Assembly (NCBI RefSeq): GCF_965638725.1
Contig: NC_134975.1
Coordinates: 1,996,179-2,060,178 of the forward strand
Source: Aptenodytes patagonicus
Taxonomy: Eukaryota > Chordata > Aves > Sphenisciformes > Spheniscidae
DNA length: 64,000 nt
Direction of reading: 5' to 3'
Below the pieces are notes generated by a model that made no database searches, was not told where the DNA came from, and saw only the letters and a program-made list of their open reading frames with translations. Made by a program: the position numbers and the translations under genes. Shown piece by piece: positions 1 through 64,000 of this stretch. The first letter of the stretch is position 1, and each line of letters starts with the position of its first letter.

Positions 1-367
1 CCCGGCTTTCACGTGCGGGGCGCCGCGGATGTGTTTTTCAATGCCCGATATGAATTTAAGAGTCTCTGGCTGGAGCCGGGGAGGGGAAGGATGAGCAGCA
101 CCCAGGTACCAAAGAGCATCCTCAGGCATCTCTACGACCGCTGGGTTTTGGGCACCGTGGGGTACCGCCGGCCAAGCTTGGCTCCCCGGGCTTCCCTGCT
201 CCAAAGGCACGGGGCTGAGTTCAAGGCAACCATGAAATGCAGCATATTTAAGGCTTTTGGTTCTTAAATAAAAAAAAAAAAAGGGGGGGGGGGGGAAGTT
301 TTTTTGGATTCTGGTTTCCTGAGCGCGGTTGGGGATGGCCGGGGGCTCGGGCCACTCTGCTCCCCGC
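1..367 (-). other. GALNT6: GALNT6 3' untranslated region (partial)
   Basis: Sequence downstream of the GALNT6 stop codon (TAG at 370-368, minus strand), running off the left edge of the window. I see no AATAAA on the minus strand here, so the poly(A) site probably lies outside. It contains an A-run followed by a G-run at about 265-297 on the plus strand, a simple-sequence tract. Confidence 0.7.
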
Positions 368-3300
368 CTAGGTGAAGGACCAGAGCTGGTGGGGGTCCAC
401 TGGGTCGCAGGGAACCATCGCCGGGTGCTTCCCTCGTGCCGTCAAGCACGTACCGGAGGCTGGGTTTTTAATCAGCCGATCCTGCCGAAAATAAAGATGG
501 CATCAGCGATACCCGGTGGGATGAAGAAAGGATGAGGCTGAGGGGAAGCAGCAGAGAAGCATCATCGTGGTGGGGATGATGCCACCATCCCCTTGGGTGA
601 TTCCTGGGGTGGAGATGCATCTCCTCACCTGCGCCAGGTCCCACTCCTCGCTGGCTGGCACCCGGCCAGGCTTCCCTCGGTACTGGCAGTCACCCAGCTC
701 GGCCGAGCCCGAGCCCGCCCGCAGGCAGAGCTCCTTCCCGATGTTGTGCCGCAGCTCCCGCTGGCTTGTGTACTCAAAATACTGGGGGGCAAGACCAGAG
801 AGGGGACGTCATGCTGCCGTGCCCTGAGAAACTAACCCCCAGGGGAAAAACAGGGGGGTTGCAGGAGGGGAAAATGCTGGGGGTTGATGGGTGCCCACCT
901 GGTTGCCCCCCATCCCGTGGCAGGGGTACATGATGAGTGGTTTCCCACCGTGGTTGTTCTCACCGACGTCCAGGCAGCTCTTGGTGCCCTCGTTTTTTAT
1001 CTGCGGGGGACGGGGGACGAAAGGGGCAGGGGGGTGAGCTGGGCTCCGAGGGCTCGGGGTAGGGACCCGCCTTGGGTTTGGGCTTTGCGGGGCACTTTAA
1101 TTATTGCTGTACAAACACGATCCTGGTACTAGGCGCTGTGTCCGGGTCCCTTGTCCTTTCCAGGACGCGAGGAATGCCCGCACCAATGCTTCCGTCCCAC
1201 CGAGTCAAAGGTGAGAGCCGCCCAGGACGAGGTTTCAGGAAACAAAGGTGAATTAAAACCTGGACGGGAGCCAGCGCCCGGCCCTCGCTGCATCCAACGG
1301 CTGCTTTCACATTGCCCCGGCCGAGGAGGGTTGGACTCAGACCCCAACACCCGGCTTGGAGGAAAGGGGCTTTTTTTGGCAGCTCCATCCTCGGGGACGG
1401 AGCCGGCGCTCTGCATCTTGCCTGTTCCCAGCTCGGTTTTTCAAGTCCATCCTGTGCATGCCAATGCCGGCACGGTGCTTGTGGAAGCTTTCAGCTCTTT
1501 CGCCCGATTTAACCTGATGCCACGTCCCCGCGGGTCCCCCACCCCGTAAACTCGCCCCAAACCAGCTCTGCCAGATTCCAGCTCTTTTGCCGTCAGCCAG
1601 AGCCCGAACCGGCCCCACCAGCCAGTGACAGACCTGGTGACGGACGCGGCTGCACCAAAACCCTCCAGCACGCTGGTTTAAATGCAAAACCCCCAAACCC
1701 AACCTTTTGGGGACTTCACTGCCGTGGCTATTTCTAGCCAAGGACTGAGCCCAGCGGGATGCTCCGGGCACCCCCGTGCTTACCGCTCCATAAAAAGTTG
1801 GAGTCAGGTCAGGAACAAACATCTCGGGGTAGACAGTCTGGAGGTACCAGGTGAAGTTCTTGCAGTGGAGCTGCTCCCTCAGCTTGCGCCGGTCTGTAAT
1901 GTCACCATACGTCTTCTATCGACAAAGTCACGTGAGAAAATTAAACTAATCTCTGAAGCCAGCAAGAAAAAAACAAAGAAAACCTTCCTGAGCCAGGGCT
2001 CAGAGCTGAGGGGTCCTCCTGGCTTTGTCATCATCCGTCACAGCGTGCCCAGGACCGAGACCGGTGGTGGGGTCTTGCAAGACATCCCTAGTCCCTGGCA
2101 GGTACCCTCGGGCTCTGGCCGCTCACCGAGAGGGCTGGGACATTTTGGCATCACAGCACGATGTTTTGGTGTTGTAAAAAAAATATTAAAAGTTTTTTTA
2201 AAAAAATCGATGTTTTTCTACTAGAAAACATTATGGCCAAATAGAAAAAGTAAAAAATCGCTTTTTGGCTACATCTTTCCACCTGCATTTGCTTTCCGAT
2301 CTCCAGGCTGAGCCCACCTCCTCCCTCTGCTCGGGCTTGAGCTCCCAGCAGGATCAGGCCCCCCTGGGAGAGCCAGAAGCCCGCCGGCGTGCCCGGTACC
2401 TCTCTGGCCATCTGAGCGGCTTGCTGGTTCCTCCTGTAGAAGATCTCCTTGTAGTCGTCCATCCAGACCTCGGCCAGGCGGACCTGGTTCCTGGAGATGA
2501 CCTGGGTGCCCTTGGGGAAGGTGTGGGGGCTCTTGGAACGGAAGACGTGACCCACGACGGAGCAAGGGATGATCTCGACTTGACCCCCGCACTGCCAGAC
2601 CTACGGGGAGGCAACGCCTGAGATGTGGGGGGTCCAACCCCCCCTGTGCCCCCCAACAAGGAGCATCCCTGAAGACGCCCTTTGAAGATGGCACCGACCC
2701 ATCCTTACCCTGAAGGACATTTCCACGTTCTCGCCCCCCCAGATCTCCATCTGATCGTCGTAGGAGCCGATGTGCTCAAAGTAGGACCTGGAGATGGCAA
2801 AGAGGCCACCGGCAAAGGTTGGGGACCTACAGCGGAGGGAGAAGGGGGGCAAAAACTAGGGTTAAAATAAAAATAGAAAAGCAGAAGTCTGAGTTTTGGG
2901 GACATCGTGGCCCTCATGGTGGGTGTGAGCACTTTGCAGCTGTGTCCCCCCATCTCCCTGCCCCATCCAGCTGTGCCCCAGATGTGGTGGCTTTGGCAGA
3001 GCGGCCAGACCCAGCTGCCAGGAGGGGACGGAGGTGGCGGCGGCAGCATGACACTGAGGGGCCTTGCTGCCAGCTCTCGACTCAAAGCGAAAGGGGGATA
3101 TTGTTACTGAAAACCTATCACTGAAAAGAAGGGGGGAGATTAGAGCTCAGTGGCCGGTGCCCCATTCACTCCTCCGGCTTCTCTAATCTTTTCCATCTGA
3201 TCTTTAGAAGAGGCTGGAACAGAAACTTGCTTTTATTCAGGAAAAATAAAATAAAAAAAAAAAAAGGATTCGCTGAGCCGCTGCGTTCCTGCCGAGCGGA

Positions 3301-6300
3301 GATGAGACGCCTCCGGGAGCCAAACCGCCGGCTCGTGGTAAAAGGGACCTTTATTGGGAGGGGGACGTCTCCCGGGTGACCTCTGCACAAAGCCAGCCCT
3401 GCCGCCGGCCAGGGGATGGGATGCGGACGGGGCCAGGCAGGGCGTCTGGTATCTCCCGGTGGGAGCACCCAGCTTATTGTGGGACACCAACGGAAAAGTG
3501 CAGCAGGAAAACCTGTTCAGGGTTCCTCTGCATGAAAATAAGGGGGTAAAAATAGGGTTTTCGGTGCAGTCCGATCCACAGGTGACATATTCTTGCTGCT
3601 GTGCCAGCACAGGTGCCCACCCTGCGCCCAGGTAGCTGGGTATCCAAGAGCGAGAAGATGCAAGACAGCGATTAAAACCTTAACGAGAGACTTTGCAGGA
3701 GCGGAGAGATGGCTGGAGACAATTCAAAGGTGTTTTTGCAAAAGGTCCTTTATGGCTCCACATTTGCCAAACCCCAGGGGAGGTTTCTCCTCTGCCAGCC
3801 CCACGGCTCTGACCGTGCCTGAGCATCCTCTCCCGGGCACAAGCCACCCAAGATCCCTCAAGCCAAGCATCCCACAAGGGAAGCTCTTCTGGGAAGGGAC
3901 AGCATCGCCCGCCCAGAGGCACCAAAACCAACAGGAAAAAACCCAATTTGTTGGAAAAAGGAGTGAAAATGACTGGAGGAAGGGCAGTTTCCCAGCACAG
4001 GGCACCCAGCTCTTTAGCACCCCTGGCCGTGCCTCCCTAAGCACCCTGCAGCAGCCACGCACGCTCAGCCGGTTCATTCTGCAGCCTTTGGGTCCGGACA
4101 TGGCGTTCCCAGCGCTCATCCAACCTTTGCTACCATCACACCAGCTCCGAAGTGGATAAAAATCCCTCCCGGCAATGTCTTACTTGATGGGGAAGGTCTC
4201 ATCCTTCCTCCGCTGCTTCTCCTGGGACGGGATGACCTCCCAGCCGAAAGTCAGGCTCCAGTCGAAGTTGCCCCGGCTGTGCTGTTTGCCGTTCTGGACG
4301 GGCTTGGAGAACTCAAAGGTGTTGAGATCGATGGTGGAGATGTCGGGGCTTACGACGGCCGTGGGCTCTTCGGCGATGCGGGATAAGAGGGGCTCCAGCC
4401 AGCCGTGAAAACACTCGCCTGGGACACAGGGAAGGGTTGGCCATTGAGTGGAGACAACTTCACCCCTGCCCCAGCTCCCTGGGGACCCCTGGGAGGTGGG
4501 TACTCACAGTGGGCATCCAGGAAGGTCAGGACCTCCCCGCTGGCCACGCTGGCCCCCAGCAGCCGTGCCGTGATCAGCCCTTTCCTCTCCTCCTGCCGCA
4601 CGACTCGCACGATCTGGAGCTGCTCCACGTAGCGATCCAGCTCGTCCTTCAGATAGTCTGGGGGGGAGGTGGGAAAGAGCAACTGGCTCCATCAGAGAGG
4701 GGAGATGCTGGTTCCTGCGCCCCACCAGCTCACCCTGCTGTCCCCATCCCATTCCTGCCCCTCGCAGGAGCCCCCGCTCAGACCCCGCACCTGGGTTTGG
4801 ATCCGGCCATGGGCTCAGGGAGAGACGGAGCCTCCTTTCCCCCAAAATCCAAGAGGGTTTTTGGCTAAAGAAAGTGGGTTTTGCAAAGGAGCCGGCTACC
4901 CGCCCTGTCTAATCCTCCACCAGAGAGGGATTAGAGGAACAACGGGGTGAGAAGGTCTCGTGCCCTGCGGCTAAAGAGTCACCGGGACCGAGCAAATGAG
5001 CCGTCACCGCGGGAAGGGACAGCTGACAAGGTCTCACCCAGGGAAATTGGGATTTCTCTCCTTCCTTGGCAGATGCAGCCAAGCCAAAAGCTGGGAATGG
5101 CCAAGCGAGAGCTGGGATGTCCGGAGACCCGTCCTGGGAAGGGACCCTAAGTCTCACGAGCATCCGACCCGTGTCTCCACCGCAGCAGGAGCCAAGCTCA
5201 CAGGCAATAAACCCCTGCACTGCCCTGAGGTTTCTGCTCCTTGGGAGCCCGTGCAGACACCGGGAGCAGAAAGGGAGCATTTATCTCTGGGGTGAGGGCA
5301 AAGTCCGCTCCTCTCCAGTGCCCCGACACTGAACCACATCATTAATTTGCTCTGGGTGTAGCTAATGAGGATTGCAGCCTGGCGGGCAAGCTGGCCGGCG
5401 GACGAGGTATTTGCAGGGTGTGGGAGGAGCGCCCGGTTTTAATCCAGGGCTGGGTTAACAGCAGTGCCGGAGAAGGGAAAAACCCCGACGGAGCTCCCAG
5501 GTGGATGCGAAACAACGTGGAAGAACTGTTGGATGCATCCCGGGGTGCTCGGAGACTTGGCATGAGCTGCTTCTCCAAGTGGCTCAGAACTGCTGCTCCC
5601 AGGGATGGAAAAATGCTCGGCATCTCCCTGCATCCCTCTGGTCCCTGCATCCCGCTGGCTCCCGCATTCCACCACAGCTCCCGCATCCCGCCACGGCTCC
5701 CACCCACCATCCGTGCTGGCATCGTCCACCAAGATGATCTCCTTCAGCAGGAGGGCCGGGGAGGTGTGCAGGACGCTGTACACCGTCCGCAGCAGCGTCG
5801 ACCAAGCTTCATTATGGAAGACGATGACGACGCTGGTGGTGGGCAGGGGGGGGCACCGCTTGAATTTCTGGTCGATGCACCTCCGAGAGAGAAAAGCAGA
5901 GATCTAAGCAAGACAGGGCGGGGGGGCACGACAGAAACAAAACAGCCCTCATCCCCCTCCCAAACCCCGCGGCAGGAAAGCGGCTCCCAGCCCTGGCGGC
6001 GCTCAGCTCGTCGCCGCTTTGATTTCAATTGATTTCTACCTCTCCCCCCGCCGCCGGTCGAGTGAATCACATTCCTGCCGGCCGCCCAGCCCCGGTGTCC
6101 CCCTCATTGTCACCGCTACACCTGCTAAGCACGGATAATCGCCTGCCGGCGCGGGGGGGGCCGGTTTCCACACCAGGGCTGGGTTTCTACCTCCTATTCA
6201 AGCCTTTTTTTCCACACCAAAATCCCCCCCATGCCTTCTCCAGCCCACCCCCCCGAGCCGGCAGCGGTTGTGGGGGGGGTCATGCTTTAATCCGGCAGCC

Positions 6301-7216
6301 CATGGCTGGAGGGCAGGCGAGGAAATCTCTCGAGTTTACGCCGCTTCCTTCGCCCCCCCACCCCAGCGGGGTCTGAGGCTGTTCCACTCGGCTAAGAAAA
6401 GAAAAAGTCCGATTACTGGAGCTGACTGAAATAAAAGAGGGAGGGGAGGGAAAGGGGGGGGAAGATGCTGGAGCCACCCGGCTGCAAGCAGGTACGCAGA
6501 GACACAAAGAGCTGCTGCTGGCTTTTGCCCATTGCTGTTAAAAAATAACCCCAAGAGGACAAAAATTTGGGGGGGGGGGGAAGTATTTTTTCAGCCCTTC
6601 CTCCGTTCGATCCCCTGCCAATGCTTGGTGACATCCCGCTCCCGAATCCGCTTTTATTTCCCCTTAAACTTGCCCCCCCCCCCCCCGGGAGCAAATGGAC
6701 CGGCACGGCTCTGGGCGATGGCTCTTACTCCGGCGGGCGGCTGTCGGGTCCCAGTGCTCGCTGGAGGGAGATGCGGTCGCTGGCAAAGGCGTTGAAGCAA
6801 TGCTTCTCGTAACCTCGCTCCTTCTCCTTCGTCTCCTCCGGTGTCCATCGATCCTTCTTGAAGGCTTTGCCGTCGGCTCCGGGGCTGGCGGGGTCTTGGG
6901 GGGGTCTCTCCATCAGCGGCCGAAGCTCGGCCGCCGTGTAGACGCCGGGCAGGCAGGAGCGAGCACTGGGCAGCGGTTCCTCCTGCCGAACTGGAGCTCT
7001 GATCTGCAGCTTCGGCATCGAGTCTCGGATGTTGTTGACCGCCCCCATCATCAGGTCGAGGACTTGGTCCTTGCCTTGGACGATGTTCTTCAACCAGGGT
7101 TCCTCACTCGGGTCCTTGTCCCCCACGTCCTTCTGCAGGATGAAGAGGAAGATGACGAAGACGGCGCCCGCCAAAGCCACCTTCAAGGGGCTGTAGCGTC
7201 TCCGGAAGAGCCTCAT
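368..7216 (-). CDS. GALNT6: Polypeptide N-acetylgalactosaminyltransferase 6
   Basis: Golgi type II membrane enzyme that starts mucin-type O-glycosylation by moving GalNAc from UDP-GalNAc to Ser/Thr. Coding exons in gene order: 7216-6729, 5880-5708, 4657-4508, 4418-4184, 2826-2709, 2600-2400, 1915-1784, 1000-899, 781-629, 481-368. All have GT-AG borders and sum to 1866 nt, giving 621 aa; human GALNT6 is 622 by recall. Seen in the protein: short cytosolic tail ([12 protein letters not shown]), one membrane span at about residues 12-28, a stem, and a GT-A catalytic domain with the metal-binding DAH in LTFLDAHCE and the Gal/GalNAc-T motif [15 protein letters not shown]. The C-terminal ricin-type lectin domain has [25 protein letters not shown] and a final HQLW. 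The start MRLFRRR matches GALNT6, and [11 protein letters not shown] plus [14 protein letters not shown] separate it from most other GALNTs. GALNT3 is the nearest alternative, but the length and stem fit GALNT6 better. No break is seen. Confidence 0.96.
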
Positions 7217-7321
7217 TTTTTTTTCCCGTGTGGTTTCCAGAAGGTCCTCCCTGTGGTGATGGGCGTTTCAGGGACGTGGGGTCTCGGGGTGCTTCATGAC
7301 GATCTGCTCTGCTCCACTAAC
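7217..7321 (-). other. GALNT6: GALNT6 5' untranslated part of the first coding exon
   Basis: Upstream of the ATG at 7216-7214, the minus strand reads back to a good acceptor (CTTCTCCCCAG, ending at 7322). The first coding exon therefore starts at 7321, and at least one noncoding exon lies upstream. An upstream ATG occurs in this leader on the minus strand. Confidence 0.7.
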
Positions 7322-9399
7322 CTGGGGAGAAGGAGAAACACCCGCAGGTTAATTCACAGACTGGATGCACTTCGGGTGCATCCACTTGATATTAATTATA
7401 TTAATATAATATTAATTATATATTAATATAAAGGTCACTCCCTGCAAGGTAGCAAGCGAGACCTGTAAAATCCACTCCCCTCGTGGCCCTTCCAGCCTGT
7501 AAATCCATGCTAAAAATAAACCACCAGGAAAAAGCGAGGTTCGAAAAATGCTGCGAGATGTGCTGGATCTGGCCACCGTGAGCGCCGGACATCCCCAGCA
7601 GTTTCTCCTGTGACCGAGCCAGCTGCTGCAGCATCCCCCCTGCAACCTCCCCATGCACACCGGGAGCATCGTAACGAAGCTAAAATAAAGCTGCAAAATT
7701 TGCCGGAATATTTCTGGCTGCATGGAAAGAGCCTTTCCCCAGGTATTTTTCCTGCCTGCAGCGTTGCTGGGAAGGAAAACACGTGCAAGACCCCGCGGCG
7801 CTTCGGTTTTGGCTGAATTAGAGCAGCAGATTCGGTGTCCGATGCCCTGCCCGGTGCGGCGGCCACTGAGAGCTCAGCACCGGCTACAAATCCTCTGCCG
7901 GGACCCGGCGAAAGCACCGCGACCGGCTGAGCTTTCCCACCGCAAGCAAACCTCCCGCAGCTGCTCTTTGTGAGCCGCTGCCGCCGGAGCATGGACAAGC
8001 TCCGCGGGAGCCATTCACCGGCATCTCCTCCTCCTCCACTTCGGGGGTCCCCCCCCCTTTCTTTATTTCTTTTTTTCTTTTCTTTTTATTGCCTTGGAAA
8101 TGGTGCAGCCCCGGAGCGGAGAAGGGCACCTGCCAGCAACTTCAAGGGCGAAGAAGCTTCGGCTCGTAGAGGAGGAGGGACGAGGCGGTCCCCGGGGTCA
8201 CCGCTTTCAGCACCGTGGGGATCAAAGCTGGCGGCCGGACCACGCTTCACTGCCAAGGGCGCCCATCCGCGAGTTGTGGCGGGACCGGACAGCACTGGCC
8301 CCACGGTGGGGGGGGGGGGGGGGGGGGGAGAGAAGTAAAATTAAGGAAAAAAATAAATCCACCTCAATTTCTGCTCATATCTGATCAAAGATGCTCCCAC
8401 CTCACTTGCGCCCCTGAGCCCCCATGCTTTCGTTGCACGGTGCAAGCTGCTGCCGTGCAAGGAGGCGAGCGGCAAAGAGCAACCCATTTTGGGGAGGAAA
8501 ACCCCATTTCCACTATCTCCGCATCTCTCCGAGAGTCTCCTGCCTGCCGCGTTGCTGTGACCATGTTAACGAAGCACGCTCGTTAGCCGTGCGATGCTAA
8601 TAAACCCCAGGGCGGCACTCGTGCACGCAGGGAGAGGGCACAGGTTTGTGCACAACAGCAGAGCTGCAGCTCCCGAGGGGGCTCCAACCCCAAACCCCCT
8701 CCCCAATCCCTTCCCAAAAAGGGGCCAAAAAGCAAAATAAGAACCAAAAAAATCCCCCAAAAGGGGCTGGGGGGGATTTTGCAACGAGCTGCGGCGCGAG
8801 CTCCTGGCGCACTTGCACTCTCTGCTACCAGCCCTGCAAACCCAGGGGTTGATGCTGCTCCGTCCCACCTAGCCCATCCCGAAAACCCCATGTTGGGATG
8901 GGGCTCGCCCTGCACCCGGGAAAACCAATGCCAAAATGATCAGGTTTGGAAGAGGGGAAAAGGGGTTTTGGTGGGAATTTGGCAGCAGCTGGAGCATCCT
9001 CCGCGGCGCGGGAGGGAGGAATCACAGGGAGAGGCAGAAATTGAGAGACGCTCCCCCGGCAGCCGAGGGGAAAAAAAAAAGGGGGGAAATAAATAAAATA
9101 AAAGCAAATCAACACCGACACGCCACCATGAGCAAACAGGGTGGCTGCGGTCGACTTGGCCGCGCGCTCCACGTGGCAGCGAGCCGGAGGCCACGATTGC
9201 GATGTCGGAAGTGGTCGGGATTGCAAAAAGCCAACAGTGGGAAGCGGGGTGCAATCCTGCACCCCCTGCAACCCCGCCGCTGCCAGGTTTGTTACCGGCG
9301 GTGCCAAAAAGCGGTTGGCAGTGCCGGCGAGATTCGGCTCCTTGTGCCGGAGCATCGCGGCACAGCTCCAGTTTTAGGAACCGGTGATGCCGGGGGGTG
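7322..9399 (-). other. Probable first intron of GALNT6; no gene seen
   Basis: No exon-like reading frame with splice sites is recognised on either strand. The stretch holds an AT-rich tract at 7388-7432, a run of about 20 G at about 8308-8329, and general GC-rich unique sequence. It is assigned to an intron because the leader of the first coding exon is spliced. Confidence 0.5.
7388..7432. repeat. AT-rich palindromic simple repeat
   Basis: About 45 bp made of overlapping ATTAATATA/TATTAAT words that read almost the same on both strands, inside otherwise GC-rich sequence. It is probably a degraded simple repeat with cruciform potential; no function can be read from it. Confidence 0.6.
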
Positions 9400-9659
9400 C
9401 GAGGGGAAGGTGGGTGCTGCTTGGTGCGAAGGGCGGGGTCCCACGGGGCTCCCGCTGTCGAGCCGCTGGCCTTGCCCCGGTTGGGATGAGCCCTCGGGAT
9501 CTCGGACCCACTCCCGGTGGGGGGGGGGGCTGGGACCCCCGGAGACGGGCTGGGTGGCAGCTCTGCCCCGCCGGGGGGTGTGTGTGTGCTGGGATGTCCC
9601 GTGGGGGTAAAAGGGGGCCGGATCCTGCCCACCGCGGTGCATGGAGCCATGCAGCCCCG

Positions 9660-10220
9660 GGGACCCGCTGGGCTGCCGTGGGGGGCTCCGTCCTGGGCCC
9701 CCCTTCCCTGGGGAGGCTCCGTTCCGGGACCCCAGACCCTGCCCCTAGGGGGGACCCCGTCCCGGGACACCCCGGTCCCCCCTTCCCTCGGGGAGGGGCT
9801 CCGCTACCGGGACCCCTCCCGCCCGCACTTCCCCCGGGGGGGAGCTCCGCACCGAGTCCCCCCGGCTCCTCTTTCCCCCGGGGGACTCCGTCCGTGGACC
9901 CCCGGTTCCTTCCCCGAGGGGGCTCCGCATCGTCATCCCCGGACCGGGCTCCGCACCGGGACCCCCCCCCCGGGGACCCCTTCCTCGGGGAGCGGCTCCT
10001 CACCGGGATCCCCCCGGGCCCCTTTCCCCCGGGAGGGGGCGGGGCTCCGTACCGGTGACACCCCGCCCCCCCCCCCCCCCCGACGCCCCTTCCCCCGGGA
10101 GGGGGGGCGTTCCGCACCGGGACCCCACCGGACCCCCTTCCCCCGGGAGGGAGGCGGGGGGAGGGCTGCGTACCGGCCACCCCTTCCCCAGGGGGGGCTC
10201 CGGACCGGTCCCTTCCCCAG
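9660..10220. repeat. Degenerate GC-rich tandem repeat
   Basis: Recurring blocks of the type CTTCCCCCGGGAGGGGG followed by CTCCGCACCGGGACC, about 40-60 bp apart and strongly diverged, fill this part of the CpG island. Each block has a self-complementary CCCCCGGG-type core. The long G and C runs could form quadruplexes or hairpins and are likely to cause assembly errors. Confidence 0.7.
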
Positions 10221-10255
10221 TACGCACGGGCATGCCCGGTGCACCGGCTCTGCGG

Positions 10256-10327
10256 CGGGACCGGGACCGGGACCGGGACCGGGACCGGGACCGGGACCGG
10301 GGCACCCGGGGCACCCGGGGCACCCGG
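10256..10327. repeat. CCGGGA hexamer array followed by a 10-bp array
   Basis: A hexamer (CCGGGA register) repeats about seven to eight times to about 10301. Three copies of the 10-mer GGCACCCGGG follow directly. This is a microsatellite within the CpG island. Confidence 0.85.
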
Positions 10328-10763
10328 CTCGCCCTGCCCTGCCCGCCCCCCGGCAGCCCCCCCCGCTCACCCGGCTCCGCGGCGGCGGCGGACGCGGGGC
10401 CGCAGGTGCCGTCCCGGCGGGGCGGGGCGGGGCGGGGCTGGCGCGCGGGTGGGGCGGGGTCGCCGCCGCCGCCACCTGCCGCCGCCCCGGGGTACAGGTG
10501 CACGGGGCGGCGCCGCCGCGGTCCTAGCGCCGCCCGCCAGGCGAGCGACGCCGCGGTCCTAGCGCCGCCCGCCGGCCCCGAGCCGGCCTCTCGGGGGCGA
10601 CGGCGGCCTGACACAGAGGAACCGGCGGGGACAGGGGGTCTATAGGGGCCGTATGGGTTTGGAACGGGGGGTATCCTGAGTGGCAGGGGCCTATAGGGGC
10701 TATAGGGGCCTGGCACCGTGGTACCGGCGGAGACAGGGGTCTACAGGGGGGCGCAGGGGGGCA

Positions 10764-10962
10764 CAAGGGCCTGGCACTGGGGGTGCTGGGAGCCACAGGG
10801 CCCTATAGAGGCCATAGGGGCTAGAGGGGCCTGGCACTGGGGGTGCTGGGAGCCACAGGGGCCTATAGAGGCCATAGGGGCTAGAGGGGCCTGGCGCTGG
10901 GGGTGCTGGGAGCCACAGGGGCCTATAGAGGCCATAGGGGCCTGACCCCCGGTGTGCTGGGG
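10764..10962. repeat. 60-bp minisatellite, about three copies
   Basis: Units starting near 10780, 10840 and 10900 share GGGGGTGCTGGGAGCCACAG and CCTATAGAGGCCATAGGGG with only a few differences. Shorter related pieces (CTATAGGGGCC) extend left to about 10640 and right to about 11010. The array is non-coding. Confidence 0.85.
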
Positions 10963-11010
10963 ACCAGTAAAGGCCTGGCACTGGGGGTGCTGCCGGGAGC
11001 TATAGGTCCT

Positions 11011-14000
11011 ATACTGCCCGACTGCCGGGCAGCAGGAGAGAGGCACCGGCACGGTGCCAACGCCCTTCCTAGCCACGCTTGTCCCTTAGTTTATGCCATG
11101 TTTGTTGTTGTTATTATTCTCATTTATTAATTATTCCGCGGGCGCTGCGGAGCCTCCTGAGCTTCCCGGCTCGGGGGCAGCGGTTCGCCACAGCTGGGAG
11201 TTTATTTACCATCGTTTTTACCAGGATGCAACAATTGCTGGTAATATTTTTTGCGAGCACACCGGTTGCTATAAATAGACTATCAACACAGGAACTTGCT
11301 GATTATTCCCATCCCTCTGTGTCATCCCTTATTAGTCTGTATCTTCCCGTTGACCTGCCGATGCACCAGCTTGCTGCTCTCCACCAGCCTGCGCTTGGGG
11401 ACGGGGCCGTGATCCCCCCCAGCGTGCGACAAGGCGGCAGCCCCGAATGGTGAGCCCCCCGCTCCGAGCGCCCCATCTCCCGCCTCCTCAAGACCCGTGT
11501 TTAACACTAGATGGTGGTGTCTTCATGGAGTTTCGGCCTGAGGATCAGCAGCTGTTAGTCACAGCACAAAATCTCCCCGGAAAAAGCCAGGTGAGATATT
11601 GGTGGTGTGAAAGAGCCGCTCAAAGCCCCTTCAGGTATGAGCCCTTTGGCAGGGGATTCCTGTGCTTGCAAGGAAGGGCACGGGCAGCCCCCAAACCCCC
11701 TGTGCACCCGAAGAGAGGCTGCGGTCGAGACGCGCAGGAGGGCGACGGGGAAAACCCCAGCGGCTTCTCCAGAATCCCGGAGGAACGAGCCCTGGGAGGG
11801 TTTTAATCACCCATCTGAGGATTTTGCCTTGGCTCCTGCGCTGTACGGAGGATTTGGGGGATTTGACCTGCGGCAGAGTGAGTATTAATTTGGATTATTG
11901 GGATATTAGCTTGAATATTAGCTGCCTTACAGGGGATAAGTCGGGCAGGGCTCCAGGGCACCGCAGACGCACAAATACCCAGCAGCCTCCATGTTAAAGC
12001 ACTAACGAGTCGCTAGAGAAAGGCGGGGGGAAACTGAGTCACAGAAAAGGCGCCTGCCTCACCCAGCACGGTGCAGAGAGGAGCCAACACTCACCCGCCA
12101 TGAGGCCACCCTTGGCCTTCATAATCGTCTCTTGTGCTTTTCAGAGCTAAATTTAAACCCTGGGTTTGCGCAGCGGCTGCCTGTAATTCACTGCCGCTTT
12201 GTTTCCTGCCTCGCTGCCATGCAGAGGTTTCGCTCTTAGCACAAAAACTGAAGGGGAAATTCCCTAACCCAAAGTTTGCTGCTGCTGAACCTTTTTCAGC
12301 TGTGACTCGCCGAGCCCGATGTCGCGCCGCAACCACCCGGCCGGGGGAAGGAGGGCCCCCCGCCAGAGTAAGTGCGCTTCTGCGGAAAATGGAGCTTTTT
12401 TGGCTTCACGGGGTCCATGCCAGGCTGTGTCGCGGGGGACGGGGTGGGGACAGACTTTTCACTGCATTAAACCAGCCCTGTTCCCCGGCACCGAGGGAGA
12501 ACGCGGCTGAAAGCAGGTCCTGCCCCTCCGAGCCGCTCGGTGAACCCCGAGCATCTGATTTCCCCAGGATTTTTGTGTTGTCGGATTGCTTCCTTTAATT
12601 GCAATTTGTGAAATGCTTTTCAGGTTATGCAGGAGATTAAAATCTCCTGGTGCGCCGTCCTCCTAGTGTCACAAAAGTAATTTGGGGGAAATGAAGGAGC
12701 AGTTAACTACTGAAAAAACCAGCAGGGATCGTACAAAATCAATACAGGCTTGCTTGGGAATGACAGCTCCAAATCACACACTTCTTAATAATTAATTGGC
12801 ATAGTTATATATAACTCTCAGACAAAATATATCCTCTTAATCTTTAATTTGATATGTTAGCTATGGAGTTAGCTGCTTTGGAGGATGCAAAATGTTTATC
12901 CTTGGTTTTTAAGAATCAGTGGCACCCGAACAGCCGAAAATACGATGCAGTTACCATCACGGCTTGTTTGTGGCGTGGGAAGTGCAGGAATACCCTGCAC
13001 TGGAAGCGAACCTTACCATTTTGTCTGCAGTTTTCCTTGCGCCGGGTGCGTTTCCTTCAGGCCGGTCGGGATTTCTGCCCTTCGCCCCTACCGGGGAATC
13101 CACATCGCCCCGAGCGACAGAGGAGGCTCCATCAAACCGATCAGCCAAGTCCCTTAATTACAGAGCTGGAGCTTAAATTTGCAGCACTGAGCAGGAGCGA
13201 ACCTGGAAAATGTGACAGGAAGCAAAGCCGATTTGCATGTTTATGCTAATTGAGATGACACAAATCTTTCAAATTAAAACGTACTTTGCAGATGGCTTGC
13301 AGATTTGTACCAAGCTTTGATTTTATTTATTATCTTTCAGACTGGTAATAATTGGTGCAATATGGTAAAACTGGAAAGTCCAATCCACAATACAGCTGTT
13401 AAAGCAAGGAGGAATATGTTGAACACAACGCAGAGAGATTTTTCTTCGTAGTAACAATATTTGGTTAACACATACCGTGTGGGTATGAGCTAGATTTTCA
13501 TTTGTGGGTATTTTTGAGAGCAGAAGGGGCAGCTCGGGGCTGAGCATCTCAAGAAAGGGGAATTGTGCCCCCCCACGCTTGGACATCGTTCCCCGTTTGG
13601 GCTTGTTGTCGGGAGTTTGTTTGCTCTCACACCACTGCACAAAAAATTAGATCCCTTGGTACTAAGTGAATGGGAAATGCAACTTTTTCCAGGTAGATTT
13701 TTCAGTAAATGGGACTTTTTGGTGGTTTGGAGCTGAGCTTGCAGCAGCTGTGGGCTGAGAGGTGGAAAAGCCCAGCTTGGCCGTTCAGTTATCCCCTGAC
13801 TCGGACAGAATCACTTCCTTTTTCAGTTTTTTTCTGTGTAAATTTTAAGAGAACTGGGAGTGCTTCTTTCTTTGCAGTCCCGCATGCATGAGCACGTGGG
13901 ATATCCAGGGATCCTGCAGCACGACCAAGCCTGGTCCTCCCCATCCCACCAGCTCGGGGTAACCTTGGAAGCTCCTCGCTGCCTTTGGATAACACACAGC

Positions 14001-14032
14001 CGGTCATTTCCTCTTGCTTTTCTCCTGATCAG
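11011..14032. other. Intergenic or leader intron of the TANK-like gene
   Basis: No recognised gene. The stretch is largely unique sequence with AT-rich parts at 12.6-12.9 and 13.2-13.5 kb. At 11514-11590 a short open stretch ends in a strong donor (AGCCAG then GTGAGA). It could be a leader exon, but its frame does not join the TANK-like exon. The TANK N-terminal coiled coil was searched for by eye here and not found. Confidence 0.4.
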
Positions 14033-14037
14033 GCACG

Positions 14038-16984
14038 ATGGAGATGGAAGAAATATTCCTCCAGCTCTGTGAGGAGGTCACCAGGCTGCAGGATCTGTGC
14101 CTCAAGCAGGGCAAGCTCCTCCAGAAGCTGATTGCCAGGAAGGGACCCATCCTTGGTAAGCAGCGGGGCCGGGGAGGGTGCACTGAAACTGCAAATCCGG
14201 GCTGACAAGTGTGATTTGAACCTTTGTCCTGATGCTGGCAAGAAATTTGCTGCGGGAAGTGGGGGTAACGTGAAGCTGGTTTAAGGCAGAAACGTGCTCT
14301 GCAACCCGTGCTGGCTGTTGTGGCTTTTTGGCTTCACCTTCTCCATCAAACGCGGAGTAACGTGTGCGTGTGTCTGCTTAGAGTCATGTTAAAACCGCCG
14401 CAGGCGTGCTGCTGCTATTCACACGTCTCACCCCTGGGGAGAGGGGGAAGGAGCATGGGGCAGATGGTACCCATTGCCTAGAGTGGTTTTGGGAAGCAGG
14501 CGTGGCGGTGGAGCCTCCACAGCCTGGAAACTGCCCGGGGAAATGTTCTTGCCCTCCCCAGCAGCCTGCCTGGTTTTCCAAGAAATCTCCCTCCCGGTCC
14601 CCTGGCCATGGTCCATGCACTCGTCTGTCCCCCCCAAGCAGTCACATCACTCCCGCAGGGTTTTGCACGTTGTTCCTGACTTTAGAGGGTGTTTTCTGTG
14701 GTCAGGAGGGATTGGCTCGGGCAAACAGTTGCCATGTGCTGTGAAACCAGCAGCCTCGTGTGCTCCCCACCCCTGTGCTCGCCTCCTTTCCCCGCAGCTC
14801 TGCCGTCTGTGTGACCTTCCTGGGGCTGGCATGCAAATAAATGTCTCCAAACAGGACCTAAACCAAAGCCATTACTGGGATCAGCCTGGCTTTTGGGGAC
14901 GCAGCGATGTCTCAACGTCTCCTAAGGTAGCTAATACTCCTCCGACTCTCAGCCCTCTCCGGCTGTCCTCGGATGCCCTTTCTTCGCTGGTCCCCAGGCT
15001 CGTATTTAATCGAGCAATGGGGATGGGTGAGCTTTGCCAACAAGGAGGTAATGCCCGGTTGTTTCACAAGTGCAAAAGGAAAATGAGGCAATGGGAAGGG
15101 AAAACACAAACGCCATTAAAGTCCCAGGAATGACTGCTCTGGCTTGCTTTCTTTCAAAGATATCCCTGTGTCGCTGCCGATCCAGTGCACGGAGGATATG
15201 CTCACGGAGGAAGGGGAAAGGCCACCGGACAGCCACCAGAAATGCTCAGAGGCCCCGGCATCCGCCGCCTCCGACCCGGAGGGCTCTGCTCATCCCTTGG
15301 CACAGCTGCACGCTGCCGGCACGGTGCCCGGCTTCGATGGCAAGTACCCGCCAAGCGCCGCAAACAGCAATGTCTTCAGCGGTGGAACTGGAGGAGCGGC
15401 TCTCGCTGTAGCTTTTGGCAGCAACAAGGCAGAGAGGAGCGAGAAGGTGGATGTAGACACGTGGCTGAAAACCTGTAGGATGCTTCCTACCGTGAAAACC
15501 TCCAAGGAAGAAGTGAGAGCTTGCTGCAGCCCGCAGGAGTTGGTGGTACCAAGTCCAGTTGTGGGCTCCTTCCTGACTCTTCTGGACCTCTATGAAGTCC
15601 CAGAAGCCCTTCGGAGGGAAGATGCTCCCAGCGAAAGCGCTCTGCCTGCTGAGGCTAAAGTCCCGGTAGAGATCCGAGGACCTGTGAAGGTAAATTGTGA
15701 GGCTGACGGGGATTTTTGTCTGTGACTTTTGCGTGCTTTTCCCAGCATAATGGCATCTGTCAATCTTCAGCACCCTCTCCATCAGCCGTGCTGTAACACA
15801 TGGGAAGCTGTGGCAGAGTGGAGGTTTAGGGTTATGTCCTGAAAAAGTCTCTAGGCACCCAATTCTCTGGTTCCCAGGGGAATTAGGTACATAAAAGCCC
15901 CTGGGATCTGGCTGCCAAGCAGCACCTGATGCACTTTGGGAGAAGTCCCTCCCGTGATCCTTTCTGAGGCATTGAGGAACCCTTGAAGCAGGCGATTCAG
16001 TCTCGGAGGGGAAAACTGTATCAGCCTCCTATGGATCTGCAAATTAAATGAGCTCTTAAATATTTCCTTTATTCTCTCTGATTTATACACCCCCAAAAGG
16101 ATGATTTCCAAATACATCCTAAACTCTGGCCCCTCAGTCCTCCTGGTAAGCCTTCACAATGTGTGTTATGGGTGGGACACCAATCCTGGACTTACTGGTG
16201 AGGGTCCCTATAATGCCAAGCCCATTTCCTTTAATTCCTTCTCCCAAATGAGGCCTGTAAAAATAATTTCATGGCTGCCGTGGCTACATATTCATGGGGA
16301 AAGCTATTGATTTTCAGCCTGGGCTATATTTAGAAGCTAGTTTCTTTTCTTAAAAAGAAGGAGAAGAAAGAAAGAAGTGGAAGTGGTGTCTGTCTGGTAA
16401 AGCCCTAATGTGCCTTATCAGCACTTAAATGATAATGGCACAAAAAGGAAAATACAAATGCACTCCAGTTTGCTTCTTACAAAAGCACTTTTCTCAAGTT
16501 CTGGCTTGGATAGGGATTGTAGCTGCTGAGGGATAAGCGACGGGCGATGGGGGATGCTCAGATGCCATACGGAGACAGGATCCTCCAGTGGATTTTGGCA
16601 AGGATGGAGCGAGGGGGGGAATCGAGCTCCCCCAGACTCCAGCGTGGGGGAGCAGCCCTTAGCCCAGCCTTTCTGTGGGCACAAAAACCCGGTGTCTGCT
16701 TTTGGAGGCTGCGCTTCGGCGTGGCAGACCCCGGGATGGAGGCTAGAGGCAGCTGGGGGTTGGAAAAAAGGCTGCCTCTGCTGTTCCCACTGACCGCTTT
16801 TCCCCTTCGCTCCTCGCAGACATCCTGGATGCCGGGCTGGATGCTGGAGGACGGTACGCTCGGGCAAGGTGCCGTCCTCGCCTCCGAGGATGCTCAGGCT
16901 TGTGACATTTGCCAGGAGATTTTCCCATTGGACGCGGCGGGCCAAGCCGACTATTTAAAGCACGTCTTAGCGCATATGAAGTAG
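14038..16984 (+). CDS. TANK-like adaptor (TRAF/TBK1-binding, UBZ-type zinc finger)
   Basis: Exons 14038-14155, 15160-15689 and 16820-16984 have GT-AG borders, sum to 813 nt and give 270 aa. Residues 4-34 (EIFLQLCEEVTRLQ...) match, by recall, the helical TBK1/IKKe-binding segment of TANK. Residues 46-51 are PIQCTE, like the TRAF2/TRAF3-binding PIQCTD of TANK, with the same DIP..S.P lead-in. FDGKYPP at 98-104 resembles FNVKFPP of TANK. C244, C247, H264 and H268 keep TANK's C-x2-C-x16-H-x3-H finger. TANK is a scaffold that couples TRAFs to TBK1/IKKe and tempers innate immune signalling; the same role here is inference. The ATG has A at -3 and G at +4, but an acceptor (TGATCAG, ending at 14032) lies just upstream. 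The exon is thus spliced, and an upstream coding exon in phase 1 is possible. TANK's first 140 or so residues (coiled coil) are not seen. SLC4A8 follows on the same strand. Confidence 0.82.
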
Positions 16985-19900
16985 GACTTGTCTTCACGAC
17001 TGGAAATCCACATATTTGCACCTCGACCAATGTGACGGGCTCTGGACCTTCACGAGATCCTGCCGCTGGCTTTGACCTGGGCCAGCTCAGGTGGCGGTCC
17101 TCTTCCGTGTAATCCAGCATGCTCCCAAACTTGGTCCCTGATGCACTGCTTGGTGGGCTGGTTGAGGGCTCTGGGTGTGTTTTGGTTTGTTGAGCTTTGT
17201 GCATATCAAAGCAGCTTCTGTCCTGGGGTCCGGATCTGTGTGGGGCTGGGCAGGGGAGCTGTAACTCAATGGGAAATGGAAATGTTTTGAAAATTCACCT
17301 TTAACTGCGTGGAAATGAATAGATAAATATTCTATTTATGAATTCCATAAATAGATAGGGATAGGGATGTTTGAAAAGTCACATTGGCTTTTTCCAAGAA
17401 CGTGGGAGGTTGGGTGGGAGAATCACAAGGTTTTCACAGTCACTAAACCTGAACTGGCCTTTTGAGAGAGGCTCGGCGGCGTGGTGACGGGGACCGGATC
17501 GCACCTTCCAAGTGTGTTTCTGGGAAGGGCATAACTGAGAGCTCTTCTCACTCCTATTAAAACCTCATCAGCTCCAGCTCAGTGACTTATGGGAGTTTAA
17601 TTGATCCCTCCACAGGTGGGAAGAGGCTTATCAGCACCCATTGGCATGGGGTCAGCTCTCCCGGCTCAGGTCCCGCTGTGTTTAGAGAGCAGCGGAGCAG
17701 AAAGGGGCTCCTCCAGCGCAGGGATGTGAGCGACAGGCGTGTTACTGTCCCGTCTTTCTATTCGGTCTCCTGGGAAAAGCATCTTTTGAATGAACGGCTC
17801 TGGGAGGCGGTGGGTGGGTATGACTGGGGGATGCAGAGAGTGCAGCTTCTGGTCCTGTGGCTGGTTCTTCACCAGAGCCGGGCTGCGGTTTGCCCTCACG
17901 CAAGGGCAAATCTTGCCCTGAATAATAGGAGCAAGTAATTGCACGTGAGGGTGTCATCCATGTGACCAGAATTAAGATTATATTCGTTCATTAACAGCAC
18001 CTGTAGTTTGACTGTTATACAGCACTCTCCATCAGTGGCTATCCATGTGTTTTGCAAAGGAACTCACCCGCAGAGGTGGGGAAACTGAGGCACGAAGCAT
18101 GGATTAGCTCCAAATCCCCAAATAGGCCTTTTTATAAAAGAAAGCAAAAAACACTCATCTCAGGCCTTTGTGTTTTGCAAGTTGCTTCTGAAATGGATTT
18201 GGCATCCCATGTTTGAGGCAACTTGCACTGAAATCGATAGCCAGATTCTCCTCTACTTCCATGGATCAGGACTAATTGCGATCTCCAGCTCCAACATCTC
18301 ATCTTTGGCAGCGCAGATAATAGTCCTGAGTCAAGTCTCTTCCCAGAAATGGAGCCGCGTTTGTGAATTTGCTGTGACTGCGGTGGAGCTGATGACAAAC
18401 ATCTGTGTGTCCCGAGGATCTTGTCCTTTCAGACAAGACGTGCACGGGGCAGGGCGCCGGGTTGACAGCACCGTGGTCCCTGGCTAACCCGGGCTTCGCG
18501 GGGGGGCGAAGCTGTTTCTCCGAGAACCGTTTTCCAAGACAAATCCTACGACTTTAGAGCCACAGCTTTGAGCTCGGTTTCTCCATTCGGGTGGATATTG
18601 GAGCTGCTGTCTGCCCTGGGCAGAATCAGGACCTTTATTTCACTGAAGGTCAAAGTGGGTTTTCTCCATGTCACGGTGCAACTTACCCACTAGCATCTCC
18701 TGCTCCAAGTTTCCTCCTGTGGCTCCTCAAATTAATTAGGCGGTGGGATGATTTTATAGTGTTTTGCGCTCTTCTATAAGGCCTGGAAGAAAATACCGTT
18801 TCCCAGCTTGCTGAGTTACTGGAAGCTCCAGATCAGAAAGCGTGCCGGAGCAAGGAAAGCCATAAATTTATTTGGTATAAAATTGTAACAGCCATCCAGA
18901 ATTTGCTGGAAGGAAGAAAACCAGCCCAGTTCTTCTTGCTTTGAGAGCGCGTCCGGTAAACTTAATTTAAAAATCACAAGCACAGATGGCTTTTCTTAAG
19001 AGTCAAAGCAACCGTGGCGCAGTGCTGGTTTCCACAAGTGGCCGTGCCGAGGCAGCTGCACCGTATTTGCCCAAAACAATGTGAAAAATCACACTGGGCG
19101 TGTTTGGGGTCACCTGTGATGAAATTTTGGCCTGATGCTCCATCCCTGGTGACTCAGGATGGTCGAGCAGTTGAAGTTCAACAAACTTAACTTCGCAGCT
19201 TGGCCTTTCTCAACGTGCTTCGTTATATTTTTAGATGTCGCGTTGTAAGGTGCAATTAGTCACCCCCTTCCCAGCCAGATGGTCCACAATGACACAGGAG
19301 CTTCTTTTTTTAATCCAGCACTTTCCATTGGCATGAACGCGCCTCTGCTTCCTAAATAACCTTAAGTATAGGGTGCTCGTCTTAACTGCGGTGAGTGGGT
19401 GGCATGTTATTGTTTTTGCCCAGGTTCGGCTCACCGGTGGGTGTCATTTTGGAAAAGGCAGGAGCTGGGTGAGGGCAGTTTCCCGTAAGGAGAAATTGGA
19501 AAATCGAGACTGGATTAAACCTGCTTTAATTCTCGCTGCTGGGCGTATGCGTCGGGCAAACACAGGAATATGTGTGTCCTCCCTTGGCTCTTGTTTTCAA
19601 ACCAAGGCTTGAAAAAGCTGAAGCCGGCAATAACGCTCCTAGTGAAAACCAAGCCAGCAAAAATGCAGCTGAAAACCAGATTTGGGTGGAAAATGTTCAG
19701 TCATTGAGTTTTCGAACTAAGGAGCCTGGGATACGGCAAGGGAGAAGGGGCTGCCCGGGTGCTGGGGGGAGCGTGGGCGTCCTGAAAATGTGCACATACC
19801 CATGCACATGCGGGTGCACACGTGCACGCATACAAACTCTGTGCACCAAACCACGTACGAACCGCCCCCAGACTCCAATATCAGACTCTTTTGGGGCCAC

Positions 19901-20846
19901 ATTTTCAGAGGAGCCAAAAGAAATGGGATCCCATGGGGCAGGAGGGGGAGATTTAATCCCTCTAATGGCAGAGTGATGAAAAATTTAAATTTTCTGCAGC
20001 AAGAACAGTATTTCTCGAAGGAAAAACTCTCTCTGACTACTGTGGTTGTCCCCAGTCTCTTGATTGTTCCAGGAATTGTCATTGGAAATAAGGGAAAGGG
20101 GGATCATCTCCCCCCCACCTGCAGCAGGAACCCATCTGTGCCACCAGCAAGGATGGGAAGTCGTTAATGGCTCTGTTAATTAATAACTCACCCTCTATTT
20201 TCATCTCCCATTAACGGAAGAGAAATGTTTCTTGATCCCATTGCATTTGGACATAAGCTCAAGGACGCTGAAACTGGAAGATGGAGCAAAGAATGTGCAT
20301 TTTCAAGCAATTCAACAATTTTCAAGTATTGTTTTTAGAAGAGTTTTAGCTGACAGCAATATCTTGGGCCGGTGATTTTGGGAGGGGATTTTATGTTTCG
20401 TTTAAGATTTTTGCCAAAGGCCTTTCTCGGGGAAAAATAGGCAACGGGGGCTAGTGGGAAGGGATGAGGGGGCGACTGCTGCAGCGGGGCGAGCCTTGCA
20501 GCCGGTCCCCTATGTGAGTGATGGAAGGGGGTTTTTTGAGCTCAGTTTCTCTTGAAAATATTAGATGCTTTTGGCGTTGTAGAGGACACAAAATTGGAGC
20601 GGCCGATCCTGTCCAGAGCCCTCAACCGCTCAGGGCACAGCAACGTTTCAAGTGTTTGCCAAGACTTTTGTAAAATGCCCATTGGAGGCTGAAACATCCA
20701 TTTCCCGCCCCCCCATTTCTGACCCTTTCCTGCTGGGGCAATGGGATCTTTGGAGGAGCAAAGAGCCGGGTTTGTCCCGAGCTGGAGTGTGGGGATGTGG
20801 GCGGGCAGCGCTGGGTGCAGCTTGGGGGTGGCAGGTTGGGTGGGAG
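16985..20846. other. TANK-like 3' UTR and intergenic DNA
   Basis: No second gene is recognised on either strand. The 3' UTR of the TANK-like gene must start here. No canonical AATAAA stands out on the plus strand; an ATTAAA near 17557 is a possible weak poly(A) signal. Open stretches are short and without family resemblance. Confidence 0.45.
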
Positions 20847-21772
20847 GATGCTGGAGGGGATCAGGGGTGCTGCTGGAGGGGGATCAGGGTGGTGCTGGAG
20901 GGGATCAGGGGTGCTGCTGGAGGGGGATCAGGGTGGTGCTGGAGGGGGATCAGGGTGATGCTGGGGGGGTGATGCTGGAGGGGATCAGGGGTGCTGCTGG
21001 AGGGGGATCAGGGTGCTGCTGGAGGGTATCTGGGGGTGATGCTGGAGAAGGATCAGGGTGATGCTGGGGGGGTGATGCTGGAGGGGATCAGGGGTGCTGC
21101 TGGAGGGGGATCAGGGTGGTGCTGGAGGGGATCAGGGGTGCTGCTGGAGGGGGATCAGGGTGGTGCTGGAGGGGGATCAGGGTGATGCTGGGGGGGTGAT
21201 GCTGGAGGGGATCAGGGGTGCTGCTGGAGGGGGATCAGGGTGCTGCTGGAGGGTATCTGGGGGTGATGCTGGAGAAGGATCAGGGTGATGCTGGGGGGGT
21301 GATGCTGGAGGGGATCAGGGGTGCTGCTGGAGGGGGATCAGGGTGATGCTGGAGGGTATCTGGGGGTGATGCTGGAGAAGGATCAGGGTGATGCTGGGGG
21401 GGTGATGCTGGAGGGGATCTGGGGGTGATGCTGGAGGGGATCAGGGTGCTGCTGAAGGGGGATCAGGGTGATGCTGGAGCGGATCAGGGGTGCTGCTGGA
21501 GGGGGATCAGGGTGATGCTGGGGGGGTGATGCTGGAGGGGATCTGGGGGTGATGCTGGAGGGGATCAGGGTGCTGCTGAAGGGGGATCAGGGTGATGCTG
21601 GAGCGGATCGGGGTGCTGCTGGAGGGGGATTGGGATGATGCTGGGGGGGTGATGCTGGAGGGGATCAAGGGGTGCTGCTGAAGGGGGATCCGGGTGATGC
21701 TGGAGGGGGATTGCGGTGATGCTGGGGGTGATTTGGGGGGGGTGCTGCTGGAGGAGGCCGGAGGGAGGATGC
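20847..21772. repeat. GGATCAGGGTGATGCTGGA minisatellite with higher-order structure
   Basis: About 900 bp of 20-22-bp units of the form GCTGGAGGGGGATCAGGGT with GTGCTG/GTGATG variants. A marker variant (GATGCTGGGGGGGTGATG) recurs near 20957, 21060, 21184, 21287, 21390, 21514 and 21637. It defines a higher-order period of roughly 100-125 bp. The array ends directly against the SLC4A8 CpG island. Long reading frames across it are by-products of the repeat, not genes. Confidence 0.95.
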
Positions 21773-22035
21773 TGGCGGGGGCCCGGGGGGGGGGGGCCTG
21801 CCGAAGCGGGGCCGCAGCACCCTCGCCGGGCGCTGCCCCCCAGCCCCCCCGACCCCCCCCCCGGCCCTGCCTCCTCCCTCCGCCCGCCGCCTCCTCCCGG
21901 CCCTGGGCGGGGTTTGGCCCCGGCTCGGGGAGATGGTGGAGCCGGTGTGAGCGGCACCGGGGCTGCAGCCGGCTGCGGCCCCCCCTGGCCCCAGCCCCGG
22001 GGGGGAGCCCGGTCCCCCCCCCCCCCGGCCCAGCC
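21773..22035 (+). promoter_or_regulatory. SLC4A8: SLC4A8 CpG-island promoter and 5' UTR
   Basis: Very GC- and CpG-rich DNA immediately before the SLC4A8 start codon, lacking an evident TATA box, with long C and G runs. It fits a CpG-island promoter and the 5' UTR of exon 1. The transcription start cannot be placed from sequence alone. Confidence 0.65.
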
Positions 22036-25000
22036 ATGCCCGCCGGCAGCAACGAGCCCGATGGGATCCTCAGCTACCAGGTGGGGGGCAGCGGCACCGG
22101 GGGGGGGGATGCCCGGTACCCCCGGGCGGGCCGTGCCGCCGGTGCGGCCGGAGGATGCTCCGCGGCTGCTCACTGCGGCATTTCCGATGGCTGGGGGTGG
22201 GGTGGGGACAGGGGGAGCAGGGGGGTGGGGGTGCATGGGGGAGGCAAGGCGTCTACAAGGGGGGGGTGCGTGGGGAGGCTGTAAGGGGCGTGCAAAGGGG
22301 GGGGGGGAAGGGCATCTGCAAGGTGGGGAGGTGTAAGGGGGGCAGTAGGTGTCTGTAAAATGGGGTGCCGGGGGTGTGCAAGGGGGTGCCAGGCCTCTGA
22401 AGGGGGGTGCAAGGCATCAGCAAGGCATCTGCAAGGCGGAAGGGCGGGGGCGCAAAGTGGGGGGGGCAAGGGGTGCTCAAGGTGGGTGCAGGAGGGATGC
22501 GAGGAGGGGAGGAAGGCACCTGCGTGATGCCTGTTGGGGGGCTCCCCGCTAGGCCCCCCTTGTCCCCTCCTCTGCATCAAGATGTGACCCCCTGGTGATG
22601 CTGCGGGCCCTTTGGAGGGGAGACAAAGGCCACTGTCCCCACAGAGCCCCACACCACCCACTCACCGGGTGGGGGGGCTCAGCTATTGTCCCCACCAGGT
22701 GCTTGCATGGATGCACCTGGTGCTGGAGTGCAGCCAGGAGGCAGCCGGGTGGTCCCCCCTCTTTCAGCATCTCCTTGTCCCAGGGAGGGCCTGCCCGACC
22801 CCCCGCTGCGCCCATGGGATCCGGCTGGAGGAGCTACTCTTGGTGGCAAATGAGAGGTGGGGAATTAATTAATCTGCCCTGAAATTACAGCTCACAGGAA
22901 AGAGTGAAAGGAATTTACATCTCCCCCAGCAAGGGATAACAGTCATGTCCTAGTGATGCTCGGCTGTGACCTGCGTCACCCCCTCGCAGCCCCACTTTGG
23001 GGCTCCAGAGACCTGTCCCCTCCTGTTGCAAGCACCCGGGTCCAGTCCCTGTCACGGCTCAAATCCTGGCCCAGGAGCCGGAGGGGTCCCCCCAGGGGGA
23101 CAGTGCTGACCCCCACGATAGCAAAGGAGGGAGCTGTGGGGACAGTGGCTTTTTTCCAGGCAGGATGGAGATGGAGAGGGGCGAGGAGGGGGTGTCCTGC
23201 TCCACCACCAGAGCGGACCCCCAGTTTGTCCCCATGCACGCTGTCACCCTCATCCCATAATAACACTGGGATCAGTGTTATTAATTACACTTTGGGCAAG
23301 ATTAATTACATTAATCCTCCCTCCTGCTGCCGGTAGGCGGTCCTGCTTGCGTGTGATGGGACGAGGGGGCTGGGATGCGAGGTTTGCCTGCTCGTGCAAT
23401 GCTTTCGGCCTCCCCCGGCACCAGGAGGACTCAAAGCTGGACCTGAATCTCTGCTTTGTGCTTTTCCTCACCCTCAATTACACCAAAGCTTCCCCAGGGA
23501 AAGATTTTTCTTTCTTGGCCAGAGGAGTTGCACTGAGACAGGTAAACTGAGGCAGAACACTCAAAAATCCCTCACTTTCCCACTGGGACAAAAAAATTGC
23601 AGTAAAGTAATAATTTGGAGAAGTTTTCTTGAGATGGACACGGGAAGAGGAGGCACCGAGCTTGTGACATGAAGGGGTTCGCTGTAGCCGTGTCGAAAAA
23701 GACCTTCCTCCTTTGCTCCAGCGATTTCTGATTTCATTTTTACAAGCAATAATTACTTGCAGCCTCCCAACAAAACAAGCTTCGAAGCAGCCAGCCGGAG
23801 CTTTGTGCTTAGGACACAGTGAAGTGGAAGAAGTCTGGCTGCTCCAAAACTCAAAAGTGAGCGATGCAAAGCTCGGCGTCCCCTTGCCCAGCCCGGTTTC
23901 GACGATTTGATGTTTTGGTACCAGCGAGTGCTGGTACACAACCTGGGATGGGATAACCTGCTTTCCGGAGGCCTCTCTCCTTCCTGCTCCATCCTATCCC
24001 AAGCCCACGGGTCCACAAATCCCGCAGCCTATGAAATCCTGAACTCCTCCAGCAATTTCCTCAATGAAACAACCACTCCGAGTCCATCCGAGTGGCTTAG
24101 GCGGGACCGAGTGAGTTTTGAGTGGGGCCGTTTCCTTCGGTGGCCTCTCCGTGCAAGGCTTGCCGCGATTTTGGGGATGCTGCAATGGCCGGGGAAGGGC
24201 GATGGGATGCTCGGAGCATCTTGCCGCGGACCCGGAGGTGCCCACTTGTCCCGTTTCCTCCTATGTTTGCTCCTGAAGCTTTAATACTAAATAACAAACA
24301 AGCAGCGGGGATCCGAGCTTGGATCACGCTGGGATTTTAAGTGCTTAGACCTCGGTGTCACCTTCCTTCGCCATGTTATTTTACACGCCGTGTCGCCTTT
24401 CAGGGCAAGCCGGGCAGTTCACCTTTGTGCCGAGCGGTGCCGGGGAGGAAGTTGACTAGAGCAAATGAATTTGCAGCATGGAAATGACGGATTAGCTCAG
24501 CTGGGAAACTAAAGTAGAGCTGGAGATAGCTGGAGGAAGCGAGGAGAGTAAAAAATGTCGCTTCTCTGGACGTTTCCGTACCGTGCTAGGACTTGGTCTG
24601 GCTAACGAGGGTTTGTTGAAGCACCAAAGGGATGGAGGCCGTGCCAAAGCGAGACCTTCCTGAAACGCCCTGATATTTTCCAGGCAATTTTGATGAAAGT
24701 CGGAGCCGCCCCGTAACGTGTATTTTCACAACGGTTTGCACCTCACTTGTCTTTTGGCAGCTTGTGCTTTCAAATACAGCAAAACGCTGCTTACGCCTTT
24801 CTCCCCGGCAGGGTGCGGCGTTTAGACCCCATTTCTCTCTTCTGGATAGTTTTTGCTCAGAACAGAGCTGGTTTCTCCCCATCCGCTAAGTTTTGCAAGC
24901 GGGAAGAGTTTTGGGGCGCGTGGCTTTAAATAACTGCCTGGATCTGCATCCAGTAGATCCTGATGTCGTAAACGGTCACTTTTTGTGTCTCTGGAGTTGG

Positions 25001-28000
25001 TGCACACTGGGTGCCACTGAGCTCCTCTCGGTGAGGTCTACCCCGGTGTCCCGGGATTGATCTGGAGGTTCAGTTTTCCCCAAGACCGGTGACCGACGTG
25101 AGGATGAACCGGAATGGGGGTTACAAAATGACCCTTCTGGAAGAGTTACAGGTAGCGCGGCCGGGGCTCTGCCCAGGGGCTGATCATCCCCCGGAGAGTG
25201 GGAAAACTCTCCCCGAAATGCCATTGGCACTTCCCCGGAGCGCAGCAGGATGGGCAGGGGGAGATGCTCTGCACCGGGGAGGGCTGCCAGGGGCAGGTTT
25301 AGCGTCGCTGGTCGGTGCAGGGAGGGAAAACGCTTTCTAAGAGAGAAGGAGACTTTCCCCGTGTCACCCGCGGGGCGTTTGAAAGCTGTGGCTCCCAAAT
25401 CGCTCCTTTTATTCCCACTCCGACAGCCACGTAACACGCTCGAGTTTGTGATTTCATTTAAATGGCGATTTCATTCAAATCGCGATTTTATTGAAATTGC
25501 GATTTTAAGCGATTTTATTAAGCCCTTTCCCCCCGTGCCTTGTCCGAGGTTGGGGTTGGGGTTTTTTGGCAAATGCGGAGGGGAGCAGGATGCGTTGCTA
25601 AGAAGGGACGGAGGGTGGCGGAGGCTGTCATCGGAGAGAGGATGGGAAAGCCACAGGCGTGTGATAATCCAGCTGCCGGGTAAGGTGGGCGAGTCCCGGG
25701 AGCTGGCGGGGAGACAGCAACAAGTTGGCTCTGAAATCAGTACTCAGGGACCAGCAAACTCATTTCCAGACAGGAGCATTTGTTCCTCTTGCTCGTCAAA
25801 TTAACCGGTGACTGGGAGGCGTGCGCTTTTCCCAAGCGTCGCTGCCGCATGGCAGCAGATGATGCTATTGAGTCGAAGCAGTAGTTTGGGGGATAAAAAA
25901 GCAGATTTCACGTTAGCGTTTTCAGCCTAAATCATAAGAAGTTATTTATTCTCTTTTTTTTAAGAAGTCTTCATGGTTAATGCATCATGATTAGTACAAC
26001 GGGCAGTGTATGCCAGCGCGGCATTTGAAATTTTACTTGAAAATTACAGCTTTGGTTGTTTTGGGCTGTTTCCCAGTGCACGGTGTAGGTCTTGCTTCTT
26101 GAATGTCGTCCAACAGCCCTGCCGGTTCCCCTAGTTTTCTTGGTGTTTTGCTCTTCTTCAAACTTCAGTTTCAGAACTTGAGCAAGTGGGTGTGAATCTC
26201 GGTGTATTTTTTTTGTTTGAACAATTTTTGGTCGCCGTGATGACGGCAACGGGCTTGCAAAGATGAACCTCAGCAATTCAATAGTCCCAAACCTTCCCCT
26301 TGATGCCTTTAATAAAGGAATAATTTGAAAACCAATGAAAACGAGAGGGTGTTGAGGCATGGCAGAGTTTTTCTTTGCATGGGTGAAAAGATTTTCGTTT
26401 TCGTGGATTAGTTACCGTCCGTGCAGGTGAGGAAGGAGAAACGGAGCAGCGGTGACGTATTTTCCTTAGTATTTAAGACATGCATAGCAATTAAAAGACA
26501 AAGTGCCGCCTAAAGAGGGGAAAAAAAGATACCAAGTGTTTCCAGGGGGCCCTTCTTCAAGCCGCAGTAGCGACTCGGCTGTGAGACGTGGTTGGGTTTT
26601 TATTTCTTTGAACGCAGCCTGGGAATCCCCTTCCCCAGCCCTGGTGGCAGGGGGAAAAGAGAAGCAAAAGGACTTCTTTCTGCTGGCTCCTGTAGTTCTC
26701 CTTCGGCTTTTAAGGCAGAACTGCTCTTCATGCAGCGCCGGCAGTGGTATTTCAGCCGAGGAGGGCATTGGCTCTCAGCCCTTGGCTTTTGCAACGAGAA
26801 AAACGATGTTTTCCATGGAAAGCACGCTTGCACCAAGGGAAGCCCGAGCCTCGCTGGGCCAAAGACGAAGCTTCGCCCTTGCAGGTTCTTGAGGGCCTTG
26901 GGAGGTTGTTGGTGGCCATGTCCTGTGGCCAGGTGCCATCTAGTGAGTCCTGCAGGTATCACGTTTGGAGACTGAAACTTGCTGTGATCAAAAGTGCAGT
27001 TTTGGGTCGGTTTTTTTGCAGTTTGGAAATCCCTTTTTTTTTCTTTTCGAAAGGAACCACAAGAAGAAAGCAGGAGGGTTTTTTTTTTTGTCTGAAACAA
27101 TCAGCCCTCTCCTCCTGTGGTGAATACTTCCAGACACACATTATATACAATATAGGTGATGTTATGGGCTGTTTTATTTGGGTATGGGAAGAAAAAGCTC
27201 CTACAAGTCCGTGTTTTTAGGGCCGTGCCACGAGGAGGAGGAGGAGGAGGCACGCAGAGGCGAGATGCTCGTGGACTCGCGTGGACGCAGGGGTGGATGA
27301 TGGCCGGGAGGACGTACGGGAGCTCGACACACGCAGCCCCAACTTTTACCTTCTTCTCATTGCTAAACAGAGACATGACGAAGAGGCAGTGATTGACCAG
27401 GGAAGAACGAGTAACGTTGTCAATATTCACTATGAGAAGGAGGAGTTGGAAGGTGAGTCTCTGCTGAGATCCTGGCAGAGGGGCCAGCAGCCCAGGGCGT
27501 TTTCCCGTAGCACAAAGTCCCTACAACGTCCCTTGCTTGGTGTCACATCGTGTGCAGCAAAACGTGCCGTGCTTCTTGATAAAGCAGCACAGTTATTTTG
27601 ACATTTTTTCTTATTACGGCTCTTAAACAGAGGGAGAAAGCCCCCGCGGAGGCCACGGTGTGAGTTTTAGCCGTGGGCCTGGGTAATTCATGGCTTGTTT
27701 TCTCACAGAAGCTGCTTCTGACTTGGAGAGGTCAGGAGAAGAATTGGATGGCTGCAGATGTGGGGCTGTGATTTTCTTTTTTTTTCCTGGGCTCCGGCCG
27801 CGTCAACCATTGCCACAATGATGAAAGTGCTGCAAATGCTGCTTTTTCGCAGGACACCGGACCCTGTACGTGGGTGTTCGGATGCCCCTGGTGAGGCAAA
27901 GCCACCGGCATCACCGACCCCACAGCCAAAAGCATCGGAAACGGGAGCGCGAGAAGGACTCTGCCCCGACGGAGCAGGGCTACCACTGTAAGTCCCGCCA

Positions 28001-31000
28001 CAGCATTCACGAAGCTCCTCGGGGCTACGTGGGCACTGGGGTCTTCTGCAAGCAGGTCCATGTGGCCCAGGGGAGAGGGGCCAGCCCGATATTTGTGGCT
28101 GAACTGGTGCCGATCCGATGGCCACTTTGCATGTGAGCGTGACGGGCCGTATTCAGGCGCGGTAACGGGACGGGGCTTTGTCTTCTGCCCCCAGACACCC
28201 CGTCCCAGCGGGTGCAGTTCATCCTCGGGACCGAGGAGGACGAGCAGCACGTCCCTCACGACTTGTTCACCGAGCTGGATGAGATCTGCGTGAAAGAGGG
28301 CGAAGATGCCGAGTGGAAGGAAACGGCAAGGTAAATCCCTGCTGCCGGCTGCGGTGGGAGAGGAGTCCCCGCGCCGGCAGCACCCGTGGGCACTGCTTTC
28401 CGCTCTCCGGGACGCAAAGCTTTTGCAGCTGCAGGTGGCGATGTGAGGAGCCTGCTCCTCTTGCTACCCCGTAGCTCTATGAAAGGGCTTGCAGAGCTGA
28501 GGCTGTTTTCTTGCCGTGGGGCTGATCGCACCCGATGTCCGCAGGTGGCTGAAGTTTGAGGAGGATGTGGAAGACGGCGGCGAGCGCTGGAGCAAGCCCT
28601 ACGTGGCCACGCTGTCCTTGCACAGCCTCTTTGAGCTGAGGAGCTGCATCATCAACGGCACGGTGCTGCTGGACATTTGCGCCAACAGCATTGAAGAGAT
28701 TGCAGGTACCGTGGGCGCCACATGCCTCCGGGAACAGCCGAGCTCGGTTTGCCGCGGTGCCCTTCACTCCCGAATCCAACCCTGCCCCAACGGCACGTCC
28801 TTTTCCAGAAGCACCACTGTGTTTTTCAGTCGTGAGTTGTCTTTGGATGCAGACTGGGCGTGCAACAGTCACGCCAGCTTTTTCTTCCACGATGGGATCC
28901 TTTTGAAAGCAATTTGTGGGGTTAGAGAAGCGATTAGAGAATATCCTCCAGCCAAAAAGGAGTGTGTGTCAGGGCGTAGCTCTCCGAAAGACGGAGCCCG
29001 CGTAAGAGCTGAACCTCCTCAAATCAAGTATTTATCACAAGCCGTTTCCTCACGTTCTTTTTAATCTTTTGCCTTCACATCCAGGATTTCAGAGTTGTAA
29101 AGGCCGAGTTTGTCTGGCAGATGACCAAGCAGTGTATTTCTGTGGGGAAGAGAATTGAAGTTCCTTGAAAAAGCAGCTCTGGAGAAATGATCTTTGGCTG
29201 GCAGGTCTCCATGCAGCCCTTTCAAGAGCTGGAGAAGTCGCAGCTCTTCTTAGCCCATTTCTCCCTGGGCTCGGCAAATTGCAGTCGATCGGCCAAGGGA
29301 ACTCTGGGAAAGTCTGAGCTATGGATTGCTTATAATTTGGTTAAATGTGTAGAGTCAGGCAGAAAGGCCAGATGGGGCAAGAAAATTGCCTTATTTAGAC
29401 TGGGAAATAACTCTCTTAGCGGCGTGGTGAATACGCACTTTGATGATGTTTCTTAGCAAAGGACAATTCTTGCTTTTGCTGCAACCGCTGAACTGTATGA
29501 AAATGTCTTGCGAAGCAAGGCGGAGCCCGCGTTAGGCTGTCCCGCGTGGCACAGCCTTCCCCGGGGGCTTCGAGGGCCAGGACTCGGGGGCGTTTCTGCT
29601 CTGACGGCTTCATTTCCCTTTGCCATCCCCAGATATGATCCTGGGCCAGCAAGAACAGTCCGGGGAGTTTGACGAGCGCGTGCGGGCCAAAGTTCGACAA
29701 GTCCTTTTGAAGAAGCACCACCATCAGAACGAGAAGAAAAGAAACAACCTTCTCCCCATCGTCCGCTCGTTTGCAGATGTGAGCAAGAAGCAGTCAGACC
29801 CGCACGTCCTCGACAAGCCAGGTGAGGGTTTCTGCCAGGCTTTGGCAGCAGGTGAGGGTTTCTGCCAGGCTTTGGCAGCAGGTGAGGGTTTCTGCCAGGC
29901 TTTGGCAGCAGGTGAGGGTTTCTGCCAGGCTTCGGCAGCAGGTGAGGGTTTCTGCAGGGCTTTGGCCCCTTTAGACTTGCCCTGGCAAAGGAGAAGCGTC
30001 CCAATTGCTCTTTGTCCCTCCTCCTGAGTGTCTTTCTTTGTCCCACCAGCCCAAACGCTCACCCCTCATCCTTCTCCCACCACTGCAGAAGCTAAAAATG
30101 GGGTGAGCCATGAGGCCAGCGCAATGGATTTCAGCAAGGTGAGACACTCGTGGCTTTCTTACGCCTTTAGGGCCAGATTTGCTCTTGCAACCTTGGCTGC
30201 AGAGTGTGCTGCAGAGTGCTGTGGGCTTTGCTTTTGGGGTAACTGCCTGAAAATCGCTTGTCGTGCCCAGGCGGAGCTGCACTTCATGAAGAAAATTCCC
30301 ACCGGGGCTGAAGCGTCCAACGTGCTCGTAGGAGAGCTGGATTTCCTTCGCCAGCCCATCGTGGCATTTGTCCGCCTGACCCCGGCTGTCCTCCTCTCGG
30401 GCATGACGGAAGTTCCCATCCCAACCAGGTCCGAATGAGGAGCACAAAGTTTTGATTGGGAAAAAAAAAACCAAACCCCAAGAAAACATCGAATTGCATG
30501 CATCGGTTTGGCGTCCCAAGGGAACAAGGCCAGTGGGAGCAAGCACGTTTCTCGCACCCACATCTCCTTGCCTTCGTTTCTCCCTTCCCTGCTGTAGCTT
30601 TTAAACCCACTGGCCAACTGTACTGAAAGTTGGCCCAAAAACTAGATTTGCGATCGGTTCTGATGAATGTCAAATTCATCACCGGAGTCGGTGAGCCTAC
30701 GTGTCCCCTCTCGAGCCGCGCTCTGGGCTGGGAGCTCCCAGGGATTTCCTTGGGTGCTCTTTGAGCAAGGGCACGTTCTTCTCTCTCACTGTGTTTTCCT
30801 TGCCCAGGTTCCTGTTTGTTTTGCTTGGACCGGAAGGAAAAGCCCACCAGTACCATGAGATCGGCAGGTCCATGGCTACTCTCATGACGGATGAGGTGCG
30901 ACGAGCTAAGCGAGATCTCCGGGTCCTTTTTGGCTTTCTCCACCTCTCCCTGTCTCTGTAGTAGTGAGGAAGAGGCTTTGCTGTGCCAGCTGCCCGCAGC

Positions 31001-34000
31001 TCTCCAAATAGCCCACCCTTGGTTTGCACCCCAAAGCAAACCTGCGGAGTTGCATCACCCCCCATCCCGGAGGCTGAAATCCCACCCGGGGTGCATCCTG
31101 CACCTCATCCTTCTCCCCGGGTGCCCAGCACGCTGTCCCCAGTGGTGGCATTGCCAGGGCCGGTCCAACTTCTCCTCTTTCAGCAAAAGGCTGTGGTGTG
31201 CCGTGGGGGACGGGAGCCTCCTGGAGATGATTACAAATACCACCATGCGCAGATGTTCCTTTTGGGGGAACATTCCCTGCCCTTTCCAACAGGACCTGTG
31301 GGGAAAACTATCTTGCCCCCTTTAGCCAAGGGCTTATTGCCCTGCTGAGGACATCCGCGATGGGTTGTCCTCTCACCGGGTTGTCTCCTATCGGCAGGTT
31401 TTCCATGACGTTGCCTATAAAGCCAAGAACCGGGCTGACCTCGTGGCCGGCATCGATGAGTTCCTGGATCAGGTCACGGTCTTGCCGCCAGGAGAGTGGG
31501 ATCCCTCGATCCGAATCGAGCCCCCGAAAAATGTCCCTTCGCAGGTGGGTGCTGCGGAGGAGGAGGGAGGTGCGAGGGGGACGGGCAGGATGGCAGCACG
31601 GCTGGGGATGCTGTTCAGGGGCCCAGGTTCACAAGGTCCCAGTTTGACACAGTCACCTACCCAGACCGGCAGCAAAACAAGCCAGTGGTTCAAATACGTA
31701 TCTTGATCTTATTTCCATTGTAACAGGAAAAAAGGAAGGTGCCAGGAGCTCTCGATGACAGTGCTTCTCAGAGCAAGGCGGAGAAACACAGTGGTCCTGA
31801 ACTGGAGCGGACAGGAAGGTGTGAGCTTTAATAGTTTGGTGGGTTTTTTTTCTGTTTGCCTCTAAAACCTGAGCACGCCCCTCCCTTCTAGCAGGTTTTG
31901 GGGGTTAGTTGGTTCAGTGAAGGGGCTCCACGTTACCAGCTTGGTCCCCTGGGCTGGGCAGGTGGGAGATCTGGGCAGCTGGGCTCAGCCACAGCATCAC
32001 TGCACACAGGTTTTCTTGATTTGGGGTGGAAGCAGATGTGTCAATACCTCCAGGTAGAGCTCTGCTGCTTCTCAAAGCCAGGGACTGTTGCAAGAAGAGG
32101 GGATGGGCTCTCAGGTTAGGTCTGTTGTGGTTGTGGTTGTTGGCGGGTTCTTTTGTGTGCCTCTGCTTCTACTGGGTATAAAATGGGAGAAGGAGACTGC
32201 TTCTGTTTAGCGATGCAAGTTACTCTGTGCTGGTGATGGCCCTTCTTCCAGGAGAACAGTGTCTATTTTTTCCTTCCTCCAGGCTCTTTGGAGGTTTGGT
32301 CCTGGATGTGAAGCGAAAAGCCCCGTGGTTCTGGAGCGACTTTCGGGATGGTCTGAGCCTGCAGTGTCTGGCGTCCTTCCTCTTCCTCTACTGTGCCTGC
32401 ATGTCCCCTGTCATCACCTTTGGGGGCCTGCTGGGGGAGGCGACCAATGGCCACATAGTGAGCAGCTCTCTCTGTTGGGTGGCATGGGGGAGGATAACAC
32501 TCATGCAAAAGTCCTTGCTGCAGTGAATTTGCTTTGTTGGTTCCCCCCCCCCCCCGCCCCTAACGATTTATTTACTCACTGCTGCCTCTCTTGCCCGGAC
32601 AGAGTGCCATGGAGTCGCTGCTGGGCGCGTCCATGACCGGCGTGGTGTATTCCCTCTTTGCTGGCCAGCCTCTCACCATCCTCGGCAGCACGGGACCCGT
32701 CCTCGTGTTTGAGAAGATCCTCTACAAATTCTGCAAGTAAGGCTGGCTGCTTTGGCCGAGTGCTGCGAGGCTTCAGCAGGCAGCAGTCGTGGAGAAAAGA
32801 TGTTTTTCTTTTCTTTTTCTCAGTGTTAGTTGTTAGATTTAGTTTGTCTTCTGTGTCACAGACATGGCACACTGCTGCTTTAGTCCGTGGTGGTGCAAGA
32901 GCCCTCGGTCTCTGAAGGCTGGATGGGGTGGTCTGGGGTTTTTCGGGTGAAAGTGAAGCAGCGGGAGGAGGAGAGCCCACAAGGATGTGGATGCCCAAGA
33001 TGGGTTGCAGAAGGAAGATGAGACAAATCACTCTGGTTTAGGAATGAGGGAAGATTTGCTTCCCTCTGGGTACAAACCCAGGCACTTTTCAGCCTGATTT
33101 TTTTCTGGAAGTGGAAATATATTTTGCCCAAATATCCAGGTAGTTTTCTGCTGGAATATTTTGAGTTGTGATGACTCGATTGAAAACGTAGGAGCTTTCC
33201 ATGTGAAAGGGGTGTTTTCCGTGACAATCCTTCTGTTGTGATGACTTTGATCCTTACTGCAATGAAATTTCTTATTAAGCCCCAACTGGCTGGCAGCAGG
33301 TGACTGGGTGCAAAACCAGCTGGTTTTGGTGTTGAAAGGGCCTCAGGGTGATGTGGGAGAGCACCAGCTTCCACAACAGGGACCTGACCTCAATTAGCCT
33401 CCAAGGTGTTAACACCAGACAATTGCCAACTAGTGATAATTAAATAATTGGCCTCTCCTCCTGTGGGTCCACACCCTGCACCACAGCCCCAAGGCTGTCT
33501 GGAGTAGTCTGTGGAAACTGCATTTATCATCCGCAGCCTTGACAGGCTCCTACATTGCTCCCGATTTTCCCCGAAGGCAGGCATGGCTTGGAGCCTCTTG
33601 CTGGCCTTGCGTTTTGTTTTGGTTTTGCAGGGAGTACACGCTCTCCTACCTCTCTCTGCGGGCGTGCATCGGGCTGTGGACCGCCTTCTTCTGCATGGTG
33701 CTGGTGGCCACCGACGCCAGCTCTTTGGTGTGCTACATCACCCGCTTCACGGAAGAAGCCTTTGCCTCCCTCATCTGCCTCATCTTCATCTACGAGGCTC
33801 TAGAGAAGCTGAGTCACCTGCGAGAGACCTACCCTGTGCACATGCACAGCAAGCTCGACTTCCTCACCATCTACTAGTGGGTTTTTTCCCTCCTAAAATG
33901 CCGCTGCCCCTTGGCAGGAGCTCAGGGCTGCGCCTCCATCGCCTTTCCCTTACGCCTGTCTCGGCTTCTCTCCTCCCAGCTGTAAGTGTGAGGCACCGAC

Positions 34001-37000
34001 CCATCCCAGCAACGAAACCCTGCGTTTCTGGGAGAGCAACAAGATCAACGTGTCTGGCATCGCCTGGGAAAACCTCACGGTGACTGTAAGTGCCCCGAGC
34101 CACTGCTTCCTCGCGCCGCGGCCACGGGGTCCAGGGGCATTTGCGTGGTGCAAAACTCGGAGCCCTTCAGGTGGTGATGGGCTTGAAACTGTGCTAGTGC
34201 TGCTCTGAAAAGCCATTGCTGAAATCCAATGTCTGTGGCTATGTGCATAAATTTGCCTGTCTGAGCAGCCTCTCGGGCTGTTGTTGCTGGGAGCAGAGCC
34301 CCAGGCATAGCATGGGAGGCTCTTCTGGACATCGTCATCCCCTCTTGGCCACGTCCCCTCTGTGAGGCCTCCCCTGGGAAGGGACGGTTTGTCTCTTCTC
34401 CTTTCCTGTCACGGTTGCCTTAGCCCTCCGTCCCCGTTCCCTCTGTCTCTATCCCCAAGAATTTCCAGCCTTTCCTTCCCCTCTGGCGTCTTCTTCAGCC
34501 ATGGTTACCTGCCATTCAAGCGGAGGATGTGCCGGGGGTCTGTGGTATGGTGTCCCGTCACATCTCTTCTCCGCTCTCCTCTGTGTAGTTCGATGTGTCC
34601 CTTGTTCAGCTGCTGCTGCTGCTCCTTACATAGAAATCTCCATCGGCAGCAGCAGTTACAAGGTCACGGATCTTGGACCAAGGTCCTCAAAACCCCCTGA
34701 GTTATCTGAGGTTTCCTTGCCGCACGTGCCCTGCCTCTGTGTCCTGATGCTCTGTTTCTCCAGGAATGTCGGTACTTGCATGGAGAGTTTCAAGGACCTG
34801 CCTGTGGACGCAATGGCCCCTACACGCCTAATGTCCTCTTCTGGTGCTGCATCCTCTTCTTCTCCACCTTTGTCCTGTCGAGCTTACTGAAGAAGTTTAA
34901 AACCAGCCGTTACTTCCCAACCAGAGTAGGTAGAAGATGGTGGCCAGCAGCAGTCTCCCCACTCATTTCCCACAATGGCTTTCCTGGAGCACTAAGCAGT
35001 ATTTGCCACCCCTTGGTCAAGCTGGGAAACGCTGACCTTGAAGGCCAAGCTCTCCACCAGCTTGGATGTCCCTCGCTCATTTGCAGGAGTGCAAAACGAT
35101 GGTAGCATTTCCCACCTGCCTCGCGACCTGCCCCAGGGCGATTTTGGGCTCAGGCGGTGGGAGATCGGGTCTTCCAAAGCTGCTTTTTTTTCTTCACCTT
35201 CTGTGCGTTGTGTGCTCAAGGGGAAAGTTGCTTGAAATGAGGAGCTGCCACGGAAAAAGACACTGTTTCTTCCTTTTGAGGAGCAAATGATGCCTCAGTG
35301 CCTTCTTCCCATTGTAGCTGTGAGCGTGGCTGTAGTGGCAGACATCTGCTTCCTTATTTTTCCAATGTGTTTTTAAGGTTGGAGTTAAAACAACCCTTTT
35401 CCACCTAATTAACCTCTTTTCATTGTCTGACACCCGATCTCACGGGGACAAACACAGCAAGAGTATCTGACCAAGGGGTTTGGCTGCACGTCCTCAGAGC
35501 GGTGGGATGTTGTTAACCAGCCTTACTGTTGTTGGTGTCCCTAACTTTCCCATGCCACGTTATGGCGCCGTCTGCGATGCCCCTTTCAGCTCTGGTTTCT
35601 CGCCCCAGGTACGGTCCACAGTAAGCGACTTTGCCGTTTTCCTCAGCATCGTCGTCATGGTGCTCATCGACTTCATGGTTGGGATCCCCTCACCGAAGCT
35701 CCACGTCCCCCATATGTTCAAGGTAATGGGGTGTTTTGGCACGGAGCTGGTTTCAGCCCTTGGGGATGCCACAAGGCGAGGCCGGGGCAGGACAGGGCCG
35801 AGTCTGGGGGAGATGCTGGTGGTGTGACCATCTCCTCTTGCGCCTCCAAGTGCATTGTTTCCTTCTGGAAACAGGGCGACAGCCCCAAAACTAGGCACCT
35901 ACAGGAGAAGTGTCTGTAGGTGCTTGCGAAGAGGCCGCTGGCAGTGCTGACCCCCATGGGAGAGGGTGACATGAAGCCAGGGCTGGGAGATGCTCTGAGC
36001 CAGGGGTGGAGGGGAAAACCAAAGCCAGTGGGGTGGCTGGTCTGGGAGATGATGCTGGTGCGTGTGCTTTGTTGCAGCCTACCAGAGATGACCGCGGGTG
36101 GTTCATCAACCCCATAGGACCCAACCCTTGGTGGACGGTGTTGGCTGCGCTCATCCCAGCTCTGCTCTGCACCATCTTGATATTCATGGACCAGCAGATC
36201 ACTGCCGTTATTGTGAACAGGAAGGAGCACAGGCTGAAGGTAAGGGGCTGCAAGAGACGACCCCGTCCCCAACCCGCTCGGGGCTGCAGGTCTGGGGAGA
36301 AGCTCCTATTCCAAAAGCTTTGTGAAGGCAGTGGTTTGGGACAACGTCAGGCTGCGTGGCAGGATGCTCTCCTGGACTGATGATGCCACAGGGAGCAAAC
36401 GACAGGGGAGTTCAGATGAGCAATCTTCCCGAGCAGCAAATTCATCTTGGAGCAATAGAGAAGAGCGTTTTTGTTTTAAAATGTCAGCAGCAGCTGGGGG
36501 AACGACTCAGTCTGATGAGCTGCCAGGGATAACTCTTACTTGCACAGAACACAGCTTGCTTGCCAGTGGTGGAAATTTCTTTATGAATGAATGAAAAAAA
36601 TGTGAATTTGGTTGGGGTCTTTTTTTTGGGGGGAAGTAGATACCACACAAACGCTCCAAATCCACTTTGTCTGAACTCCGGCCAGATTTTCACGCAAGGT
36701 GCTTGCGCAAAGCCTGGATACCTCCTTATTTGTCTCCAAGTCTTGTTTTGAATTTTCAAGAAGTTGACTCGAGCTCGAGTAGGGTTTGAGTCTGGCTTGC
36801 GACGTGGTCCTGGCTCTTGTGCTGTGGGATGCTCTGTTTCTTGTTTTGCTGCCTGCAGAAAGGATGCGGGTACCACCTGGACCTCTTTGTGGTGGCTGTG
36901 ATGCTCGGGGTGTGCTCTGTGATGGGGCTGCCCTGGTTTGTGGCTGCGACTGTCCTGTCCATCACCCACGTGAATAGCCTCAAAGTGGAGTCTGAGTGCT

Positions 37001-40000
37001 CGGCTCCAGGAGAACAACCCAAGTTTTTGGGGATACGAGAGCAGAGAGTCACTGGCTTGATGATCTTTGTGCTCATGGGCTGCTCTGTCTTCTTCACTTC
37101 TGTGTTAAAGGTAAGAGGGAAATGCGGAACGCCCAACAGCCACAAGCTTCTTTGGAGGTTATACAAAAATAGTCCCCTCTCTCCAGGCCTGAGTAGTTGT
37201 GGAGCGGAGGAGGAGGTGATCCCAAACCTTGGGGCTTGACCCACGGTGGGAAGCAGCCTCGGTGATGCTTTCCAGCCCTTCAGACCCCAGTTTGGTGCGC
37301 TCGAGGCAAGCGAGCAAGACAACTGCTTTAGTTTTCAGGTGTCTTTCAGGCCCACCCGTGTGTACGGGTTACAATGCAGCCTCTTCAGACCAGTACGTCT
37401 GCTCTCTTTCAAACAGGCAGCACTTTACTGGTTGCCGTTTGCCCCCGCAAATGCCTCCGAACAGCCCTTCCCAGTAGCTAAACACACTGACATCATCCCC
37501 ACGGGCTTCCTTGCCTGTTCCTCCCACAAGGTAATCTCCTCTCTAGGCTAAAAGGAGGCACGTCGCTTTGGCGTGTTGCCGCCAGAAGATGTAGAAATGT
37601 TTTTCTACCGTCACGGAACGCGGCATATGGTAGCATGGGTGAAATCACCTATTTTCCCCCAGCCTTTCTGGAAAATGGCATTCTTCTGACAAAACGTATC
37701 TCAAAAGTTCAGCCGAAAGCAGAGCATTAGCTCGCTGGCACGCACAAAATCTCTGCCGGTTAAAATCCGGCACATCTCTAACCCTGTGGAAACTGTGGAA
37801 GGCTTTAGGCAAGTTTAGGCAGTGCCTGTAGAGGAGAGTGGTAATACTGAAAATGCAATTTAAAAAAAGAAATTGTGGCCTTCTTTTTTTTTTTTTTTCT
37901 TTTCTTCCAGTTTATACCCATGCCTGTGCTTTACGGTGTCTTTCTCTACATGGGCGTGTCGTCGCTCCGAGGAATTCAGGTAGGGACTTTTTCACAGCGT
38001 GCAGCATGTCTGCTCCCTGGTATTTCATCTGCGTAGGAGCAGGGAAAAAGCAGTGGGAGCGGGGACAAACCTCTCCGAAAGCAAGCAATGAACATATTTA
38101 GCGTAAGAAAAAGCTTGGTGGAGGCACAGGAGGTGTGTAGGGCTGGGAGGACCAGGCAAGTTCAGCGCGCTCTGTTTCACGGCTTAGGGCAGGTCAGTGT
38201 TTGGTTACGTGCAAGTGGGGGAATTCCGTGCAAAGGGAAGGCAGTTTCTGCCACTGGTGGAAATCCTTGCTGGGGGATTCAGAGGGCCGAGAAATGCCAA
38301 TAATAGAATCATGTGGAATAACTGGAGTTTGGTGGGCAGCTCTCATGGGCCAGCTGGCTGATAGGTGGAGCGGAGGGAAGACGGGTGCTGCTCCCAGGAG
38401 GAAGATAGTGGGAGCCACGATTTCTCATTGCAGGCGAGATCCTGAAAACTCCCTCCACGCCTCAAGAGGGCCAGAAACTTTCCACAGTGCCAAGGTGGCA
38501 ACTTTTCCACTTTTTTGTTTTGCAGTTCTTCGATCGCTTGAAGCTGTTTTGGATGCCGGCGAAACACCAGCCGGATTTCATCTACCTGCGGCACGTCCCC
38601 TTGCGAAAGGTGCATTTCTTCACCATGATCCAGCTGATCTGCCTCGTCCTGCTCTGGGCCATCAAGGTGTCCCGTGCTGCCATCATCTTTCCCATGATGG
38701 TAAGAGCCGGTGCTGCTTGGCAGCGGGATGTTTGCAGCGCTGGAGGGAGATGGAGCATCATCTCTGGCCTCACCGCATCTTCCCTCTTATTCGTGAAGGT
38801 TTTGGCTCTCGTTTTTGTGCGGAAAGTGATGGATTTCTGCTTCTCAAAGCGAGAGCTCAGCTTTCTGGATGACCTCATGCCAGAAAGCAAGAAGAAGAAG
38901 TTGGACGATGCCAAAAATGAAGCCAAAGAAGAAGAGGTAAAGCTTGCTGGGTGCTCGGGGCTGGCCCTCTGCCTCGGGCTGTGAGATTGCCTGTTCCTAT
39001 CACAGCTTGTCTTCAGGTGTTGGGGGAAGATCAGAGCTCCATAGAAATCGATCCTAATAACCTGGATCCCACATATTAACCTTTTTTCCCCTAAATTAGC
39101 AGTGAGCTTGACTGAATAGAGGTATAATTTTTAGAATGATTCCTTTATAATTAAGATTATTATTATGTTGATGGAAAGGCTTGCTTGTCATGGTTTTTTA
39201 ACCCCTCCAGAATGTTTGGAGTGAAAGGTCTTTGCCCTGCTGCACTAATAGCTGCAGCTGCCACGAGTCAGAATGTTTTTACGGGGTGTTTAGTTTATCT
39301 CCACTTTGCCCAAAGGCAGAGAGCTTGATTTGTCCCCTTTTTACGTCAGGAGTCCCAGAAGATGATGGAAGCTGCTGCTGCAAATTCCGTTCAGCTGCAG
39401 CTGGGGAAGACCAGCGACTTGGATATCCCAAGGCAACACCGTGACAGGTAAAGCCCCACCGAGCACCAGGACCCCGGGCAAGATGAGTTTGAAGGTGTTT
39501 GGCACAATTTTCTCCACCTGCATCTTTATTGAGCATCCCATAGAAACCAGCACTCAGGTTGGTGGGGAAAGTCAAATATACGGGCAGGGCTGCAGGAGGT
39601 GATCGCGGGGCTCTGGCCGCAAGCAGAGTGGCTGCGCAGCTCACGATTGACCCCCAAAACTTGCGTCGTCAGTGACTTTAGGGTAGCTGGAGACCCTCAC
39701 ACTTCAAAATGAGGAGTTGCGGGCATGATCTGTAGCAGCAGTGGCTCAGGAGCCCGCTGCGGAGCTGTTGCTGCTCTGCAGCTCTCAGGCTTGCCTGAGT
39801 TTTGCCTCCCAAAACTCCTCATCCAGCAAAACCTCCCGTGCTTATGCCGAGCTTTGATTCTGCGGGTCCCCCTGTTCCTCTTGCTGATGCTGATGCACTC
39901 GCTGGCATCAGTTCCCATAATCACGGGTTGCTACGTAAAATATTTCCTGCAGGGCTGATCCTTCCGAGATTAATATCTCGGATGAAATGTCGAAAACGAC

Positions 40001-40040
40001 CGTCTGGCAGGCTCTCCCTATGAACACGGAAACGGTCTGA
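22036..40040 (+). CDS. SLC4A8: Na+-driven chloride/bicarbonate exchanger (NDCBE)
   Basis: Plasma-membrane carrier importing Na+ and HCO3-/CO3 2- in exchange for Cl-; it raises pH, mainly in neurons. Exons: 22036-22080, 27371-27452, 27853-27987, 28195-28330, 28545-28705, 29633-29821, 30050-30138, 30271-30428, 30808-30895, 31398-31544, 31727-31818, 32283-32457, 32603-32736, 33631-33876, 33980-34085, 34764-34925, 35609-35722, 36078-36239, 36859-37110, 37911-37979, 38526-38699, 38799-38936, 39350-39447, 39953-40040. They sum to 3240 nt in frame, 1079 aa; human is about 1090. The start [15 protein letters not shown] matches human NDCBE. The cytosolic domain carries [29 protein letters not shown] and [20 protein letters not shown]. 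The membrane part starts near [17 protein letters not shown] and includes [16 protein letters not shown] and [15 protein letters not shown]. Exon 15 gives glycosylation sequons N637, N649 and N657. The tail ([18 protein letters not shown]) identifies SLC4A8 over SLC4A10, but exon 23 is diverged and the end is short (NTETV). The exon 8 donor is poor (GTCCGA). Confidence 0.95.
22190..22520. repeat. G-rich degenerate tandem repeat in SLC4A8 intron 1
   Basis: Repeated GGGGGGTGCAAGG / GGCATCTGCAAGG / GGGGTGCAAGGCATC words about 20-35 bp apart just downstream of exon 1. The plus strand has many G runs, so quadruplex formation is possible in the intron transcript. It is non-coding. Confidence 0.7.
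25104..25151 (+). other. Candidate alternative first coding exon of SLC4A8
   Basis: An ATG with A at -3 opens 16 codons ([16 protein letters not shown]) that end at CAG followed by GTAGCG, a usable donor. The exon would end in phase 0, the phase exon 2 needs. SLC4 family genes commonly use alternative N-termini. I do not recognise this peptide from SLC4A8, and short open stretches with a donor arise by chance, so it is only a candidate. Confidence 0.25.
25448..25522. repeat. 17-bp AT-rich tandem array
   Basis: Three 17-bp units (GCGATTTCATTCAAATC type) at 25448, 25465 and 25482 are followed by shortened copies at 25499 and 25509. They lie in intron 1 of SLC4A8. The units carry GCGATTT and ATTNAAAT words; no known binding site is claimed. 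Confidence 0.8.
29821..29965 (+). repeat. 30-bp tandem repeat that multiplies the SLC4A8 exon 6 splice donor
   Basis: Units start at 29821, 29851, 29881, 29911 and 29941. The first three are identical, the fourth has one substitution, and the fifth diverges after about 25 bp. The array begins on the last base of exon 6, so every unit start repeats the same donor (CAG then GTGAGG). The 30-bp period is a multiple of three and the array is open in the SLC4A8 frame. Use of a later donor would add 10, 20, 30 or 40 residues ([10 protein letters not shown] units) before exon 7 without shifting frame. Confidence 0.95.
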
Positions 40041-43000
40041 ATCCGGGGAGGAAAGAGGTAAAGGATTGCATGTGAACGTGACCGTGCTCCTCTGCAAGCG
40101 ATGGCGCGTGCCTACGGTTTTCCCGTGCTTTGGCCGGCAAGGCCGAGCAAACGGCCCTTCCCTGGGAAGAGGCAGCGAGGACCGTGGCATGCAAACCAGC
40201 TCCTCTCTGCCGGGGTGGTCCCACGAACGGGGCCGAATCAGCAGCAGCCGGCAGGTCTTCCACTGATGATGCTCTCCCTCTTTTTCTCTTTCTTCCCCCG
40301 CCCAGTTTTCACGTTTAGGACTCTTGGCTTTGAAGGAGAGGAGTGAGAACGTGACTCAGGGATGTGCCAACGCAGACACGGGGAGAAACTGTTGTTTGTT
40401 ATTTTTTCCAACTGGCGGATTCCCATTAAAGCCATGCAGATGTTTTCAGTTATCCTTGGTGTGCTTCAGGCATTCAGTATCTCTAGACCAGCAAACTGAG
40501 GCGCACATCACAGTCAATGGGAGTTCAGTGTTGTTAAGCCTCCGTGTGTACGTGTGTGTGTTGTTGCGGTTTTGTAGTGGTAGAGGGACTGCTACCGCTT
40601 TATCATTCAGTGCTATTTTTTTAATATCTAATTCCTCCTCTCCCTTCTCTTTTTTCCCAATATAAACTCTGAATGTACAAAACCGTTTTCTGTTCTATTT
40701 GACGCATTCTCCACTTTCTTCTTCATCACGACCAGGTTCTTGGTTTGGTTTGGCATCCTGCCTTTAATTCACTCTTAGGTCTCTCACTGGTGCGAGAGGG
40801 ATGCTCTCCATGGCGGGGCAGCGTAAAGAGCGTCCGAGCAGTTGGGCTAAGGCGAAGGAAAAGCACTTGCTGCCTGCGCTCCGGCTTTACATCTTTCTTT
40901 TTTTTTTTTTTTTTTCCTTTTTTCTTTTGCTTTGGCTCTGCCATCAGCCTGGAAGCTGCAAAATGCAGAAATGCCACCTTCTTGTCCCCTGGCTGTAAAC
41001 TGAATATAAGGGAGCGCTTAAAATCGAAAACCTTGAATACGCTGTATGGTCATGGGAGCGGGCAGGTACCGCACACAGCTGGGGCTCTGTGCCCCTGGGC
41101 TGCCCCCTCCGTTGTTCCTCCACTTTCCTTAAGCAGAGATGGTTCTCGTGCTCTCTTTGCCTTTTGGGGGGTTGTTGGGCTGCGGTGTCAGCCCCGGCAC
41201 GTGCGTTTGAGTCGGGTGGCCATGGAGCCTGGGAGGAGAGGACAGCCCAGAAGAAAAGGTCCCCTTGCAGCCCTCCACCTTGCTGTGGGCTCAGCGCGTG
41301 CTCCAGGCTGTTGGCGTCTGCAACCGGTGCCCCGAGCCCAGCTGGGACGGATGCACGAACCCTCCTGCCATCGGCTTGTCCCATCCGCTGCGGGAGCCTT
41401 TTCGTGCATCAAACCAACCCAAACCGACAACGGCAAGGTGTTGCTCCGTGCAAAGGGGTGGGGAAAAGAAAACACCAAATTGCTCTGGAAGGATGAAAGC
41501 GGCACATCACCAAGCCGGGCCAAAATGAGACGGCGTTTACGGCATGGGGTTTTGCAAACTGTAGTGTGACTACTGCCAGCGTGGCGTGGTGAGTGTCGGA
41601 GGGGGAGGAAACCGGTTTAGCTCTTCAGGAAGGAGGGGAGGCAAAAGAGCAAAGGCTTGGAGGAAGGGAAAGGTGCAAAGGCTGGGTTTTCTGGCTGCTA
41701 TTCCTCCGTGGTGCCCATGCCCGTCCTGTCCACGCTGCCTTCCTGTGCCTGGCTCTGAGGAAGGGACTGCGCTTGCTGCTCCGACATGCTGTCTCTCCCT
41801 CCCCAGAGAGACAAGGTCCCGGTGGAGGAGATCCCTGATCTCTCCACCATTTGGAAAATAGACTTTAATTCCCGTGGAGGTATAAGCATCAAGCCCGTGA
41901 ACCGCAGTGGGTGCGGCGCTGGGTGGTTGTGGTAGCAGTCCTGCGGCTGCCCTGCCCCTAAAAGGGACTTACTGGGCTTCTACTAGAGGAGAATTTTGTT
42001 TTTCCCTTTTGATTTTCCTCTCTTTAAGAGGAGAGAGCCGGGCTGAACTCCGCTCCCTCCTGGTAGGGTCCCGGGCCAGGGGCTGGGATTGTTTTCAGCA
42101 TGTGCCTGGCATCTCTCCAGCTTAGAAAGAAAGAAAGACAGAAAGAAACCCACCCCGGAAGGGAAACGATGCCGGTTTTAATGAGGAGCGGGCTGGGTCC
42201 AGCTCTGCGGGGGTCTGCATCTCCCCTGGCCTCAGGGGGCTGCAAAAGGTTGGCAGCTGCCTTGGCAGTTGCTTATTGAAAAAGTGAAGCAGGCTTCCTC
42301 GACGTGCCCGAGCGCAGTCGTCTTCTCCATTTGAAGCTTTGCTTTTGCTGTTTACAGGGCTAGCATTTGTTCTTTCTTTATTTTAATTTTTTGAATTAAA
42401 TGAAAGCTGAGGTCTTGCTTCATAACGTGACTCGGGGCCATCTCAAAGGTAGTTGTAAGCCCCTGGGCTGGCTGTGAGTCCCGGCGCTACGGCTGCCTGC
42501 CCCCTTTAGACACCAGAAACCCCTGGACGGCTCCTTATTTTGGGAGGATTTAATATTTCCTTGTGCAGAGGAAAATGATACGGGGGGGTACAAACCCTCT
42601 CAAAGGTGTTCCTGGAGTCACTTTAGGACTCAAAAAACCCCCCTTGAAGTGACCGGCGATGCTTTAGTTGGCAGCCAAGCCCCTTCCCATCAATGCGGGA
42701 TGGGTGCTGGGCGTTTTCCTCATCTTTGGTGCCTTAAAACAGCTCCGCGAATCTCCCGTGGGCCCCTTGAAAAAGTTTCCTAAAAGGAAGCGCATGGAAT
42801 CCCTAAGGGGGGGGAAAAAGAGATGTGAAAAGGTAATAAATAAGGTGCTGGCACTTTTTTTTTTGTTATTTTATTTTTCCCCCAGTGTGCTACCTGTAGA
42901 AATACAGGAATTATTTTTGTTTTGGAGATGCTGAAATATATTTCTCTTATTGTAAGAGATGATCTAGTTCGGAAACGCTCCGTGTTGCAAATAAAACCGA

Positions 43001-43242
43001 GGGGGGGGGGAAAATCCATCAAGCAAATCTGTGTTATTTATCACTCTGAATCTTTGTGTGTTTGGGTTTTTTGTTTTTTTTTCTTAAACTTGATTTATTG
43101 CGGGTTCATTCTGTGAAACGCAGGTAACATAAATCCGTGTCGCCGTCTCGTGGGTCCCGTGTGGGGGTTCCCCCTGCCAGAGCCGTGTCTGTCTTTGATT
43201 TTTCTCTTGTTGCCCATTGAAGGTAATGGGAAAACAATACAA
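40041..43242 (+). other. SLC4A8: SLC4A8 3' untranslated region (probable)
   Basis: Follows the SLC4A8 stop (TGA 40038-40040). Plus-strand poly(A) signals include ATTAAA near 40425, AATAAA near 42991 and AATAAA near 43239 (CAATACAATAAAAGTC). The last is a reasonable end, but which is used cannot be told. A segment near 41807-41865 looks exon-like and is discussed under rejected items. Confidence 0.5.
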
Positions 43243-44755
43243 TAAAAGTCTCGTTTGTCTCGCTGTGCCGCTCCCGTGTCTTTTGAAGGGTGGAGAGGAG
43301 TCGGAGGCGTCTTTGGAGCTTTTTCAGGGGGGTTTTGGAGGTGATGGGGGAAATCCATCTCCCTGGGGCTTTGGGTCAGGAACCAGCTGACTGGGGAAAG
43401 ATTTGAAGTTAGTGGGTTGGGGGTTTTGATTATTTATTAATTTTTAAATTTTTATTTAGAATGTATTTTGAATTTATTTTTAGATTTAAAAAATTTTAAT
43501 TATATCCTTTTAATATTTTTCTCTTTTTTATTTTTCTCTGCAAGTAAGTGCAATGAGCTCTGTGTGGCAGGAGGGAGGGGACAGCAGTGTCACACATGTC
43601 ACCTCTGCCAGACCCGGGGGTGTGCAGGGAGTTCAGAAATGGGACCGGGGGGTGAAGGTGCCGGCACCAGATAGAAATTGCCCCATCCGGAGCGAGCAGT
43701 TCCTCCTCCCTGCTTTTTGTTTGGATTTTTTTTGGAGCACTTGCAATAAAATTAATTAGCATTAAACTAAACCCAAATAGGTTCTCATTATTTTTCATAT
43801 AGGTTTGGGGGTTTTTTTTAATTTCTTTCAATATCCCCTCTGGTGCAGTTCTGTGGGGTCTGGCAGGCGCATTCTGATTCCCCTTTTACCTAAACCTCAA
43901 GAAATTTAGAGAAAAACGGGGCACCTTGAGCCAAGCCAGGGTCATAACCTGGTGCCTCGAAATCCCCCAGGACCAGCAGCACGTGGAATCCCAGTGGGAT
44001 GCTTGGTAGGGTTGGAGACGCCAGGAACCAGCTGCCAGATTTAGCAAAGGTTTTATTACAATTTAGGGAAAGCTGCAATATCTGCAGCTCCACACGAATG
44101 GTTACAGCGAAAAATTAAGCTGGAAAAATCCAGGTTTGAAGGGAAGGCTGATCCACGGGTGCAATCTTTAGGAGGAAGTGACTGGGAAACACCAAAAGGG
44201 TTAAAGCGACTCTGTGTGATGGATAAATTCTTTCTGTAGAGCATCTGATCACTGCTGGCCGTGGAGGCATCCAACATCCCCAGGCTGATGGTGCTGGAAA
44301 GCCAATGCCTTGATTTGCCATTTAATTGTACCTTAAAATTAAAAAGCAAACAAACACCGAACAGCATCACGGAATAGAAGCTCCCCCTAAAATCACTTTC
44401 GTAGCTTTGAAACAGTGATTTTCTCATTTTCAAAGGACCAACAGCAACTTGGAAACTGAAACATGATACTATCCCCTATAAATGCAAATGAACCCACCAC
44501 ATTAACACTGAAATGACGCGTAAAACGTCAGAACAAAGCATGGTGAGAACAAAACAGCCTCATCCCATTGTAAACTATTAAATCCCCCCCCCCCCCCCCC
44601 AAATAGCTTAATTCTCCTTGTCTTATTTTATTGCAAATAAACACAAGACAACCCACGTGAGCGAGCAAAAATGAGAAGCAGCATCAGGCATAGGGAGCCG
44701 CATTCTGCCTTTGCACCAAACCCACTGATTTGTGGCTACATTTTAAAATTACTCA
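43243..44755. other. Intergenic DNA between SLC4A8 and GCGL
   Basis: Convergent intergenic stretch without a recognised gene. It contains an AT-rich tract at about 43425-43530 and a C run of about 18 at 44584-44601. Another AATAAA on the plus strand near 43744 could be a distal SLC4A8 poly(A) signal. Confidence 0.5.
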
Positions 44756-44761
44756 TTTATT
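44756..44761 (-). terminator. GCGL: GCGL poly(A) signal
   Basis: AATAAA on the minus strand, about 40 nt past the GCGL stop codon, gives a very short 3' UTR. A second minus-strand AATAAA lies near 44627. Confidence 0.6.
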
Positions 44762-44797
44762 TGGCTTTAATTCACTGCATTTGCTATTTGAGATGAC

Positions 44798-46004
44798 TCA
44801 CACGAGCGGTGGGAACACAGCTGGGAAGGGGATGCTGTGGGTCTCCTCCTTCAGGTACCTCTTCGTGGAGCTGCTGAAAATAAGAAAACACATGGAGAGA
44901 AAACTTCTAAAACCGCGTTATCGATTGGGATCGGGGGCTCGTGGCCTGGTGGGAGGTTGTTTCCCAGCGTGGTCCCGTTCCCCTCTCCCCTTTTCACCTG
45001 TACCGGTTGGTGTTGATGAGCCAGTGCACAAAGTCTTTGGCCTTCATCTTGTCCAGGTAGCGGGTGAAGTCACTGGTGAAGGTGCCTTCCGAGTGCCGCT
45101 TGAGGTTGGCCGTGAAGCTTTGGGCGCTTTGGGATTCGTACGACTGCCCTCTGCTCGGGAGAGAAGGATGGGGGAAGCAAACGTGGTTCAATGCACATGG
45201 TGGCATCCTGGCTCCTCCCTGCAGGAGGTGCCCGGAACAGGGGTTGTGTCCTGTAAAGTACTTTACTGTGTGGAGCATCCTCCAGAAAAGCGATAATAAT
45301 ACACAAAAATAATTTTTGGTTTCAGGGGGGTCTGCCAAGCCTGGCCAGGGTTGCTCCTGACATCAACTATATGCAATATCCTATCCCATACTATTTGCCT
45401 TACGTCTTTGCTCCGCTGCATTGGGTTCATGCCTCCACCCCAGTCCCTGCTTGCCGCTGCTGGGAGGGAGCGTGGTGCCACCCGGAGGTTTAGATCAACC
45501 TCCTCCAGCTCCAGGATGGAGAGCTGATTTTTCACAAATTCACCCTGGCAGAAGGTCCCCAAAGTGTTTTCCTCCCACGCGGCTGCCGGTGCAGAGGGGG
45601 GCGCAGCACCGTGCCCAAAGCATTGCCCCGTCCTGGCTCTGCCCCGGCGTGTCCCCGTGCAGCCCGTCTCTGGTCTGACACAGCCGAGAAATCCTGGGGG
45701 GACACACATGGCAATGGCCCTGCGTGGGCTGCTAGAGAGCCAGCAGGGAGCTTTTCCGGATAAATACAAAAGAAACAGGCACATTGCAATAGCCCCAGAG
45801 CCGGGCGAGCTGGCAGCAGCGGTAACGGAGAGGGCTGAGCTGCTCCGACAGCCCCTGCCTGCGCCGGCCATCTCCCCGGGCCAGCTCCGCCAACGCCCTG
45901 TACCTGGACACGTCATCCAAGTCCTTGTGGCCCCTCTGCCACCCTGCCGGGATCAGCACGGCAAACACCAGCCCGGAGAGGTACAGCCACCGGACCATCT
46001 GCAT
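44798..46004 (-). CDS. GCGL: Glucagon-like hormone precursor
   Basis: Secreted peptide hormone precursor of the glucagon family. GCGL and its receptor GCGLR are known from birds and other non-mammals. Coding exons 46004-45904, 45150-44998 and 44873-44798 have GT-AG borders, sum to 330 nt and give 109 aa. Residues 1-23 form a signal peptide ([20 protein letters not shown]) ending in WQ, the same WQR context as proglucagon; exon 1 ends at VSR as proglucagon does at KSR. After KR comes one hormone unit of 29 residues starting [15 protein letters not shown] and ending HWLINT, aligned without gaps to glucagon. Unlike glucagon, NRYSSST follows before the next KR, so cleavage only at KR gives a 36-residue peptide, in size like oxyntomodulin. 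No GLP-1 or GLP-2 unit follows. GIP was considered, but HSEGT and the absent long tail exclude it. Confidence 0.88.
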
Positions 46005-46587
46005 TTGTCTTTCTGGAGAAGGCAGAAGTCAGGTTAGAAATGTCCAGGCTTGCAATCGCCATTGACCTCCCCAGCCCCTGCGGGAGCGCTGGCAGCGTGG
46101 CATGGGACAGATCCAGCATCAGACAACCTCCTTCGCAGGCGTCTGGGCAGCATTTTGATGGGTGCGTGTGAAAATTGCATCCTCACAGTTACCTCTCGGC
46201 ACGTCTACCCTTGCTTCGGTGCAGGCACACAGCCGCAAGAACGGGTTTGTGTAGTGTAAAGGTACAATTCATTGCAATAAACTTTATCACAAACCTCCCC
46301 TTTTCTAGCGAGGAGCAATATTTCTATCTTGAGCTTATCACCAGAGTGCTGGAGAGCTTTCCCGACCGTTAGTTGCTCAGACAAGCACCTTCAGAAGAGT
46401 TACTAATGAGAGTGTTACATTTCTTCTCTTTGCTGGATGCCTTAGGGGTTCGGGGGAGTAAAATGCCAGCCCCCACCCTGTAGTTGCTGAAAATCAGACT
46501 TTTGGTTGCCTATCAGCAAGCACTTTCATTTCTCTGGTTTAATTTCTTCAGAGATTGGTAGTAAAGAAGGGAGGAAAAGGCACTTAC

Positions 46588-46640
46588 CTTCTGCAAAGAC
46601 AGCTGTTCCCTGTAAAGCAAGATCCTATTTTCCTCCTTCA
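46588..46640 (-). other. GCGL: Candidate noncoding first exon of GCGL
   Basis: The first coding exon begins at 46012 after an acceptor (CTTCTGCCTTCTCCAG, ending at 46013), only 8 nt before the ATG, so a leader exon is needed. On the minus strand CTTTGCAGAAG ending at 46588 is followed by a near-perfect donor GTAAGTG. The right-hand (5') end is approximate; no convincing TATA box was seen. Confidence 0.5.
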
Positions 46641-49600
46641 AGCTGGTTGTGCTAAACTCTTCTCCTTACCAGTGCTTTTAATGTTGTTAGCAGGATGCTA
46701 AAAGCTGACGGGTAGGTCATCGGTACTTCTGGTTTTAGTTGGATGGGTCATTATGAGTCATTACAGGATTTTTTAAGTGGGGTGTTGCAAAAAATATAGT
46801 TGTTGCCATATTTTTCAGCTTACGCCTTCAGCGAGGGTTTGGGTTTTTTTATTGTTGCTGTTGCTGTTTCTGTTATCTTTTCTATTTTTTTCCACTTCTT
46901 GGAACAAAGGAGTGACCTATTGGTTTCCGCCTTTCAGGTGAGATGGCCCCTTATTGTCACAGCACATTTTGCATGGGGAAATGATTTCTCTGCCCGCAGG
47001 GCTGCCCTTTCAAACACCTTTGGTTTGAGTTAAAAAACATTAAGAAAAAAGCAAAAGCAAAAATTTAAAAGAACCATTTGTGTGCCCAAGCACTTGCTGC
47101 TGCTTCCTGCAGTGGGTTACAGCTCATCAGCTGGACAGACACCACTTTTCAGCCAAGCCTGGTTTTGTCTCCTAAGGCCAGATCTGAAATTGGGGCCGTT
47201 CACCATCATATCTTCAATTTCGGGATGACAGGAGGCACCACGGGCAGCCGCAGATCTGGGTCAGCATTTTTCCCCGTGGGACATCCAGGCTCAGCCCAGG
47301 AGCTGGGGGAACATCTGGAACTCATCAGGCCAAGGACAATAGTGCAGGGGTGTCTCCTGGGAACTGGGCTCTTTTTTTTAAATCCTCCGGTCCAGCGAAG
47401 GAGAAAGGCTTGAGAAGCGCAAAACCGAGGGTAGTCTTAAAGAACCGGATCTGGCCCTGGAGGAGAGAGTGCTGACAGCTCCGGGTGGACATGGAGCAAA
47501 GCCCTCAGCTCCCTGAAGATGCTGGGAGGTCAGATGAGCTTTTGAGGGCTGCTCATTCGGAGGATTGATGGCAGGCTGCATTTCTGGGGCAGTTTTGAGA
47601 TATTTGGGGAGCTCTTGGCTAAGGAATGTCTACAGTTCAGTGCTCAGGGGGCTAACTGTGCCCTTTTCACAGAGATATGATCAATGGGCAGAGAAAAGCA
47701 AGTCTTGGGAAGCTGGGCCATGTTTCTCCCTCACACACCACCAGCCACCAGAAGAGACACAGGCTTCAAGTCCTGATTTCTCCGCCACTTACTGTCCTCT
47801 CCTCCTGGGACCTTTCTTCTCACAGTTGGGTGATTATTATTATTTTGTAATTATTGTCACTGTCAAAATATGGCCGGTGTTCAGGGGACACTCATCTTGA
47901 AGAGCCTTTTAATTAGGCCAACAATGGCCTTACGAGAAAGCCTGACATTAGAGGAAGAAGGTAGGAGATTAATTAGCTCAACCTTTGGAGGAGAGGTCCA
48001 GATCTCCTACCCATCACTTGAATGGGATATTTATTAATGCCACCAAATTAGCTCACAGTGACTCTGTTTGCAATGTCCCCCTGGCCCAGGAAGACACATG
48101 AGCTATCTGCAGCGGTGGGGGGCTCAGGAGAAGAGAAATTCAGCTCAGCCAGCACATTGCTTGTCATGTTGCTTCTTGGTTCTCTTAATTGTGGCTCCCA
48201 GTGTCAGAGTGGGTTGGAGAAATGTTCTACAGGACACTTTCTCCACTGTCCACAGGTGATTTTCACCAGCCCATTGGGATGTGGTGGTCTCCCCTTTCCA
48301 AGTGTCCTCTGTGGTCTTCCTCTTTCCACCTGGGTTGAGTTGCTGGTGGCTCTCCCACGCTGGAGGACCGCACCATGGGGGGCATGAAACTGTGTTTTAA
48401 GATGCACATGCAGATCTGGATTTTGTCCCATTTTTATGACTTGGAGAGGTTTTTATGGACAGCAGGTGGCAGCCTTCCTCTGCCTGTCTTTCCTCTGCCT
48501 GCCCTTCAGCTGCCTGCCCTTCAGCTGCCACACAGCCGCCTCCTCATTGCTGGGCGGCTCCCAAAACACCCGGTCTGTCCCTGCAAGGACCGAAGCAACG
48601 TGATGTCCCTCTCTTCGGGGATGGAAGACCCCAGGCTGGGGGATGCTGTCGGTGGCAGCACGGTGATGCCACAGCCCAGTTGGGTTGGTTTTGGTTCAAA
48701 TCCTTGCTCTGTGTGCATCTTTGGAGAAGCATCTTTGAGGACACATGAGCATCCTGCGCTGATGGAGCATGGACCAAAGAAGTTGATAAGGGAAAACTCC
48801 TGGACTGTACTCCATGTCCATCAACCTTAGCTAAACTCATCCAGACCCCATCCAACCTTTGCTGCATTTTTCTGTTAGGTCACCCCAGGACTGGCTGTGT
48901 GGCTGACCTGCCCACCTCTGCCAGTCTTGGTCTCTGCAAGCATGGGGAGAGGCAGGAGGAGCCAGGCTGCTCTGATGGGGATGGTGGGATGTGGCGTTGC
49001 TGGACTGTCCAAAATCAGGCTGGAAACAAGATGAGTTTATGCTTAAGCCTGCTCTTAAATTATAACACAGACCTGCCAAGCCTCATTCTGCCACCAGCCA
49101 GCTCCTGCTTTGGGGCTTGATTTCCTGCCTGGTGCGATGGGGTCAGGCTGGCATGCCTTGATGCCTTCATGCAGCAGCCTGAAGGGAACCACAAAGTCAC
49201 CATAGATAAATCAAACTGCTCCAATACTGCTGTCCTGTAGCTGCAGGTGCAGTCAAACCGAGTGATGCTTAATTTCGGAGGGATTTTCTGCAAGCAAGGA
49301 GGGATAAAGGCTTTGACTTCACCTTCTTGGATCCTCTGCAAAGAGACCTTCGTTTCCCACAGAGGTGAATGTCAGGTCCAACCCAGTGCAAGAGAGCAGG
49401 GGATGGAAAAACCTTCCCCTGTGCGTGTCCCCCGACCACAGTTCAGAGCCCGGTGCCTCATGAATCAGCACTCTCCACTCTCCTTTTCCCCATGGCTGAG
49501 GGTGTTTGTGGCCTCCTCCCTCCCCACCACAACTGGAGGCAATTTTATACCCGTGTGTCAGAGCGTGCTGCCTCTCACTGGCAGTGGCTACTGCCAAGGC

Positions 49601-49796
49601 ATAACTAGGCAAAGAAAGACCTTCTCAGGTCAGTGGTTTAACCTGAAACACCTCCTTCAGGGTGACGCTGAGTGTGTGGTTTCAGTTTCAGCATCTTTGG
49701 GGCTTTTTTCCTGTGTTTTGCTTTACAGCTATTTAAGAGCAAAGGGAGGGCCATTAAAGAAAGATATTCTGCATTTCCGGTGAGGTACTTTGGCAG
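46641..49796. other. Intergenic DNA, no gene seen
   Basis: About 3.1 kb with only short open stretches and no family resemblance. A short CTGCCTGCCCTTCAG-type duplication occurs near 48476-48530. Nothing else is called. Confidence 0.5.
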
Positions 49797-50706
49797 CTCT
49801 GAAGGGACATGTTGCAGACGACACCAAGTTGGGCGGGAGTGTTGATCTGCTCGAGGGTAGGAAGGCTCTGCAGAGGGACCTGGACAGGCTGGATCGATGG
49901 GCCCAGGCCAACTGTATGAGGTTCAACAAGGCCAAGTGCCGGGTCCTGCACTTCGGCCACAACAACCCCATGCAGCGCTACAGGCTTGGGGAAGAGTGGC
50001 TGGAAAGCTGCCTGGCGGAAAAGGACCTGGGGGTGCTGGTCAACAGCCGGCTGAACATGAGCCGGCAGTGTGCCCAGGCGGCCAAGAAGGCCAATGGCAT
50101 CCTGGCCTGTATCAGAAATAGTGTGGCCAGCAGGAGCAGGGAAGTGATGGTGCCCCTGTACTCGGCACTGGTGAGGCCGCACCTCGAATACTGTGTTCAG
50201 TTTTGGGCCCCTCACTCCAAGAAGGACGTCGAGGTGCTGGAGCGTGTCCAGAGAAGGGCAACGAGGCTGGTGAGGGGTCTGGAGAACAAGTCTGATGAGG
50301 AGCGGCTGAGGGAACTGGGGTTGTTCAGCCTGGAGAAAAGGAGGCTGAGGGGAGACCTCATCGCTCTCTACAACCACCTGAAAGGAGGTTGTAGCGAGGT
50401 GGGGGTCGGTCTCTTCTCCCAAGTAACAAGCGATAGGACGAGAGGAAACGGCCTCAAGTTGCGCCAGGGGAGGTTTAGATTGGACGTGAGGAAAAATGTC
50501 TTTACTGAAAGAGTGGTGAAACATTGGAACAGGCTGCCCAGGGAAGTGGTGGAGTCCCCATCCCTGGAGGTATTTAAAAGACGAGTAGATGAGGCACTTA
50601 GGGACATGGTTTAGTGGGCATGGGGGTGTTGGGTTGACGGTTGGACTCGATGATCTTAGAGGTCTTTTCCAACCTCAATGATTCTATGATTCTGTGATTC
50701 TATGAC
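49797..50706 (+). mobile_element. CR1 LINE, 5'-truncated, 3' end complete
   Basis: An open frame of 274 codons (49790-50614) encodes the C-terminal part of the CR1 reverse transcriptase and its tail. It runs from the active-site region (VADDTKLGG, usually FADD) through [26 protein letters not shown] and [14 protein letters not shown]. The element ends in the octamer ATTCTATG/ATTCTGTG repeats (about 50681-50706) that mark CR1 3' termini. The first two-thirds of a full element is absent, as usual for CR1. The uninterrupted frame suggests a fairly recent insertion. The left boundary is approximate. Confidence 0.95.
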
Positions 50707-53700
50707 ATGGATTACTTTCCTGCCTCTTTTCCCCTTTGTGCATGCTTTTTTAGGCAGGAAACAGTATCTGCCTTTGATGCTGCAGAGTTGAGGGCCTGCA
50801 GCCTCCTGGCTTGTGCTTATGGCTGACCCTTGATACCAGGGAGGAAGACTTTGGTGGGATGCAGAGATGGTGCTGAGCTACGGCAGCAGGCTGTGATGAG
50901 CTCATTTGGAGCCATGAGCCCTTAAGAATAGGGGTCAATGCCATGTATTCCCGAAATCAAGCTCAGGCTCTATCTACCCCATAGTGGATCTCCATTTTTG
51001 TTGAATCTATTACTTTTCTCCCTTTGCTATTAACATAGTGGAAGGAAACGGGGGAGATCCCCTTGCCCCCAGCTCCCATCGCTCTCCTGTCCCTGAGCAC
51101 CTTTCATGAGCGCTAAATGTCCATGATACACACGACAAGGCAAGCTGCTGGGTGCCAAGGGCTTCCCACATGGGAAACTTGAACGTGAGCCTGGAGAAGT
51201 GGAAGTGGTTTCATTAGTGGATGGTTGGACAAGAAACTAGCTTGCACCCATGCCAGGCTGGGAAATGGGTGAGCTAATGGGGAATTGCAGGCAAAATGCA
51301 CTGGGGTCAAACATGGGGCTCTCACATTTGGGACCTGGACACCTGGTGGGTATCCAGCTGTGGTGACATTGCTGCAAGAGTGTCCCTGCTCCTCCTCATC
51401 AGTGGGAGCTGCTGGTCGTTGGGAATCACGTGAAGGTCAGATTAGAGGTTCTGTCCTTTCACCTGGGTTATCTAGTGCATTTTACCTCCTTTGGCTAAAA
51501 CCCCAGCAATCAGCCTCAGCAGGTGGAGTGGGATGCGGGACACCTGGCTGAGCCCTCACTGCCTACAAAGCCTGGTGCTCAGTCCTTCCATAGTCTTCAG
51601 CCCTGCAAGCCTGCAAGCTGTCCTGCTCCCTGGCCCTCCTGGCTGTCCTTTGCTCCCTGTGTGCTCTCAGCATGATGCTTTGCAGTGAAAGGTGGGTGCT
51701 TCCCTTTTGCTTTTGGAGGAGAGTGGTTGCTGTGAGCTGTGCCAGGTGCTATTAGGTGGTTTTGAGCAAGCTGTGGGTGTGCTGAGCAGGCTCGGTCCCT
51801 TGGGGCACCCTGGCCCAGCACCAAGCGATTGCTGGTTCATGCTGGGGCCCTGCGGGCGCTATACTGGGGCAGCTCTGGGCTGTGGGAAGGTTTGGCTCAA
51901 CACCTTGGTGGTTATGTGCCTGCAGCCTGCCAAAGTCCTGATCTAGGGTTAAGGAGGTTTTTTAATTACCCTTCTTTATCTGAGACAAAGGGTGATGGTG
52001 GTTAGTGGTTTATTTCTGCTAAATGTCCCCCTGGCTTTGAAATGTAGAAAACTTTGCCAGGCTTTTTTTTTTTTTTACCTGCCTCTTCTTCCTGCCCATA
52101 ATGCTATAAAAATCTTATAGACCCTAATGAGACAAGTTACCATTGTGCATGGGCTAAAAAGCCCTTGGTAGAGTCTGAAGCAAATGTGGCAGAGGCTTTA
52201 GTTTCACCCTCTTGATTTCTATGGGCCCTTAGCAGGCTCGTGTGTGATTAAATAACCCTTGGCTCCTTAGCTTTGCAAAACATCCCCTATTAGCGATCTT
52301 CTTTGGCCGTTTGCAATGGCTTTTAGTTTGGCAGCAATCACTGGTAACTGGCTGATGAAACCTGATCATGCCATAAATCAAAACTTCTTCGCATTCAAAT
52401 GCAACAATTAATCCTGGGTGTGTTGGTGCAATTAGATGACAAATTATGCCTCAAGATTCACTTGCTTGTTTATATAGAGAAGCAGTGTTTGCTCAGGCGG
52501 GGATGTTTGGCTATGGTTTTCAGTCTACCCCAGGGGATGTTGAAAGATAAACTCAGGGAGTTGTATCCTGCTGCAGCTGCAGAATTCAGACCCTTTGGCC
52601 TCAGCTCCTTCACCTGGAGACTGAAAGATTGTCTGCCTGCTGGCACTGACCGTTTTTTGGCTAACTTGAATTGTCTGAGCCCTCCTTTTTCCAAGATGTT
52701 AGTGCAGAGTTTATTCTTGTAATGCTCAAGCCTTGTACAGGAGGATTTGAGCCCCACCAGATTGGGGCAGGGGTTGCCTTCAGACCTGCAGCTTCCATGC
52801 CCCGGTAGAAACACTCCTAGCAGTCATGGGTATCTGATTTGACTGCTCTGGTCGACTTCTGAGACTGTAGGGCTGGTGCTAAATAGCAACGGCTCGAGCT
52901 GAAAACCCAGCAGCTAATCTGCTGCTGGATGTTTGCTCCTGATGATCCTGGTGCCGCAGGATGTCTCACTTACAGATAGTTTTGGAGCGTGCCTTGATGT
53001 GGGTAGACGCGCTCTGCGGTGGGGAAGTCTCTTATTAATGCAACAAGGCATTTGCTTGAACTGCTGAAAAGTTGGGGTGACTGGTGGAACAAAGGTGTGT
53101 TCTTCAGATGCAGTGTTGTTTCCGTGAAAAAAGTGAATATTTGGGGGTTGAATGATACGGAAGGATGAGTAAACTGAAGCAGGCACTATTCTTGCAGGGA
53201 TGCTGCCTGTGGCGAGGGAGAGCTGAGCTCTCTCTGCTGGTTAGTGACATTCAGCTGTGGTTTTTAGCGCAAAATCCTAACACAGACAATGTGGCAAAAA
53301 TCCAGGACAAAGACATATAGATAAAAAGCTTATTGATGTCACTAGTGCTAGTAGGTGCATATTTACACACTTGACTTAAATGAAGGTTTTATCCACTGAT
53401 TAACTTGCGGGATTTCTTTGTGAAACACCCACAGATGTTTTCTTATCTACTTGGAGCAAAATAAGCTGATAGCATTTTATATCCCTTTCCCTTATGATGG
53501 GGATTAGTGCTGATAACAGCTATCATAATTCCGATGGACTCTGATCTCTAAGTGGGAGGCAATGGCTCTCAGTGAGAAAGCAATTGGCTGTTTGGACAAG
53601 TAGCTTAAAAAAATAAGGAATCTTTTAAGAGTGGAGAAAGGGCTCATTTTCTCTAGCTGATCCTGCTTTGGCAGGAAAACACTGCTCTGTCACCAAATAA

Positions 53701-55413
53701 ATACAGCTTCTGGGGATGAGGGAAAAATCCCAAAAAGCTGAAAGAATTGTTGGGGAACAGGAATTGATTTTTCTTTAGTTGTGGCTTTTTTAAAAAAGGC
53801 AAATTGTGTAGGACACTAAGTTTGTTTTATCCATTTTTTCCAGGCTGCACGAGAGGGCATTATATCAACCTGCAGCTGCACTTTGCTTGTGGGCAAAAGA
53901 GCTCTTGCTGTCTTGCCAAACAGGATTAATGTCAAGCTGGCAGAGAAGGACCTGTATCCTGGAAGACATGTGCCAGAGTATTTGTTTTATTTTGTTGGTT
54001 AGTGGTTATTTTTTAGGAGTTGTTTCTGAGCTGAACCGGTTCCCTGATCTTGTGCCCAGCCCTGCAGTTTTGCTGCATGGGAAGGGTCCTCAAGGACTCA
54101 TCTTCCCTGTGCATCCTGATGCTGGTTGGAGGCAATGAGCTTGGGGACCTCTTGTTTTGGAGTAAACCAGCCCAAATCCTGAGTGTGCATCTCCCCTGGG
54201 TGGGAGCTCAGACAGTTCAGAGGCCTCCACTGGGCTGTCATTTAACAAAGCTGTGTTTAATCCCCTCCTTGCTTGCTAAGTCCTTGCATCCTCCTTGCTC
54301 TCGGCGGCTGTGCCTGGGAAACCCTCCCGGCTCCAGAGCTGACCTTTCCCAACAAAGCGCCTTTGTCAGGCAGACCTCAGGGCTGCAGGGTTGCTTTTTT
54401 ATCTTCCCTTCTTTACTTATTACTCTTTTTATTGATGGCACCACCCAGCAGCACAAGGACCCATTATACAAACCGCTGTTGGACTTTGCTTGTTTGCAGG
54501 AGGCTGAATAAGAACAAACGGGAAGCGGTGGGCTGTATCCTGGAAAGCAGAGGCCAAAAGTTTGAGCAAGAGGAAACCTGGCAGCAGAAACAAAGCCCTG
54601 ATCCAGCCAGCGCTGAGCCTGTGGTCCCCATGTGCTGGGGAGGGAGGGAACCTTGTTTTCACATGGGGTGATATGGCTGATCTTTGGGGAAGGGTGGGTG
54701 AAGCAAGACTGGGGGTTTTGTCCCTCAGGTGGACCTGTTGTGGTGAGGGTTTTCCTGGTCCTATGTCCACCCTCCATGGAGCATCCCAGCAGAGGGCAGC
54801 AAGAGATGCCCTGGGCACCCATTGCTCTCCCATGGGTGCTGTTCCAGAGCACCCATGCTTGGTGCAAGGGCAGGCTGACCCTTGTCCCCCTCTGGTCCCC
54901 CACGTTGGGGCACCTGCTAATAACTTCCAACTCTGCCAGGCTTTAAAGAGGCATTTTGGGGGCTGTAGGAGGGTGTTGAGATGGGAAGAGAGACACCATG
55001 CAGATCTACTCTTGCCCTCCCTGGTCTCTGGACATCTCCTGTCCTTCTTCTCTTTAATTACATGGTTTATTTGGGGGCAACGCTCACCTTATCCTGTATT
55101 TCCATATATTATAGTGCCCCATCTCCCCATGTCTGCCCATGCACACAGCAGCATCTTGGTGCACTGCAGTGATGCTGGAGCAAGGGGACCAAGCGGGGCA
55201 CTGGTGGCTTCACGCTCATGTGAGCGTGGCAGCTTGTCCCAGTGGTGCCCACTGCCAGTGGGTGCTGAAGCCTGACCCAATGTGCTGCTGCATTCAACAC
55301 CAAATCATGCATGATATGAGTCAGTGAGCAAAATACAAATTACAGCAGCTGATCTTCAGGCGGAGGCTGCATTACCTGGCAGAGGTGATGCCTTTTCCCA
55401 ACAGGAAGGGTGG
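50707..55413. other. Intergenic DNA, no gene seen
   Basis: About 4.7 kb of unique-looking sequence of moderate GC with no recognised exon. The longest open stretches (for example around 52399-52722 and 54238-54930 on opposite strands) show no known domain and no splice-site support. Confidence 0.5.
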
Positions 55414-55949
55414 CTGTTTGTCCTGGTTTTGGCTGGGATAGAGTTAATTTTCTTCCTAGTAGCTGGTACAATGCTGTGTTTTGGATTTAGGATGAGAACA
55501 ATGTTGGTAACACAGCGATGTTTTAGTTGTTGCTAGGTAGTGCTTACACTAGTCAAGGACTTTTCAGCTTCCCACGCTCTACCGACTGAGAAGGCTGGAG
55601 GTGCACAAGAAGCTGGGAGGGGGCACAGCCAGGACAGCTGACCCCAACTGGCCAAAGGGACATTCCATACCATATGATGTCATGCTCAGTATATAAACCG
55701 GGGGGCTGCTGCTCGGGGACTGGCTGAGCATTGGTCGTTGGGTGGTAAGCAATTGCATTGTGCATCACTTGCTTTGTATATTCTTTTATTATTATTTTAT
55801 TTCAATTATTAAACTGTTCTTATCTCAACCCATGAGTTTTCTCACTTTTACTCTTCTGATTCTCTCCCCCATCCCACTGGGTGGGGGGAGAGCGAGCAAG
55901 CAGCTGTGTGGTGCTCAGTTGCCAGCTGAGGTTAAACCATGACACTGTT
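55414..55949 (+). mobile_element. Solo LTR of an endogenous retrovirus, with 5-bp target duplication
   Basis: An LTR of 526 bp at 55419-55944 starts TGTCCTGG and ends ATGACA. It is flanked on both sides by CTGTT (55414-55418 and 55945-55949). The 5-bp duplication fits an ERVL-type (class III) element. It contains a TATA-like AGTATATAAA near 55689 and an A/T-rich stretch with ATTAAA-type words near 55800. Only one LTR is present, so internal genes were lost by LTR recombination. I recognise the sequence as an abundant family of neoavian genomes; the exact database name is not certain. The perfect flanking repeats argue against great age. Confidence 0.9.
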
Positions 55950-58900
55950 GGCCCTCCATGGCTGTGTGAGCTGTTTCCTGGCTTGTAAAGAATTGGTACC
56001 ACAGCAACTATAGGCTGGGCAGAGGCTGAGTAGGAGGGGGAGGACTCGGTGCTTGTGCTCAAAAGGAGGTGGGTGCTGGCACAGTCTGTACCATGACTAA
56101 TGCCAACACCCATGCCAGCCTCTGCCATGTCTCTGCACAGAGGTTTCTCCTCTGTCGGCAGCATTTCTATCCATCAGCCCTGGATGATGCACTGGAAACT
56201 TCTTTATTTGTGAGCCTTGCACATCTCCTGGTGTAGTGTGGAGCTACATGCGGAGGGAGGATATCTCTAGGTTGGCTTCTTTGTGGGTCACGTTGCTCTG
56301 GAGTTGGTCCCTGGATGCTTGGGACTCTCTAGCAAAGTGGTGGAAATCCTCCTGGAGGTGGGGTTTGGCTGCCCTGTGTTGCTTGGACTTTCTGGGGGCA
56401 GTCGATGTGCTGCAATACCCCTCTGCAGTGCTCTTCCATCTTCCCTGGTGTCTGCCGGGGTTTCTCTTCTATCTCTCATCCTGTTTCCAACAAGCAGGAC
56501 TGGGCGCTGCTCTGCTTTGTTCTCCGGGTGAAACCAGCCTCATGCTTTTCATGCGAAGTCAGAAACTGTGGCTTTACGCAAAGCACTTAAGGTGGCAAAA
56601 TAATCCGAGCTGGTAGCAGGGTAGAAGGGATGTGCTCCCAAATTGTGGAGTATTATCCCTTCTTGCTCAGGGGCAGAGCGATGGAGAGAGCTGGGGCTGA
56701 CCCTTTGCAAGGGACTGAAGTGAAGCAGAATGTGCAACCTGTTGAAAAAAAAATCTTTGTTTAATTGAGGTCTTGCTTCTCAAGGTCTTGAGGTCTTCTT
56801 GAGACCGCTGGGTCTTGCTTCTCCTCAAGCACCTGGTTCCTTCCCCTGCCTCTACAATGGCCCAGCAAGCTTCTGTTTCAGGGACTTTAAATGATACACA
56901 AACAGAGCTGCTAGAGACCTTCCTTAAATAGACTGAAAGCCCTTTAATGTGTAAGAAGATGTAAGGTTTCTAGATTGTTACAGCATGTGAAAATAGTTGG
57001 GTTTTTCCTCCCTGTCAGAAAAGAAAAAGAAATTTTTAAAGCTGTGCTGATGGAAAAGATACTCAAGAATGAGAAATAGTCTGTGAAATCCTCTTAGTGC
57101 AAAGAAATTGCTAGTAGGCATGCTTAGGAAAAAACTGTATCCGCTCCCCCCTTCTTAATTACAGCAAATATGCACAAGAATGGTATGCTGAGGTGCTTTG
57201 GTGTAATAGTTTCACCTGGTGATATACCTCTAAAATAGGAAGAAAAAAATAGCTGGTAATACAAAGCACCGATATAGTTCACTTTTTATAACCAAAATGG
57301 TGCTGGATCTGTATGGCTGTAAGGAAGGGTAGTATGGGTGTATGGGATGGAGGTGTGCTGAGATATTGCTCCTGAAATGGAAACTCCTGTTTTGGGGGAG
57401 AAGCTGGGAAAATGAGTGTGGCGTAGCTGTGACTGCATTATTGTGCACTACAGGTAAATCTGGTTTGAATGTGCAAGGATTATATCAGCCTTTGCTGCGT
57501 CTCTTGAAATAAAGGTATTTTTTCTGTGAAATAGCTATTTCTGCTAAGGGAGTGTTGTTCCTACTGACCACCAGCCTTTCAATCTCATTAAAAATAGGGC
57601 TGAAGAAGCTTGAATGTTTAAAAAAAAAAAATTTCTCTATTTGGTTTTTAAGCGCTGCTGTTCCTGTTTCTGGGCAGGTGAGAACAGGCAGGAGGACCTC
57701 AGGGTTTCCCAGCCATGACCTGGGCTCTGCTCCATGCCTTTCCCAGCGAAGGCAAAGTCGCAGCACTTGCTGGATGCCAGGGTTTGGTCTGGATTAAATG
57801 CAACATGGACCAGTGAGAAGCCGGGTGGGGAAGGTGTGCCAGGGCTCATGCTGAGCACTAGACCTCTGCACTGTGTAGGGATGCTGCTGGCTTCGCCGGC
57901 ATGCTCACTGGGATCCAGCCCGCATTTACCCCATGGTTTAGAGTCTGCCCCTGCCCTGTGCATTGGGGAAGGGTGTTAATTGCTTGTGCTCCCCTTCCCA
58001 CTGACCCCAGCCCTGTGCGGGGCCATCCTGCCTGTGTTTTCGAGCCAGGCCCTGGATGCTTTTTGTGCTGACGCAAAGCTGCTGCCGCACGATTCTCTGA
58101 TTCATCCCCACGGAGGACTCACACCCAGGCTGGGTTTCTTCTCTTGGTTGTTGATCACGCTGGTGTGGGCTGGGCCCCTCCATGGGGTGCTGTGGGGACT
58201 CCCCGATTCCCACTACGGGATGGGGTGTGGAGTATGCCAGGACTCCTGAATCCCTTCTCCAGTGCTAGGGTGGATGGAGTTCAGAGCAGCAAAGCAAGTA
58301 GGATGCCCAGGATTCCCTGCTCTGGGGGGGAGGGGGGAGTCTGAATGCACCTTTTGGGTGCATTTTCAGGGTCTAGGGGTGCAGTGGAAGGAGACTGTGG
58401 GATGCAGCTTTTGGGCATGTTGACCTGCCCCAGCCCCATGCTTCACTGTGGGTTGCTCTGAGAGGGGTGTCTCTGGGATCTGGAGGTGCTTTAATGTTTC
58501 TCTGGGGCTGGTGTCCGTAGTGCATCTCCCATGCTATGTGTGACCATGCTGCCCTTTCCCAGTGAGGAAGGGGCTTAATAGTCTTCCCCTTACGAAAGAG
58601 GAAACTGAGGCACAGAAGTGTTGTAGATCTCGGCCCATCCCTGAGGAGGAGTGAGGTGGGAGGGTTAAGACAGGGTGCACGGTTGCGTTTTTAGCTTTCT
58701 AGCTCTGCAGCTGACCTGTGTGACGCAAACTAAGGGCTTTTCCACCTCCTTTTCTCCTCCTGCTTGTCACCAACCTCTTCTGTTAAGAATTGGGGGGGCA
58801 AAGCAAAATGAGAGGCAAGGATCTGCTGCTACCCAGACTCATGCAGTACCACAGCCTGGATTGCAAATCTGCTTAGGCATGCTAAAATATAGGTTATGCT

Positions 58901-59669
58901 GCCTACCCTCCCTGGTAGTACCATGTGAAGGTGGCATAACCTGTCTGATTGGGATCGAGCTGCATCTGGGATCGGGGAGCTCCCAGACAAGCATCTCCCA
59001 CCACGCTGGGGGTCCGTGCTCAGCGGAAACATCTTTGCAGCAAGAAGAGGGGCTGTGATGGTGGAGCTCTGCATGGGGCTGGATTTAGGGAGCTGGTGGG
59101 AGGGATGGCTGGGATAGTGCCGGTGCCCAGTGTCCCCATGCCCAGGTCAGGAGCAAGATGCTTTGGCAGAGGGTTGTGGCAGAACTGGAAGAGCAGGGCT
59201 ACAGCAGAAAGTCAGGGCAAGGGTGTGGGTTTGGCACCCAGCGAGGGGGCTGGGGAGTGTTGTGGGTCAGTTTTTGAGGGCACCCGTGGAGCTGTCTGGG
59301 AGAACTGGTATAGCAGAAAGCCGTGCCTGAGTCAAACCGGCAAAGTGCGTGAAGGATTGCTGCTGGCTCCTCCCAGCTCATGCCAACCTTGGAGATGGGC
59401 TTCAAACTGCCCTGGACCTGGTACCCTGTTGTGAGGCATCTCCTGCTCTTGCCCCACTCCAACACTAGTGCCTGTTTCTCCTTCTTGGGATTAATGACTA
59501 TCACTTCCCAAACCACCTGCTCGTGGTGTCAGCTGCCACGGGATTTGGGATCCAAGCACTTGCTCTTGCCCTGGCTCTTTGGTATGGCTTTGCATCCAGC
59601 TTAACCAATTTTTGCTCTTAAAATTTGATACCCGAGCAGATTTGCACCCATGAGTTTTTTAAAATTTCC
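55950..59669. other. Intergenic DNA, no gene seen
   Basis: About 3.7 kb without recognised exons on either strand. No tandem array or further mobile element is evident by eye. Confidence 0.5.
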
Positions 59670-60305
59670 TTTATTCACAATAAATAATATACTATATTAC
59701 AAAGATCTCAACACAAAATCCAAAAATCATGTTCTTTCTGCAGCCATGAATAAATAGGACTCACTAGCTAATGCATGAAAGAGCATCTATGAGCAGCGTG
59801 GGCCCTGTGGCAGGGGAAAAAGCGGGGGGGATTTTGCTGCACCCACCTGCCCAAAGCGGTCATCCTTCTTTGCTGGTATCTACACAGTGTTTCCATCCCC
59901 TGGGCCATCAGAGGCAGGGGTGAAATTCTGTGCGCACCAGAACGTGCGGTCTCAGGCCTCTGAAAATTGTGCAAAACTCGCACCTAGAAGGGCAGGGATG
60001 CAGCTGAGTGGGTGTAAAACCACAGCTGAGAGGCTGCCCTGGGCTGAGACTCCTTTACTGGGCTTAGCTGGCTGCAGTTAAGCTAAGAGAGGTTCTAGTG
60101 CTCACACTCACGTAGAGGGATTATATACACAGACACTGCAATACTCCTTTCTTTCTTAGTCACAGATAGTTTTTGAGTTATAAGACTTTTGCTTAAGAGT
60201 CTACTGTAGCTGGATGTGTTCATTGCCCGACTTTGGTGCACACATGAGCCCGGGTGAGGGGCTTTCTCCCATACGTTTACTTGTTGTTTTTTTTTCCAAC
60301 TGTTC
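59670..60305 (-). other. AQP5: AQP5 3' UTR with poly(A) signal
   Basis: Downstream of the AQP5 stop on the minus strand. AATAAA (plus-strand TTTATT at 59670-59675) is a suitable poly(A) signal, giving a 3' UTR of about 650 nt. Confidence 0.6.
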
Positions 60306-63300
60306 CTATGGTGGGGTCAACTCCATGGACTTCTTCCTCTCCTCTCTCTGCTCTTCCCACTCCTCCTCTGACTCGTAGGTGCCCTTGACGATGGCAACCC
60401 TATCTGACATGTTCATGCAGTAGGGGACGAGGATGTAGAAGTAAAGCAGAGCAGCCAAGCAAGCCCCGAGGATGGGTCCAACCCAGAACACCTAGAAAGC
60501 AACAAGGGAGAGGGTGAGAGCAGGTCTTGGAGTCTGGTGCACCAGGTCCAACCGTCACACCAGCATCCCTCGATGCTCCACATCTCCTAGCTCATGGAGA
60601 GATGCAAATACCCCTTCCAGTAGACTTCTTGGGCTGAAATCACCTCAGCCTTTGCTTGCTGAAGCCATAAAGCTCTTTATGAGTGCAGAGATGTGGTGTG
60701 CTGGAAAGGAGGCACCAAGCTTGCTCTGCAAGGCTGGGTCTGCGCTTTCAGGCAGTGCCGGGCAAGTGGAAAGCCTAAGCTGGGCTTCTCTGTGGGCTTC
60801 ATTGACCTCAGATGATGCCCTAGCTCAGTGTGCGCCATTGCATGGGGCGTTTATGCTTGTCTCCTTGCTGGGTCTGTGCCATGGGGATAACCTGTTCCAC
60901 ATGCATCAAGGGGGACAACCTCCCTTGTTCTCCAGCCCCTTTTTATCCTTTCAGGCCTGGGATGGGCTCTGAAACACCCAGCCCTGTAATCTCTGCAGCA
61001 ATCACTGCCCTCTCCCCTCATTGCCTGTATCTGGCCCTCTTGGCCAGCCTGTCCCAGCATGCTGCCAATGCTCACCCAATGTGCTGGGCTGAACCTCCTC
61101 ACAATGACTGCGGGCCCAAAGGACCGGGCTGGATTCATGGAGCAGCCAGTGAAGTAGATCTGTCAGTGCAGAAAGGAGACCAGGTTAAGATGCATCATGT
61201 TGCTTAGGAGATACAACCAACTTTTCAGAAGCAGGGACTGAAACCGCCCCCACCGCTGTTTCTTTTGCAGAGAGGTGGGGACCCACCATCATCACAGAGA
61301 AGAAGCCCCCATATGTCCCATGTTGGCTCTCCCAGTGCAGCTCTGTCTGGGACCAACTGCACAAGAGTATTTTGGGGAGCCCTGTCCTAGTGGGACCCTC
61401 TGCCCTGTCCTCCTGCCTGGACACTCACCCCCACCAAGTGGCCTACGGCAACGGAGAGGCCGATGGACAGTGCTGGGGAGCCCACATTGCTGTTCCTCCG
61501 GTTGTCCGTGGATGCAAAGATGCATGCAGCCAGCTGGAAGGTGAGGATGATCTCCACCACGAGGGCCTGGCCCGGGGTCGTGTTGTTGTTGAGCTGCGAA
61601 CCATTGAAAGTGACAATAATTAACCATCCCTGGGAGGGCTCTTAGGTGCTTTGCTGGTGGATTTGGGTTGGCAAAGCCATGCACGAGAATGCCCCTAGGT
61701 CCCCTATCCAGCCCTTGGGCACAAGGTGCCATGCTGGCCACTGCTGGGGCTCACTGCTCCTTTCCCTGAAAAGGAAGAAATTATCTTTCTGTTTAATGCT
61801 CAAAAATCTGTCTCTCCTCCGAGCCCCTCCCTTCCCAGGGCTTTCCACATCTTTCTCTGCTTGTCTCCGCAACACTCAGTGCTTTACCACCAAATCCCAC
61901 ACTGTTTTGTCCCTTTTTTCCTGCATTTCTTTCCCCCTTGATCCTTGCAAGCTGTCGTATCCTGACTCTTCTCCCCTCCACTTTGTGGAGCACATCCCCA
62001 AGAGGCTGGGGAGCAGCTGGCAGCCACCGTGGAGGAGCATGGGATGAAGGGTGAGGGTTGGGATAAAGGTTGGGGTGCAGTCATGGGGGGTAAGACAGGC
62101 TGTTGCTGTCCCAGTGCCTCTGCGCTAACCACTGGGGACTGTCAGATGGACTCGACCCCACTGGGCATGGGAAGGGCAAAGTGACCCAAGCCGTCGCAGC
62201 TTGTTTTTTAGCTAAAGCTGACTGGTTTAGAACATGGAGCATGTGGGAATAAGATGCACTGCAGCACCTCACCCTAGTGATCGAACCCTCTGCAACGTGT
62301 CTGTGCTGCTCCGAGGCGTCCAGACCTGGCCATGGCTGGAGCGGTAGCTGCACTGCTCCCATTTCAGGTGGTTTCCCAGCACTGCCCCAGGGGTTTGAGA
62401 CATGCTCCTCATTCCCGCTTATCTCGGAGGGTCCCACCATCTCTCCTCCTCCTCCAAAAGCAACCCCTGCCCCCCGCAGCCTCTCTGTGCCCTCCTGCGC
62501 ATTTCTCCTTCTTCAGCTCTTCTCCACCACCTCTCTCCATCCACCTCCAATTCCTAGCTCCCCCAGCACACTGGTTACAGTGGGCTTCTGCTCCCCCTGC
62601 CCGTACTGGTTTGACTGGGCTCTGCTCCCTGCCCTCCCCCTCTCCGTCCTGGCATGGCTCCTATCCCAGCATTAATCTCCAGGTGGAGAGGCTGCAGTCA
62701 AGAACATCTCAATGGTGCGGGTGACTCACTCGGGCCCTCAGGATAAAGGAAGCACTTATTAAAGGAGTAAAAAACCATGCCATTCATTACCCCGCACAAT
62801 AAAGCTGTCATGTCAATACTCTGCTGGCTACGCCGGTGTTTGCTCCTGTCCCATTCCTGTCCCTCTGTGCATGTGGGACAATGTGCCAAGACCAACCATC
62901 CTTACGGATTTGGCTCTCCGGGTTGGCACTGGTACCAGCTGCTCGCTCACAAGGAAAGGAAAGCCCGCACGGCAAGGTGAACCATCTCCAGGTAGGGAGA
63001 CTTACCGAGTTGATGGCCAGGTTGCCACGAGTATTGACTGGCGTCACACCATAGAGGATGCCAGCCCCGGCGATGGCCCCAACCAGTTGGGCGATCACAT
63101 AGAAGAGCGTTCGGAGGAAGGAGATCTGGTTCCCGACAAAGAAGGCGATGGTCACCGCTGGGTTGATGTGGGCACCACTGATGTGGCCAAACGCCTGCAC
63201 CAGTGTACCGATGGCCAGGCCGAATGCCAGCGAAATCTGAAGGATGCTGGGGAGGGCGGACGGCCACTTCAGGGCTGAGCCGAGGCCGATGAAGACGAAG

Positions 63301-63368
63301 ATGAGCGTGGAGATAAACTCGACAAAGACAGATCGAGCAAAGGCCAGGGTTAATATTTCCTTCTTCAT
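60306..63368 (-). CDS. AQP5: Aquaporin-5 water channel
   Basis: Membrane water channel of secretory epithelia. Exons 63368-63006, 61593-61429, 61159-61076 and 60491-60306 have GT-AG borders and sum to 798 nt, giving 265 aa, the length of human AQP5. Six membrane segments and both NPA motifs are present (residues 69-71 in HINPAVT and 185-187 in SMNPARS). The selectivity-filter residues F49, H173, C182 and R188 are those of AQP5-type water channels. RRNS places a possible PKA site at S156, as in human AQP5. S259 in ERKKSMEL takes the place of human T259. The tail [12 protein letters not shown] separates AQP5 from AQP2 and AQP6. In mammals AQP2, AQP5 and AQP6 form a cluster; only this member is inside the window. 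Confidence 0.95.
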
Positions 63369-63465
63369 GGTGGGAGCAGTTGGAGGGCAGCTAGGAAGGA
63401 AGAAAGTTTAGGTTTCTTCTGTCTCCAGGCTTTTCTGTCTGCACCCAGTTGTAGGGCCATACCTA

Positions 63466-63474
63466 TCTATATAT
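63466..63474 (-). promoter_or_regulatory. AQP5: TATA-like box of AQP5
   Basis: The minus strand reads GCATATATAGATAGG about 100 nt upstream of the AQP5 ATG, which would give a 5' UTR of roughly 70 nt. The motif and spacing are good, but use is inferred. Confidence 0.5.
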
Positions 63475-64000
63475 GCAAGAGCAGCAGGGAGCTGTGTTAC
63501 AAGGCAGTGGGTGGAGCCAGGGAATTAGCCAGTCCTCCCAAATTATCATGTGAAACTGGAAAAGTTTCCATCTGAAAATAACTTCGGAGCCTCTTGGTGA
63601 ACCAGTGACTCAGATATTGGTGGCATTTCTTTCTCCTTCCCTCTGCAAACAAAGAGCCCCTATAGGGTGTCTCTGTGGTCATTAGATAATGCGGTTGCAT
63701 AACGATGCCGTGCTCCCTCCTCTGCTTTTCCCTTTTACTACCTCTCGCCAGGTTCTGGGTGTTTTGTTGGGAGAGGTGTAGTTAATATTCCCTTCCTCCG
63801 TGTGCTGGCAGACTGGAGAGGACCATATTCTTGTTTGAAAAGTCTTGTTGCTGGTGTCGGGCTGGAGGAGCTCTCCTGGGGCAGGGCTCCCAGTGCATTC
63901 AATTTACACGGGATGTTGAAATGTAAAGCAAAGTTAAGCACCTGGAGCTGCTCCCAGGCTGTCAAGACAGCTCAACTCTAGGAAACAAGTGGCTTGCAAT
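63475..64000. other. AQP5 upstream flank, no gene seen
   Basis: No exon is recognised. The stretch is the probable proximal regulatory region of AQP5. Confidence 0.4.

Follow-up and report, generated by a model that had tools for sequence, protein, structure and literature searches.

The 64,000-nucleotide stretch of the Aptenodytes patagonicus genome analysed here (the window; C27:1996179-2060178 within a 1.35-Gb genome) holds a short TANK-like gene between two neighbours. To the left, on the reverse strand, are GALNT exons (812-2855), with the Pfam domains Glyco_transf_7C and Ricin_B_lectin recognised on two of three pieces. Their best sequence match in the PDB is 6s22, a polypeptide GalNAc-transferase, and we take this neighbour to be GALNT6. 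To the right, on the forward strand, are the exons of SLC4A8 (22048-37113), found by tblastn with human SLC4A8 (22048-34046) and by a Pfam search of the genome (36853-37113). These exons carry Band_3_cyto and HCO3_cotransp. Two NDCBE constructs together matched them with 205 + 199 bits, compared with 368 for NBCn1 and 341 for NCBE. A first-pass annotation, made from the letters of the window, had named the same two flanks, and both are borne out.

Most of SLC4A8 is also amplified in tandem elsewhere in this genome, where window positions 23701-46618 are matched on contigs C42, C43, C47 and C51. Among the 83 matches listed, 75 are to one exon, with an identical score, on these four small contigs; the figure is a lower bound, taken from the best 79 of 1130 candidates. 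Over 60 kb of C43 the spacing of the units is 21.8 or 25.1 kb, and the units are mutually 99.4-99.6% alike. They match the window at 90-99% (98% for the largest piece), and none of the 13 exons that were compared within one unit has an indel. The TANK-like gene is absent from the array unit. Our guess is that the array lies on a sex chromosome or a microchromosome.

The TANK-like gene is read from the forward strand in three exons. The first (14033-14155) contains the ATG at 14038 and a helix of the TBK1-binding type, and ends in phase 1. The second (15160-15689) runs from PIQCTE to VEIRGPVK and ends in phase 0; its borders and phases are those of the bird's own TANK. The last coding exon (16820-16984) holds TSWMPGW, a finger and the stop codon at 16982-16984. 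Together they make 813 nt and encode 270 residues with no internal stop. All splice sites are GT-AG: G|GTAAGC after 14155 and AAAG|AT before 15160 in the first intron, AAG|GTAAAT after 15689 and CGCAG|AC before 16820 in the last. Splice sites, open frame and stop thus agree to the base with the exon coordinates first proposed. An optional 5' coding exon of 49 nt (12319-12367, forward strand), which the first reading had missed, has the donor GTAAGT, ends in phase 1 and reads on in frame into the exon that starts at 14033. It places MSRRNHPAGGRRAPRQST ahead of MEMEE to give a 288-residue form, and the bird models P0001, P0020 and P0026 start in a similar way. One relative, P0002, is a full-length protein of 269 residues whose contig is no longer than 1385 bases. 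The introns of the three-exon model sum to 2134 nt in the window, and if those of P0002 are of about that length, its contig could not hold the gene with its introns, and the sequence would probably stem from a spliced transcript.

The TBK1-binding helix is the domain shared by TANK, NAP1 (AZI2) and SINTBAD (TBKBP1). In Pfam this domain (TBD, PF12845) matches residues 2-52 of the 270-residue form with an E-value of 1.3e-8 and 34.9 bits, where the cut-off is 27, and the 288-residue form with 35.8 bits. Chance open frames are ruled out by this match above the cut-off and by a goshawk protein that is 89% identical over the whole length. A sequence search with the whole family found the solved NAP1 domain as a weak match (E 0.059), and the 270-residue protein alone found no related structure in a sequence search of solved structures. 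AlphaFold models of the shark and crane orthologues have mean pLDDT values of 51 and 54 and are confident only in the TBD helix; in the crane model the helix spans residues 2-33, and the block means of pLDDT are 89-97 over residues 1-30.

NAP1 binds TBK1 through nine layers of side chains in a 2:2 bundle; binding is reduced or lost with the substitutions L226Q, L233Q and L244Q, and L247 occupies a pocket (PMC5027247). These four leucines correspond to L10, L17, L28 and L31 of the window protein; the numbering was placed on AZI2, and structure 5ep6 yields the same register. All four are invariant across the 18 bird and crocodilian rows of alignment A1. A wider motif census took in only rows flagged for the TBD, including P0065, a false flag, and leaving out P0083. 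In it all four positions are leucine in 46 of 48 bird or unnamed rows (the exceptions being the false flag and one Met), in 2/2 crocodilian, 2/2 parrot-type, 5/5 turtle and 9/9 amphibian rows and the single coelacanth, in 1/3 ray-finned fishes and in 0/10 sharks and rays. The third leucine is Ile in all ten flagged shark and ray rows and also in P0083, and the fourth differs in two of the three ray-finned fishes.

Downstream of the helix lie further motifs of TANK. PIQCTE (15177-15194, forward strand), read from the translation, is of the TRAF2/3 type, and none of the 18 sequences of A1 varies at its P, Q, C or T; in TANK, PIQCT is the contact for TRAF2 and TRAF3. In the census, 47 of 48 bird or unnamed rows, 2/2 crocodilian, 2/2 parrot-type, 4/5 turtle, 8/9 amphibian, 1/1 coelacanth, 2/3 ray-finned and 10/10 shark and ray rows have the pattern P-[IV]-Q-x-[ST]. 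FDGKYPP (15333-15353, forward strand) is the counterpart of FNVKFPP in TANK, as placed by alignment of the family profile to human TANK, and FNVKFPP is also the form in the bird's own TANK. VEIRGPVK (15666-15689, forward strand), with V-E-I-R-G-P invariant in A1 and VRGPHQ as the counterpart in the bird's own TANK, is the first half of a motif split by the last intron, IRGP-x-x|x-x-W-x-P, whose conservation across the intron had been missed in the first reading. Few stretches of the family are as well conserved as the whole motif (15666-15689 with 16820-16840), to which a stretch of TANK corresponds. It is not known to have a function, and may serve for binding in a way that has so far gone unrecognised.

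The finger at the C-terminus (16901-16975, forward strand) has in translation the spacing C-x2-C-x16-H-x3-H, as in sharks, amphibians and the bird's own TANK. Helix, PIQCTE, FxxK[YF]PP motif and finger, all listed by the first-pass annotation, are thus present. The finger is the more variable part. In some form it is present in 39/48 bird or unnamed, 0/2 crocodilian, 0/2 parrot-type, 0/5 turtle, 9/9 amphibian, 1/1 coelacanth, 3/3 ray-finned and 8/10 shark and ray rows, some of those without it being partial models. The songbirds in which it is broken or absent include crow, Geospiza, swallow and wheatear, and the two parrot-type proteins without it lack most of the middle exon as well. Proteins in which the finger is lost or broken (P0054, P0055, P0069-P0073, P0058, P0059, P0034, P0047, P0067, P0068) retain the TBD and, for the most part, PIQCT, a pattern suggesting that finger and core function can be separated. 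Its state in several lineages means either that this part of the mechanism is dispensable or that the gene is weakening in some of them. Pfam matched 11 family fingers to zf-C2H2_4 (8/11) and zf-WIZ (7/11), all weakly. A ubiquitin-binding finger of the autophagy-receptor kind is not claimed: one of the 11 matched the Pfam autophagy-receptor finger (E 0.006), compared with the larger numbers for these two classes. Human TANK matched the fingers of TAX1BP1 weakly (E 0.03), and a search of solved structures with the finger profile found none of the autophagy-receptor type.

Relatives of this protein are widespread. Protein searches returned 66, 79 and 24 rows, or 102 different homologous proteins, of which 77 are named and 25 are without a name, counted by the names displayed. 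The named ones come from birds (46), crocodilians (2), turtles (5), amphibians (9), a coelacanth (1), ray-finned fishes (3) and sharks and rays (11); these are counts of proteins and not of species, and some are isoforms or partial. A gene confined to birds is ruled out by the homologues in turtles, amphibians, fishes and sharks, and the bird-specific adaptor first suggested was too narrow a description. No mammal or squamate is among the 77 named homologues, in searches that reach relatives sharing short exact words with the query, one of which scored the best 7996 candidates. A penguin protein has 96% identity over 215 residues. The database sequences of the family carry empty or automatic names: 49 of the named proteins are listed as uncharacterized, three of them under the further label zgc:113184, which is found on sawfish, coelacanth and bichir proteins; 18 are TANK or TANK-like and 8 are hypothetical or unnamed. 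Two relatives are misnamed, P0035 (Limosa) as electroneutral sodium bicarbonate exchanger 1 and P0053 (Prinia) as collagen alpha-4(IV) chain-like.

The likeness to TANK extends beyond motifs. The bird's own TANK is on a separate contig (C6), where its exons could be read. The intron between the TBD and middle exons is in phase 1 in both genes (E-IQFSMPIQCT in TANK, D-IPVSLPIQCT in the window gene) and the one between the middle and finger exons is in phase 0 in both (VRGPHQ then LVWQP; IRGPVK then TSWMP). The intron before the TBD exon differs, seemingly phase 2 in TANK versus phase 1 in the window gene. A profile of 19 family members (A3 minus a Danionella fusion, with the window protein included) covers human TANK 139-421 in one alignment of 87 bits; against AZI2 it scored 16 bits (TBD only) and against TBKBP1 4 bits (TBD). 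The family corresponds to TANK from the TBD on, that is, to its C-terminal two thirds without the N-terminal coil.

The surroundings of the four genes are also related. A search of the genome for TBD exons found C6 (TANK), C2 (AZI2) and C20 (TBKBP1), but it did not retrieve the window's own TBD exon, so that weak copies would escape it. TANK, AZI2 and TBKBP1 have T-box exons at distances of 94, 255 and 24 kb, respectively; from human maps these are presumably TBR1, EOMES and TBX21. None of the 49 T-box matches in the genome is on C27, and the other T-box genes are on other contigs. Sodium-channel matches fall without exception (25/25) on C2, C6, C20 and C27: on C27 0.34 Mb from the TANK-like gene, on C2 about 38 Mb from AZI2, on C6 beginning 1.7 Mb from TANK and on C20 beginning 2.8 Mb from TBKBP1. 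SLC4A-type exons occur on C2 (420 kb from AZI2), on C20 (about 1 Mb from TBKBP1) and on C27 (inside the window), as well as on C57 and in the SLC4A8 array. Since C27 (3.1 Mb) and C20 (9.5 Mb) are small, such sharing of paralogues is unlikely by chance, a judgement made without a formal statistic. The simplest reading is that one ancestral region was duplicated twice to give TANK, AZI2, TBKBP1 and the window gene, and that the fourth T-box gene was lost. The first-pass annotation had proposed an ancient duplication together with the GALNT3/6 and SLC4A10/8 pairs. The linkage to SLC4A and GALNT paralogues stands; among the best 79 of 1130 candidates, which were swamped by the array, there was no sign of the SLC4A10 copy that should lie near TANK.

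From these features the window gene is probably a protein-coding fourth member of the TBD family of TBK1 adaptors, a relative of TANK by whole-genome duplication that was left beside SLC4A8 and would tether TBK1 to TRAF proteins. We infer binding to TBK1 and TRAF, and with it an immune function, from the motifs. The N-terminal helix would pack on the C-terminal coiled coil of a TBK1 or IKK-epsilon dimer, two adaptor helices with two kinase helices, as in the solved NAP1 complex. The PIQCT peptide, a few residues downstream, would fill the groove of TRAF2 or TRAF3, and the short, mostly disordered chain would tether the kinase to TRAF complexes. Where it is kept, the finger may contribute a further partner. 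TANK, Sintbad and NAP1 are described as competing for TBK1 (PMC3169550). Conservation of the leucines and PIQCT, with this competition, suggests a TBK1-TRAF tether that would compete with the three known adaptors. The N-terminal coil is lacking and the known adaptors share one TBK1 site, so the protein may displace TANK or NAP1 and tune TBK1 output; it would not recruit the same cargo. The Ile at the third leucine in sharks and rays and the differing fourth leucine in two of three ray-finned fishes count against this explanation, as do the broken or missing finger of several lineages, the weak match to the solved NAP1 domain and the more than one branching order that the tree allows at the base of the short family.

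An alternative that overlaps with the adaptor reading, and that we regard as possible and on balance doubtful, is a short decoy. The gene and partners would be the same, and the protein would occupy TBK1 and TRAF3 without a coil and so damp interferon and NF-kB signalling. The missing coil, together with competition for one TBK1 site, is what such a decoy would have. No N-terminal coil was found by tblastn upstream in the window (3000-14200; best E 0.35). At most 40 residues precede the TBD in 76 of the 80 TBD-bearing proteins returned, and extensions of at least 15 residues gave nothing above zero bits against the N-termini of TANK, AZI2 and TBKBP1. The N-terminal coil of TANK is related to that of AZI2, scoring 24.4 bits where 200 shuffles reached 8.6 at most. 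The conserved TRAF motif, together with a finger present in many species, nevertheless suggests a bridge and not a bare decoy.

It is improbable that the gene is a decaying relic of an old adaptor, with an open frame in this bird and no important function. The protein diverges fast (42-58% identity between the window protein and full-length named songbird proteins), and the repeated losses of the finger and the deletion in the parrot-type proteins would suit a relic. A relic would, however, have lost the open frame, the TBD leucines and PIQCT, which are kept in most rows from birds to sharks.

The age of the gene was assessed with trees. With two TANK sequences, the bird's own and the human one, the two join at 100/100 support, apart from all 27 short proteins; among turtles, crocodilians and birds the branching is strongly supported and agrees with the species tree. 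A topology that joins the bird's own TANK to the whole set of sauropsid short proteins is rejected (p-AU 3e-5). A clade of both TANKs and the sauropsid short proteins is not rejected (p-AU 0.42), so that the base of the short family can branch in more than one way, and trees with a single TANK did not place the root. Both the spread across species and the locus favour an early origin. A recent, bird-specific duplicate or retrocopy of TANK, for which the TANK-like motifs in TANK order might argue and for which the first-pass annotation had asked a tree, can be dismissed: the introns are kept, there are relatives in turtles, amphibians and sharks, and a tree uniting the bird's own TANK with the short proteins of birds has a p-AU of 1e-48 and is rejected. 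The second TANK first proposed is of TANK type and ancient, with TANK itself elsewhere in the genome, and is incomplete in lacking the N-terminal coil.

The textbook set of TBK1 adaptors has three members, which help to set the place and time at which the interferon kinase is activated. What is new here is a putative fourth branch, apparently lost in mammals, judging by its absence from the searches. No paper on the gene was found among the matches listed for titles and abstract starts in the open-licence literature, none with both zgc and 113184 and none with the phrase NF-kappa-B activator-like. Conservation from sharks to birds spans more than 400 million years. With the gene kept over this range and no mammal found, part of the antiviral TBK1 pathway outside mammals may have been overlooked. 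More tentatively, at not far short of an even chance, each copy of the duplicated chromosome gave early jawed vertebrates one TBK1 adaptor, four in all; mammals would use three, and the fourth, a coil-less TANK, would link TRAF3 to TBK1 in a manner no longer found in mammals. If so, models of interferon control drawn from mice and people miss a regulator present in birds, frogs and sharks, and a fourth adaptor would enter accounts of avian, amphibian and fish antiviral signalling. The gene would also be a natural experiment on the roles of the N-terminal coil and finger of TANK.

Set beside the known adaptors, the window gene shares with TANK the TBD, PIQCT, F-x-x-K-[FY]-P-P, IRGP..W.P (VRGP in the bird's TANK) and the C-x2-C-x16-H-x3-H finger, all in one order, as well as the positions and phases of both introns between the TBD, middle and finger exons. 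It differs from TANK in lacking the part equivalent to human residues 1-138, which includes the N-terminal coil, in lying on another contig and in forming a separate clade. AZI2/NAP1 has a TBD with the same four TBK1-contact leucines; unlike the window gene, it has neither PIQCT nor finger, and it has a long N-terminal part with a coil. TBKBP1/SINTBAD has both a TBD and a terminal finger, but the finger is one residue shorter between Cys and His, the middle is proline-rich and the N-terminal part is again long. Database entries called zgc:113184 or 'TANK-like', names that are automatic only, are the relatives of the window gene in other vertebrates.
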